Part shown: one piece after another, positions 1 to 64,000 of the stretch
Position numbering within the stretch: the stretch's first letter is position 1
Layout: the number at the start of each line of letters is the position of its first letter
NCBI RefSeq assembly: GCF_932294415.1
Contig: NC_065543.1
Span: 42,554,277 to 42,618,276, forward strand
Source: Quercus robur
Lineage: Eukaryota > Streptophyta > Magnoliopsida > Fagales > Fagaceae
Direction: 5' to 3'
Length of the DNA stretch: 64,000 nucleotides
Notes under the pieces: model-generated
What the model was told of the DNA's origin: nothing
Databases searched by the model: none
Seen by the model: the letters and a program-made list of their open reading frames with translations, nothing else
Translations under genes and position numbers: made by a program

Positions 1-249
1 GTTCTCTCAGGCTTTTTATTAACATCAATTACAGAAATAACTAATGCTTCAAACACAATTTTTATTACATAATAATACAATATATGATATGATACAAGTA
101 TGCAATTGAGATTCATAAGTTGGCAAAACAAAGGCTAGTTGCTATTAATGATTCCATTTTCGCAACTTTATTTTTTTAGCAAGCTTGAATGATACTTCGA
201 TAGACATAGAAACAATAATACATAAACACTCTAAAAACATCTTAATGCT

Positions 250-1809
250 TTATTTGTTCAATAAAAATTTCAAAATTCTTAAAATTGATCCACCTTCACT
301 AACACTCTTTTTAGCCATTTCCTTCAACTTTAGTGCCTTTGTCTTTATAACATCATCAGAGAGCAATGCTTTTATCTTTGTGTTGATTTCGTGCCTTGTG
401 AAAATCCTATTTTTGTTCGGGTTCAACCCTAAACCAACCTTCCAAACATCACATACGTAACTCTTATTTTGGAATTGGTTTGTAAAGTAAGGCCAACATA
501 GAAATGGGACTCCCTTGCTTATACCCTCCAAGGTTGAATTCCATCCACAATGGCTTATAAAACATGCAGTAGAAGGGTGAGCTAGCACCTCCTCTTGAGG
601 TACCCAATCAACAATCTTTCCATGATCAGCTATTCTCTTTCTAATCCCATCAAGGAATTCTGAGAGTGCTTCATTGGTGATATCAGACTGAATAACCCAC
701 AAAAATGGAAGACCTATGAGTTCAAGTTCAAGTGCTAGTTCATCAAATTGTTGTTGGTTGAAGATTGAGGTGCTGCCAAAGGAAACATAAATGACTGAGC
801 CCACATGTTGTTTATCAAACCAACTTAGGCAAGTTGAATTATCAAGCCAAAAGCTTCCAATTTGACAGCCCAATTGACTGCCTGAAAGTAATGGACCAAC
901 AGGTATGATCCCAAGAACTAAATTTAAGGCCAATGAGTCTAGTTCATAGAATGAGTTGCAAAGAAGCCAGTTGCATAGTTTGACAGAATGGTTCATCCTG
1001 AAAGCATATTGAAAAAAAGTGTTTTGCATCCTTGATTCTCCTAGGAAGCTCCATGGAAACTCTGAGCTTTTCCATGCAAGGATTTCCTTTGACAGCCAAA
1101 TCAAGTCATTTTTTATTGGAGTTCCTACAGGGTCATCAGATTTTTTTTACTAAAACCAAACAAGTACCATATCATGTATCAATTTTTTTAATTTAAAAGT
1201 AACCTTCATGGAACTTTAACTTCTTTCCATTTTTTGTTTTCATCATTTAAAATAAAATTTTGACCATGAAATGAACTTTCTTCATTTCAAGTGAAATGGA
1301 GAGACTGGGAGGTGTCAAGAATACTAGTTAGTTTTTACCTTGAGTGTCCATAATTCCATCCTCAATAAGCTTTGGGATCGGGAGTGTAAAGGCTAGGTTG
1401 CTGGTCCAGCCGACCAAAATGTAGCACTTTTAATTCCCATCATCTCAGCAACTTCAAATGCCCACACAACCGATATCCTAGGAATGATACAACTAATCCG
1501 ATCATCATAAGATTCGTTACTTTTCTCAATCAAGTCCTTGAAATGACCTGGCATAACTTCTTGAAAACTATTTATCAGTTTAAGAGCATCAGTTCGATCA
1601 TCCCCAGGTTCTAGACCATTTGGGAGTGAGACTAGCCTTATCAGGTTATTCACTGGCATTATAGTTGTTAATCTTGCAATTATGAACTCAGTGCTAACAA
1701 ATGTGACCTTGATCCCATGATCAGCAATCTGGTGAGACAACTTCATAAGTGGCGCAACATGGCCCTGTGTTGGAAATGATACGACTAGCACATGTGATTG
1801 GCTGCCCAT
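250..1809 (-). pseudogene. UGT83A1-like UDP-glycosyltransferase, copy 1 (frameshifted)
   Basis: This is a family-1 plant glycosyltransferase, which would transfer a sugar from a UDP-sugar to a small hydrophobic acceptor in the cytosol. Exon 1 (1809-1339) begins at MGSQSHVLVVSFPTQGH, with the N-terminal acceptor-domain glycine-histidine motif. Exon 2 starts at 1124 after a GT-AG phase-1 intron (1338-1125). Exon 2 carries a full PSPG box (WVPQEEVLAHPS ... HCGWNSTLEG ... WPYFTNQ). Its penultimate residue is N where glucosyltransferases usually have D or E. Compared with copy 2, one base is missing near 1394 (GPAT then stop) and another near 285, which replaces the usual SSFKNFESFIE tail with ILRILKFLLNK. 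These two frameshifts make a pseudogene likely. If they are sequencing errors, the rest would read as a near-complete UGT of about 450 residues. Confidence 0.85.
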
Positions 1810-2391
1810 GACGAATTCTACTCTATATTGCCACAAAAATTATAACATCGCCAAATTCAAAATTCCAAAATCTGCAAAATAACACATCGAAGTCATATTC
1901 CAATTAAATCATGAACAATATCCCATGTAAATCTCCAACACATAGCTAGAATATGGATAGCATGAGCAAAAAGCATGATAAATGGTAAATCACACACTCG
2001 ATCTTAGCTAGAAGGCTGAGAAAGGCATTGGTAATCACACACTACTATTACAAAAGGATAACTGTAAAATTTCCGATTTGATAATAAAACAGGAACATGA
2101 AGAGAATGAGCTCAGTGTAAGAATTGAAAGAACAATTTATCAATTTAATAACATGTAGCAAATCAAGACAATAATCTTAATTAATATCCACATATATTTT
2201 TGATAATTTGATGGGGGGGGGGGGGGGGGGGGGATTCGAATGGCAAAAAGACAATAATCTTAATACACAATAAGGATATATATATATATATATATATAAG
2301 AAAAATTATATATATATAAGAAAAATTGGTTAGTTTAGTTACAAAATTGGTTATAACTTAAAACTACAACTTTAGTCAATAAGATAAATGC

Positions 2392-2504
2392 ACAACTTTG
2401 AGCAAGACTAAAACACTTCTAGACACATTGTTTTGATCATGGTTTGCCAACAATACATATTAGAGTTCTAAATACATAAATACCCAAGTCTTTAGAACCT
2501 AACA
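2392..2504 (-). mobile_element. LTR fragment at right edge of UGT unit 1
   Basis: About 113 bp match the U3 end of the LTR at 12523-13375, including the shared phrase TTTTGATCATGGTTTGCC and the terminal CCTAACA. No internal element sequence follows. It is a fossil fragment. The same LTR end also closes copy 2 at 6875-6964. Confidence 0.75.
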
Positions 2505-2756
2505 TCCAATAATTTCTTTTTTTTAAAAAAATGGGCTAGGACACATATGCAGTCATGTCTCATACATGTCTAGCACAAGCACAGTAGGCAAAAGGCCATG
2601 TCGATGCTTTCCAGTTCATAGTTACTAAATAAAAATTCAATAAAATAGATTTTAAAGACTAAAAGAATAAAAACTAGACTAAAGTGTAAACTATACAAGT
2701 AAAGTTTGGTGATATTTGTATTTTATACTATAAAGTTTCAGAATTTGAATTTTATC
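2505..2756. other. Intergenic, no gene
   Basis: AT-rich sequence without a supported gene. The last 50 bases (TTTATACTATAAAGTTTCAG) are repeated in degenerate form near 3790, so an old local tandem duplication of about 300 bp predates the solo LTR at 2757. Confidence 0.5.
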
Positions 2757-3474
2757 TGTGGGGCCAGAGAACTTACGACCCGGCCCACTTTCCATTAGGA
2801 CCTAGGGCCTGTGCCGAAAAGAGTGGTTGCCGAGGACAAATAGTGAAAGTCCAAATAGCCTATAGAGGCAGCCGAGGATGACCCTGTCCTCGGCATCCCA
2901 AGACTTCAAAAGAAAGAGCGACATGTTGTCAAAGGTAGCCTCCAACGCGCCCTCAGAAGAAAGGGCGAGTAGAGTGGGGTTCACATGGGGGTACGGAGTG
3001 GGAGTGGTTCAAGGAGAAGACGTCACCTCCGTATTGAATGCGCCCACAAACATCCTAGTCACATTAATGGTAAAAGACTCTTGAACAGTGTGGCTTCGAT
3101 TATTGCAACTAACAGAAAGTAGGGGGAGGTGGCTGATGGGACAGGTACTCGAGTAGGAACCTGCCTGATCAACAGATAGAGGGTCAAGGTCAATTGAGAA
3201 AGGCTATATAATGGGAAGGCTTATGCGCCAAAAAGGGGGCCGAAACGAAGGACCCAAAATAAGAAAAGGAAGAATAGGTACATTAAGCTTCATAGGCAAG
3301 ATCCATGGCCAACCTTAACTCATCTCTACGTGACCACCATTAGTACCACGTCTAACCACTGTCCGGTGACCAAGACCTAGCCTTTCAAACCCACGCTCTA
3401 CAAATTATATTGTTTGGGCCTTTAACGTACGAACCCAATACCATCTTGGGGTCGTTATAAATTGAGTCCCTACA
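2757..3474 (+). mobile_element. Solo LTR with perfect 5-bp TSD
   Basis: A 718-bp sequence begins TGTGGGGCC and ends GAGTCCCTACA. The termini are TG...CA with imperfect inverted repeats (TGTGGGG / CCCTACA). It is flanked on both sides by TTATC (2752-2756 and 3475-3479). A TATA-like CTATATAATGG lies near 3203. It is much more GC-rich than its flanks. No internal region or second LTR is present, so it is a solo LTR, probably Ty3/gypsy by size and composition (an inference). Open frames inside it are not genes. Confidence 0.9.
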
Positions 3475-3479
3475 TTATC

Positions 3480-4350
3480 CTCTTGAAGTTCTATTATGTT
3501 TGCATTGCATTAGCAATCCATTTGTCCATATTTTCCATTAAGTATCACATAAACTTGTCACTCTTGTTTAGTTTGTCCAATAAAATGATGCTACATCATT
3601 TTTAAACTAGATATTTGTATCTAAACTGGTTTGGATTGAAGATCCTCCTTATTTTCTTGCCATGCAATTATCAATTGATGTAGAATCTACTGATTAATGA
3701 TGATAGTATCAGTTTTCCTTTTAATTTTTTTTTTTTAACAAAAAACTAAGGCTAAATTGAAAACAACACCTCTAAAATTTGGAGGTGTTTGGATTTTACA
3801 CTATGAAGTTTTAGAATTTAGATTTTACCTCTTATTCCATTTGCATTAGCAACTCGTCCATTCATATTTTCCATTAAGTGCCATATAAGCTTACCACACG
3901 TGTTCGGTTTATTCAATAAAATAATGCCATGTCATTTATTAAATTTTTTTTAGGTTATATAAAAAAAAAAAATATTGCAATTAACTCAAACGTGTTTTTT
4001 GAGATGCCATTGACTCGTATGTAGTAGAAATGGTTGGAAATGAGACCTCCGTCCCAAACTTGCCTTGTTTCCATCCCTGCAACTCATTGTTTCAGGCTCA
4101 ACATGCATGCTAAGTTGCTAACTCAGACGTGTTTTTTTGCAAAAAGATAGATATGTTAAATAAAGTTTATGAATTGTGGTTAAGTTAGCATTTTCACTTG
4201 TGTACTTTACAAGTAGTAATGTTTGCTAAAACTTTAGTCATAATTGATAAATTGCCACTTTGAAGCACTTAGCCTTTTTGCTAACCAAAAAAGAACAGAA
4301 AAAGGGGAAGTAAAATATTCAATAAACAGGTTAATTAAGCTTAAATAGAA
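3480..4350. other. Spacer between UGT copies, no gene
   Basis: No coding signal. The stretch 3480-3610 is repeated in degenerate form at 3840-3960 (shared TTTGCATTAGCAA and ATATTTTCCATTAAGT), marking an old tandem duplication of noncoding sequence. Confidence 0.5.
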
Positions 4351-4509
4351 TTAAGGCTAATTGCAATTCATGATGCCAACTTTGCAAGCCATTATGGCAA
4401 TTCAAATCTTTAAACACCTCACATCTTCATTTTTTAGCAATAAACTTAAATGAAATTGCATACTTCCGTAGACATAGAAACAATAAAACACAAACACTCT
4501 TAAGACATC

Positions 4510-6081
4510 TTAATACTTTATTTGTTCAATAAAGCTTTCAAAATTCTTAAAAGAAGATCCACCTTCGGTAACTCTCTTTTTAGCCATCTCTTTCAGCTTC
4601 AATGCATTTGTTTTTATACCATCATCAAAGAGCAATGTTTTTATCTTTGTGTTGATTTCATGCCTTGTGATAATCCCATTTTCATCTAGGTTCAACCCTA
4701 AACCAACCTTCCAAACATCACATATGTAACTCTTATTTTAGAATTGATCTGTAAAGTAAGGCCAGCATAGAAATGGGACTCCCTTGCTTATACCCTTCAT
4801 GGTTGAATTCCATCCACAATGGCTTAGAACACATGCAATAGAAGGGTGAGCTAGCCCCTGCTCTTGAGGTCCCAATTAACAATCCTTCCATGATCAGCTA
4901 TTCTCGTTCTAAACCCATCCAGGAATTCAGAAAGTGCTTCATTAATGATATTTGACCGAACAACCCACAAAAATGGTTGGCCTATGAGTTCAAGTCCAAG
5001 AGCAAGTTCATCCAATTGTTGTTGGTTGAAGGTTGAGGTGCTGCCAAAGGAAGCATAAATGACTAAACCCACAGGTTGTTTATCAAGCCAACTTAGGTAA
5101 GTTGAATCCTCCGGCCAAAAGCTTCCAATATGATTTTCCAATTGATTGCCCGAAAGTAATGGACCAACTGGTATGATCTCAGGAATTAAATTTAAGGCCA
5201 ACAAGTCAAGTTCATAGAATAAGTTGCAGAGAAGCCATTTGCATAGTTTGACAGAATGGTTCATCTTGAAAACATATTGAAAAAAAATGTTTTGCATCTA
5301 TGATTCTCCTGGGAAGCTCCATGGAAACTCTGAGCTTTTCCATGCAGGGATTTCCTTTGACAGCCAAATCAAGTCATTTTTTATTGGAGTTCCTACAGGG
5401 TCATCATCATATTATTTTTATCAAAACCAAACAAAGTACCATATCTTGTATCAATTGTTTAATTTAAAAATAACCTTCATGTGAACCTTAACTTCTTTTT
5501 CATTTTTCTCTTCATCATTTAAAATAAAATATTAACAATGAATGAACTTTCTTCCTTTCAAGTGAAATGGAGAGACTGGGAGGTGTCAAGAATACTAGTT
5601 AGTTATTACCTTGAGTACCTATAATTCCATCCTCAATAAGCTTTGGGATATGGAATATAAGGGCCAAGTTTGCTGGTCCAATAGGCCAAAATGCAACACT
5701 TTGAATTCCCATCTTCTCAGCAACATCAAATGCCCACGCAACTATTACATCAGCAATGACACAAATGATCCGATCATCAGCAGATTTGTTAATTTTCTCA
5801 ATCAAGTCCTTGAAATGATCTGGCTTAGTTTCTTGAAAACTATTTATCAGTTTAAGAGTATCAATTTGATCATCCCCGGGTTCTAGACCGTCCGGGAGTG
5901 AAACTAGCCTTATCGAGCTATTCGCTGGCATTGTAGTTGTTAATCTTGCATTTATGAACTCAATGGTAACAAATGTGACCTTGATCCCATGATCAACAAT
6001 CTGGTGTGACAACTTCATAAGTGAGGCAACATGGCCCTGTGCTGGAAATGGTATGACTAGCACATGTGGTTGGCTACCCAT
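4510..6081 (-). pseudogene. UGT83A1-like UDP-glycosyltransferase, copy 2 (several breaks)
   Basis: Paralogue of the UGT at 250-1809, same strand, about 4.3 kb away. Exon 1 (6081-5610) is open from MGSQPHVLVIPFPAQGH to IPKLIEDGIIGTQ and ends at a CAAG|GTAATAAC donor. Exon 2 starts at 5392. Exon 2 has an in-frame TAG at 5300-5298 where copy 1 has Arg, a one-base loss in the PSPG box near 4866 (TGGGACC against TGGGTACC in copy 1), and a TAA near 4740 in the sequence after the box. The box keeps the usual terminal DQ, and the C-terminus (SSFKNFESFIEQIK) looks ancestral. So copy 2 has the better exon 1 and tail, while copy 1 has the better exon 2 core. Confidence 0.88.
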
Positions 6082-6874
6082 GACAAATTCAAAATTCCAA
6101 AATCTATAAAATAACATATGGAAGTCATATTCCAATTAAATCATAAACAATCTCTCTAGTAAGTCTCCAACACATAGGTAGAATAAGAATAGCATCACCC
6201 TTTAAGACTGCAACAATAAGTCAAATTTATTTATTTATTTATTTAAATGTGAGAAGAGATACAATAAGTCACAAGAAGTTGAATATTTGATAGGCTTAAG
6301 ATGGTCTCATAGAACTGTGTAAGAGCTAGTTTGAAGGTTAAAAACCATTAAATAAAACAACATATTATGAGCAAAAAGCAATATAAATGGTAAACCACAA
6401 ACTTGATCTTAGCTAGAAGGCCAAGAAAGGGATTGGTAATTCATACACTACTGTTATAACAAGATAACTGTAAAATTTCTGTTTTGATAATAAAACAGGA
6501 ACATGAAGAGAATGACCTTAGGGGAAGAATTGAAAGAATAGTTTATCAATGTAATAACATGTAGCAAATCAAGACAATAATATTAATTAATATCCACATA
6601 TATTTTTGATAATTTGATAGGTGGGGGAGGGGGATTCGAATGGCAAAAAAACAATAATCTTAATACACAATAAGGATATATATATATATATATATATAAG
6701 AAAAATTGGTTAGTTTAGTTACAAAATTGGTTATAACTTAAAACTACAACTTTAGTCAATAAGATAAACATTATCACATATTTTGAAAATCTAACCGTTG
6801 AATTGCTTGTTTTTTACGTTCTTAATATATATGTCAAATTTTGTATCAATTGGATATTATTTATTATATGATTT

Positions 6875-6964
6875 ACTTCTAAACACATTGTTTTGATCAT
6901 GGTTTGCCAACAATATACATTAGAGTTCTAAATACATAAATACCTAAGTTTTTGGAACCTAACA
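6875..6964 (-). mobile_element. Truncated 3' LTR
   Basis: Only the U3 end of the LTR remains (about 90 of 853 bp), from ACTTCTAAACAC to CCTAACA. It is followed on the element side by the purine tract. The rest of the LTR is gone where it meets the UGT upstream region. Confidence 0.75.
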
Positions 6965-6980
6965 AACTCCCCCTTTGGCA
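6965..6980 (-). other. Polypurine tract
   Basis: On the minus strand AAAGGGGGAGTTTG directly precedes the TTAGGTTC start of the LTR remnant. This is the position and composition expected for the plus-strand primer of an LTR retrotransposon. Confidence 0.7.
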
Positions 6981-7489
6981 ATCCATGACAAAACACAATT
7001 AGAAGCTCAAAGTTTACAAAATAAAATCCCTTTACACAAATAATGCTCATAAAACAAACTCAATCCTAACTACTATCCATCAGTTGCAAGTGTAGACAGC
7101 AACTCAATTGAATTAATCTGTATATTTCCTGAAACACTAAACAAAACGCATAACTGCATGTGTGGAAAAAATACAAGTAAACAAAATAAATTCTTGATTT
7201 CAAACAACACACAATAAAGACATATACCAATGAAAGACTCATAAATAAAAATCAATAAACGGTTGAAAACAAGAAACATATAAAGTAATAAAAATAACAC
7301 TCCCCCTAACATGAATATCCCATCAAAAATATGACAAGAGCTAAAACGATAAAATACAATGTGAAGCACCTAGATACAATCTAAACTCCACAAGCTCCAA
7401 CCAACAAAAATACTCTCCCCCTGAAAACAAAAACTCTACACAATGTACTCCCCCTTTTTGTGACGGAATGGCAAAGGGCAAATAAAATC

Positions 7490-8555
7490 CATCATCAAAA
7501 GGGAGGTGGTGGTGAAGAACATCTAAACTGCGCCAACTCCGCACGCAAAGCACAGATCTCATCGAGCACGTCCACCAAAATCTGTCCATGAGCCGCCTGC
7601 ACGGTCAAGACATGATCCAACGTACGTCGAATGTCTAAATCATCCGAATTAGTCAGTGGAGGAACATCAGCATCGACAGCATTAGCACCTGTAAAAGAGG
7701 GAGAAAGAGGAACAGCACCAGATGACACACCTCTAGGACAGGAGCAACTCTCAAGTGAGTAGCCCTCTGTCTAAGAAAGGTGGCACCTATGGGAGCAACA
7801 ACATGAACAGGTTCACTAGAAGGGAAACCATTTAGACCCAGAAACAGCAGAATCCAATGAATGAAAATAGGATGGATAAATGCATGTCCTACGGTAGAAC
7901 TCCTATGAACCTCGTTCAAAGAACGAAGGAACAGATGTGAGAAACTGATAGACGCACCAGAAACGAACGCATATAAAAATATACATCGCTCTAGAGGGAT
8001 GGTGTGGAGATGAGAAATAGGCCACAACGAATGACATGTTATCCTAAAGAAAAGATAGACAGTCTCGGTAAGCTCAGCGAACGTGATCCGAGGATCAGGA
8101 CCCCACTAGATAGACGACCTAGTGATGTATGACATGACAATATCTAAGGGAGGAGACTCATCATAGGGATAGTTAGGCTCCCGAACAATCGGAACCCCAA
8201 GAGCCTCAGCCACTACCCGAGGGGTAATGATGAACTCAACATCTCGTATTCAACTCCTGATAAGGGTGTTGAAATCATAGACGTGGTAAGAGAGATTTGA
8301 GAAGAACTCTCTAATCAGGGCGGTCGAGGGTGGATGATCTATCTCTAAGAGAGACAACCAACCTCTAAACTCAAAGTTAGCCCTAATAGCTAGATCAATC
8401 TCATCTAAAATCACAGCATGCTCAGCCCAAATCTTACGCTTACAGTTCAAGGTCTCAAAGACCTCTCTGCTTTTATTATTCCTAAACACCTCACTCCTAG
8501 AGAGAGACTCAGAGGAAGTGGAAGGGATCCTATAGGCTCTAGTTTTCTTAGGCAT
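7490..8555 (-). pseudogene. Passenger ORF, plant 'putative transposon protein' (Transposase_32-like) domain, fossil
   Basis: A minus-strand coding remnant starts MPKKTRAYRIPSTSSESLS. It contains a segment like IREFFSNLSYHVYDF, which resembles the plant-specific domain annotated in Pfam as a putative plant transposon protein. The later part is rich in hydrophobic and aromatic residues and ends in a proline run. It sits between the gag region and the purine tract, on the same strand as gag, so it travels with the element. It is broken in several places. The domain assignment is from memory of the family pattern, and its function is unknown. Confidence 0.5.
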
Positions 8556-8719
8556 GGTGCTAGGATAAGGACCAAAACACAAAGCAAAGGAACAAAACAA
8601 AAAACAAAAAAAGACCAAAGGTAGACAGCAAGTTAGCACAAATATATATATATATATATATAGAACAAAAAATCTATATGATGGATGAACAAATTCAATG
8701 ACATGATGCATGTCTTAAT

Positions 8720-10600
8720 GTAGTGCAATTAAGTTCAAATTGGTTCAAATTCACAAAATTGGCTTAGGCATAGAGTTTCTAACACAAAAAACCCAAAATT
8801 TTGAAAAAACACTTGATCAATTTGTAAGATATTGACTAATTGATCATCATACAAGATAGATTTCAGAAAATAATGACCAATTACATCAAATCAACAAGCT
8901 AATTTCATCAATTTAGCCAAATTTGAACAAAATCCCCAATTCGGGTTAATTACAAGCCCTAGAATTTTCAATTCCTTAAAAACACAAAATTGATCAAATT
9001 AAACCACAAGGATCATGATTATAACATCCTAGAACAAAAACCCAATGATCAATTTCACAAAATATGGTTTGAATCATCAAAAACCCCAAAATATTGCTAA
9101 GTCCAAAAATAACCCTTCAATGCATGACAAAATGCATGTAAAACAAAAAATAAATGAAAAAGAGAGGGTACAAAGGACATATCGGCTTAGGGAGAGAAAA
9201 ACCTTGCAAAAAGATTGGCCGAAAACGACAAAAAATCACAGTGGAGCCTTGCCAAGTTGGAGAGAGAGAGAAAAGTTTGAAAAAGTTTTGAAAAGGTAGT
9301 TTGAACAAGTCAAATCTAAGTTTTTTAAAAAACTTGATTCACGAGTTTCGATTGATTGAAACAGACAGAGACTTGTTAAAATAATTTTAAAAAATTTCGA
9401 TTGATCGAAAAATAGAATGAATCAATTGAAACTGGCAGAAGCTCACTAAATTTGAGGAAAAACACAGTTTTAGAAAAAAAAAAAAAAAAAAACATTTAGG
9501 AACAACTCAAAGCATTAAAATTGAGGAACAAAATGCATGAGTATGTGATGATATGTTTTTCAAAAACAAGAATTTAAGCCCAAAATTCCCAAAATTTAAA
9601 ATTTCTTGCATTCTCCATAAATTTTTCAAGCATCAAATCAATTTTGCACAAAATTCATAGTATTTGCAAAACATGATTGGTCAGACCATATACACACACA
9701 ATAACATGTGCAATATTTAGCAAGGAGTAACTTGTGTAGTGTGCGCAACTAGCAAAAGCTTAAGATACATGTGAGGTAATATGTGAATAGCTATCAATCA
9801 CAAAGTCTATAAAATTCATCACATAGAATTTAAAAGAGACTATCACCTAAAGAGTTACATCATATAACTCCCACATCTCTTAGATCATAAGCTTGCAATC
9901 ACGTAAGTTTCTTGAATTTATGCCTCATAATATACACACCAATTTTAATTCATTCAGAAACTTATTAAAAAGTCAGGATAATGTACACACCATTTTTAAT
10001 TATGTGATTTGACATCAAGCTTAATAGTACACACCAATTTTAAGTATTAAGCAATTAAACCGAGATTTCACCTTATGTTATTTTTGTGCATGTGCTACAC
10101 TTTCTCGAGCACAAAATCTTACGATATGCACTAAGATGTTCATGATTGACTAGTGAACAATGGTGAGATAGTTATTTATGCCTTTCTCTAAAAGTTCAAG
10201 TCCGACAGTCAAAAACATGTGACTTCAAAATCAAGACAAAGTGATCAAAAATCATATACATCTTTCCCACACAACATGCACTACAAAGTTTCAACTAGTA
10301 AAGTGCAATAAGTAAGCTCATCTAAGCTAAACAAGATACAAAAGACATGTTATATGAACATAAATTGACCAACCTTGTTCTCAAATACCAAGAAAATTGT
10401 ACAAAACACAATTTGTTTCTTTTTTCTTCCCTTTTTCCCTTTTTTTATTATTATTTAAAAAAACACATAGAATAAAATACATGAATGTTATGCAATGCAA
10501 TTCCTATATATATATATATATATATATATAAACAAAACCAAAAAACAATGGTCACAAAGGGTAGAGTAATGAAGCACAAAGACCATGTCAAGAAGACTCA
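8720..10600. other. Noncoding spacer inside the LTR element
   Basis: AT-rich with no convincing ORF or pol motif. Near 9330-9440 it holds several degenerate copies of TTTCGATTGATTGAAAC, resembling the TCGATCGATGG stretch in the LTR at 13170. TA runs occur at 8640-8660 and 10505-10530. This is where pol would be expected in an autonomous element. Confidence 0.55.
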
Positions 10601-10621
10601 ATTAGTTCGAGTCTTTTGCAT

Positions 10622-12470
10622 CTAAAACCTTTTAGATGCACCATGAGCATTAGAGTTCTTATTCACATGGGAATGATTACCAACTCCAGGATTGGAATAA
10701 AGGTTTAAAACCTTTACCAATTCACCAATGAGTATCATAGGATCTTGCACTTGAGACACAGGTACTTTTGGTTTGTTTACTCTCTTTGCAGCTTGCAGTT
10801 TGTAACAGTTTGGACGTATATGTCCAGACTTTCCACAAAAATGACAAACCCATGCAGGTTTATCATGTGTCTTGTCCTTAGATAGGGTAGACTTCTTAGG
10901 CTTAGACTTTTTCAGATCAACCCTAATCTTCCTAAATGATGAAACTTCTATGGGTTTGACAACCTCACTCACAGGGGGTTTGACAGTTTCACTCACAATC
11001 TCACTCACAGAAGTTTCAGAAAAAGATGAAGGGACAAAGTTTGTGGAATAAGGAGCAGACACAGAGATGCTTTCAACATAACCTAATCCAAATTTGTCAG
11101 AAGGAGACTTTTGAACACTCAATATTTGATCAAGTTTAGAACTAGCAGATCTAGCAACAGATAAATCAAGTTCCAAAGATTTAACTTTATCATATTCTCA
11201 GTTTTCACATTGTTCAAAAGTTCATTAGCATCAAACAGTTTTATAAGCAAATTCTTCTTATCAAGCTCAAGAGATTCAATTTTCTTCAGGCCAAGTTCAA
11301 CATTCATAGCATCCTTTGTAACAATTTTGCAAAGTTTATTATAGGCCTCTTGAAGATCTGCATCCTCAGAGAGTTCCCCATCAGAAGGGTTCTTTTCAAC
11401 AGATAAGCTCTCATTGACTACAACAGTAGTAGTGAAAGCAATGAAGTTTCCTTCCTCGTCACAATCAAACTCATTATCAGAAACTTTATGATCACTAAGG
11501 GTTACAGCCATCGCCTTACCCTTAGACTTCAAATAGGTAGGACATTCAAATTTCATGTGACCATACCCTTGACATCCAAAACACTAAGGACCCATAGAAT
11601 GATTAGAAGATTGACCTACTTTTTCTCTAGGTTTATGATTATTGTTAACCTTAGTGGGATCATTCTTCCTAAAGTTTCTAGGTTCAGTAGTGTTCGTGCC
11701 TCTTTCCTTTCTGTTACTATTCCTGAGAAAGTTTTAAAGTTCTTGACAAGGTAAGCAATTTCTGTAGTAGAGAGCTCATCATCAAATCCACTACCTTCAA
11801 CATCATCAACTGATTTAAGAGCCATTGATTTGGATTTGGTAGTTTTGGATAGGTCCAACTCATAAGATTGAAGAGATCCTACAAGTTCATCAACAGGGAT
11901 GGAGTCCACATCCTTACTTTTAGTAATGGTAATCACCTTGGGTCTAAAGTTTTCAGTTAAAGATCTAAGAATCTTCGTAACAATTTTAGGTTGATCATAG
12001 ATTTCACCTAAGTTAAAAGCAGAATTAACTATATCATTCAATTTAGCATAGAATTCATCAAAAGATTCATCATCAGACATCCTAATACTTTCAAATTTAG
12101 AAGTCAATTGCTGTAATTTATTGATTTTGACAGCCTTTATGCCTTCATGCACAGTTTGGAGGATATTCCAAGCAGTATGACCAACCTTAACATTAGGGAT
12201 TCTCTTAAATTCCTTTATAGAAACAGTGTTAAAGATAACATTCATAGCCTTACTATTGAACGTAACTGCTTCTTTTTGAGAAGTTTCCCACTCACTAACA
12301 GAAGTAGTGGGCTTCTCCTATTCGTATTCAATGGAGTTCCAGACTCTCTCATCAATCGATTTTAGAAATGTTTTCATCCTTACTTTCCAATAAGCATAAT
12401 TATTCTCATCAAAGTGAGAAGGAATAACTAGAGAGTGTCCGTGTTCCACGACAACAGAGGTCAAGGATTA
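10622..12470 (-). pseudogene. Copia-type gag remnant (fossil)
   Basis: Minus-strand gag region of the LTR element. It has a UBN2/Copia-gag-like core (motifs such as SFDEFYAKLNDIVNSAFN and ILRSLTENFRPKV), followed by a CCHC zinc knuckle of the form C-x2-C-x4-H-x4-C (CHFCGKSGHIRPNC). The coding region is broken in about two or three places. It lies directly inside the primer-binding site, as expected for gag. Confidence 0.8.
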
Positions 12471-12501
12471 GGTCAATGATCAAAAGATCAACAACAAGAG
12501 A

Positions 12502-12519
12502 GCAACCTACTCTGATACC
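12502..12519 (-). other. Primer-binding site (initiator-Met tRNA)
   Basis: On the minus strand TGGTATCAGAGTAGGTT lies three bases inside the LTR end (CCATCA). It matches the usual plant Copia primer-binding site complementary to the 3' end of initiator methionine tRNA. Confidence 0.85.
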
Positions 12520-12522
12520 ACT

Positions 12523-13375
12523 TGATGGTTTTTAGACCCCTTAAAAAACAATTGGATTAACCTAGTTAATTAGCCAAGTTGTTGCTTAGTCCAAATTCTA
12601 AATCTAGGTTATCACAATCAAATAATCATATCATGCAAAGCAGTGAAAAGATAAATAACACAAAGATATGATCACCTTGGAAACCAAATCGATAAAAACC
12701 TAGGAAGGATTTGACCTAGCTATCCTCAAGGTAAACTTGAATCCACTATCTTAAAAGAATCAAAGTTCATACAATAAGACTAATAAGCCCCCATACTCGA
12801 CTTCTTATTACTACCCACCAATAGAACTTACTGACACGACCACGTGCAAGCTCCGAATTCACGGACTCTTTCTTTCTTGGATTCACCACCAGATACAAGC
12901 ACACCCGCTTATGTTTTCTTTAAGCTTCAATGGCAGTAACTGAGTTGATCATCAAGGTGTAGATAACATCTCCTCCTTGAAAACCCTAAGTTTGTGTAAA
13001 GGAAAGCTCCTTTAGATCTCACAAGAGATTTACACAAACAGCAATATGAGCAACACTAAAACGTGGCTAGAGTTTCCTTTTATACTTAGGACAAATTAAA
13101 AAACCCTAAACGCTTTAAACAACTAGGGTTGAGTTGGAAATCTACAGAAAAACGCATTCTGCTCGAGATTCGATCGATGGAGCCTAAGCTTCGATTAATC
13201 GAGCCAGGTCGAAATGCACAGTAACTTCTGCATTGGCTCGATTCCAACTTTACATAAAATATACAACTTCGAGCAAGATTAAGACACTTCTAAACACATT
13301 GTTTTGATCATGGTTTGCTAACAATACACATTAGAGTTCTAAATACATAAATACCTAAGTCTTTAGAACCTAACA
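12523..13375 (-). mobile_element. 5' LTR, 853 bp
   Basis: On the minus strand it runs from TGTTAGGTTCTAAAG (13375) to AACCATCA (12523), giving TG...CA ends. It is bounded by the primer-binding site on one side and by GTTTC on the other. It contains a GATCGATGGAGCC-type stretch seen also in the spacer. Fragments of the same LTR lie at 2392-2504 and 6875-6964. Confidence 0.8.
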
Positions 13376-14084
13376 GTTTCAATTTTTGTATTCTGGGATT
13401 GTGGAGATGATATTGCCTGTGGTGGTATGGGTTTGGATGAAATTTGAATTTGAATTTGGTTTCATTAAAATAAATAAAGAAACAAATCTTCAGAGTAAAG
13501 CATAAGAATAAGTCAAAACAATTTTACCTTTTTTATCTTTCAGGTTTTTGTCTTTTTAAAATTGGTAGATTTTTATCTTTCAGAATTTTTTACATGCTCT
13601 TTTGATATTTTCATATTTGGATATGTTGTCTTTAAGTTGGATTGTTTGGTTTGCAATTATTGCTAAAATTGATTAGGCGAAAAGATGCTCATAGTGCGGC
13701 TCTCAACTTATTTTTTAAGGTATTGGAGGATTATATTGAGTAAATTTGAAAGATATATTCGGAATTTGTTTACAAAGTTTAGTGAATGATAACTTTAATG
13801 GCTATTCATAATAATTCCTAAAAATTTTAAGGGTTCCAAGATTTTCTTTTCATTTCTTTTGTGGTTATTCTTGATTTTTTTTCTTTTCTTTTTGGTTGTG
13901 AAGTTTGGAACTTTAACTTGTTCACACTGTTTGAAAGTATTTTTATTGTTGTTCAAAGCAAAAATTTGCCAACTAAATGCATATTCTCAATTGATTGTTT
14001 TTTCGGTTGAATACTGGGATTTCTTTATTGTACTTGTGATATGATTGTGTATGAGATGTGTGTGTTGTTCTTTAAGATGGCTAC

Positions 14085-15791
14085 GGAGTTGAACATGGGA
14101 TGCCAATTGTGAGGATCTGTTGTGTGACTTCGTATTTTCTCACTATGTGCTTGGGAATTTGCGTCCTTATTTTGCCAATGCGCAAGTGTGGAAGCAGATC
14201 ACAGGCACTCTTAATGCCCGCATGGGGAAGGCCTTTACCATGAGGCAGGTGATTACGAAGTAGAAGCATATTCGACAAAGGTATCACAGAGTGATGGGGG
14301 TCCCTAAGTATGCTCATCGGGCCTACATTTCCCTCGTGGCCTCTCCTGACTGATTGTCTAATGACTCGCCTCAGTAAGAGATGGATGTGTAGTCGAAGAA
14401 ATTTAGTGCATGTCCCTTTTGATATACAACTGACATATTATGTTCCCATTATGTTCAGTAGCATACTTTCTTATGGATTACCATGTACTTAACCATGCAC
14501 TAACCTAGTTGTATTTGTGACCACTTATTCAGTTTACTAACTCATTACTTCGATCTTCCATCTTCGTATATTTGATCACATTGTATATGTGGTAAACCTC
14601 GATGAAGGATTTATATATTACCACTATTTCTTACATTTTGTGCATGCTTTTTCTTATCTATGTTGATTTAACTGTGAAATATTTTTCATTTTTTGGACCC
14701 CTAAAACTTACATGGCACATGAATCCTATAGTCCTATTAATCAATTCTTAAAATTATTATCTGTTATGAGCTTACCACGTGAGATATTTCAAATAGATGG
14801 CACATGAATCACAAGAGGCGGATGAGAAAATGTGGCCTAACATATTTTTATTGAGATCATGTTGAAAGAACAACTTAAAGGTAACATGCCAAATGATGTG
14901 TTCAAGGGTCCTACATGGGCATCAATTACAGCTGAACTTAACCATTGGACTGGGAAAGGCCTTCTCTCTAAGCAAGTTGTTTAGAAGCACAATAGGCGCT
15001 AACTGAAACAACACAAGTGGAGCCAGTTGCTAAGACACACAGGGTTGGGGTAGGACAAGCAGACCCAAACAGTGACTTGTCTTGATGAAGTGTGGTAGAA
15101 TGTGATTGCGGTATGTTTACTATTGTTTATTATTTATATAACTTATTGTAATTATTTATTTATGCAATTTTCCTCCAAGTTGGTAATATATGAACTGGTG
15201 CGCTTTTTTTTATTTTTTTATTTAGGTATATCAATTATTGCCCTTATTTATTTATGCAAGTTTCCTCCAAGTTGGTGATATATGAACGGCTGTGTTTAGT
15301 GTGCTAATGTTTCTAAGGACATTGTAGGGCAATCATGGTGCAGCTAACTTAAGGAAACAGGGATGCCCAGACTACCCATCATTGCAGCAGTTGTTTGCCC
15401 CTAGTACTGCGATTGGGAACCGGCAGATCTCCTCAAACACTCCTCCCCTGAATAGTGACGAGGAGCGTGCCCTAGAGGAAGAGCTTGTCAATGCCAATGC
15501 CAATGCCGATGCAAGTGCACCCACCCATCTAGATGACAAGTGTTACACCCCTAACTTTGAGAGTTTCCTGTAAATTGTGGAGGATGCTGAGGTTGAGGAG
15601 GTAACCCAATAGGTGGGAAAACGTCCTATGCAAGACGTAAATGGCAAGGGTAAGAAGGTCTCGAAGAAAGGGGATAGGGTAAGTGACATGACTATGGTCT
15701 TAAAAGAGTACACCGCAATGACAAAGGAGAGGATTAGTGGTAAACTCGGCAAGTCCAGCAGTTCATCTGAGCAATTCACTCAATCCAGTGT
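14085..15791 (+). pseudogene. Harbinger ORF1, Myb/SANT-like protein, 5' part
   Basis: Two decayed Myb_DNA-bind_3-like repeats are visible: around 14140-14300 (FANAQVWKQITGTLNARMGK and RQRYHRVMG) and around 14830-15035 (FKGPTWASITAELNHWTGKG). They are followed by a linker at 15360-15790 with the acidic run NSDEERALEEELVNANANAD and a basic KGKKVSKKGDR segment. These are the parts of LIMYB-like and Harbinger ORF1 proteins, which bind DNA and assist the transposase. Several stops and frame changes are present (for example TAG after ITK near 14261, and TAA after ESFL near 15571), so it cannot make a full protein. Confidence 0.65.
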
Positions 15792-16549
15792 TGTAAAATG
15801 TACTCCCCCTTAGATCGAGGGTTTTACATGGAGTTGCCACTTATTTAATTTAAAAGGAAAAATAAGAAAACCTTCAATAAAAAAAATATTTTTGTTGTAT
15901 TAATGTATATGACAATTTACATCAAATTTTGTAACAAAAATTTACAATGCCTTTTTATCCTAGATACAATCTAAGAAAAGTAAATTACATTGCTTTATTT
16001 CCTACTTACATTCTTAAAAAAAAAAAAAAAAAAAAAAAAGGAAGTAAAATTGTATGTACAAGAGCATAGTCTAGTACTCTTGATCTTGGTTCGGAGGCTA
16101 ATTTATGAGATGGGAAGGGGTTAAGCATCCATCTCACCCGGTAAAACCGGTCTCCTAGGTTAAGGTGGCCAATGTCATGTCATGTCAAACAAATACAAAG
16201 AATATGTCATATAAACATGTAATTTTAGTGAAACTTGTTAGATAAAAATTTTAATGTAAAAAAAAAAATGAAGGTAATGACATGTTCATCCAAGAGATCA
16301 ATATAAACAAAGAATTCCTAGCTTAGACATGTTCATCTAAGGATGTGAAGGAAAAAACAAAGTTGTCATGTTATTTGTCATCAACATAATTGCAAAGAGA
16401 AACAAATAAAAATAATACATTTAAGCATATTTGATCATCCAAGCAATTATGAAAAGAAGTAAAGAAAAATCCCTTAGACATGTTTATCTAGAGAAAATCA
16501 AAATACTTTCACATATTTGTTCAAGCATTTTAAAAAAGTAAAATAACTA

Positions 16550-16760
16550 CCTAGACACGTCATCTAAGTATTCAAGAGAAATTTGTGCTTTAACCTAGAA
16601 GTATTCATCTAAGCATTCGAGAGAAAGTTGTGCTATAATCTAGAAGTGTTCATCTAAGTATTCTAGAGAAAACTATGTATTAGCCTAGAAGTGTTCATCT
16701 AAGCATTTAAGAGAAAATTATGTATTACCTAGAAATGTTCATCTAAGCATGTAAGAGAAA
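16550..16760. repeat. ~55-bp tandem array
   Basis: Four or five degenerate units share the phrases CTAGAAGTGTTCATCTAAG and AAGAGAAAA. They lie within the LTR-like insertion. Confidence 0.7.
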
Positions 16761-17149
16761 ATCAATAAGACATATAGGCACGTTCATCCAAGGGTAGCAT
16801 AAATGAAGTGAATAATGATTTGTAAGCATTTATTCTAGCATGTATAAAAATTAAAGAACACAATTAACTACTTACCAGCATAAATTAAAAGGGAGAAGTG
16901 ATCACTTAAAGGGTTAGGGAGAAAACAAGGAAGTACTAAACTACAACCAAAGTAAAAACAATGGTTGCTCAACAGCTTTTCTTTTTTGCTTTCTCATTAG
17001 ATCTCTAGAGGGAATTCGGGGTCCAGAAAATGGAAGAGCTTTTCTCTATTTATAGGGGAAGGGATGGCTTAGCTTTAAAGCTAAATTATTAGCTTTCTTC
17101 TAAAGCTAAGGGAGGAGATAACCTGTTTAAATGAGCTGGAACAGATTTG

Positions 17150-17760
17150 GTGTTGACCCCCATTCAAATTTTGAAATGATGCTGCACCTTCTTCATATTT
17201 TGGCTATAATTTTCCGCTCAAAATTCCAATTGTTTCAAGATGGGTGTTTTTTGAAAGGAAATTCAATTATCTAAAACGTTTTATGAAATAGAGAAAGCCA
17301 AATTTCAACGTTATCCATGCCAAAAATGTGTTTCAAATTGCTACTGAAAATGGTAACGTCTTTTGAGCATTTTTGAATTTTTTTCACAGGATGTATCTGT
17401 TTCTTTATCCAATTTATTTTTCAAAAATCTTTCTTCTGAAGCAAAGGGAAAGGATAATTCTATTAGATAGGCTTGAACAGATTTGATGTTGATCCCCATT
17501 TGAAATTTTGAGAGAAAATTGAAGAAAATGCTGAATTTGTGTTATCTTCTGCACCTGTTTCGTATTTTGGCCATAACTTGCTGCTCAAAATTCCAACTGA
17601 TTTGGGATTGATGTTTTTTGAAAGGAAATTTAAGTCTCTACAACTTTTACAGAAATAGAGAAATCCAAATTTCAACGTTTTTCTAGCCAAAAATGCGATT
17701 CAAGTTGCTGCTGAAGATAATGACGTTTTTTGAGCATTTTTCTGTTTTTTTTTTTTAATT
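17150..17760. repeat. ~330-bp direct duplication
   Basis: Two adjacent units share TTGAAAGGAAATT, AAATTTCAACGTT and TTTTGAGCATTTT in the same order. They are clearly diverged. They lie inside the LTR-like insertion. Confidence 0.7.
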
Positions 17761-18098
17761 TTTCATGGATCATATCTCCAAAAATATTTTTAAAAGAGCA
17801 GATAAGATGCCATAAAGAAAAACATTTTTTATTATTTCTTTTTTTAAAAAATGAAATAAAATGAAATCCAATCAAAAATCACACTTAATTAATTTTAAAT
17901 TAGTTCTTGTGATTAGGCTCATCGTATAGGCGAGCCATGGTCATTGAAAATTGTTTGTATGATAACTTTTGATTAGATGGTCCGATCAAAATGCATGACA
18001 TACCATTATGATCATTAGAACATCGGGATTTGTTTTGTATCACAAGTCTAAAGATCTACCGGTTGGTTAAATGCAAGTTGTAAAATTGGGTGTCTACA

Positions 18099-18293
18099 GG
18101 CGTAGGGAGTGATCCTTGTTTACTTGGCAATGCAATTGAGCTGTTGAATGAGTATGAGGATCTAAGTAACAAGGCCTATGTCAAGATCTCAAAGGTTTTG
18201 TAGCAAAAGGATAATAGAGTGGTGTTTATGGGTATGCTGGAGCATAGGAGGAAGACTTGGATCGAGGACATTCTAAACCCAGAGGAGGATTGA
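18099..18293 (+). pseudogene. Harbinger ORF1, 3' part
   Basis: Continuation of the Myb-like ORF1 after the insertion: GSDPCLLGNAIELLNEYEDL, then an in-frame TAG near 18201, then VVFMGMLEHRRKTWIEDIL and a TGA at 18291. This is the conserved C-terminal tail of the plant Harbinger ORF1/LIMYB-like family. Confidence 0.6.
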
Positions 18294-18812
18294 AAGATTT
18301 ACACGCTTATTATTTAATACTTAGATGTAGTTGTGTTTGGCTAGTTGGGAGACTAGTATTGCATTACGTCTAAGCTATTTGATTTTTACATACTATGGAT
18401 TCAGCTTGTTCTATTTACTTGTTATTGTTTTGTCTGGATAATACGAAGGTTTATGTTATTTACGAACTTGGGATGTTTGTATGGTTTGTGTTATATTATG
18501 CTATGCATTTGGATTTTGGGTTTGTTGATTTTTATACGTTTATAATGGTGACTGTTGAATTAGGTGTTTATATTATACATTTATATTATGCTATTTACTT
18601 GTTTTAATTATTTTTCATTGTCTTATTATAATCTATGATTGATGTTATTAGTTGGACTATTTGATAGGTTTCTATTTCCTATATTGATGGTCTCATCACT
18701 TTATTGGATTACAAGCTGAGGTGTAGACTGTTAAGAATAACATATTTACTTCTATATCTCTCTTTACATAACCTACCTAAATAGTGTGTTTGTGTTAATG
18801 TGTAAGTCACTT
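18294..18812. other. Spacer between Harbinger ORF1 and transposase
   Basis: T-rich noncoding sequence between two same-strand ORFs of one transposon. A short open frame at 18395-18607 is hydrophobic and T-driven, and I do not support it as a gene. Confidence 0.5.
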
Positions 18813-20297
18813 ATGGCGTCCAGAAATGACCGATCACATGCGTTCCAAGAGTATGACTTCGATGATGCATACTTCAACGACGTTGGTTCCAACAATTTCT
18901 GTGAAGATAATGATGATGAATGGACCAATTCAAAGTCCAAACGTGAAGAAGAAGCGGAGTTTAATTTAGTGAATCCTATAGTCGAGGAGATGTATGTGTA
19001 CATGCAGCAACATTATGATAAACAACCAATGCGAACAAGTACGTTGATCGGTAGGGCGTATATGGATGAGGTCACTGAAGGTAATCCAGCTAAGTGTTAC
19101 GAGATGTTTCGTATGACACCTGAGTTATTGTTACATTTAGCGGACGAGTTGGCTCAACATGGCTACTTGAGGGACAGACAGGGTGGGGTGAATGCCACTC
19201 AGGCCGTGGCCATGTTATTGTTTATACTTAGACACAACACCCACTATAGATGTGTTGCAGAGAGGTTTTAGTACTCAACAGAAACCGTGTGTCGGCATTT
19301 TCGTAAGGCATTGCGGGCTGTCCACTACTACACGAAGCATTTAATTAAACCTGATCATAATGTCATGGGCCTCCTCGAACATCTTCAAGTGAACAAGTAC
19401 TGGCCATGGTTTGAGATACAAAACATTCCCTTGCTTAATTAACTTCGCATAACAGTAAAATAACATGATATTTGATATGTGATTGCTAAGATTAATGAAA
19501 ACTTTCATGTGTAGAGATGTGTAGGAGCAATTGATGGAACGCACATGAGTGCTTGACCTCCTGCAAATGCGACTCAAGAACACAGGGACCGCAAGAGCCT
19601 TATAACAACTAATATGCTATGTGTGTGTAACATGGACATGCAGTTCACATTTGTCCATGCTGGGTGGGAGGGCAGTGTGAATGACTCAAGGATTTTCAAG
19701 GAAGCGATCAATGATCGGAAGCAAGGATTCCCATGGCCACTAACAGGTACTATCCATTACTGTGACTTTAACTAAAGTTATTTTATCCTCCATTGTAAGT
19801 AGTATGTTTATGAACAACTTAATTGTGTTCTGGTTGGTTGTGTGTGTGTAGGGTTGTATTTCTTGGTGGATTTGGGCCTAACAATTGGCACTAGTTTTCT
19901 CCCCCCTCACAAGTCAACTAGGTACCATGCTCAAGAATTCTGCTCAAGTAGTAGACGGATAACATCGAAGAAAGAGTTGTACAATTACAGGCACTTGTCC
20001 TTGTGGATGGTTGTTGAGCGGTATTTTGGAGTGCTGAAGGCCCGTTTCCCCATTCTGAATTTAATGCCAAACTTCAAGCTAATTAAGCAGCGTTACGTCA
20101 TTGTTGTGTATTGTGCTCTACACAATTTCATACGCATGAACAATTGGAGTGATAAATTGTTCAGAACAATATGGGAGAGTGTTGGCGAAGGTAGTGCGAC
20201 CAATAGCGATGACAGTGGTGATGCTGACCATTTACTTTGCTGCAATTTAGATGCTATGTCTTTACAGCGTAATTGTTTTGAAACTACTTTATGTTAA
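18813..20297 (+). pseudogene. PIF/Harbinger transposase (DDE_Tnp_4), decayed
   Basis: Start chosen at MASRNDRSHAFQEYDFDDAY. Exon 1 includes an HTH-like helical region (YEMFRMTPELLLHLADELA, TQAVAMLLFILRHNTHYRCV). After an in-frame TAG near 19269, where the family has Gln, the frame resumes with YSTETVCRHFRKALRAV. Exon 2 (about 19515-19746) has GAIDGTHM with the first catalytic Asp and GSVNDSRIF with the second. Intron 2 (19747-19851) is GT-AG. Exon 3 has LSLWMVVERYFGVLKARFPI with the catalytic Glu. A TGA near 19556 lies where Trp is usual. So the DDE residues survive but at least two stops break the frame, and the splice donor of intron 1 looks lost. Confidence 0.82.
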
Positions 20298-20660
20298 GGA
20301 AATATTTCTTCACGTAGGCAGAGGTAGAACTTAGTTAAACTTGTAACGTTACTGCACTATTTTGGAATGACATGACAACATACAGATATGTTCTTGGCAT
20401 AATTATGGAACGTAATTCGAATGTATCAATTATTATAATTATGTAACGTAGCGTGGAGATGTATGCGCAAGTGTGAGATGCATAAAGTAGTTCACCATAA
20501 AAAAAAAATAAAAAAAAAACTCATAAAAAAGAAATGCTAACACACGTGATCAGTAATGTACAGAACAAACTTCAACCCGTGTGTTATATCACCCTGTAAA
20601 ATATATAGGAACTCAAAACAGTAATCATTAATGTAAATAACACACGTGACCGTAAATGGG

Positions 20661-21239
20661 TCATGGCAGATACAGCTGCGTATGGTCATGGCCCCCAAAA
20701 ATAGTAGAGAATACAAAATAAACTCCAACTACAATCCAAGACAAAAGTAAAGCTAACCTATACTTGTAGACCTTGTCTTCAACAATTCGGAGTGCGAGCT
20801 TAGTTTTTTCAGCCTTGCGCTTTGCTATCCTTTCCCGCTCCCGTGCTTCTGCTTCCCTTGCATGAGCCTCATCCCTTTCATTTCCTGTAGCCGCTGCCTC
20901 GGCCTTATATCTCGTAAACCTTTCACGGACAAGTGGTGCTGTTGCACTGTCACGTGGGCATGTGTTCTTGTCCAACCATTTGAAGAACTTACATGCCTGA
21001 TCGGAAACCTACATACAACATTGAAGGCATATATATGATGGTCAACAAAGATGGTAAGAAAATGACAAGTCAAATATGTAACGACACTAAAATCATTTAA
21101 TATTATCCGGCGACCACTGCTGACATCCATAGAACCTCCTACCGAAATTACGGAAAGATAGGGACGTCCTTTCCACACACTGATCCATATCGCACATATG
21201 GCAGCTAGAAGTGGACTCATAAGTAGTGGCAGAAGACAT
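20661..21239 (-). CDS. GRF-type zinc-finger protein with coiled coil and C-terminal membrane segment
   Basis: Two exons are proposed. Exon 1 starts at ATG 21239-21237 (MSSATTYESTSSCHMC) and carries the first half of a GRF-like finger: CHMC, TSLSFRNFGRRFYGC. Exon 2 begins at 21008 after a GTATGTAG acceptor and reads VSDQACKFFKWLDK, the second half (C-x-FF-x-W). An Ala/Glu/Arg-rich helix follows (EAHAREAEARERERIAKRKA), then a hydrophobic segment LLLSWIVVGVYFVFSTIFGG and a TGA stop at 20663-20661. Plants have many such small proteins (At4g04775-like), often in transposon-rich DNA; their function is unknown. The exon 1 donor is not resolved. It converges on the Harbinger transposase. It may be a real gene or a transposon passenger. 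Confidence 0.5.
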
Positions 21240-21570
21240 TCCACTACTGAAGAGTGTAACAAAAAAGGAAAGAATAGAAACCTAATTCATAGTATGAAGA
21301 GTGTAACAAAAAAGGAAAGAGATTGAAAGAACTCGTACAATAAGTCCAATAAGGAATACCCTAACTCATCCAAAAAGCAACCTAATATACCAAGAAAATC
21401 CAACTACTGATAAATTTAGCAAACTCATTAGTTGCTCAGGTGCTCAATAAAGTTTGATCAATAATGCCCACTTTCTCACATGATGCTAGATGTGTTATCC
21501 TATATATACACTTGTTTCCCCTAATTATTTTAGTTTCAGCAAGATAGGAACTTAAAATGTATTTAAAGAA
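21240..21570. other. No gene seen
   Basis: Upstream region of the GRF-finger gene. A short direct repeat (AGTGTAACAAAAAAGGAAAG) occurs at 21251 and 21299. No promoter element can be called with confidence. Confidence 0.4.
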
Positions 21571-21594
21571 AACTAGTTCTAAAAATACCTTGAA

Positions 21595-21870
21595 GGGATG
21601 CTACCCATAGCAGTCATCCAATCATAGAAAGAACTCATAAAATGAGTTTGGTAACAAGATTAGGATGTTCCCACTCCATCAAATGTTCTATTGTTCCTCT
21701 CTCACTGACACACAACTGAAAAGCCTTCTAGATTTTTTTACTCCAATGGCAATGATATCTTCATTGCCAACAATCTAACATCTGAATCAGAGTCTTCAGC
21801 ACCACAAGAGATATCCCAAATAACGCAGACACAAAAGACCATATATCTATCACCACCAAACAATGAAGCA
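21595..21870 (-). mobile_element. LINE ORF2 3'-tail remnant
   Basis: On the minus strand, pieces in shifting frames resemble the C-terminal zinc-binding tail of plant LINE reverse transcriptases: WSFVSALFGISLVV, then a ...HCHWSKKI stretch, then ERNNRTFDGV and MSSFYDWMTAMGSI. The order matches the family (LFG-x-W, W-x-x-P, ERN-x-R-x-F, then a short helix). Several stops and shifts are present. The rest of the LINE is not recognisable. Confidence 0.45.
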
Positions 21871-22059
21871 AAAGGAAATTAACTGACTTCCCAGTATTCT
21901 TACATATATAACACCAATAAATAACCATATTATTTTATTTCAGAAACTACAGGCACTGTTAAAATTTTGCTCAGTGCTGCTATCAAGTGAAGAAAACAAC
22001 CTATTGTGGTACCTTAGAACTCCAGGTTTGCCAAAGAAATGGGGCTCCGGTAGACAAAG

Positions 22060-24420
22060 TTACCAATTCTGTTTTATTCTGGCCGGAATGGTTGACATAT
22101 TTTGTACTAGTCACTAAACCGATACACTATCCCTAAAAATTCTGACTCATTCCCATCCTTTCCAAACAGTCTTGCAATTATTTTCTATTTCATTAGTGGT
22201 AATGTGGTGGGATTTTTAGGTCTCTTTGTTCATGATTATAGTGTGCTTCATTTCTTTTTTCAAATATTCATTTTGGCATGTGAAGAATGTATATTAATAG
22301 ATTTTTAAAAAATTAAGGGTAAATTGCAATCTACACCCCTAAATTTGCAATTTACCCAAAAATTAAATAGCATAAGTCTATTCTTTTTGAGAATGAAGTA
22401 GCATATATATTTAATGTAATGAGAAGCTAAATAAAATATTTATTGCATTTTTATTGATATATTGACTCTTGCTCTCTCTCATACACATACAAACACAGAG
22501 TATACAAAAATAATAGTAGCCCCGGAACGATATGTTGGAATAGATTGATAAATGGAATTTTTGTTCAAAAAGTCAACCGGAACAGTAACTAGAACTGAAT
22601 TGACATCACTACCAGTAACAACCCCCCCCCCCCCCCCCTCCCCCTCCTTTTCCTTCTATCCACCACCTTCTAAGAGCTCCATAATCCAAACAAACCTCAA
22701 GTCTTCCATTTTTTATTACCCTATATGATACTTGATCCTCACCTTGACTAGAAGGTTGACTAGAATACAAGAACTTAATAGAGATTCACCAAAGATTTCA
22801 ATTCCAAGTCTCGAAAATGCCTAATAAATTGAAGTTTCCAGTACTGTGTTCCCCTGTCAGTTGAATTGGCCAAATAACAGGCAAATGATGCATTATTGTC
22901 CACTGCAAAAGTGAACAATTCTGTGAAAAGGCTTATGAGATATGGGTCAGCACTTTTAGCTGCATAGTATTCAACTTAAACTAAGTAAAATTCTTTCTCT
23001 GCTTTAAGATTTCTAATACCAAAGTAGTATCAAATTATAAATATTTTCAGTCCGCTAATTGAGACCCATACTAATAATCAGTTTTTAACCTTAGACTAAA
23101 AAGAACAAACAGAGTACCCAATAAAAAGAACAAAACAAAACCCATAATTCTAGAAAAGGTAATTGTCACAAACATCATATGACACATGAAAAAAAGTTTG
23201 ATAAAAGTTGCAGAAATGGGTTCATAGCAAAAGGGTTTTAAGCTATCACACAGACACATTCATACATGTACAAAAAATGAATGAAAGATTGGAACTTTGG
23301 TTACCGTTGGTGAGAGATCAACAACTAGGAGCAAAAGCTGAAGGGTCTATGGGCTTGTTCAATATTCATTAAGAATGAATAGTCTTTAGTTTAATCACTT
23401 GGTTATCAGCAAGAGTTGCAGCTATACAATGCAATTGTAAGTGTATTGTGATGAGAGGAGGAATACCCTTTCCCTGTGACCCATCAATCCAAGTGAATTT
23501 AAGTTGTAAAATGAACTAAATGAAAAAAAACAGGACATGCTTCCATCACAAACAAGAGCACAAGTAGGGGCTTGTTCTGCAAGTATAATATACTTCAAAC
23601 CATTGAAGCAAACCAGCAATGGGTAAGCACAATAATATCATATAAAAAAAAATAAAAATACAAAAACCAAAACAACTTCTCCTTTGTTATTTTCTTACCA
23701 ACCAAACAACAGCGAAAAACAAAGGCAAACAGAGTTTAAGCTAAAACCTATAATTTGATATATATAGGCAAACAAAGTTCAAGCTAAAACCTATAATTTA
23801 GTGTCCAAAGTTCAATATATACTTCTATATTAAAGTCTGCACATAAATAGGAATTCCAGTATTCATATACACTTATAATTTGATATTACAGTTCTGCATT
23901 ATATGTATATAAAGCATCAAATAGAGTGCATAAGTAAGTGAAAATTCGTCCATGAAGTTAAATCATCAAGGAATTTTCTTATGAACATCAAAATCTATAA
24001 CTTCCAAAAAGTTAATAAAATAATATCAATCAATTTGGTATCATTACCACCAGAGGGATTTCCACAGATTTTTCCCTTCCAACTGTATGGGAACAGGTAC
24101 AAATAAAATGATTTAACTTCAAAAAAAAAAAAAAAAAATGCCACCTTTATGATTCAAAGTGTATCACACATTGTAGGGCCATACAATCAAACGCTAAAAT
24201 TGACCCATTAAAGATACAAATTCCACAAAGCACAAAGTGGGTTCATTGAAAACTAAACATGGAATGATGCCAAATGCGCATAGGGTAGAAGCTTTGATAT
24301 GATTGATTTTTACCAATGAAAAGCAAAGGCAAACAGAGTTCGAGCTAAAACCTAACAGTTTTCTCAAAACCCAAATGCGAAACACAACACACAAATCAAA
24401 TAAAAACAAGCTGAGAGAGT
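22060..24420. other. Long intergenic stretch, no gene seen
   Basis: AT-rich, with a run of about 17 C at 22622-22638 and several A runs. The phrase GGCAAACAGAGTTYAAGCTA recurs near 23728, 23769 and 24333, so small duplications occurred. The open frames in this stretch are short, low in complexity and lack recognisable domains. Confidence 0.45.
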
Positions 24421-24430
24421 ACAAAAAGGG

Positions 24431-24649
24431 ATGAGGTCGCACCATCTTGGGTTGGAGGAGATCGTCCGTGACAAAAAGGGGAAATGGGTCACAGTTCTTT
24501 ATGCTCATCGGTGCCGCTGGGTCACGACGAAGGAGATCGCGCTGCTGTACATGTCTGAGAGATGGTTGTTGTTCACTGCTGACAGTCCTAACGAGGTGAG
24601 GGAGCTTGAGAAATTTTTATGGGTTCGGGTATCTGCTTTGGGAGAGTGA
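24431..24649 (+). CDS. Hypothetical 72-residue ORF, unrecognised
   Basis: A short open frame (MRSHHLGLEEIVRDKKGKW ... LYMSERWLLF ... LEKFLWVRVSALGE) in a locally GC-richer island of about 250 bp. It has a balanced amino-acid composition, unlike neighbouring chance ORFs. I recognise no family. It adjoins the MITE terminal region, so it could be an exon fragment carried by a transposon or a first exon of an unseen gene. The support is weak. Confidence 0.2.
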   Translation: MRSHHLGLEEIVRDKKGKWVTVLYAHRCRWVTTKEIALLYMSERWLLFTADSPNEVRELEKFLWVRVSALGE

Positions 24650-24654
24650 CAAGG

Positions 24655-25342
24655 CTGAAGGGGAAGGAGAAATGAGAAAAGAGAAAAAGATGGCGATGAA
24701 AACCTTCCGCGAGTAGCGAAACAACTTTGCTCTGACCAAGTGACAAGTATGGAGCCCACAAACAGTTGAAAAATATTGAGTGATAACAAGTGAATTTTTG
24801 GTGCCAAATAGATTCATGTAGAGTGACGGGGCATTTTAAATGATGAGTGATGAGTGACGAAAATTGAGTGAGGATTGATGAGTGCTGGAAAAAAAAAATC
24901 CAAACAGGGCCTTGGATTTGCTGTTTCCATAACTCAAAATTTTGTTTTCATCACTCGTAACTCAAAAATTATGGGACTCATGGCTGAGAAGTCTGTTTGG
25001 TTTTTGTTTCTATCACTCAATTCTCTAATTTTTGAGTTATGAGTTATGGAAACTGAAAACACATTTTAGATGTTTTTAGTTTTCATTACTCTGTTTTCAA
25101 TAGCATTTCCATAATTAAAACTACATACTAGGTCCCACAGTTAGAGTCCAGCCACAACTTTTTTTTTTTTCACTGGGTTCGGTGAGTTTGGTTTCTTCAT
25201 CTTTTTTTTTCTTTTTTTTTTTTTTTTCTTTTTTTTCACACTAGGTGGCTTCTTCTTCTTCTTCTTTTTTCTTTTCCGTTTCACACTGGGTCTTGGCCTT
25301 CTTCATTAATTTTTATTTTCTTTCACTGGGTTCGGTGAGTTT

Positions 25343-25385
<43 letters not shown>

Positions 25386-25788
25386 CACACTAGGTGATCT
25401 TCTTCTTCTTCTTCTTCTTTTCTTTTCCCTTTCATGCTGGTTCTGGTCTGGTCTTCTTCATCTTCTTCTTTTTTTTTCTTCTTCTTCTTTCACTGGGTTT
25501 GGGTTTCTAGGTTTTTTTTTTTTTTTTTTCTTCTTCTTCTTCTTTCACTGAGTTCGCTGAGTTTGGGTACTGGGGGTTGAAGGAAAAAAATAAATAAATA
25601 AAAATAAAAGTTGCACCAAGTTACAGGTATTAGGCTCACAAACAGTTGAAAATTTTGAGTGATGACAAGTTAAGTGATAGTGCCAAACAGACTTCGTGTA
25701 GGAAGTTGGGGTATTTTAAGTGATGAATAACGAAAATTGAGTGAAGAATGATGAGTGAGGAAAAAAAAAAAATCCAAACAGGGCGTTA
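24655..25788. mobile_element. Harbinger/Tourist-like MITE ends, two copies
   Basis: Two stretches (about 24723-24912 and 25606-25786) share AACAGTTGAAAA, TTGAGTGA and a run ending AAAATCCAAACAGGGC. That end is the inverse of the GCCCTGTTTGGATT terminus typical of plant Tourist/Harbinger MITEs. Between them, 24905-25140 has the opposite-strand type of sequence (CATAACTCAAAATTTTG, CATCACTCGTAACTC). The second end abuts TTAATTC at 25787, where the SDR duplication block begins. A TAA/TTA-type target duplication is plausible but I could not pair it. Confidence 0.6.
25160..25580. repeat. Pyrimidine-rich minisatellite
   Basis: About three degenerate units of roughly 170-180 bp, each with TTTCACTGGGTTCGGTGAG, long T runs (one of about 45) and CTTCTTCTTCTT tracts. 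It lies between the two MITE ends. The long T run is prone to length error. Confidence 0.75.
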
Positions 25789-25789
25789 A

Positions 25790-26190
25790 TTCTCCTTATG
25801 AGCTATCCAATCTAAGAAGATAAAAAATTAAAATTATAAAAAGCTACTCTTATTAACTAATCTTTCGGTGGGGATTCACAACTTATCATCTCGGCTATTT
25901 ACAAGTAGGGTATGACATGGGATTTGGATTTAATTTCAAACTCTTTGCTAAAATTTTCACATGGGTTATTACAAAATAGACTATGCCACTTTTAGTTAGT
26001 TAGACATAATAACTTGATTGCTATTAAAATTGCATGGAGCAAATTAATTGTGATCTCGAAATAGAAGGATAAAAAATGGTATTTTGTTGGCCTTTATTAT
26101 TACTTTATCTGAAATAAAATTTATCAATCACTAATATTAATTTGTGAAAATTAAGAAGCTATTCACTTCACTTGACTGAAACAAAACAAA
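25790..26190. repeat. Duplicated SDR upstream region (with truncated copy)
   Basis: Homologous along its length to 32530-32924, upstream of the intact SDR. Shared phrases include GAGCTATCCAAT, TAGGGTATGACAT and GGATTTGGATTTAATTTCAA. The duplication therefore included about 400 bp of promoter. Confidence 0.85.
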
Positions 26191-26325
26191 ATGGCACACT
26201 CGAACTCCACATCTTCAAGCAATAAGTTCCAAGGGAAGGTGGCCATAATCACCGGAGGAGCAAGTGGCATGGGTGAGGCCACGGCGCGCCAATTCGCCGC
26301 TCATGGCGCACGAGCCATTGTAATC
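26191..26325 (+). pseudogene. Truncated SDR copy (first 45 codons)
   Basis: The first 45 codons ([20 protein letters not shown], then [15 protein letters not shown] ... ARAIVI) match the intact SDR at 32925 almost exactly, including the TGxxxGxG cofactor loop. Homology stops abruptly after GTAATC, where the intact gene goes on with GCCGACGTCC. The remaining four-fifths of the coding region is absent. It keeps the duplicated promoter, so it could still be transcribed, but no enzyme can result. Confidence 0.9.
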
Positions 26326-26412
26326 TCAGGTGGTGCTCTTTCTATCTCAAGAGTCGTGAAAAAAAAATATATAACATAGCCTTTTACTTAATTTTATCAA
26401 TTTTTAAAACGT

Positions 26413-27050
26413 TCATTTAACATAGCCTTTGTTTTGTGGAGGTGGTTTGAGGTGAAGTGGCAGACTAGGTGACTGGGTGATCGGATTTCTTGCAATCGCT
26501 GCCCGTGAGTGCACCGGTATGCGCACATAGCTCACGTTCTCGTTGTTGGTGTTCTCTATGGATAACCCACCCCATAGTTGCTCGAGCTTCTCCATCTCCA
26601 GGTGTTGGTCGTGGGGAAGTGAGTTTTGCATGTGCATAGGGTTGTGGGGGGATGATTCGGACTGCCTAGGTGGGAAGGAGTGAAGCGAAGATCCGGGTCC
26701 GTGGTGTGGTGGTCAAGGACTGTTGGTCTGAGGAGGGGGCCATTGGAGATGACGGGGGTGCTCTGTTTTGGCTTGGGTAAAACGGAGGGGGTTATATGCC
26801 TCGGGCTAGCCTTCGGTGGGGGTGCTCGTGGCCTCACCTCATGGATTTGGGGATAGCTGGCCATGCTAGAAGCATGCATGACAGCCAAGTAATTCCCAGG
26901 TGGCTTCAATAAATCCGTTTTTTCACCATTCGGTGCCACCTCAGATGGATTACTCTCTTGCATTGTCACCGATTCAGGGTCCTCATGAGGCAAAACGTGG
27001 AAGTCTCTTATTTGAATTGGGGAAAATAACGGTGGTCCACTTGCATGCAT
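26413..27050 (-). pseudogene. Proline-rich coding remnant, possible LINE/DUF4283-type ORF fragment
   Basis: Minus-strand open frames with a GC-rich, proline- and histidine-rich composition (PPLFSPIQIRDFHVLPHEDP; KASPRHITPSVLPKPKQST), followed in another frame by MEKLEQLWGGLSIENTNNEN. The latter resembles the start of plant LINE ORF1 proteins. It lies between the truncated SDR and the next SDR copy and differs sharply in base composition from both flanks. The assignment is tentative; it may instead be a captured gene fragment. Confidence 0.3.
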
Positions 27051-27059
27051 TATTTATTT

Positions 27060-27630
27060 TTTTATTTTTGTGTGCATTTGTGTGCATGTCGATATGTGTG
27101 TGTGATATGTTTTATTAGAAGTAAGAAAACTGCTAGCATAGGCATGCAATATAAAATAACATGTGGTAACGTAACTCTATTTTATTTTATTTTATTTTTT
27201 TAATTTCATTTTATTTTTATTCAAATTCTTTATTAGTGGATATTTTTTTCGACCAAAAATAGTAAATATTTTGGTACGGTGCCATTTAAAGCTTTAATTT
27301 TTTTAAAAGGAACCTATGAGAACTGTGAAAACCATTCATAGTTTTCAGAACTGTAAAGTTCGACCGCGGTTCACATGAGTTTCTACTTTTTTTTCATAGA
27401 GCGGTTCTTGAGGTTAAAAGAATTACAAAAACAATAGGTTTGTTCTTTTTCTGGTCAAACTGTACGGACCGATCCGAGTTTTAAAACCATGCTTGCAAGT
27501 AGCTTATCAACAATCCTACATAATCTTACAAATATATTTATTTTCTAGAACATATTCGTTTAATTCACCAATTACTTTGATTCGTTCGTGTACAATATTA
27601 TAAATTTGTGGCCGACAAAATAATGATCTC
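27060..27630. other. Intergenic between SDR copies, no gene
   Basis: AT-rich with a TTTTA-repeat run near 27180. A patch at 27310-27480 (CGGTTC and GAACCG motifs) could be an old transposon fragment, but I could not define its ends. Confidence 0.4.
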
Positions 27631-27632
27631 TT

Positions 27633-27644
27633 CTATATATATGG
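27633..27644 (+). promoter_or_regulatory. TATA box of SDR copy 2
   Basis: CTATATATATGG lies 85 bp before the ATG at 27718, in a normal position for a plant core promoter with a short 5' UTR. A similar box is not obvious upstream of the intact SDR at 32925. Confidence 0.5.
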
Positions 27645-27717
27645 ACAACCTTTGTTGAGACTTGAGAGTAGCTTGTCAATACTTCACCGATCAGTCACTT
27701 GACTCAAACAAAACAAA

Positions 27718-28517
27718 ATGGCAGACTCCACCTCTTCAAACAACAAGCTCCAAGCAAGGTGGCCATTATCACCGGAGGCGCAAGCAGCGTGGGCGAGGCC
27801 ACGGCTCGCGAGTTCGTTACTCATGGCGCACGAGCCATCGTCATCGCCGACATCCAAGACGAGAAGGGCCAAAACGCCGTCGTGTCCATCGGCTCCAATG
27901 TATGCACCTACGTACACTGCGATGTCAGCGACGAGGAACAGGTCAAGAACTTAGTAGAGTCCACGGTTAAAGCATACGGATGCTTGGACATCATGTTTAG
28001 CAACGCAGGCGTGGGGAAATCGACCCACGCGTGCGATCAGACCATGCTGGACATGGACTTGTCGGCTTACGACAAGCTCATGGTGGTGAACGCGCACGGA
28101 GCGGCGGTGTGTGTGAAGCACGCAGCGAGGGCGATGGTGGAAGGGCACGTGAGGGGGAGCATCGTTTGTACGGCGAGCATAGGGGCGAGTGTTGGCACCG
28201 AGAAGTTGGTCGACTATGTGATGTCGAAGCACGCGGTGCTGGGGTTGGTGAGGTGCGCGAGCTTGAAGCTAGGCGTGTATGGGATACGCGTGAATTGTGT
28301 TTCACCAGGACCAGTTGGGACGCCAATGTTGAAGGACATTTTGGGGTATGAAAATGATGAGGAAGTGGATAAGGTGGTAGAGTCGAGTTATACTTTGAAA
28401 GGTGGGGTGGTGAGACCCAAAAATGTGGCTGACGCTGTGGTGTTTCTTGCTTCTGAGGATTCCCAGTTTGTCACTGGCCATAATTTGGTTGCGGATGGTG
28501 GGATTCCTAGAGTTTAG
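27718..28517 (+). pseudogene. SDR copy 2, frameshifted near codon 12
   Basis: Close paralogue of the SDR at 32925-33725. The conserved ATG (27718, MADSTSSNNKLQ) is followed by a one-base loss near 27755 (CTCCAAGCAAGG against CTCCAAGGGAAGG), so from here the ATG frame reads nonsense and ends within 78 codons. The rest of the SDR frame stays fully open to the stop at 28517: TGGASSVG cofactor loop, IADIQD, NAG, CTASIGAS, YVMSK, VNCVSPG. There is no in-frame ATG before the cofactor loop. So this is either a very young pseudogene, a sequencing error, or a gene using a non-AUG start such as the TTG at 27699, which is unlikely in plants. Confidence 0.8.
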
Positions 28518-28829
28518 AATTCGGCTAAGTAATCCATTAGAACGGCCTTGTAGGTGACTAAATTTCTCGATTCGAAATAAGTCAAACAAGTAAAATAGTT
28601 TCACAAATGTGAATTTGTATTGATGATTGTGTAGTACAATTCTCTGTGATTATAAAAGAGTTATCCTCTGATTCGATCTCCTTAAACGACTTGTTGATTG
28701 GATTTGTAGTAATGTGATTTTGACTCGAACGCCCAATGTACTTCAATTTGGCTGAAAAATGGATCGAAAATCTTTGGAATAGAATTACAATGAATCTTTG
28801 GCTATGAGCTTGTTGGAAATCCTTTATTC

Positions 28830-29235
28830 TTCAAGTTCTTCGTGTGTTCTTCGTCTTCAAAGATTTGTGATGGTAGTTCTTCGGGGCTTTAAAGGCTTGA
28901 ATCCGTTGAGCTTCATTGATTTGTGATTAATTTCTTGAGGTTTCTGGAGGCTTTTGAGCTTGATTCCAGTGAACTTTGAGATCTAAGAAGATGATTTGGA
29001 TGATTCCTCTTCAAATGTTCTTTGTATTTGAAGGTTTGTGGTGGAAGTTCTTCAGGGCTTTGGAGGCTTGAATCCATAGAGCTTCACTGATTTGTGATTT
29101 GATGATGTTTTCAGACCTTTGAGCTTGATTCCCGCAAACTTTTGGATCTAGGCAGATAGTTTGGATGATTCTGCTTCGAATGTTCTCCGATTTTGGGGTT
29201 CAAGTTCTTGAAGGCTCTGAGGCTTGATTCTTGCA
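28830..29235. repeat. ~170-bp degenerate tandem units in LTR
   Basis: Two to three units share GAGCTTGATTCC, GATTTGGATGATTC and GTTCTTCAGGGCTTT-like phrases in the same order. They fall in the transcribed part of the LTR. Confidence 0.65.
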
Positions 29236-29286
29236 GAGCTTTTTCACTTCTAAATCTTGGTCCTCCTAAATGTCTTAGGAAGGTTT

Positions 29287-29296
29287 CTATTTATAG
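29287..29296 (-). promoter_or_regulatory. LTR TATA box
   Basis: CTATAAATAG on the minus strand, a textbook plant TATA box. It sits between the G-box array and the presumed transcript start of the LTR. Confidence 0.6.
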
Positions 29297-29361
29297 GAGT
29301 TTGGGGGTGGGTGAACGACACGTGGCGGAGTCTGATTGGTGACGCATGTCATAGCCTAATT

Positions 29362-29543
29362 GGTCTGCTTATGTCATTGCTTACACGTGATGGATTGCTT
29401 GTGTCATCGCTTACACGTGATGGATTGCTTGTGTCATCGCTTACACGTGATGGATTGCTTGTGTCATCGCTTACACTTGCGAGGCTACTTGTGTCATTGC
29501 TTACACGTGCGAGACTGCTTGTGTCATCGTTTACACGTGCGCT
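29362..29543. repeat. 30-bp minisatellite with G-boxes
   Basis: About six units of 30 bp (GATGGATTGCTTGTGTCATC then GCTTACACGT). Five carry a perfect CACGTG core (at 29384, 29414, 29444, 29504 and 29534) and one has CACTTG. A further CACGTG lies at 29319. Their place in the U3, upstream of the CTATAAATAG box on the minus strand, is that of an LTR enhancer. Confidence 0.85.
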
Positions 29544-30046
29544 AATGCGTGATTGGATTTTGCATGACACTTGGTAAATTTATGTTGGCTTTTGAATAGT
29601 GATAGCAAAACCTAGTAGCAGTACGTGGTGCTTTGTAATTTGCTATATTTTATGGACTTGGAAATGTTGGTCGGGAGTTTTCCCTCTCTACAAACCCAAT
29701 TGTGCATACATGGGTTCGTTTGTAATAGTTGAAGATGCAATTATCAAATGCAGTAACTTTTACTGTATGTGATCATAAAGTTAAGAATGAAGAAGCATGA
29801 TCAATGAAGCACTGGTGTTGAAATGAAATAAAATAAAATAATTACTTTGGATTGCTGTAGTGATTAATTAAAAGAATTGGTTGTTTCATTAACAGTGTTT
29901 ACACTCTTTCACGTCATATCAAACTCCTTGGCATTGTGTGTTATGTGAAATATTATAAGTGGCAATTTGAAACAATAATTTAGTTTCCCTACATAAATGT
30001 CCTAAAGTCTACTTCGAGGTTCAGAATGAAGATTGATGATTTCAAC

Positions 30047-31158
30047 CAAGGATTGATGGGTTGGGTTAGGTTCTAAAATTTGTTTTTAGAGTGGGTTGGA
30101 TTCGAGTCATAAAATTCATAAATCTGTTAAATTATATTTAATATTGATGGTGTCACAAAAAACATCAACTCCTGAACTCATCCATATGGCTCGTCCAATG
30201 AAAGACAAGCTAGGGCGAACCAAACAAAGGAAGTGATCGTCCCAAGCGTCCTTGCTAACCTCGTCCGTCTTTGGATGGACGAGATCCCATGGGAATCTTA
30301 TCCATCCTTAATCATTTTTACAAGGACAAGCCGTCCTAGATAGTCTCATCCGTCCTTAATGAAGGATGGACGAATTCACTGGATTAAACTACTAAATGCC
30401 AAATTCTACATTAACTACTATGGAACGATCCGTCCAACTGAGGTAACTTCCATAAGCTTCCATAGTGGTTATGGAAGTTACCCCCAATTCTCCGAACTCC
30501 TCGACATTAGGAACGGTTATTAAGCAGATAACAATTCCACACATACTATATAAGGATTCTTCGATAAGAGGTAAGGCATTCAGACATTTTTATCTAAGAA
30601 AATACTCCCTTCTTACAGAGAATTCCAAGTTCACTAACTTCACCATCAGAGGACTTTTGGCCGATCCCCATCGGTCTCCTCTGATTGAGTGTTCTTGTTT
30701 ATAGGATACAGCTCAAAGATCATCAGCGTTCAAGACTTATCAATCTACTGATATCCAAGGAACTATCAAATATATATTTAAAATTTAAAAATATATTATA
30801 CAATTTCATTATTTACTTTTTTGCTTATCTTCTCAAATAAAACCTAAACCCTAAGTTCTCCTCATATATTTTGCGTTGATTTGGTGTTATGCTCAGGATT
30901 ATTTGGTTATAAATTTGCTTTGGGGATTCTAGTCTTGTACCCCTATATAGGTTCATGCCCCTATATTAGTGTTGTTCTAATTCTCAATTTAATATTAATA
31001 ATAGTAATAAAAAAAAATATATGTCCACCGTGATCCACGTGGGTTGAGTTAGGTTAGGCTAGACTCATGTGATGGGTTTGGTTGTGTTGGATTTTTTTTA
31101 CCCCACCATGATGAGTTTGACTGATAAAACCCCTCTACCCAAACCATGCACACCCCTA
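30047..31158. mobile_element. hAT-like MITE, split by a solo LTR
   Basis: The right end reads CCATGCACACCCCTA, the inverse of the TAGGGGTGTGCA terminus common in plant hAT elements. The left end (CAAGGATTGATGGGTTGGG) is a decayed match. The flanking octamers ATTTCAAC (30039-30046) and GTTTCAAC (31159-31166) agree at 7 of 8 bases, as for an old hAT target duplication. Both subterminal regions are rich in GGGTTGGGTT/GGTTAGG. No transposase is present. Confidence 0.6.
30145..30768 (+). mobile_element. Solo LTR with perfect 5-bp TSD (nested)
   Basis: 624 bp beginning TGATGGTGTCAC and ending AACTATCA. It is flanked on both sides by AATAT (30140-30144 and 30769-30773). The inverted ends TGATGG/CTATCA match at 5 of 6. 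A TATA-like ACTATATAAGG lies near 30545. It contains several GTCCGTCC/GGACGA motifs. It sits inside the hAT-like element 30047-31158. Confidence 0.9.
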
Positions 31159-31159
31159 G

Positions 31160-31780
31160 TTTCAACAAGTCAATCCGTTTTTTAACAAAACATAAGAGGG
31201 TCCACATCTGAAGACAAAACAACAAAAGTGAGTGTTTTTAGTTGTTCTAAGGTGGTTATTAAGAAACTTAAATCATATATAATCTAATAAAAAAAGAATT
31301 TGAATATATCAACTTCACCAATATATATATATATGAAAATTTTCAATTTCTTTCTAAACAACAAAATTAAAAAGCCAAAAGAGATTGATGAAAAATAGGT
31401 GAGAATTGAGAATGATGGGATGAGTAATAAAGTGAGAAAGAGCTGAAAATAATAATAGAGAAAATAAAAATGGGGAAAGTGAGAGAGAGTAACGAATGAT
31501 ATTTGTTATGACTACGAGCCAAGCCACTAAAGAGTACAACTCCCAACATCATCGATGAGAACTCACAACCACAATCTCACGCTTGGTACCATTTTTTAGG
31601 AAAATGAAATTAGGAATCATTTAATTATTTTTATGAAATGAGTTGCACGAGTTACGAATATGAATGTTTAGGGTTTTTTTTTTTACTTTTTAATGAGCTT
31701 TTGTTGAATATTTTATTAATTTATTTATGTTTGGCATAATCTTGTTTTTTGCACTAACATTTTATGTTATTTGGGCTCAT
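31160..31780. other. Intergenic, no gene
   Basis: AT-rich. The open frames on the minus strand at 31354-31552 are low-complexity and hydrophobic, and I do not support them as genes. Confidence 0.45.
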
Positions 31781-31784
31781 TTTT

Positions 31785-31982
31785 ATAAGAAATGTTATGT
31801 TCACAATATTTTCTCAACACTTTTGTAACAAATTTTAAGTGGTAGGTTATTATTGGTTATTACAAGTGGGAAAAAAAAAAAATTTAAGTGGTGGGTTCAA
31901 ATTGGAGACATAAGCAACTTACCACCTATGATTTATTATGAAAGTACTGTAAAAATGTTGTGAAAGTAACACTTCTCTATTT
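31785..31982. mobile_element. MITE, ~200 bp
   Basis: The left end AAGAAATGTTATGTTCACAA and the inverse of the right end (AGAGAAGTGTTACTTTCACA) pair along about 45 bp with roughly 70-75% identity. There is a palindromic layout and no ORF. This is the layout of a short non-autonomous DNA transposon. Confidence 0.6.
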
Positions 31983-32058
31983 TTGTTGTTATTTGAACTT
32001 TTATTTATGTTTTTGTTTAAGGGCTTAAGGATTATGGTTGGAGGGTTAAGATTATTTT

Positions 32059-32220
32059 TGTGAGTAATATTAGAGACACAACAAAATGTTGCAACAATTC
32101 TTATATTAGCATTAAAAAAAAATCAAATTGAGATTAAAAAGGCCCTCATGTGAGTTGCATTTTAATTTCAGAATGTTGTGAAATTATTGTAACATTTTAT
32201 TCTATTCCAAGCATTATTCT
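32059..32220. mobile_element. Possible second MITE
   Basis: The left part (CAACAAAATGTTGCAACAAT) and the inverse of the right part (AATAAAATGTTACAATAATT) are similar at the ends of a 160-bp palindromic block. The termini are not sharp. Confidence 0.35.
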
Positions 32221-32372
32221 TATTTTCATTGTATCCAAATTCTTGAGATTATCAACTCAAGGTGGTCAATATTTTTTTTAGGAAAGACAAAATGTGCTAA
32301 TTTAAATATAATTGTGTTTTATATATATATATATATATATATATTGCAAGTATAATTTGTTTTTGGCAAGTA

Positions 32373-32416
32373 CAGGTGGTCACAGGTCCTGTGACCACCT
32401 GTCCTGTGACCACCTG
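32373..32416. repeat. 14-bp hairpin plus direct repeat
   Basis: CAGGTGGTCACAGG, one T, then its exact inverse CCTGTGACCACCTG, which is immediately repeated as TCCTGTGACCACCTG. The arms are perfect. It lies about 510 bp upstream of the intact SDR start and is absent from the duplicated upstream region at 25790-26190. Confidence 0.8.
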
Positions 32417-32529
32417 ACTTGTATGTGCAGTCACCCTTGTTCCTATCTAGAGATCTAGCAAATTCAAACTTGATTACAAAGAATCCAGATTGATACCTTC
32501 TGGACGGCTGAGATAAAAAGTTAGAAAAA

Positions 32530-32924
32530 TTCTCCTGATGAGCTATCCAATACAAGAAGATAAAAAATTAAAATTTTAAAAATTTACTCTTATTAACTGA
32601 TCTTTCGGTGCAGATTCTTTTTTTTTTATTCTTCGGTGGAGATTCTTATCATCTCGGCAATTTACAAGTAGGGTATGACATAGGATTTGGATTTAATTTC
32701 AAACTCTTTGATAAAATTTTCATATGGGTTATTACAAAATAGACTGTATGCCACTTCTCACTTGATTGCTATTAAAAATGTGTGGAGACAATTAATTGTG
32801 ATCTCGAAATAAAAGGATGAAAAATAGTATTTCTTTGGCCTTTATTATTACTTTATCCGAAATAAAGGTATTCGATTCTCAAAAAAAAGAAGGTATTCAC
32901 TTCACTTGACTGAAACAAAACAAA
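32530..32924. repeat. Duplicated SDR upstream region (with intact gene)
   Basis: Matches 25790-26190. Copy-specific insertions of a few tens of bases are visible, for example around 32615-32640. It presumably holds the promoter of the intact SDR; no sharp TATA box is seen. Confidence 0.8.
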
Positions 32925-33725
32925 ATGGCACACTCGAACTCCACATCTTCAAGCAATAAGCTCCAAGGGAAGGTGGCCATAATCACCGGAGGTGCAAGTG
33001 GCATGGGTGAGGCCACGGCGCGCCAATTCGCCGCTCACGGCGCACGAGCCATTGTAATCGCCGACGTCCAAGACGAGAAGGGCCAAAAAGTGGCCGCATC
33101 AATCGGCTCCAACATCTGCACCTACATACACTGCGATGTCAGCGACGAGGAACAGGTCAAGAACATGGTAGACTCCACGGTGAAAGCGCACGGAAGCCTC
33201 GACATCATGTTCAGCAACGCGGGCATGGGGAGAGCGACCCTCACGTGCGATCAGACCGCGCTGGACATGGACATGTCGGCTTACGACAAGATTATGGCGG
33301 TGAACGCTCGTGGAATGGCGGCGTGTGTGAAGCACGCCGCGAAGGCCATGGTGGAAGGGCAAGTGAAGGGGAGCATAATTTGCACGGCGAGCATAGGGGC
33401 GAGCGTTGGTACCGAGAACTTCGCGGACTACGTGATGTCGAAGCACGCGGTGCTGGGGTTGGTGAGGTGCGCGAGCTTGAAGCTGGGGGCATATGGGATA
33501 CGCGTGAATTGTGTATCACCAGGGACAGTTGGGACGCCATTGTTGAAGGAGATGCTCGGGTATGAAAATGAGGAAGAGGATAAGGTGGTAGAGTCGAATC
33601 AATACTTGAAAGATGGGGCTTTGAGGCCCAAAAACGTTGCTGACGCAGTGGTGTTTCTTGCTTCTGAGGAAGCTGAGTTCATCACTGGCCATAATTTGGC
33701 GGTGGATGGCGGGTATAAGGCTTAA
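32925..33725 (+). CDS. Short-chain dehydrogenase/reductase (SDR110C type), intact
   Basis: 266-residue single-exon NAD(P)-dependent oxidoreductase, full length for the family. The Rossmann cofactor loop TGGASGMG is at residues 21-28, and Asp47 (IADVQD) suggests a preference for NAD over NADP. D71-V72 and NAG (98-100) follow. The catalytic tetrad is read as N127, S156 (CTASIGAS), Y169 and K173 (YVMSK). VNCVSPG is at 194-200. The closest families are secoisolariciresinol, borneol and isopiperitenol dehydrogenase-like enzymes, which oxidise alcohol groups of terpenoids or phenolics in the cytosol; the substrate cannot be told. The ATG follows AACAAAACAAA, as in both paralogues. It is GC-richer than its flanks, as is copy 2. 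It is the only intact member of the three. Confidence 0.95.
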   Translation: MAHSNSTSSSNKLQGKVAIITGGASGMGEATARQFAAHGARAIVIADVQDEKGQKVAASIGSNICTYIHCDVSDEEQVKNMVDSTVKAHGSLDIMFSNAGMGRATLTCDQTALDMDMSAYDKIMAVNARGMAACVKHAAKAMVEGQVKGSIICTASIGASVGTENFADYVMSKHAVLGLVRCASLKLGAYGIRVNCVSPGTVGTPLLKEMLGYENEEEDKVVESNQYLKDGALRPKNVADAVVFLASEEAEFITGHNLAVDGGYKA

Positions 33726-33729
33726 GAGT

Positions 33730-34985
33730 TTGGGTAATAATCCATTAGAACGGTCCAGTTGTTCTTGCAGAATCAACAGTAGTTGAACCTGTTCAAAGGG
33801 CAACGAAAAATTTAACAACTAACATCTCTAATTGGCATTACTTTTTAACTTGTGATGGTAATTTTTTTTAATTTAAAATTTTAATGTTGGTAAATTGTTC
33901 AAGTGCATCTCTCTATTATAATATCTCATATTCTTTTGAATTGCCATATTCATATATGCTTAAAATTCCCTCTAAATGGAATACAAGCTTGGTTTCAAAA
34001 AGTGGAGAATGGATGTTAGGTTCAATCCTAATTTTTGGCATTCGAAGAGAAATGTCTGAAAAATTTTGGTGATATTCTGTTGTTTAAATAACATTTGGAT
34101 CTCCCAAAATTTCAAAACTGAGATTAGGGTAAATCACAATGCCACATGAATCAAAGCTCTCTTAGATAACTTGATTTTTCCAAATGTTGTTAGGATATTT
34201 TGCATTATGATTTTGTGTTGGGCATTGCCCAAAAATAGGAAGAGGATGCCCCATCAAATGTGTCTTATATGGCTTAACATTGTAACAGCTAAGGTATTTT
34301 CAATATTGAAATGAACTGCAAATCCATCTGTAACCCTTTCATTAGTCTAATCATGGTGGCCAAAGAGTTAATTGGCCCTTTTATAGTCTAACAGGAAACA
34401 CAATTTGAAAATGATTACAAGTACAAAACAAAGTGTTCCTGATAAACGTTATTTATATACAATGAACTACTATGAAAACTAAATCATCTTAGGAAAAATT
34501 TCTCAATATTAATAAAAGGGAGAAACACTGTAAAAGCTTTTGATCATGATCCACATACTTGGCATGTAATCTTGAGAACTCCAATTCTTTCTTGCCAAGG
34601 ACAAGCTCTAGTTCAGAGCAAGTTTCAACGATGGTTGATGATGTCAAAGCTGAAAGTGAGACAGTAGAACATGTTTGGAGTGGCTATATTGTTTGATGGC
34701 TTGTGTAACACTGAGTAGAACCTGTGTATTCTATTTTTGGTTAGCGCTTTGTATAACCAATATCAGAATTGGTCCAACTCGTTCACAAGAATAAAAATTC
34801 ACCCATTTATCAGAAGTTCAAATCAAAGAAGCCAGCATGGTCATGCATATACAGGAGGGTCAAACAATGTAAGAATGCCTTCTAGTTCTACTACTGTTGT
34901 GCATCTTGCTCTTTAGAATTTTCCCCTTCAAAAGATGAAGGAATGCAAAAAGTCATCAGAATCTATCAACAGAGTGGTAGTTTGA
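33730..34985. other. Intergenic, no gene seen
   Basis: AT-rich sequence between the SDR 3' end and the duplicated NBS-LRR flank. No domains or clear repeats. Confidence 0.45.
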
Positions 34986-34989
34986 AGTT

Positions 34990-37900
34990 CGAGCTAACAA
35001 ATATCAGTTTTAGTCATAACTGACTTAATTGTTAGAAATTTAAAGCCATATTTGTTAGTAATACAATTAATGTCTAAACCATATGTTACTAATTGAATAA
35101 CAAAAAATATAAGTCAAGTTACAGAGATACACGTCCATTACCTTAACTACTAACAGTAGGGAAATATCCTCCAAACATTTGTATGAACTGGGGCACCCAA
35201 ACAAGTTGGCCTCTTAAGTAGGACAACAAGGCTGATGAAGAGAGAAGACTGCAAACACTAATTGAAGTTAGTATTATTCAATGCTTTGGTAGAGATATGT
35301 AGAAGCTATTATTTGTGAAATGAAATCAATGTGTATAAGATGGCTAATCTCCATACGTATACCTCAATGTGCAGTAAAATGTTGAACTCACTGGCTATGA
35401 GGCCATGATAACAACATAAGATTCGATAGGTGGATGAACTATTATGAATTCTGTTTAGTAAAAAAGATCCATTGGTTAGTAAAGATATAGGAATGGAAGT
35501 AACTATGGTGTAAAAGCTTAGCCTCACATTACATATTGTTGGTTGTCAACATACTGGTGCCAACTTGTAGGAAACACAATGGATTCCTTTAGTATCCAAG
35601 GTTTGTGGACTGACCATAGAATCCTGTTCAACAAGTGGAACACATTAGCTATCCATTCTATGTTTGGGCAGTAAGGGCTGGAGAAAGACAATCATCATTC
35701 TTAAGGCCAATTAATGATCATTAGAAAATTTTCAGGGCTAAAAAACAAAAACTAAAAAAGAAAGAAAACTCAGAAATAGTAAAATGGCTTACCAAAACCC
35801 ATAACTTAATCTTTGACAAAAAGTGAATCATATTCAACTTTCAACTTTCTCCTCTTTATTGGGAACAGTATCTTCTGCCATAAGTATAACAACAAAATTT
35901 CATAGTTTGTCATTGATTATATCTCAAGATTGAACATTCAAATCAAGATATCTATGATGATCATCAATATGTAAGTAGACTAATCACAAATGTAACATAT
36001 AAAAGTGTTGAAGTCATTGCCTATCCCATATTATTCGAAATGATTATCTGAAAATTCTCAGGGATAAAAGTAAATAAAAAACAAAAGAAAGAAAACTCAA
36101 GAATAGTAATATGGCTTACTGAAATCCATAACTTGATCTTAGGTAAAAATGCATCAAATTCAAGTTACAAGTTGTTCTTCCTTATTGGGCTCCTCAATTT
36201 CCTGCAAATATCTAAAGACAGAATTTCATAGTCTCTATCATTGATTATTTCTAAAGATTGAATATTCAAATAAAGATATATATGATGATAACAGTATGTA
36301 AGGTTAATCACAGATGCATACCTCAGAATCTAGAAAAGTGTTGAAGTCCTTGCCACGGCGACTTTAAGTTAGGGACCCATAACATAAGATTTGAAAGAGG
36401 ATGAATTGTCAGAAACTGAATATATTCAAGAAAGAAAAGAGCTATTTCTGATTATATAGATAGGAAATGGAAGCAACATGGCATAAAGTGTAAACCATAG
36501 GAAAGCCTAGTCCTTACTTGATGCATTGTCGAGGGTGATATCGAATATACCCAATCAACAATTGCAGATGCATACAAGTTATGGTTCCAGTTGACCTGCA
36601 ACCAAAAATTTTTGAGGAAAAAATAAAAAGAAAGAAAACTCAAGACAATAAAATTAATGTAGCTTGAGATTCAATTGAAGCAATTCAATCATAAGTAATA
36701 CAACTTACTGAACCTTACAATTTGATCTCAAAAGAAAAAAAAAAAGCTAACCCTCTCATTCAATTTGTTTTGAATTTCAAGTCGTACTTCCTTATATTGT
36801 ACACTGTACAGTAAACCAGACTTTAAGTTTATCAACAAATCTAATTAAAATAGAATAAATAATTTTTCATTGATTATTTCTCAATTTCAAAACTAACTTC
36901 ATATAAATTCAGAACATCAACAAATTTTGGTGGTCTTAAATTTGAATAACTAAAGAGCCTTATTAATCCAAAATTGATAAGTCAAAACTTAACAAATGAA
37001 GACAATATAATAGAAACTAAAAAGCCCCGATCAATACATTGTTGGTACTAGTAGCCCAGAATAAACACAACTCACACACGCACATAATCTCAAGAAGTTA
37101 TGAACTAATTTTTCAAATGAAAATACTTGATTTCTGTTGTAGGGAGGAAATTTGAAGATCCAAGTATGCTATGCAGCAAAATATGTAGAACTATATAAGC
37201 AAACAAAAATTCTATGAAAACTATTAAAAAATAAGTGCATAAGCTATTCTATTTCAAAGTGAAATATTAAACAAAAGGATATTTGAGAAAAAAAAATACC
37301 AATTTTAGATTCTTTAGAGCTTAGATTAGGAATCAAAAGTTTATCTAGATATTTACAATCTTAAATTATCTATGCTGAAGTAAAAGAACTCTAATTGGGA
37401 AATGAAGTATTTCCAGCATCTGCTAGTTAGTAAGGTACCGCACCCTTCCCCCTGCTGATAGATATCTCAACTTCTTGCAAGTTGCATCTATTTGAAGACA
37501 GCTCATCAAATAAATGAAAGGTTCTCCAACTATAGTGGAAAGGCAACCACTCTTGCCAACTCTTTGATTTTCAAATATGTTACTTACGCTTGCTGAAAAA
37601 GACAAGGCAGCAACTTGTGCATAGGTCACCACCCAAATAATGTTTGATTTGCGTGCAACCTGAATTGTCAGACAACCTTTAAATAAAAAGGGGGAAAAAA
37701 AGTAAAAAGAAGCAAGTTCCTCCAACAATTCAACAAATGATTTTTAATTCTTCTATGGATCCAAATTACGTTACCAAAGTCAGATAACGCCACAATACAG
37801 AGTATGTAACTGGAAAATCATAATGAGTATGCAATTCAGCACATTTACTTCCCCATTTGATAGAATATGAGAATCTTTAGTAATAGAGAGTCTCAGCTTT

Positions 37901-40010
37901 AGATTTTGAAACGCTACCAATAATAGATCCATGTCTATGATTAGAAAATGTAAAAGAAAAAAAAGTTCCAAAATGAAAAACATGGAAAAGAGCAAATTAC
38001 ATTACCTTGAAGAATTCCATATAACTCACACAGAGTCATCAAACTCCTGCACTGTTGTCAATTTGCCACTGAAATACAAAGCAACAATGAATTTGAAAGG
38101 GAACAAAAAATTTAGTAAATAGTACACAAATTTTTTTTTTTTTTAAATAGTGATAATAAATTTTTTTGGAAGAGAGATAATAGAAGAGAAGAAAAAAGCT
38201 CGCAAATTTTAGAGAATAACAAAGAAGCAATGAAATCAATTTAGAAGTCCATCTATTGTGATTCAAAGTGAACAATCTTTTATCCCTGGTCCACTCTGAC
38301 TACTTCTCTCTCCTTTTCAAAGTGAACAATAAAAAAAAAAGTCAGTTTTGGCTCTAATCGAAAGCTTCACAAGTGTATAAGTTAAAATAAACCTTTAACT
38401 ACTGTGTCAAATCTTCCACTTACATGTCCAAAGAGAGGGATTGCACTCCATCTTTACTGGAAGGTAGGGGCATTCTTGTCCCTGGAATTCATTTCTTGAA
38501 GAGATACAAAGCTTCTCCACCCCAACACAATCAATATTAATGACTCAAACTAATGATATAAATGGGTATCAATATAATAAAGATAAAATGACATCTAAAC
38601 TTACAAACTCACCTCAAAATTTTGTAGGTCCTGGAATTTGTAATAAGTAGGGGAAGAAATCTAATTGTTCCTATCCTTGCCACCATGACTGAGTTCAGCA
38701 GGAAATATCTTATTCCTTCTTTTCACTGGCTTGGATTTCATCAAAAAAGAGCACATGATGGCTAGAATTGATGTAAAGTGTCTATTTTTCATTTTTGAAA
38801 ATGACATAGGTGATCCTTAATTTCCCTTTTCCCTTTGCTATGTATGCTTTTCTGAACTTAGAATGCACAAACGGTAACAAATATAATGCTAGAACTTTGA
38901 ACTACAATTGAAAAGCTAGATTTGAAGAAAAGAGAGCAATTACTAGGCCAATTGTTAAAAGTACAAAAGCAAATCTGATAATTGGCTAAAGCTCAAGAAC
39001 AATATAATATTGGGAAAATATCAATCATTTTGTGTGAATTTAAACTTTATCCATGACACTTATGCAAGCATTTATTAAAAAAAAAATTAAAAAGGAAAAA
39101 AATCCATTTTTCATGCATTATATTATGTTGGGGGAAGGGCAATAAAAAAGAAATTAACAAAACCTTTCCAAGAGAGTTAGACAGCTTAAGTAAACAAACC
39201 TTTTCACGCATTAGCGGACCTTGGTTGAAATTCAAGAACCAAGTCTTCCTATAGACACATTATGCCCAAATTATGAGAAAAGCTTGAAGAAAGTGAATAT
39301 ATTATGGAAGAAATAACAAATAATTTATGAATGAAATTTTGATATTTCATTCTTATATGAAAAAAAATACATACTAGTATTCAAGAAAGACAGAGCAGAA
39401 AGTCAGTTATGGACGGACTCACCACCAGCTTTTTCTGATATCACATGAGCTTCAAGATGCTACTAGGTGGATGACATAGCATTCAATCTGTTTTAGATGA
39501 CAATCTTGGAAAACCCAGGGCATTACCTTCAGCTCATCCTTCCTTTTAATGATGAAAATCTTGGACAATAAAATATCTAATAGATTGCATAATGTGGTGA
39601 GGCATAGTATGGGAGCACATGCATCAGCTTTAGGGAATCATGATTGCCATATGTTGCTCCTAAGTAGAATCTTCCCTTCTCTTCTACAATGGGATACTAG
39701 GGCCATCAGTAATAGAAAAAACAATTATAATTCCACAAATACAAAAGGAACGTTACCCAACTATGTACACAAAGGATTATAATATGTAATGATTATTCTG
39801 AATAACCATCTCATATGAAAACATAGTTGTAGCACATGAAACAAGCACAAAAGATTCCTTAGTTTATTGTTATTAATGTATGTGGCCAGGGTTTAATATC
39901 CAAAACCAAAAACTTGAAGAATTTATTCTATTGAGCTCACTCACTAGTCTAGTTTCCAGAGTATGAAAGAGAAAAACTCCTCAAGTTCTTCAAAATTTGA
40001 ATCCATCTTG
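34990..40010. repeat. NBS-LRR 3'-flank duplication, copy A
   Basis: Nearly collinear with 55110-64000 once the Helitron is removed, at an offset of about 24.1 kb. Shared stretches include ACCATATGTTACTAATTG, GGGAAATATCCTCCAAACAT, GGAAATGAAGTATTTCCAGC and ATGATGAAAATCTTGGACAA. Copy A continues right into the NBS-LRR gene at 42272, and the comparison ends at 40010 only because the window ends. It contains the undisturbed Helitron target at 35061/35062. Confidence 0.88.
36518..36595 (-). other. Predicted noncoding exon downstream of the NBS-LRR gene
   Basis: 78-bp segment with a clean acceptor (GGTTGCAG|GTCAACTGG) and donor (GCATCAA|GTAAGG) on the NBS-LRR strand. The equivalent in copy B (about 60622-60705) has GC in place of GT at the donor and a small length change, so a protein frame is not conserved. 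It fits a spliced 3' UTR exon or a long noncoding RNA exon. Confidence 0.45.
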
Positions 40011-42115
40011 AATAAGAGACCCAGTTAAGCATTAAGTAACTTGGAAAAACTGAGAAAGTCTGTAATCAAGAAAAGGAATAATAATTCCCTCTTTAATTTG
40101 AAGAAATCCTTCACTTTGTTTTGTGCACAAGGATCTTTTATATGAACTTACAATCTCTAATGCTCAATTTAATTAGCTAGCTTTTGAAGTTTCCAAATGC
40201 AAAAGCATAATGTATATGCCCATTGATTTTCAATGATTGAATGGCTAAATAAAGAACACAACATGTTGCTAGATTCATAAGAGAGACGAAACATGTCAAC
40301 AATTTAGATAGAAAAAACAAAGGAAAAATATGAGGACGTGTGATGATTTGCCAAGTTTAGTTACCTTCAAGCATAAATTGTATTGTATTACTACAATATG
40401 GCGGTCCCAATTGTTGGGATATAAGTAATATTAAATTTCTTAAGTTCTTGCTCCAGTTGTACTAATAAAATAATACCAACAGTAATCATGTCAAAAGAAA
40501 TTCATAGAATATTTTGGATTGACAAAATTTTCTTTTCCTTTTTCTATGCAACAGGTTTGTATATGTTGTAGGAAAAGTGATAGGGAAGAGGGGATCTTTG
40601 GCATGAATAGTATATTTGTTGGATTCATATAATACTTCATAAATGAGAAGAGAAGAAAATCTTACCAACTTTAAAGAACTTCTACAAAACTCCATTGAAT
40701 TAGTCAATTGTTCTTCCAGCTGAATACAATATATATGTTGTCACTAGCACCTGCACATCAAGACAATATAGTTCATTAACAAAGAAAAAGATTGAGGGGA
40801 AACTAAACTGAGATAGGAAGAAAGTAGGGCAATTATGAATAGAATCGGTTGATTTAAGGTAAAGCATCAGAGAAGAGATGAGGATTAAGTTTAAGAAAAC
40901 ATACCACACATACTGTTGTAATAATATATATGTGAACTTCAAACAGATTCCTCTTTTTAAACCATTCCCCATCTTTGGACCAGGATGTATCGTCGCCCTC
41001 AACACATCTATTTATTTAAATTTGAGACTGTTATGAATGGATAGGCATAGCAATTTGGTGATCAAACGCATGAAATCCACTTTAGGGAGATAAGTAAGGT
41101 CCTTGCATCCTATAAGTACTAAATGTTGAAGAGAGAAAAGTTAGTCCAACAACTCTAGCAAATTGTACATTCCATAATGTCAACAATTTCAGAAAATAGT
41201 AGATGAAATAAAGAAATAAGAAGAATAGAAGATGAGATTTGGGCGAACTCACAAAATTTTAATGAACTCCAATCAGATAGGAATCAAATTGACACCCTCA
41301 CTAGACTGTGTGCAATTGTTAGCCACTCTAGCAACAACCACAATAAGCAATAACTTCTAAGAAATTCTTGACCAATTTAAGAAACCTTCCACTTGGCTAA
41401 CACCAGAGAACATCTCTTTAGTAAGGGAATTGGACCTCTTGAGGAGAGAAAATGTTAACCCATGATCCACTTAAGTACAGTATGCAGGTCTTGTATGAAA
41501 CCATCCGTTTCTACTAGAGCAGAATGTTAGGGCCATTAGTAACAAAAAATAATTAGTTTTAATTCAGAAATGCTAAATCCATAAAATAAGATCCACTCAA
41601 GCCATCAAAAACAAAAAAACAAAAAAATCATGGGAAATTTTTATACAAAGAAAACTTCAAATGCAAGTATTGCTTTTGACTTTACAAAGTTCTACAGTTT
41701 ATAAGGTCTTAAAAAAAATTATATAAATAAATTTAAGAGCTTATCTCTTAAAGAGATTAAGAGAGATAAGCTCTTAAAATTTTAAATCCACCAATAATTG
41801 AATTGTTAAATAAAATTACAAAATAGTAGTGGGAGTACGTTATAAATTTTAATAGCAAAACCAGAGGAAAAAACAAGTTTGGTTGGCAAGTTAGATACCT
41901 CTGCGCCTAAATTGTAAATTGTATCCATCCCAATGTTCAGATTTTTTGAAGGTTTGTCCAATTGAGTGACGGTCCAACAGTAATCTAATCATGCCAAAAT
42001 AATTTTATAAAAATACTACCGAATATTAAATTCAATGATAGAAGAGAACAGAATATGCAATCCAGGATACTTTAACTGATCTGATCAGAAATTGCCAAAA
42101 CATTTATAAAAAAAA

Positions 42116-42151
<36 letters not shown>

Positions 42152-42271
42152 AAAACAAAAGAATTTGGCGGAAACTTAAAAAGAGAAAAGAATTGGAGGC
42201 AATCAAGAATATAATATTGATTTAAATGAGAGTATGATAAGTGGATTTGACTACACATACCGCTTGTTCGC
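40010..42271. other. 3' flank of the NBS-LRR gene, no coding gene
   Basis: AT-rich and likely transcribed 3' sequence. An inverted pair (AGAGCTTATCTCTTAA / TTAAGAGATAAGCTCT) lies at about 41728-41777. An A run of about 30 lies at 42119-42150. No domain-bearing ORF. Confidence 0.45.
40666..40750 (-). other. Predicted noncoding exon downstream of the NBS-LRR gene
   Basis: 85-bp segment between an acceptor (GATGTGCAG|GTGCTAG) and a donor (AAGTTG|GTAAGA) on the NBS-LRR strand, about 1.5 kb after its stop codon. With 36518-36595 it supports an intron-rich 3' UTR. Confidence 0.4.
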
Positions 42272-45200
42272 TTAATAGATTCTGATATCTGGAATATGGG
42301 CAATTCTGTACCGCTCTTTTCCACCAATTGCACAACTTTCCTTTAACTTGGAGCAACGGAAGATTTCCAGAATTTGAAGAGAAGAAAGCTTGGTCAACCA
42401 CTCAGGCAAAGTTTCCATGGCTTCAAAGTGAGATATGAAGAGACTTTCAAGGGCAGTCAAGACTTGAATATTGTCCGGTATGGACTTAAGATTAGGCCAA
42501 CCTCTCAATTCTAAATGTTGCAGGGATGCGTGCAAGTGTTCGATAGAAACGAGACTCGGGAAATCATCCAGCTCCTCACAAAACTTGCCAATCGCCAAAG
42601 TCTTCAAGCGGGTGAGAGATTCTAAACCCTTTGGGAGACTCGTCAATTTAGGACAATGACAAATTTGTAATTCGACAAGAGAATGCAATCCTCTTAAATC
42701 AGGTATTGATATCAGATTATCGCAATACCTAATTTTTAATTGAGTAAGAGAATGCAATTGTCCTAGATTTGGAATTGATTTCAATCTGTCACAACGCTGA
42801 ATCTCTAGTAGGGTAAGAGACGTGCATGATTGTAGCCCAGTAGGTAGAATAACACAACCAGATATCTCCAAGCGATGAAGATGGGATGGGACACCTTGTA
42901 TTTGTAATTTCCAACAGACTTTTATTTTAAGCGATCGAAGAGAGGTGCAGAAGGCCCATACATCCTCATGTGACACGATGGACACCAAATCGGCCCATCC
43001 CGCTACCGTCAGAGACATGAGACTCGCATTTTTTTGCAATAACTTCTCTGGCAGACAAGCAAGTCCTGAAATATTCCAAACCTCGAGGGACGTGAGTGTG
43101 GTAAGCTTGCTGATAATGTTTTCAAATGTCGTGCTACCCATGTCCCTAATGAGTAATTTCTTAAGACTCGAAAAATAACATGGAGCACTTTTCAGTTGGT
43201 TACAAAATTGAATGCTCAACTCCTCAAGGCAAGGAAACACCATTAGGCCTGTTGTTGTTGCTGGCTCCATCACATCCGTCCATTCCTCTAGATTGGGCAT
43301 TCTACTCAAATCAAGTTTTCTCAAAGCTGGGAACAATATAGTGCCATCACTTCCATTATTATAGTTACTGTAAAACTCAGTTCCTATACGTCTTACACCA
43401 TCCATACCTTTTATTGTAAGAACCCTAAGATGGGGTAGAAGCCCAAGAGTGGGAAGAACCTCACATTTTCTGCAATTGCCAAATTCGATCTCAATCAAAT
43501 TGCCAAATAGCAGAGACATCCATGATGGGAATTTCTTTCCTCCAAAGCCATCAATTGCTAAGCTCTTCAAATGTCGGTGAGGCTTGAGACCTTCCAACAC
43601 CTCTTCATCATTCTCGTGGTTGCCTTCTCTTTCCGATCCCCGTCTCGTCCAGTAAAATCTCAACTTGTATATTTTGGCCTTTTCTTCTAAATTTGCTCTT
43701 CGGGCTTCTTCTCTATCTCTCACATGCCCTAGATTCCAGAGGTTTAATTTTCCTCTAAGTTGATTTAAGCATCCCAATTCCTCGATCCGATGACCTGCAT
43801 CTTGACCCACAATAAAACATGGCAATGTTTGTAGACACGTCAATTGCCCTATATCCTTAAGTTTTTCATAAAAGCCATAAGGGATATAAATATGCCTTAA
43901 GTTTATCAATTGTTTTAGATCTTCAGGAGGCTCTCTGACATTTCGGCAACCTTCGATTCTTAAAGTTTGCAAATTGTAGAGTTTGGTGATGGACTTTGGT
44001 AATGCTTTGATGGATAAACTTGCGACGCTGAGAAGCCTCAAATGTATTAAAAGGCCAACTGAACTTGGCAATTCTTTTATAGAGTTTCCATTTAATTTTA
44101 GAACACGTAAGCAATTAAAATTTAATAACGTGTTGCCAAGCACAACATTTTTAGAAACAAATGTGCGCAATTTCCTAACATCATCTTTTGAAGATGGAAT
44201 TCTTGGTATAATTTTACCATCAGATTCAATAAATAAATATCGTGTGTGACTGATGTCACCCTCCAAATCCTTATTCAAAAATAAGGTCTCAGATTTTGAA
44301 ACTGAGAGTGCAAGATCATGTACCAAATCATGCATCTTGCAAATGATAATATTATCAAACTCATCCTTTTTCTCATCTTGAAATAAGGAATTTGCCAACA
44401 AGATGTCAAAATACATGTTACCAATATCCTCCATTACCACACAACTTCCTTGAGATGGTTGAAGGAACCCTTCAGCCATCCAAAACTGAATTAACTCTTC
44501 CTTTGCAATCATGTAATCTTTAGGAAAAATTGAACAATATGCAAAGCATTTTTTAAGAGATGGTGATTGCAGATGATCAAAGCTCAATTTTAATATTGGT
44601 AACATTTCATCTCTAACATGTGGGTAATTCCAAATTTCATTGTTTTGAATTGCTAACCATTCATTTTTTACTTTTTTACGAGCCATTGTCCCTCCTAGGA
44701 CTTTTGCTGCTAATGGGACCCCTCCACATTTTTTGGCAATATCATATCCGATAGCCTCCAAATCTGGAGTTAATGGAATTGAAGATACTTTTTTCTTGAT
44801 TATGGACCAGCATTCTGCATCAGGTAGTCTTTCTAAGTGATGCCGGGGATGTGTCTCCATGATTTCTGCCACCTTGTCACTACGGGTTGTAACAATAATA
44901 CTGTTTCCAGTATTTGACATAATTCCTAACAAGCAATCCCTTAATGTATCCCATTTTAGTAGAACTTCATTCCATACATCATCAAGAATTAGAAGAAATT
45001 TTTTCCCCTGCAACTCTTTTTGAAGGTTTTGAAGTACTGTATTCTTACTTACTGAAAGACTTGAGTTATTGGTAAGGGATTCAAGAATCCCTCTTAAAAT
45101 ATTTTTGTCATTAAAATCATCAGAGACACATACCCACATTGTCTTATCAAAATGTTTTTTTACTAGCTCATGATTGTACACTAGTTTTGCAAAAGTTGTC

Positions 45201-45772
45201 TTTCCCAAACCAGCCATGCCGACTATAGGAATGACGGAGAGTTGTTGATTGGTTGCACTAGTCAGCAAGCTCACTATTTTTGAAACTTGACTTTTCCTTC
45301 CTACAACTTCTGAATGATCAAGAAAGGAGTCTGTCTCTCTAGTTGGAACAATCTCAACATTTGAATCTACTGACAATATTCTAGCAAGTCCAAACCCATT
45401 TGCCAACCCATGTACTTTTGCTAGTTTTTCCTGAACAGCCTTAATTTTTTTCGCCATGGAGAGACTGAAAATAAATGGGTCGAGGAAGTTTACCTTTCTC
45501 TTCCTTTCGTTTTCGACCTCTATCTTTTGCCGGAGATTCTCGTACATAAACTCGTCCAGCACATCGTCAGCTTCATAAGCAACATCTTCAAGCTTTTGGA
45601 GCCAAAGCTTCACAGACTCATCTCTCACTTGTCTTCTCTCGGCATCAGTCAAAACAGCTCGAATCATGGTTAATGATTCACCAAGCCCTCTCAGCTCCTC
45701 CTTGCAGCTCCGAGCATTGCCGATCAGCTCAGTAGCAAATGAAATCACCCTGCTTACGATTTCCTCTGCCAT
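42272..45772 (-). CDS. CC-NBS-LRR disease-resistance protein (RGA-like), intact
   Basis: 1,166 residues in a single exon, full length for the family. It is a cytosolic immune receptor that senses pathogen effectors and triggers cell death. The start was chosen at [16 protein letters not shown], the usual CNL beginning, rather than the ATG 13 codons upstream. The Rx-N coiled coil (1-150) has the EDVID-like stretch [15 protein letters not shown] (61-75). The NB-ARC has a P-loop GMAGLGKTT (185-193; Ala where Gly is commoner), MWVCVSDDF (RNBS-A), kinase-2 LLILDDVW (260-267, with the Trp that marks CNLs), IIVTTRS (RNBS-B), CGGVPLA (349-355), [12 protein letters not shown] (RNBS-D) and KMHD (479-482). 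About 20 leucine-rich repeats fill 540-1150, with late repeats of the [11 protein letters not shown] type. No stops or shifts. An A-rich 3' flank follows, which is duplicated at 55110-64000. Confidence 0.97.
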
Positions 45773-45799
45773 CGTGCTCTGATGATAAGTCAAAAATAA

Positions 45800-46945
45800 A
45801 TTGAAAACCATTCATAAACTATAGAAGAACTGGTGATGCGTCAAAAAACTAACAACTATTATTGATGGAAGAGTGAAACTATAGAAGAATTGTGCTTGTG
45901 ATGCGTTAAAGACTTAACAGCCATCGTTTTCTTCTTCTTTCTCTTTTTCTTTCTTTTTTTTTTTTAATAAATTGTCTTCATTTTCTAATGAAAAGTAATT
46001 GTAAAGTTTGTAAACATAATTGGTTAGAAGTATCTAGTTTGTAAATGATCAAATGAGCATTGCGTGCTTTCATTACCACAAGTACAACAACTGTAGTGGA
46101 ATAGCAAAAAATGATCTGTTGCATGCATGTATAAAGATGATTTAGTTCTTAGATTACACCTTTGAGAACGACAATTTTGTTCCCATACAGGGGTAAAAAA
46201 GTAAATAACAGAAAAACACTTTTCCTTCTTCACAAGGTGGAGGATCAGGTTTGAGTTATGAAGCAGAAATTGATAGTCATAGTCATAACAATATTGATGA
46301 AAACAATAATAAGATGAAGCACAAATTATTTCCAGAACAGAGTCTTACTTGGCAATGTGAAAACTTGAATTTCTTCTTTGAGAATCAATGCACTTGTTGA
46401 TCTTTTGTAATAAGAGATTACAATTTTGGAATTTGAGATTACAAAATAAGGAAAATGGTAAAAAAAGAAGAGGATGGGAAGAGGATGGGAATTGGCCAGT
46501 TCACTAGATGATCACAACCATCCATCTGGAGAGGGTGGATCCCATCACCTGTCTTTTCATGGTCTTTTAGGTCCAGGTGTCAAGTTCCACCCCCTTCCTT
46601 TCCTTGCTTACACCATAATAGCACAGTTACCTAAGTACTAACTAGAAGTTACAACACTTCTCTGAAATAGAAGAAAAAGAACCAGATCGAAGAGTTCAAC
46701 TTTTTTAAAGTAAAAAATTGGCTAACTAATTGACCCATAATGAGAAATGACAAGCTTAGATAGAACTTTGTCAAATCAGAGCCACCAAATCCAACAGAGG
46801 TAGATTTGGATAGTCCCAAGCGCCTCTCAGTACAACTCCATGCCGATACATTTTCCCACCATGCTTTGAGAAGATAAGATAATAATGGTAGTGTGGGGGT
46901 ACACTAAAAAAGTTTTGATTTTTTACACAAATAATAATTAGGTCT
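45800..46945. other. Upstream region of the NBS-LRR gene, no other gene
   Basis: The short direct repeat GAAACTATAGAAGAA occurs around 45820 and 45880. T-rich tract at 45930-45970. No confident promoter element or ORF. Confidence 0.45.
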
Positions 46946-46949
46946 ATAT

Positions 46950-47091
46950 CTGGATTCTAGCTAGGGCTATCTAACGCTTCTTGTGTGAATTAAAATGATC
47001 CCAACCCTGCTCGTTAGTGGCAGTGTAAAACTCCCACATTGCTTGTGGCTTAGTGAAGTTAACAAATGCATACCCTTTGTTAAATCCTGTG
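46950..47091 (-). pseudogene. MEI2-like RRM exon fragment
   Basis: On the minus strand, after a TTTTTTGCAG acceptor, the sequence reads TGFNKGYAFVNFTKPQAMWE and FYTATNEQGWDHFNSHKKR, then a TAG, then IALARIQ. This is the centre of the C-terminal RNA-recognition motif (RRM_2) of plant MEI2/terminal-ear1-like proteins, including the RNP1-like KGYAFVNF. The family reads on through the TAG position (HSxKIxEIAxARIQG), so the stop is a mutation. No other exon of such a gene is recognisable nearby. It is a stray exon copy. Confidence 0.7.
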
Positions 47092-47330
47092 CTGCAAAAA
47101 AACAAAAGAAAAGGAAAATCGGGGAAGCTAATTACAATACTTGAGTACCTTAAAAAAGAAAAACAAGGTACTCAAGTTTTTTAAACTTGAGTACCTTTAA
47201 GAGGTTTCCTCTTATTTCAAGTGACTCACCTATTTAAAACTCAATTTTGTGAAACTTGAGTACTAAAATGTGGTACTCAAGCTTAAAATACCATTGTTTG
47301 AGTACTCGAGTACTCCAATAGTTTGAGTAC

Positions 47331-47530
47331 TATTGGAGTGCTCTTACTTTTTTTTGCGGCAAAAATAGCCAAATACCACATTTTGGTAAAATTTATGTCA
47401 AATTAACACTATTTTGAAAATATGTAGCAAAGTACCATGCTTTAGTACTCGAGTTTCACAAAATCAAGTTCTAAGCAACGTGGTATTTGGCTATTTTTGC
47501 CTTGAAAAAAAAAGTAAGAACACTCTAATA
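47331..47530. mobile_element. MITE with ~50-bp terminal inverted repeats
   Basis: 200 bp from TATTGGAGTGCTCTTAC to GTAAGAACACTCTAATA. The arms pair over about 50 bp, including GCAAAAATAGCCAAATACCA and its inverse. An adjacent hairpin (ACTCCAATAG / CTATTGGAGT) overlaps the left end. No ORF. Flanks GAGTAC and TCTAGG give no clear target duplication beyond TA. Confidence 0.75.
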
Positions 47531-47534
47531 TCTA

Positions 47535-47990
47535 GGAAACCAATTAATAAATTAGTATCTCTGTGTGCAATAATAGAGATGCATTTCTCTCTTTTTTTTA
47601 TTTGGAAATATTGAAGCTTGACATTCATAAGCACATACCCGCTAGAGAAAGGGAAAAACATAATATAATTGAATGAAACGCAAAAAGGCCAAAATCCAAA
47701 AAAGTTGGAGAAAAAAATACAGCATCATTTTAGTATACATATGAAAGTTCATCGCAGTAATTGAAAATATTCTTGGACTCAAACTCTAAGGGCTGTTTGG
47801 TAGAGAAATTTGAATAATGTTGTTTATATTTTTCTAAAATATGTGTGGGTGAAAAAGTGTATGAAAATATGTATAATATTATTTAAAAACTAAAAATATG
47901 TGTTTAAAATGCTCTACCAAAAGAGACTAAACATCACAAAAGTGATATAAAGAGCCTAATAAGCTGTATGACTAGGAGAAGTTAATTCCA
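47535..47990. other. Intergenic, no gene
   Basis: AT-rich. At 47806 the phrase AAGGGCTGTTTGGTAGAG looks like one end of a hAT or Harbinger-type MITE, but no matching end was found. Confidence 0.4.
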
Positions 47991-47995
47991 TAAAA

Positions 47996-48277
47996 CGCAA
48001 TTTTATCCGGAGTAAACAACTTGACAGGCTTTGGTCCATCAACATGTAGCAGTCTTCCTTGTTACTTCACATGCATCTACATGTGACACTTTTGGCTCTA
48101 TCTCTTGTTCATCTTCCAAGAAATTGCTCCTTTATTCGCAATTTTATCCGGAGTAAACAACTTGACAGGCTTTGGTCCATCAACATGTAGCAGTCTTCCT
48201 TGTTACTTCACATGCATCTACATGTGACACTTTTGGCTCTATCTCTTGTTCATCTTCCAAGAAATTGCTCCTTTATT
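47996..48277. repeat. Perfect 141-bp tandem duplication
   Basis: 47996-48136 and 48137-48277 appear identical, each running from CGCAATTTTATCCGGAG to TTGCTCCTTTATT. A third, diverged partial unit (TTGCTCCTCTATTTC, TTGATAGTACACTC) follows near 48359. The identity means the event is very recent, or is an assembly artefact. Confidence 0.9.
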
Positions 48278-48758
48278 TCGTTGTCTCTTGATAGTACACC
48301 GTGCATGGAGGCACTTTCTGCTCTAATCTATCTATTGTCAATTGTCATCTTCGAATAAATTGCTCCTCTATTTCTTTGTCTCTTGATAGTACACTCTGTA
48401 TTTTGTCCTTTAGCAGACTCCTCCAGCTGGATGCCATTATTTAGAATTATATTTGATCTTTTTTTAATCTATTTTTATATATTAATCGATTAATTCATTA
48501 ATTTATCTTAAAGTTTAAGAGAGAAAAACTTTTTTTTTCTTGATGGAAAGGAAATTTTATTGAACAGAGAAACAAAAAACAAACAAAGGCTAGCTTAGCT
48601 TTTCCCTCCTAATTACAGAAGCAGCTATCCTAAGAGCATCCACAGCAGGTGTGGCAAATGTGCTAAATGTCAAATATTTGGCACATTTGCCACACCAAAC
48701 ACAAAAATGGAGCTTTATGAGATGTGTCAAATCCCAAAAATTATACAACATGGCTACA

Positions 48759-48784
48759 GTACCGTTGCAAATTTGCAACGGTAC
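48759..48784. repeat. 26-bp perfect palindrome
   Basis: GTACCGTTGCAAA followed directly by its exact inverse TTTGCAACGGTAC, with no loop. It lies inside the possible transposon fragment starting near 48625. Confidence 0.9.
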
Positions 48785-48984
48785 AGACAGATGTTGCAAA
48801 AGTTTTATTACTTTATATTCCCTTTTCTCTCTCCTCTCTCTTCATTTTTTCTTTTCTCTTCTCTCTCTCTCTGGTTCCCTCTCTCTTCTCCCTATACCGA
48901 TTCCCTCTCTCTTCGACCAGTCCAGGATGTTCACCGTCAGCGACAATGGCGTAGCTCCGACGACGACAGCGCGCTCCGCCACGC

Positions 48985-49095
48985 TCGATCTCGCTCCAGC
49001 CACTCGATCTCACCCACGCTCCAGCTATGCTCGATCTCACCCATGCTCCAGCTACGCTCGATCTCACCCACGCTCGATCTCGCCGATCTCACCCC
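48985..49095. repeat. ~27-bp GC-rich tandem array
   Basis: About four units around GCTCGATCTCACCCACGCTC with CAGCTATG/CAGCTACG spacers. In contrast to the AT-rich flanks it is about 60% GC. Confidence 0.7.
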
Positions 49096-49719
49096 GAGGC
49101 CGCCGTCGATCTCACGCTCAGCCACGCTCCTACCACTCTGCCTCTCTCTGGTTGTGGGTTTTTTTTTTTTTTTTGGCTGCAATTTGGGTTGATCTGATGG
49201 TGGTGGTGGGCTGTGGGCTATGGGCGGTGATAGTGGTAGTGGTGGTGGGCTGTGGGGGTGATGGCCCTCTCCTCTCTATTTGAATCGATACAAGTAGAGA
49301 CTACATGTCCGGTATGATAAAAGTATTCAAGCGTGAAGGTGAAGTTGGGTCTGACCTTCATAGATTAAGGTCAATATTGGATCAAATTAAAACTACCTGG
49401 ATTAATTAAAAGCTGCTTAGATCAACTCATAAGTTTTTCTCTCTTAAACATTGACTACTACATAGTGGGCTTTATGCCTCTTGAGTCTTCCGTGGGAAGC
49501 TCTCTCTCCTAGTGAGACTAGTATCTTCCTTGTGAAGCTGAAAGTGGTTCTCGCTTACTTTCTTCTTTTCCTCATTCTAGTGACGCAATCAGGTGGATCT
49601 CGATCTCTCTCATCTTTTCCCTTTCACTGGTGAGTTCTTTCCTCTTATCTTATCCTTCTCATACTGTAGTGTATTTGGTACTTGGTTTTGGGTCTTTTTG
49701 CTATCCGTGGCTGTGGCCA

Positions 49720-50034
49720 TGGATGAGATTGATGTTGAAACCATTACAAATCAAGCCAAAAAATTTAGTTGGTTAAAAGGTAAAGTTGATTTAGAGGTGC
49801 TTCCCTCATCCAAAGAATCATCTAAACGGCTCCTTATTGGTAAAATCTTGTCAAAAAATTCCTTCCCTAAGGCTCTAGTTAAAGAAATTCTGGTTAAAGC
49901 TTGGATCCTTATAAACGATTTTGATGTTGCTCTAGTGGACAAGAATGTTTGTGTTTAGTTTTAATCATGAGGCAGATGTCAGACCTGCTTGGGATCGAAG
50001 ACCTTGGCTAATAAAGGCGGAACACTCAATTCTT
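49720..50034 (+). pseudogene. DUF4283-type LINE ORF1 fragment
   Basis: Starting at MDEIDVETITNQAKKFSWLK, the sequence reads KRLLIGKILSKNSFPKALVK and EILVKAWILINDFDVALVDK, then changes frame near 49955 (about 2 bases missing) into FSFNHEADVRPAWDRRPWLI and KAEHSILKRF. This is the DUF4283 domain found at the N-terminus of plant LINE ORF1 (gag-like RNA-binding) proteins: a helix, strand VxLVDxNVxxFxF, H-x2-D, and R-PW. The zinc knuckle and ORF2 are missing, so it is a short, broken fragment. Confidence 0.65.
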
Positions 50035-50552
50035 AAACGATTCAGTGACTGTCCAGACCAGAGTGTTGATGAAGAAGATTAAGGTCTTTTCAGTCTTGCA
50101 CTATCGTAACTTTTGACCATTTTTGGCATTATGCAATCAAACAGTTTTCACTTTATCTTCTATTTAAGAACTTTACACATGCACTTGTCTACATTGTCTC
50201 TTGCTGACTAAGCTTGGTTGCAGCAACGAACCCACAGCTACACGAAGGGGCTTGGGCCATGGTCCCCCCTTGAATTTCTTGTTTCTTTATTCTTTACTTT
50301 TGAGGGAGGATTTATTATTTATATTCCCAAAAATATAAAGTTATTCCCCTAAAAAATTATATACATAAAAGTTGTTTTTTTAAACCCATCTTTTTTTCTT
50401 TTATAAGATTTGAATATTGAAAATATAATTGTTAAATTACATGTACTTATTATATTATTTTTGTTTGTAAAATTACAAAAATAAAAAATAAAAACTATAT
50501 CAATAATGTCATGTTTAACTTTCAAATTTTTGTGGTAAAAAATTATGTATAC

Positions 50553-51030
50553 TGATGGGAATGACGAGAACACATTACCCTGACGAGGTCAACCTAGTGA
50601 CGAGGTCAACCTAGTGACGAGGTCACCTCTGACGACGAACAAGCCATCACCGACGAAGAAAGGAAAACCATTCAATGGTGCCAGCAAGTAACCTGGGCAG
50701 TTACAAAACCAGCAAAACAGACCGTTGGAGCCTAATAAAAGCCCCATAATTGGGCTGGAGGCGTTACAAAAGAGAGGTATTAACACCCCAACGGCTAGCA
50801 GTCAAGACCACATATATAAAGTCCTTACGTTGGCAGCATAAGGTACATAGATACTGAGACTCTGAGAAAATACCTCTTACTTTCTAGTTCTGTGAATTGC
50901 TTTATTGTTCTAACTTTGGCATCGGAGGCGTTGTGGCAAGCACCACACCGGTGACCCCTTTTAGAAGATACCCAAGTGTTGACGGGGAGTTCCATCTGCC
51001 TACTACGACTGACGAGTTTACACTTCATCA
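50553..51030 (+). mobile_element. Solo LTR with perfect 5-bp TSD
   Basis: 478 bp beginning TGATGGGAATGACG and ending CACTTCATCA (TGATG/CATCA inverted ends). It is flanked by TATAC on both sides (50548-50552 and 51031-51035). A TATA box CATATATAAAG lies near 50810. Near the left end is a direct repeat of GACGAGGTCAACCTAGT. No internal region. Fossil, likely Ty3/gypsy by composition. Confidence 0.92.
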
Positions 51031-51039
51031 TATACAAAA

Positions 51040-52555
51040 TAAATTTATTGATCGAATAATAAATAACACCTGATTGGAATGAAATTTGACATGCATGTTA
51101 AAAACATAAAAAAAAAATATACAATCTAACAATTAAAATTTCAAAATTCATATTTAATAAAAAAAAATGTAAGAAGAATTTAAATAATTTCTCTCTAAAC
51201 TAATTTAGAAAGAAACCTGTTCAAAAAATATGTGAAAGAACCCAATAAAAAAAAAAGTTAGGCTTCACATTTATGTGATTGATTCTAAGACCAAATATGT
51301 CGGTAAGATGTTGTTTTTAAAAAATACTTATTTTTTTTTCCATTGGTATTTTTAGAAACGGTTTTTTTCCCCCTTTATTCAAATGACTTTTGTTGTTAAG
51401 TTGTTTGTGATCCAAAGTTTAAAAAAATTGATTTTTTTTTAAATTATTTATCCTTGGTAATATTAATCAATTTTTTAATTCCAAAATATTAAATATATAA
51501 ATAGATAATATATAGAAATTTTATTTGTTTGGTAATTTATGGGAAATATAACTATAATATTTGACTTTTTCAAAAGAAATATACAAATAATCACAAAGTT
51601 ATTTTGTGTGTTTTCTTTTTATTTATTTATTATTTTTTATGGGATGTATTTTCTTTCATTGATTGGACAAAGAAATTTATTTAGAATAATGCTAAAACTA
51701 CTATAAACTTTAATACACAGGATTTACAAAATAGATGTATCAATTTTTAAAACATAATAAAAAAAGTATTACATTGTTGATGTAGCGCCAATTATATTTA
51801 TTATTACATTAATTTGTAAATATTTTGTAATAAAGTTGGAAGTAGGTTTGGTTTTTTTAAATTTATTTATTATGTTATTGATGTGGTAGTAATCACGATT
51901 ATTGTCACATCAATTTGTAATTTTTTTTAATTAAAGAGAAAAAATTAAGCATGTTCCCTGATTAAACTCAAGTATCGACCAAAAAAATACAAACATCGTT
52001 ATATTTTTCAAAGACAATTAATTTCAATATAACTATGTGTATGAATTTATGTATTACTCTTCTTCTTTTTTTCTTTTTTTTTACATGAACCATATGTATT
52101 ACTTAAGTAACTATATCTAAAGTTTAACCTTTGTAAAACTAGTAGTAGCTTGAACAATTTTCTTGTTGATATTTTGTATTTTCAGCTTCATTTTTTTTTT
52201 TTTTTTAAGTTACAAAAGTTAATTAAGATCCTAATTTTGTCTCTGCTTCTTTAGTAGTTCTAGGACCACAACTTTTTTTTTTTTGTCACAGCTTTGCCAA
52301 AATTTTAATATGATAAATTGAGAGTTGTTGCCTATCACTTCCACGTGGATGATCATTATTTTTTCTTCACCATTCATAGATTACTACATCAAAGTTGTGA
52401 CAAAAAAAAATTGTAATTCTAGATTTTCTTATATTTGTTTGCAAATCATCTTATTCAATGGAGTTTGGCTTCCTTCTAGTTCTTTTGAACATTAGAGGCG
52501 ACACAGGACTAATGCTTAGCATAAAATATAGATACTTGCCAATCTTGTCTTGTGT
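51040..52555. other. AT-rich intergenic, no gene
   Basis: Very AT-rich. A duplicated motif of about 50 bp (TTGATGTAGCGCCAATTATA and TTGATGTGGTAGTAATCACG, each running to AATTTGTAA) near 51777 and 51877 may be part of an old MITE beginning AGAATAATGCTAAAACTAC (51690). No coding signal. Confidence 0.4.
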
Positions 52556-52558
52556 GCA

Positions 52559-53179
52559 CAAGAGCTGTAAATGAGCTAAGATTTGTCGAGTAGTGAATGT
52601 TCAAGCTCGGCTCGACATCAAAAGTAGAATATTCAAGCTTGGCTTGAGCTTGATACGAGCCTACAAATAATGTTCAAGCTTGAGCTTGTTATAAAATATA
52701 AAATCTTGAGCTTAGCTTCGCTTGGCTTGATTCATTGGTCAAGCCAAGCTCGAGCTCAATATCAAGCCCAAACTCAAGCTCAATATCATGTTTTTTAACT
52801 TGAGATCGAACACAAGTATATTATCAAGCCTATATCAAGTTTATTATTTAGCCTATTTGGTTTGGATGGGTGGTCTCAACTTATAATTAATTAAAGTCTT
52901 AGAAGGATATGAGTTTACTTGTCAAGCTCATATCAATTTTATTACCAAACTCATAAATAAGCCTAAGCTCAACTTGTTTTGTTACTTTTGTATCGAGCCT
53001 TGGTGTTCACAATAAGCTTGTTCATGAACAATATTTTTTACTTGGGCTTGGCTCATTTATTAAACAAGCCTAAAACTAAAGCTTAAGCTTGGCTTGTTTA
53101 TAAACAAACAAACATGAACAAGCTTTTTATCGAGCCAAGCCCAAGCTATTTATGAACGGCTTGGTTCATTTACAGCCTG
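52559..53179. mobile_element. hAT-like non-autonomous repeat, AAGCTTGG-rich
   Basis: The left end CAAGAGCTGTAAATGAGC and right end GGTTCATTTACAGCCTG form an imperfect inverted pair of the CAGGGCTGTAAATGA type known from plant hAT MITEs. The interior is a dense array of GCTTGAGCTTG, CAAGCTCGAG and AAGCCAAGC motifs in both orientations. No ORF. No target duplication could be matched, so it is old. Confidence 0.6.
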
Positions 53180-55105
53180 AAAAGATGGAAGCCTCACTTT
53201 GTTTAATAAACACTTTACATTTTATATTCTTTTTGGATAATTCACATGAAATTTTCTACATTGGCTCTTGGTGCTTGTGCGTTTAACTAAGCTTGTTTCT
53301 AACTCATCTTATTTGCTTAAAATTAATTTTTTGTCCCTCCTTTAAAATAGTTGGCCAAACAATGTGCACATAAATAGCACTTATTGGCTTATTGCTTTCT
53401 CTTGCCATCATCTCAAGAAATTATTGGCACTCAACAGGCTAACCCCCACTTCACGTGAATCACGTGAAGAGCGAGCCCAAATCATGAGTCCCATATAGAG
53501 ATCCACTCTCATGTGCTAAGGGAATGGAGTCTGCCTATGTGGACTTATTATTTCATATTCATTGTCCATTAAGTTATTCTTAGTTTCACCAAAAGTATTA
53601 AGTACCAAAAGTATTGATTCTCAGAACAAGTATCAAAAGTATTATATAATAATAATAATTGTAGGGATATAGCCAATCATATGTCCAATTTTATAATTTG
53701 CTAACTTATGTGATTATGAGTGGTAGACATACATTTTTTGCCTTGTACAATCCATCACTTTACATAAATCGCTCACAATTGCACAACTCAATAAGTTGTG
53801 AAATTAAGTATAGAAATGGTTGTGTTGGTAAGTGGACTCATTAGATATAGGCAGCAGCACTACAAGGGTTTGATGTTGTAGCATTTGGTGTGCGTGAGGG
53901 ACTTAATAAGCAAAGTGAAGGGTTTGATATTGTTGCATTAGGCTTATGCATTAGTGTGAGAGCATCTTTCAGTGTGCTAAGGATTTGGTTTAATTAATTT
54001 ATGTTTCCAACAATTAGTGAGTATACGTGACATTTTTATTATTGATAATGGATTTTTTTGGTTAGGGTTCCATGTTGACACAAGAGACATCTCAAACTAT
54101 GTAACATGGATGGAGGAGCATCCAAGTTTTATAGAGCAAGCTATTTCTCATGATGTATTGGTTTCATCTTATGAATAAAATTTTTATAATTCTCTTAAAA
54201 AAAATTAATACCAATATCCTTAATAATTGATCAGTTCCTTAAGATGCTTAAGGGGATCCCTTTGTCATCCAAAGTAGAACTAGTTATTCTTTTTTCATGA
54301 CATAAATCTATATGAAAATTAAACAACCTGGGTAGCATTATACCTTACCTTGGAACTGAGTTTTCGGGTTGATCTCCGACTTGGTTGGACCTTGGTGAGA
54401 CTCTTTGACAATATCCAAAATATTGTTTTAAAGACTGACAGAAGATTAAAAAGCTTAATTTCAAGAGAAGTGCTACAAAGACAATATTTTCATAACACTT
54501 TCATAACATTTTTTGAGTAAAACTAAAATTAAAATATAGTCCTTAAAAAAATAATGATATAGCATTGTACAATTGGTTATTATACTTAAATTGTGATCCA
54601 AAATCATTGTACAGTTATTTTTAATTGAATATTAAAAATTACTATAGTTCAAAAAAAATTGAGGAAAAAAAAAAGTTTAAGCACATTTTTTCTTAAAGGA
54701 GAAGTATCCTAAAAATTATACTATGAATATTAAAAGATCAATTAATTATAAAAAAGACAAAGAATGGACATGACCCTCATAACAACAATTTAATTGAAAC
54801 CAAATTAAACTCACATCTTCAATTAATTTTTTTTCTGATTATTGTTCTAGTTTTTTAATATTAGTAAATCACGTACTATACTCTCAAATTAATTCTTTGG
54901 GTGATGCCTTTCTTATTATAGTGGAAGAGCCATATAGAGATTGAAATTCACACTATTTTGTAACCTAAAGAATAATAATTACGCCACATGAAACAAATGT
55001 CACTAATTTGAATCTCTTATTCCCTCTATTTTTCTTGCTTATGCAAACAAAAATGTGATCAGGGAAAAGATGTTCTCAACTATTGCATCGTTGGCTAGTT
55101 ACGGG
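53180..55105. other. Intergenic, no gene
   Basis: No supported gene. Near 53447 CACGTGAATCACGTGAAG holds two CACGTGAA motifs. Near 54469 AAGAGAAGTGCTACAAAG resembles one end of the MITE at 31785. A short frame around 54100-54177 (WMEEHPSFIEQAISHDVLVS) is unrecognised. Confidence 0.4.
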
Positions 55106-55167
55106 TAAAATATAAGTCAACTTAATTGACTTAGTTGTTAGAAATTTAAAGCCATATTTGTTAGTAA

Positions 55168-55198
<31 letters not shown>

Positions 55199-56033
55199 CC
55201 GAAACTTTTGAAACTCCCACAATTTTCCACGCCAGCACAACATTAAAAAATAAAAATAAAACATAAAACAATAAAACCAAAACCAAAAAAAAAAAAAAAC
55301 GTCATAAACCCATTCCCTACCCGACTCTGATTTTCACGCTTTCCCTTTCACGAAAACTCTGCCATTACCTTCTTCCCAGCTCCTCCTCAATCACACCCAT
55401 GGCAAGCCAATCAGACCCACGGCAATTCAACACCCAACCCATCTAGCCTACGTTTCCCGATCCTCTGCCTTTCCCTTTCCACGGCAAGACCTAACAGGCA
55501 CCTTCAACAAGGGTTACCAGAGATACACATATATATTTACAATTGAGAAAGGCTTAAGACAATTTGGTTTTCCTTTGAAGGAAACAAAGAAAAAAAAAGT
55601 GGGTACGATAAAGAAAGGATCTAGGAAGATTACCTTTTTGAGATTTGGCTTAGAATCCACAAAAAACAGAGATACTCAACCAACGACAAGCGGCTAATAA
55701 CTGGCTGTGAGTAGGGGTGTGCAAAACTTCACCGGAACCGACCCAACCGACCGCCGCCGACGACACCGTCCCGATTGTTGCGCCGACCGAATGAGCCGAG
55801 GCCGGCATTCGGACTTCGTCCTCCATTCCGATGCCGGTGTGGTGAAATCACCGGATTGACAAATCCGAAACCGAGCTGTGGCCGAACCGAACCGATACAA
55901 GATCTGTTCTGTCGTTCTGTTTTTTTTTTTTTTTTAATGAAGCTGATAAACGACATCGTATGTATGGGTGTTATTAAAAAAAAAAAAGAAGCAAAACGGT
56001 GCGTTTTATGCTAGGTTTTCAGATTCTCAGGGG

Positions 56034-56140
56034 TATATAAGTTCGTATGTTTCTCTCAGTATCTTATCTCTCTCTCTCGCTCTCGCCTCTCTACTCAAGT
56101 CTCGCCTGACGCAGAACACCGGTAAGCCGTAAGCTTCTTC
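56034..56140 (+). promoter_or_regulatory. Promoter/5'-UTR-like segment inside hAT element 1
   Basis: TATATAA at 56034-56040, followed 30-60 bp later by a CTCTCTCTCTCGCTCTCG leader, then CAGAACACCG|GTAAGCCG, which looks like a splice donor with intron-like T-rich sequence after it. This is the layout of a plant core promoter, pyrimidine-rich leader and first intron, and may be a captured gene start. No coding exon follows. Confidence 0.35.
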
Positions 56141-56397
56141 GTGTTTTCAGTTTTGTAGTTTGTCTTCGTGTTTTACTGTTTTTTTCATTTTCATTTGTTT
56201 GGGAAAGCTGAAAGCAAGAATGATTTTATTGCCATTGCTGTGTGACTGTGTCTCTCAAAGCAAAGCTTGTGTGAGTGTGACTGTGTCTGTATTGTGTCTT
56301 TCTATTTTGTGGGGGGTCCAAGTTGGACTAATGTGAGCTGCTTACACTTCGATATATGTAAGGTTGGATGGATGTAAGTAGCCTGAAAGTTTTATCA

Positions 56398-56455
56398 TTC
56401 ACGAAGCTGGATACACAGTGTAATCATGTCCAACTCCAAGTAATATAATATTATA

Positions 56456-56497
<42 letters not shown>

Positions 56498-57905
56498 ATA
56501 CACAGTGTAAGGTTGGCTGCTACACGAAGCTGGATACACACAGGGCCGGCTCAACAGTAGATGCAAGAGATGCAACCGCCTAAGGCCCCACTTGTAAAAA
56601 TTTTTTTATATATAATATTTATTTATATATTTTAGTTAAAAAAATTTTAAGTATTTTTATTAGTCAATAAAATACATTAAAAAAACCCCATTGTATCCTA
56701 AAATGTAAAATATTAAAAAGGAAAAAAAGTCAAAATTCAACTAATACAATTAAATTTTAGGAGACAAATGTATTATTCCATTCTTAAAATATGCTAAAAT
56801 TAAAATTAATAGCAGACAAATTCATTAATAACATAACGTAATTGTCTTGAAATATGCTAAAATAGAGATTATAAATGTCAAAAACAAAACAAAAATCTCT
56901 CATCTCTCTATCTTTCTGCCTGTCCATCTATATTCTTACGGCCTTACCTTTCTTTTCTTCATCTTCATCTTCATTTTTGATCTTTTTCCATCAACTCAGT
57001 CAGCCCCTCTAGCTTAAAATTTTTCTTTGTTGATCCCAGCATACCAGCCTACCAGTACCAGCCGGCAGTCACAGAAGGTATTTCTCTCATTCTCTGCTTC
57101 AGTTCTTTCTTCCCCTCTTTCTCTTTGTCTTGCCGAAAATAAAGACCCAAGAGTCTTCTATTTCTTTAACTTATATTATATATATTTTTAGTTTATTTCA
57201 CACTTTCACCACAACTGTCACTGAACAACTGTTTGATGTTGATGGGACGGGACACGTTTTTTGTTCTGCCCATCTGTGGACCTTTTTTTGCTTTAAAACT
57301 TAGGCATAGAAATTGAAGAAAAGGCTGGTCCGGCTGGATCACAGCATGGTTCTCACCCCTTTTTTTTATATAGTGGTACTGTAGTCAGTGGTTTGTCACA
57401 TCACGTGACAGACCACTGACCACACTTTTTTTTTGTTTGTTGTTCTTTGTTAAAGACCACAGAGACCACTATTATTTACTTATTTGGTCCGACGGTTTCT
57501 AACCTTTTTTTTTTTTTTCCTATTATTATAAATAATTATGTCAATTAATAATTTGATGTATATTATATTAACTCATTTGTATTATAGTGACACTAATTTA
57601 TTAAACTATATATTAAATTAATTTTTACTTGTGCAGGTTTAAATTTTCAAATGATCACGGCTTCAAAAAAATTACAATAATCAGGTTCTATTGTTCTATA
57701 CTTTAAATTTTATTTTTAGTTAAATTATCATTTTAGTTTTATTAATATTTAATTATAAAAAGGTCTCATTTAAATTTTTAGCCTAAGGCCTCAAAACTTG
57801 TTGAGCCGGCCCTGGATACACAGTATATTCATGTCCAACTCCAAGTAATATAATATTATATTATATATTATATATAATACAGTAATACACAGTGTAAGGT
57901 TGGCC
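56398..57905. repeat. ~130-bp tandem repeat split by hAT element 2
   Basis: The phrases CGAAGCTGGATACACA, TCATGTCCAACTCCAAGTAA and CACAGTGTAAGGTTGG occur on both sides of hAT element 2 (about 56400-56540 and 57815-57903). A tandem duplication existed in hAT element 1 before element 2 landed in it. Confidence 0.75.
56541..57814. mobile_element. hAT element 2, nested in hAT element 1
   Basis: 1,274 bp with a perfect 16-bp terminal inverted repeat CAGGGCCGGCTCAACA. Perfect 8-bp target duplication GATACACA (56533-56540 and 57815-57822). Subterminal GCCTAAGGCC motifs are mirrored. There is no transposase ORF; the interior is AT-rich with a CT-rich patch near 56930-57130. Confidence 0.95.
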
Positions 57906-58369
57906 ATTTGAGAGTTTGTAGCATTATATATCATACACGGATGCTTATATATATAATAATATAATATAAACTATTAAGGTTGGCTTGGCTGTTTGGATCA
58001 TTATGTGATCATTATGAAATGAAAAAATACATTATTTGGCATAGGTTTCTTGAACAGGTTGATATATTGATATTGGGCTTGAAAGCCCAAATTTTTTAAT
58101 TATTAAAAAAATTGTTTTTTTTTAATATTTCAAACCGACCAAACCGACTAAACTGTACCGCAAAAAAACGCACCGCTATAGGTCAGAAAACCAATCCTAG
58201 ACGGTGTGCATCGGTTTCAATTATGAAAAAACCGATCTCTATCGGTTCGGTAATAAATTTGGAAAACAACCGCCCTTACCGAACCGCGCACACCCCTAGC
58301 TGTGAGGAATACAAAGAGATTGAGAGGAAAGGAACGATAACGGTTTCCGTTGGAAAGCCTGTTTGATTT

Positions 58370-59100
58370 GGACGGAGTTATTAGACAGAATGTTGAAACA
58401 AAAAATGGAGTTATTAGACAGATAACAAAAATGTGGTTATCTTAGTATTTATGTGCCATGTGGAGTTATTAAACAGATTTTTGTTTCAACATGGTGGGCC
58501 TTTTGAGCCCAATATGGTTTTAGCCTAATGGGACCCAGTTATGGGCCCAAAATAATGAATTATTGGGCCTATCCAACCAGAATACTGTTCATTCTATTAA
58601 TTTTCTGCTGCTAATCTGCTTTTCAATGGCCGAATAAAATTTAGACAAAATTCTGTTTTTTTGTGTGTGGAAACTGAGCTATTGATTAATTTGAATTGTT
58701 TTTATGTGGAAACTGAGCTATGATTTATTTTTTACTCCAGCCTATTTTGTATTCTAGAGTTGATTGAATTGTAGTTTTTATGCACACACTAAGATAATCA
58801 AATTGAATATATGTTTTTGTATGGAAACTGAGCTATTGGTCAATTTGAATTGTTTTTTTGTGGAAACTGAGCTATGGGTTTGAATTTTTTTAGTGGAAAT
58901 TGAGCGAGGTGAAGTTATCAGCTTGCTTCTTTTGTTTTTGTATGGAAACTGAGCTATGATTTATTTTTTACCCCAGCCTATTTTGTATTCTAGAGTTGAT
59001 TGAATTGTAGTTTTTTGCAGACACTTAGATAATCAATTTGAATATATGTTTTTAAATATAATGAATGCATTGAATATTTAGTGGAAGACATGAAATAAAT
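58370..59100. repeat. Internal direct repeats at Helitron 3' side
   Basis: The phrases TGGAAACTGAGCTAT (at least five times) and TATTTTGTATTCTAGAGTTG (twice, near 58743 and 58979) show a duplication of about 240 bp and a shorter recurrent unit. No ORF. Confidence 0.75.
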
Positions 59101-59190
59101 GAAATTGAAAAATAACAACATGCTACTAGAGAATCAATGTTGAATTCCAATAGCTAATGTCACATCATTTGGAAAAAAATTGGTAGCTTT

Positions 59191-59218
59191 CCCGTGCATC
59201 GCATGGGTTAGCGACTAG
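59191..59218 (+). other. Helitron 3' terminal hairpin and CTAG
   Basis: Stem CCCGTGC / GCATGGG with one G-T pair and a 3-base loop, then TTAGCGACTAG. It ends exactly at the host T (59219). Confidence 0.9.
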
Positions 59219-62200
59219 TACAATTAATGTCTAAACCATATGTTACTAATTGATAACAAATATAAGTCAACTTACATAGAAATACGTCCATTACTTTAAC
59301 TACTAACTGTAGGGAAATATCCTCCAAACATTTGTATGACAGCAAACAAGTTCGCCTCTTAAGTAGGACAGCTAGGCTGATGAAAAGAGAAGACTGCAAA
59401 CATTAATTGAAGTTAGTATTATTCAATGCTTTGGTAGAGATGTAGAAGATATTATTTGTGAAATGAAATCAATGCGTATAAGATGGTTGATCTCCATATG
59501 TATACCTCAATGTACAGTAAAATGTTGAAGTCGCTGGCTGAAGCCATGATAACAACATAAGATTCAATAGGTGGATGAATAAATACGAATTCTGTTTAGT
59601 AAAAAGGATCCATTGCTTAGTATATAGATAGGAAATGGTGTAAAAGCTAAGCCTCACATTACATATTGTTGGTTGTCAACATTCTGGTGCCAACTAGTAG
59701 GAACTACGAGATGAGTCCATGGATTCCTTCAGTATCCAATTAAGGATTGTGGACCAACCATAGAATCTTGTTCAACAAGTGCAATACATTAGCTATCCAT
59801 TCTATGTTTGGGCAGTAAGCTGGAGAAAGACAGTCATCATTCTTAAGGCCAATTAATGATCATTAGAAAATTTTTAGGGATAAAAAACCAAAAAAGAAAA
59901 GAAAAGAAAGAAAACTCAGAAATTATAGAATGGCTTACCAAAACCCATATTCAAATTTCAACATTCTCCTCTTTATTGGGAACTTTATCTTCTGCCAAAA
60001 GTCTAAAAACAAAATTTTATAGTTTGTCATTGATTATATCTCAAGATTGAACATTCAAGTTGATCATTAATATGTAAGTAGACAAATCACAGATGTTGTA
60101 TATAAAAGTGCTGATGTCATTTCCTATCAAATATTATTCGAAATGATTCTCTGAAAAGTCTCAGGGATAAAAGTAAATAAAAAACAAAAGACAGAAAACT
60201 CAAGAATAGTTATATGGCTTACCAAAATCCATAACTTGATCTCAGGCAAAAATGCATCAAATTCGAGTTTCAAGTTGTTCTTCCTTATTGGACTCTTCAA
60301 TTTCTTGCACAAATCTAAAGACGGAATTTCATAGTCTCTGTAATTGACTATTTCAAAAGATTGAATATTCAAATAAAGATATATATGATAATAACAGTAT
60401 GTAAGGTTAATCATAGATGCATACCTCAGAATCTATAAAAGTGTTGAAGTCACTACTACGGCAACTTTAAGTTAGGGAGCCATAACATAAAATTTGAAAA
60501 GGGGACAAATTGTCAGAAACTGAATATATTCAAGAAAGAAAAGAGCTATTTCTGATTATATAGATAGGAAATGGAAGCAACCATGGCATAAAGTGTAAAC
60601 CAAAGGAAAGCCTAGGCCATGCTTGATGCATTGTCGCTGGTGATACTAAATATACCCAATCAACAATTGCAGATACATACACAAGTTATGGTTCCAGTTG
60701 ATCTGCAACCAGAAATTTTTGAGGAAAAAATAAGAAGAAAGAAAACTCAAGACAATAAATTTAATGTAGTTTGAGAATCACTTGAAGCAATTCAATCATA
60801 AGTAATACAACTTACTGACCATTATAATTTGATCTCAAAAGAAAAAATAGGCTAACCCACTTGTTCAATTTGTTTTGAATTTCAAGTCGAACTTCCTTAT
60901 ATTGTACACTGCACAGTAAACCAGACTTTAAGTTCATTTACAAATCTAATTAAAATAGAATAAATACTTTTTCATTGATTATTTCTCAAGTTCAATAATA
61001 ACTTCATATAAATTCAGAACATCAACAAACTTTGGTGAAGTTTGAAATTTGAATAACTAAATAGCCTTAATTAATCCAAAATTGCTAAGTCAAAACTTAA
61101 CAAATGAAGACAATATAATAGAAACTAAAGAGTCCCAATCAATACAGTGCTGGTAGCCCAGAATAAACACATAACACACACACACAATCTCAAGAAGTTA
61201 TGAATTGACTTTTCAAATGAAAATACTTGATTTCTGTTGTAGGGAGGAAATTTGAAGATCTAAAGTATGCTATGCAGAAAAAAATGTTGAACCATATAAA
61301 CAAACAAAAATTCTAAGAAAACTATAAAAAAAATAAGTGCATTAGCCTTTCTATTTCAAAGTGAAATATTAAACAAAAGGACATTTGAGAAAAAAAAAAA
61401 CTAATTTTAGATTCTTTTGAGCTTAGATTAGGAATCAAAAGTTTATCTAGATATTTACAATCTTAAATTATCTATGCTGAAGTACAAGAACTCTAATTGG
61501 GAAATGAAGTATTTCCAGCATCTGCCAGTTAGCAAGGTACCACCCCCTTCTTGCTGGTTGCATCTGTTTAAAGACAGCTCATCAAATAAATGAAAGGTTC
61601 TCCAACTATAGTGGAAAGGCATCCACTCTCTCTTGTCAACTCTTTGATTTTTAAATATGTTACTTACACTTGTTGAAAAAGATAAGGCAGCAACTTGAGC
61701 ATAGGTCAACACCCACATAATGTTTGATTTGTGTGCAAAATGAAATGTCAGACAACCTTTAAACAAAAAAAAAAGAAAAAAAGAAAAAAAAAAAAGAAGC
61801 AAGTTCCTCCAACAATTCAACAAACAATTTTTCATTCTTCTATTAAAAAAAAGAAGCAAGTTCCTCCAACAATTCAACAAATAATTTTTCATTCTTCTAT
61901 GGATCCAGATTATGTTACCAAAGTCAGATAACACCCCAAAACAGAGTATGTAACTAGAAAATCATAATGAGTATGCAATTTAGCGCATTTACTTCCCCAT
62001 TTGACAGCATATAAGAATCTTCAGTAATAGAGAAAACTTAGATTTTGCCATGTGTAATCCAGTCTCAGAAGTGTTAAAAAGCATAGAGTCTCAACTTTAG
62101 ATTTTGAAACACTACCCAATAATAGATCCATGTCGGTGATTAGAAAATGGTAAAGAAAAAAAAAGTTCCAAAATGAAAAACGTGGAAAAGAGCAAATTAC

Positions 62201-63421
62201 ATTACCTTAAAGAACTCCATATAACATGCACGCATCATCAAGCTCCTCATTGCTGTCAATTTTCCACTGAAATATAAAGCAACAATGAATTTGAAAGAGA
62301 ACAACAAATTTAGTAAATAGCATACAAATTTTAGCAAAAAACAAAGAAGCAATGAAATCAATTTAAAAGTCCATCTATTGTGATTCAAAGTGAATAATCT
62401 TTTATCTTTGGTCCACTATAACTACTCTCTCCTTTTCAAAGTGAACATTAAAAATATATAGTTTCGACTATAATCTAAGGCTTCACAAGTCTATAAGTTA
62501 AAATAAAACTTCAACTACTGTGTCAAATCTTCCACTTAGATTTCCAAAGAGAGGGATTGCACTCCATCTTTACTGCCCCACCCTAACACAATCAATATTA
62601 ATGACACAATCTGAGGATATAAATAGTATCAACATAATAAAGATGAAATTATATCTAAACTTAAAAAACTCACCTCAAAATTTTGCAGGTCTTGGAATTT
62701 GTAATAAGTAGGGAAAGAATTCAAATATTTTCCCATCCTTACCGCCCTGACTGAGTCATATTCTTTCTTTTCCCTGCCTTGAATTTCGTCAAGAAGAGCA
62801 CATTATGGCTAGTATTGATATAAAGTGTCTATTTTTCATTTTTGAATATGACATAGGTGCTTGGTAATTAGTGATCCTCAATTTCCCTTTTCCCTTTAGC
62901 TATATATATTTTTCTGAACTTATAATGCCCTAACCATAATAAATATAATCCTAGAACTTTGAACTACAATTGAAAAGCTAGATTTCAAGAAAAGAGAGCA
63001 ATTATTGGGTCAATTGTTAAAAGTACAAAAGAAAATTTGAAAATTGGCTAAATCTCAAGAACAATATAATATTGGGAAAATATCAATCATTTTGTGTGAA
63101 TTAAAACTTTATCCATGACACTTATGCAAGCATTATTATAATATATTTTTTTTAAAAGAAAAAAGAATCTATTTTTCATGCATTATATTATGTTGGGGGA
63201 AGGGCAAGAAAAAAGAAATTAACAAAATTCCCAAGAGAGTCAGACACTGAAGTACACAAACCTGTTCATGCATTAGTGGACCTTGGTTGAAATTCAAGAA
63301 TCAAGTCTTCCTACAGACACATTATGCCCAAATTATGAGAAAAACTTGAAGAAAGTGAATATATTAGGAAAGAAATAACAAATACTTTATGAATAAAAAT
63401 TTGGTATTTTATTCTTATATG

Positions 63422-63459
<38 letters not shown>

Positions 63460-64000
63460 ATACTTGTACTAGAGAAGAGATAGAGCAAAAAGTCAGTTTT
63501 GGATGGACTTACCACTAGCTTTTTCTGATATCACATAAGCTTCAAGATGCTTCTAGGTGGGTGACATAACAGTTTATCTGCTTTAGATGACAATCTTGGA
63601 AAACCTGGGGCATTACCTTCGGTACATCCTTCCTTTTAATGATGAAAATCTTGGACAATCAAATGTCTAATAGCTTCCATAATGTGGTTAGGCATTGTAT
63701 GGGAGCACATACATCAGCTATGAGGAATCACAATTGCTATACGCTGTTCCTAAGTAGAATCTTCCCATTTCATCTACAATGGGATACTAGGGCCATCAGT
63801 AATAGATTAAACAATTTAAATTCCACAAATGCAAAAGGATTGTTACCCAACTATATACACAAAGGATTATAATATGTAGTGATTATTCTGAATAACCATC
63901 TGATATGAAAACATAGTTGTAGCACATGAAACAAGCACAAAAGATTCCTCAATTATTGTTGTTAATGTATGTGGCCAGGGATCAATATCCAAAAACTTGA

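Follow-up and report, generated by a model that had tools for sequence, protein, structure and literature searches.

The window analysed here is a 64,000-nucleotide stretch of the Quercus robur genome (C39:42554277-42618276), and the genome searched for related sequences comprised 785.7 Mb in 42 contigs. A domain scan covered six of the seven window open reading frames (ORFs) of at least 180 aa, which include a CC-NB-LRR, a UDP-glycosyltransferase, two short-chain dehydrogenases and a copia gag, a set in keeping with a plant genome. The CC-NB-LRR lies on the minus strand at 42272-45811 and is a 1,179-aa ORF, open throughout, with Rx_N, NB-ARC, winged-helix and LRR domains. The UDP-glycosyltransferase-like region is duplicated nearby (192-2388 and 4460-6768, 87-88% identical in the main blocks), as is a short-chain dehydrogenase gene (27695-28545 and 32902-33753, 85%), and at 47996-48277 a 141-bp unit occurs twice, in adjacent copies that are 100% identical.

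A further block is present in two copies, A and B. Since the CC-NB-LRR ORF is on the minus strand, the duplicated block near copy A sits downstream of it, which for copy A bears out the term NBS-LRR 3' flank used in the initial annotation; a corresponding gene next to copy B would be located past the edge of the window. At copy B, right and left flanks are separated by an insert, and the features concerned are the following.

35054-35072, plus strand: empty site in copy A, uninterrupted GTTAGTAATACAATTAATG, junction 35061/35062
35059-39905, unstranded: copy A of the duplicated right flank, in several blocks homologous to 59216-63994
59216-63994, unstranded: copy B of the duplicated right flank; its first three matched bases belong to the insert
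55168-59218, plus strand: whole insert, a non-coding Helitron with nested elements, bounded by A55167 and T59219 and defined by empty sites
55168-55711, plus strand: 5' part of the Helitron core, recognised by family-copy matches (TC, a TA run, the family 5' region and, last, the left outer target duplication)
58307-59218, plus strand: 3' part of the Helitron core, with the CTAG end, recognised by family-copy matches
59191-59207, plus strand: 3' hairpin, from a fold of the last 35 nt

The insert measures exactly 4,051 bp, starts with TC and ends with CTAG (59215-59218), and lies between A55167 and T59219 with no target duplication, precisely as the initial annotation had described it. When the two B flanks are joined and aligned with copy A, no base is gained or lost at the junction. 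According to passages in two sources (PMC4683698, PMC4778049), Helitrons have TC and CTRR ends, insert between A and T, encode a Rep-helicase and carry near the 3' end a hairpin that acts as termination signal. The insert has the 5' TC and a 3' end of the CTRR type, and the family copies have the same ends; its A/T target without duplication is borne out by the empty sites and by the site counts of the family. Its hairpin, a 7-bp stem with a 3-nt loop, ends 11 nt short of the insert end, within the interval of about 10-12 bp typical of Helitrons, and has a predicted energy of -7.2 kcal/mol; the fold strength of the last 35 nt was equalled or beaten by 4 of 200 shuffles. An ORF scan of 55168-59218 found no ORF longer than 84 aa.

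The Helitron family has many copies in the Quercus robur genome. A search with the insert ends, as proposed in the initial annotation, gave at least 40 matches for the 69-bp 3' end (94-100% identical; 40 of 481 candidates scored) and at least 55 for the 253-bp 5' end (40 of 965 candidates scored), one of the latter, at C2:15858739, being 97% identical. Among the loci read, the base preceding TC is A in all 12 readable 5' sites (window, L029, L030, L032, L034, L035, L036, L038, L061, L064, L065, L066). This count omits L026 (first 49 bp missing), three loci with another CTAG-ending sequence within the TA run (L020, L022 and L024) and those with a 5' end that fell outside the stretch read or was unmatched by the pattern. 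The base following CTAG is T in all 19 distinct 3' sites among the loci read (window, the C4 group counted as one, L026, L028-L038, L060, L062, L064, L065, L066). The copies read share the same ends, save for the incomplete L026 and the C4 coding group with its interrupted 5' end; the different ends that would have spoken against the Helitron reading were not found among them. Together with the ends, the hairpin, the A/T target and a coding relative described below, these copies support the Helitron identity first proposed for the insert.

The length of the insert is accounted for by a 1,456-bp Helitron core, two nested hAT-like elements, which the initial annotation did not mention, and one extra target duplication. 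The nested elements total 2,587 bp, or 64% of the insert.

55712-58298, unstranded: outer hAT-like element with ends TAGGGGTGTGC and GCACACCCCTA, enclosing the inner one; site empty in L064-L066, filled in L026, L029 and L030
55704-55711, unstranded: left outer target duplication, GCTGTGAG, 8 bp
58299-58306, unstranded: right outer target duplication, GCTGTGAG, 8 bp
56541-57814, unstranded: inner hAT-like element with a perfect 16-bp terminal inverted repeat, CAGGGCCGGCTCAACA; site empty in L026, L029 and L030, relatives elsewhere
56533-56540, unstranded: left inner target duplication, GATACACA, 8 bp
57815-57822, unstranded: right inner target duplication, GATACACA, 8 bp

Both elements are flanked by 8-bp target duplications, of which the empty sites hold a single copy, and their terminal inverted repeats match over 16 of 16 bases in the inner element and over 11 bases, read by eye, in the outer one; by the usual criteria for the superfamily, both are taken to be hAT-like. 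Captured host genes were considered as an explanation of the insert length and rejected, on the grounds that 2,587 bp of it are nested elements and that the insert has no ORF above 84 aa. The outer site is empty, with a single target copy, in the Helitron copies L064, L065 and L066 (one change in that of L066), and L067 is also without the outer element, its sequence being altered at the site. Three other copies at different genomic sites, L026, L029 and L030, bear the outer element at the identical internal position; one of the two target copies has a single change in L026 and likewise in L030, and in L029 the pattern located just the right one. The inner site is empty in these same three copies, with 60 of 60 bases matching. 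The inner element belongs to a family with at least 94 matches (40 of 709 candidates scored). At 2847-3434 of L030 (C1), a different relative of it lies elsewhere in the outer element, between two copies of GATGTAAG (read by eye), and this relative inserted independently of the inner element of the window copy.

The order of events is read from these copies: the outer element entered a source Helitron, which spread to at least four sites, and the inner element then entered the lineage of the window copy. It might be proposed that a hot spot drew separate insertions of the hAT-like element into the four Helitron copies, with no passenger involved, and it is true that repeated insertion is seen among relatives of the inner element, as the one in L030 illustrates. 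We regard this as very improbable, since the outer element occupies the same position in all four copies and since core segment 622-703 is present in all four bearing copies (window, L026, L029, L030) and absent from all four copies without the element (L064-L067); moreover, pairwise K among the bearing copies, with Helitron and outer element taken as one, is 0.0205-0.0272. A search with the 300 bp adjoining segment 622-703 (15 matches, 11 candidates, all scored) turned up no copy beyond these four that has their arrangement. Over 2,537 gap-free columns the window copy has 24 private changes and the others 22, 27 and 30, with six changes shared by pairs, so that the divergence of the four passenger-bearing copies is nearly star-like.

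Evidence that the site was once empty comes from several duplicates of the flank. Copy A carries GTTAGTAATACAATTAATG uninterrupted with its junction at 35061/35062, as the initial annotation had noted, the quoted span of 35055-35075 being off by one to three bases. The right flanks of A and B are 87.6% identical over 35059-37756 and 59216-61843, with more blocks out to 39905 and 63994. The left-flank homology, whose shortness had not been remarked on before, is confined to 51 bp ungapped and is weak beyond; the A/B score over the last 100 bp is nonetheless 42.5, higher than in all 500 shuffles (maximum 19.5). Apart from this short left homology of only about 50 bp between A and B, we met with nothing at odds with an insertion, and no evidence contradicting one was found. 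The alignment of the two copies that the initial annotation had called for gives K = 0.0826 over the joined flanks. Copy A is a distant control for the insertion, with its left homology of about 50 bp and K of 0.083.

When the whole genome was searched with a 401-bp piece of copy A, 22 matches came from 21 candidates, all scored, and 20 loci could be aligned at the junction: copy A itself (L039), the right flank of B (L046), six same-contig loci with 84-92% identity to copy A (L040-L045) and 12 others (L047-L058; 70-79%). The insertion site is unsplit in all six same-contig loci, and 9 of the 12 others are continuous across the junction, L053, L054 and L056 having small gaps nearby. No discontinuity was found at 35061/35062 of copy A, and the unsplit sequence, which L040-L045 also have, speaks against misassembly there. 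These six loci lie at C39:4.37-4.72 Mb, about 38 Mb from the window. Two of them are nearer to copy B than copy A is, and the spread of the block thus took several steps.

Two of the empty loci, L043 (C39:4704078) and L044 (C39:4368607), are homologous to both B flanks. From the left flank of B they differ by a K2P distance of 0.0245 (1,495 sites) and 0.0231 (1,496 sites), and from the right flank by K of 0.0147 (1,512 sites) and 0.0130 (935 sites), respectively, the right-flank local alignments stopping at 1,518 and 939 of 1,700 bp. For the joined flanks K is 0.0196 for L043 and 0.0192 for L044, against 0.0826 for copy A. A closer control, and one that covers both sides, is thus offered by L043 and L044, and copy A was accordingly rejected as the best one, its left homology being so short; the clean internal control seen in copy A by the initial annotation is truly empty but is surpassed by these two. 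Because both loci are empty and near B, the Helitron must have arrived later than the split of B from the L043/L044 lineage, which limits its age more closely than copy A does, and the earlier view that the insertion postdates the flank duplication is upheld. Both loci also have the left flank of B over 1.5 kb but lack the Helitron; the point at which A and B cease to be homologous on the left thus predates the insertion, and the Helitron was rejected as the cause of this break.

As an alternative, the empty state of copy A, L043 and L044 could be derived instead of ancestral, each having lost the Helitron by precise excision, which could come about in duplicated blocks through conversion from an empty duplicate. 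We consider it very improbable, as the six same-contig loci and nine of the 12 more distant flank copies are also without the insert, and as precise excision is not known to be usual in Helitrons. A chimaeric assembly in which the insert was wrongly joined between the flanks is scarcely credible even in a duplicated region such as this, since the breakpoints coincide exactly with the ends of the family, at an A/T target as expected, and the B flanks match L043 continuously across the junction.

Having arrived as an insertion in B, the window copy can be placed in time against its flanks. Its private share of changes is about 0.95%, close to half of the divergence between B and L043/L044 (0.96-0.98%). 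Transitions make up 44 of 54 changes between the window Helitron and L026, and 35 of 58 between flank B and L043. The relatively larger share of transitions in the element than in the flank suggests that the insertion probably took place somewhat later than the split of B from L043/L044, an estimate that gene conversion between blocks could disturb.

Relatives that encode a Rep-helicase are present in the genome, where a profile search gave 126 matches to PF14214. One of them, on C6, is 13,890 bp long (27089871-27103760, minus strand; positions derived by hand) and has the same 5' and 3' ends as the insert. Its ORF of 1,418 codons, with a TTG start, contains Helitron_like_N (PF14214, 3.6e-62), PIF1 (2.8e-96) and Pif1_2B (1.1e-22) domains, and a member with shared ends and a Rep-helicase is what is expected of a Helitron family. 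Four PF14214 matches on C4 have the family 3' end about 6.3 kb downstream of them; the four have one 3' flank in common (20 bases compared), so that a single insertion was probably duplicated here. For three of these four, the reading also covered the 5' side. At L020 (about 3297), L022 (about 3539) and L024 (about 3917) another CTAG-ending, hairpin-like 3' end adjoins the 5' TA run, an arrangement that looks as if a second Helitron had entered the TA run of the coding copies. A PF14214 locus on C40 has a 1,432-aa frame and the family 3' end, with no 5' end found within the stretch read. The PF14214 match at C37:3474051 was considered as the partner of L026 and set aside as unproven, since L026 starts about 4.3 kb downstream and without its first 49 bp.

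The data show three insertions nested in one another, with the target of each and the sequence in which they occurred, and a coding relative that shares the ends of the Helitron. On this basis we propose (with a probability of about 96%) that a non-coding Helitron entered an AT in a duplicated, resistance-gene-associated block with a hAT-like passenger already aboard, received a second hAT-like element later, and was most likely served by a Rep-helicase in trans. In this history a source Helitron copy had first received a hAT-like element, with an 8-bp target duplication; from this source came four or more copies, which carry the passenger at different sites, and the second hAT-like element later entered the first in the lineage of the window copy. 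The Rep-helicase most likely came in trans from long relatives that share these ends, for example the 13.9-kb one on C6; on the standard interpretation, a relative of that type would have moved the window copy by the rolling-circle route described for Helitrons. It is very likely that, in the near-star burst of at least four copies, a Helitron lineage carried hAT-like cargo with both ends present, meaning that rolling-circle transposition moved an element of the cut-and-paste type, in a family whose coding relative still has 1,418 codons open.

The exact ends, targets and order of three nested transpositions should help genome annotation and tests of Helitron detection. If the proposed history is true, the three nested layers, each with empty-site copies, make an internally controlled and relatively dated case. 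The insert is a clean but ordinary example that leaves knowledge of Helitrons unchanged, and of mild general use is the hAT-like passenger copied with its Helitron, both ends in place.

The two nested elements resemble non-autonomous hAT-like elements in their short terminal inverted repeats, their 8-bp target duplications and the lack of a long ORF. The insert itself is like the canonical TC...CTRR Helitrons of plants and their non-autonomous copies in its TC and CTAG ends, its 3' hairpin and its A/T target without duplication, as well as in having relatives that code for a Rep-helicase. It differs from them in the long 5' TA run of the copies read and in the hAT-like passenger present in at least four copies, differences of content only that mark no departure from plant Helitrons.
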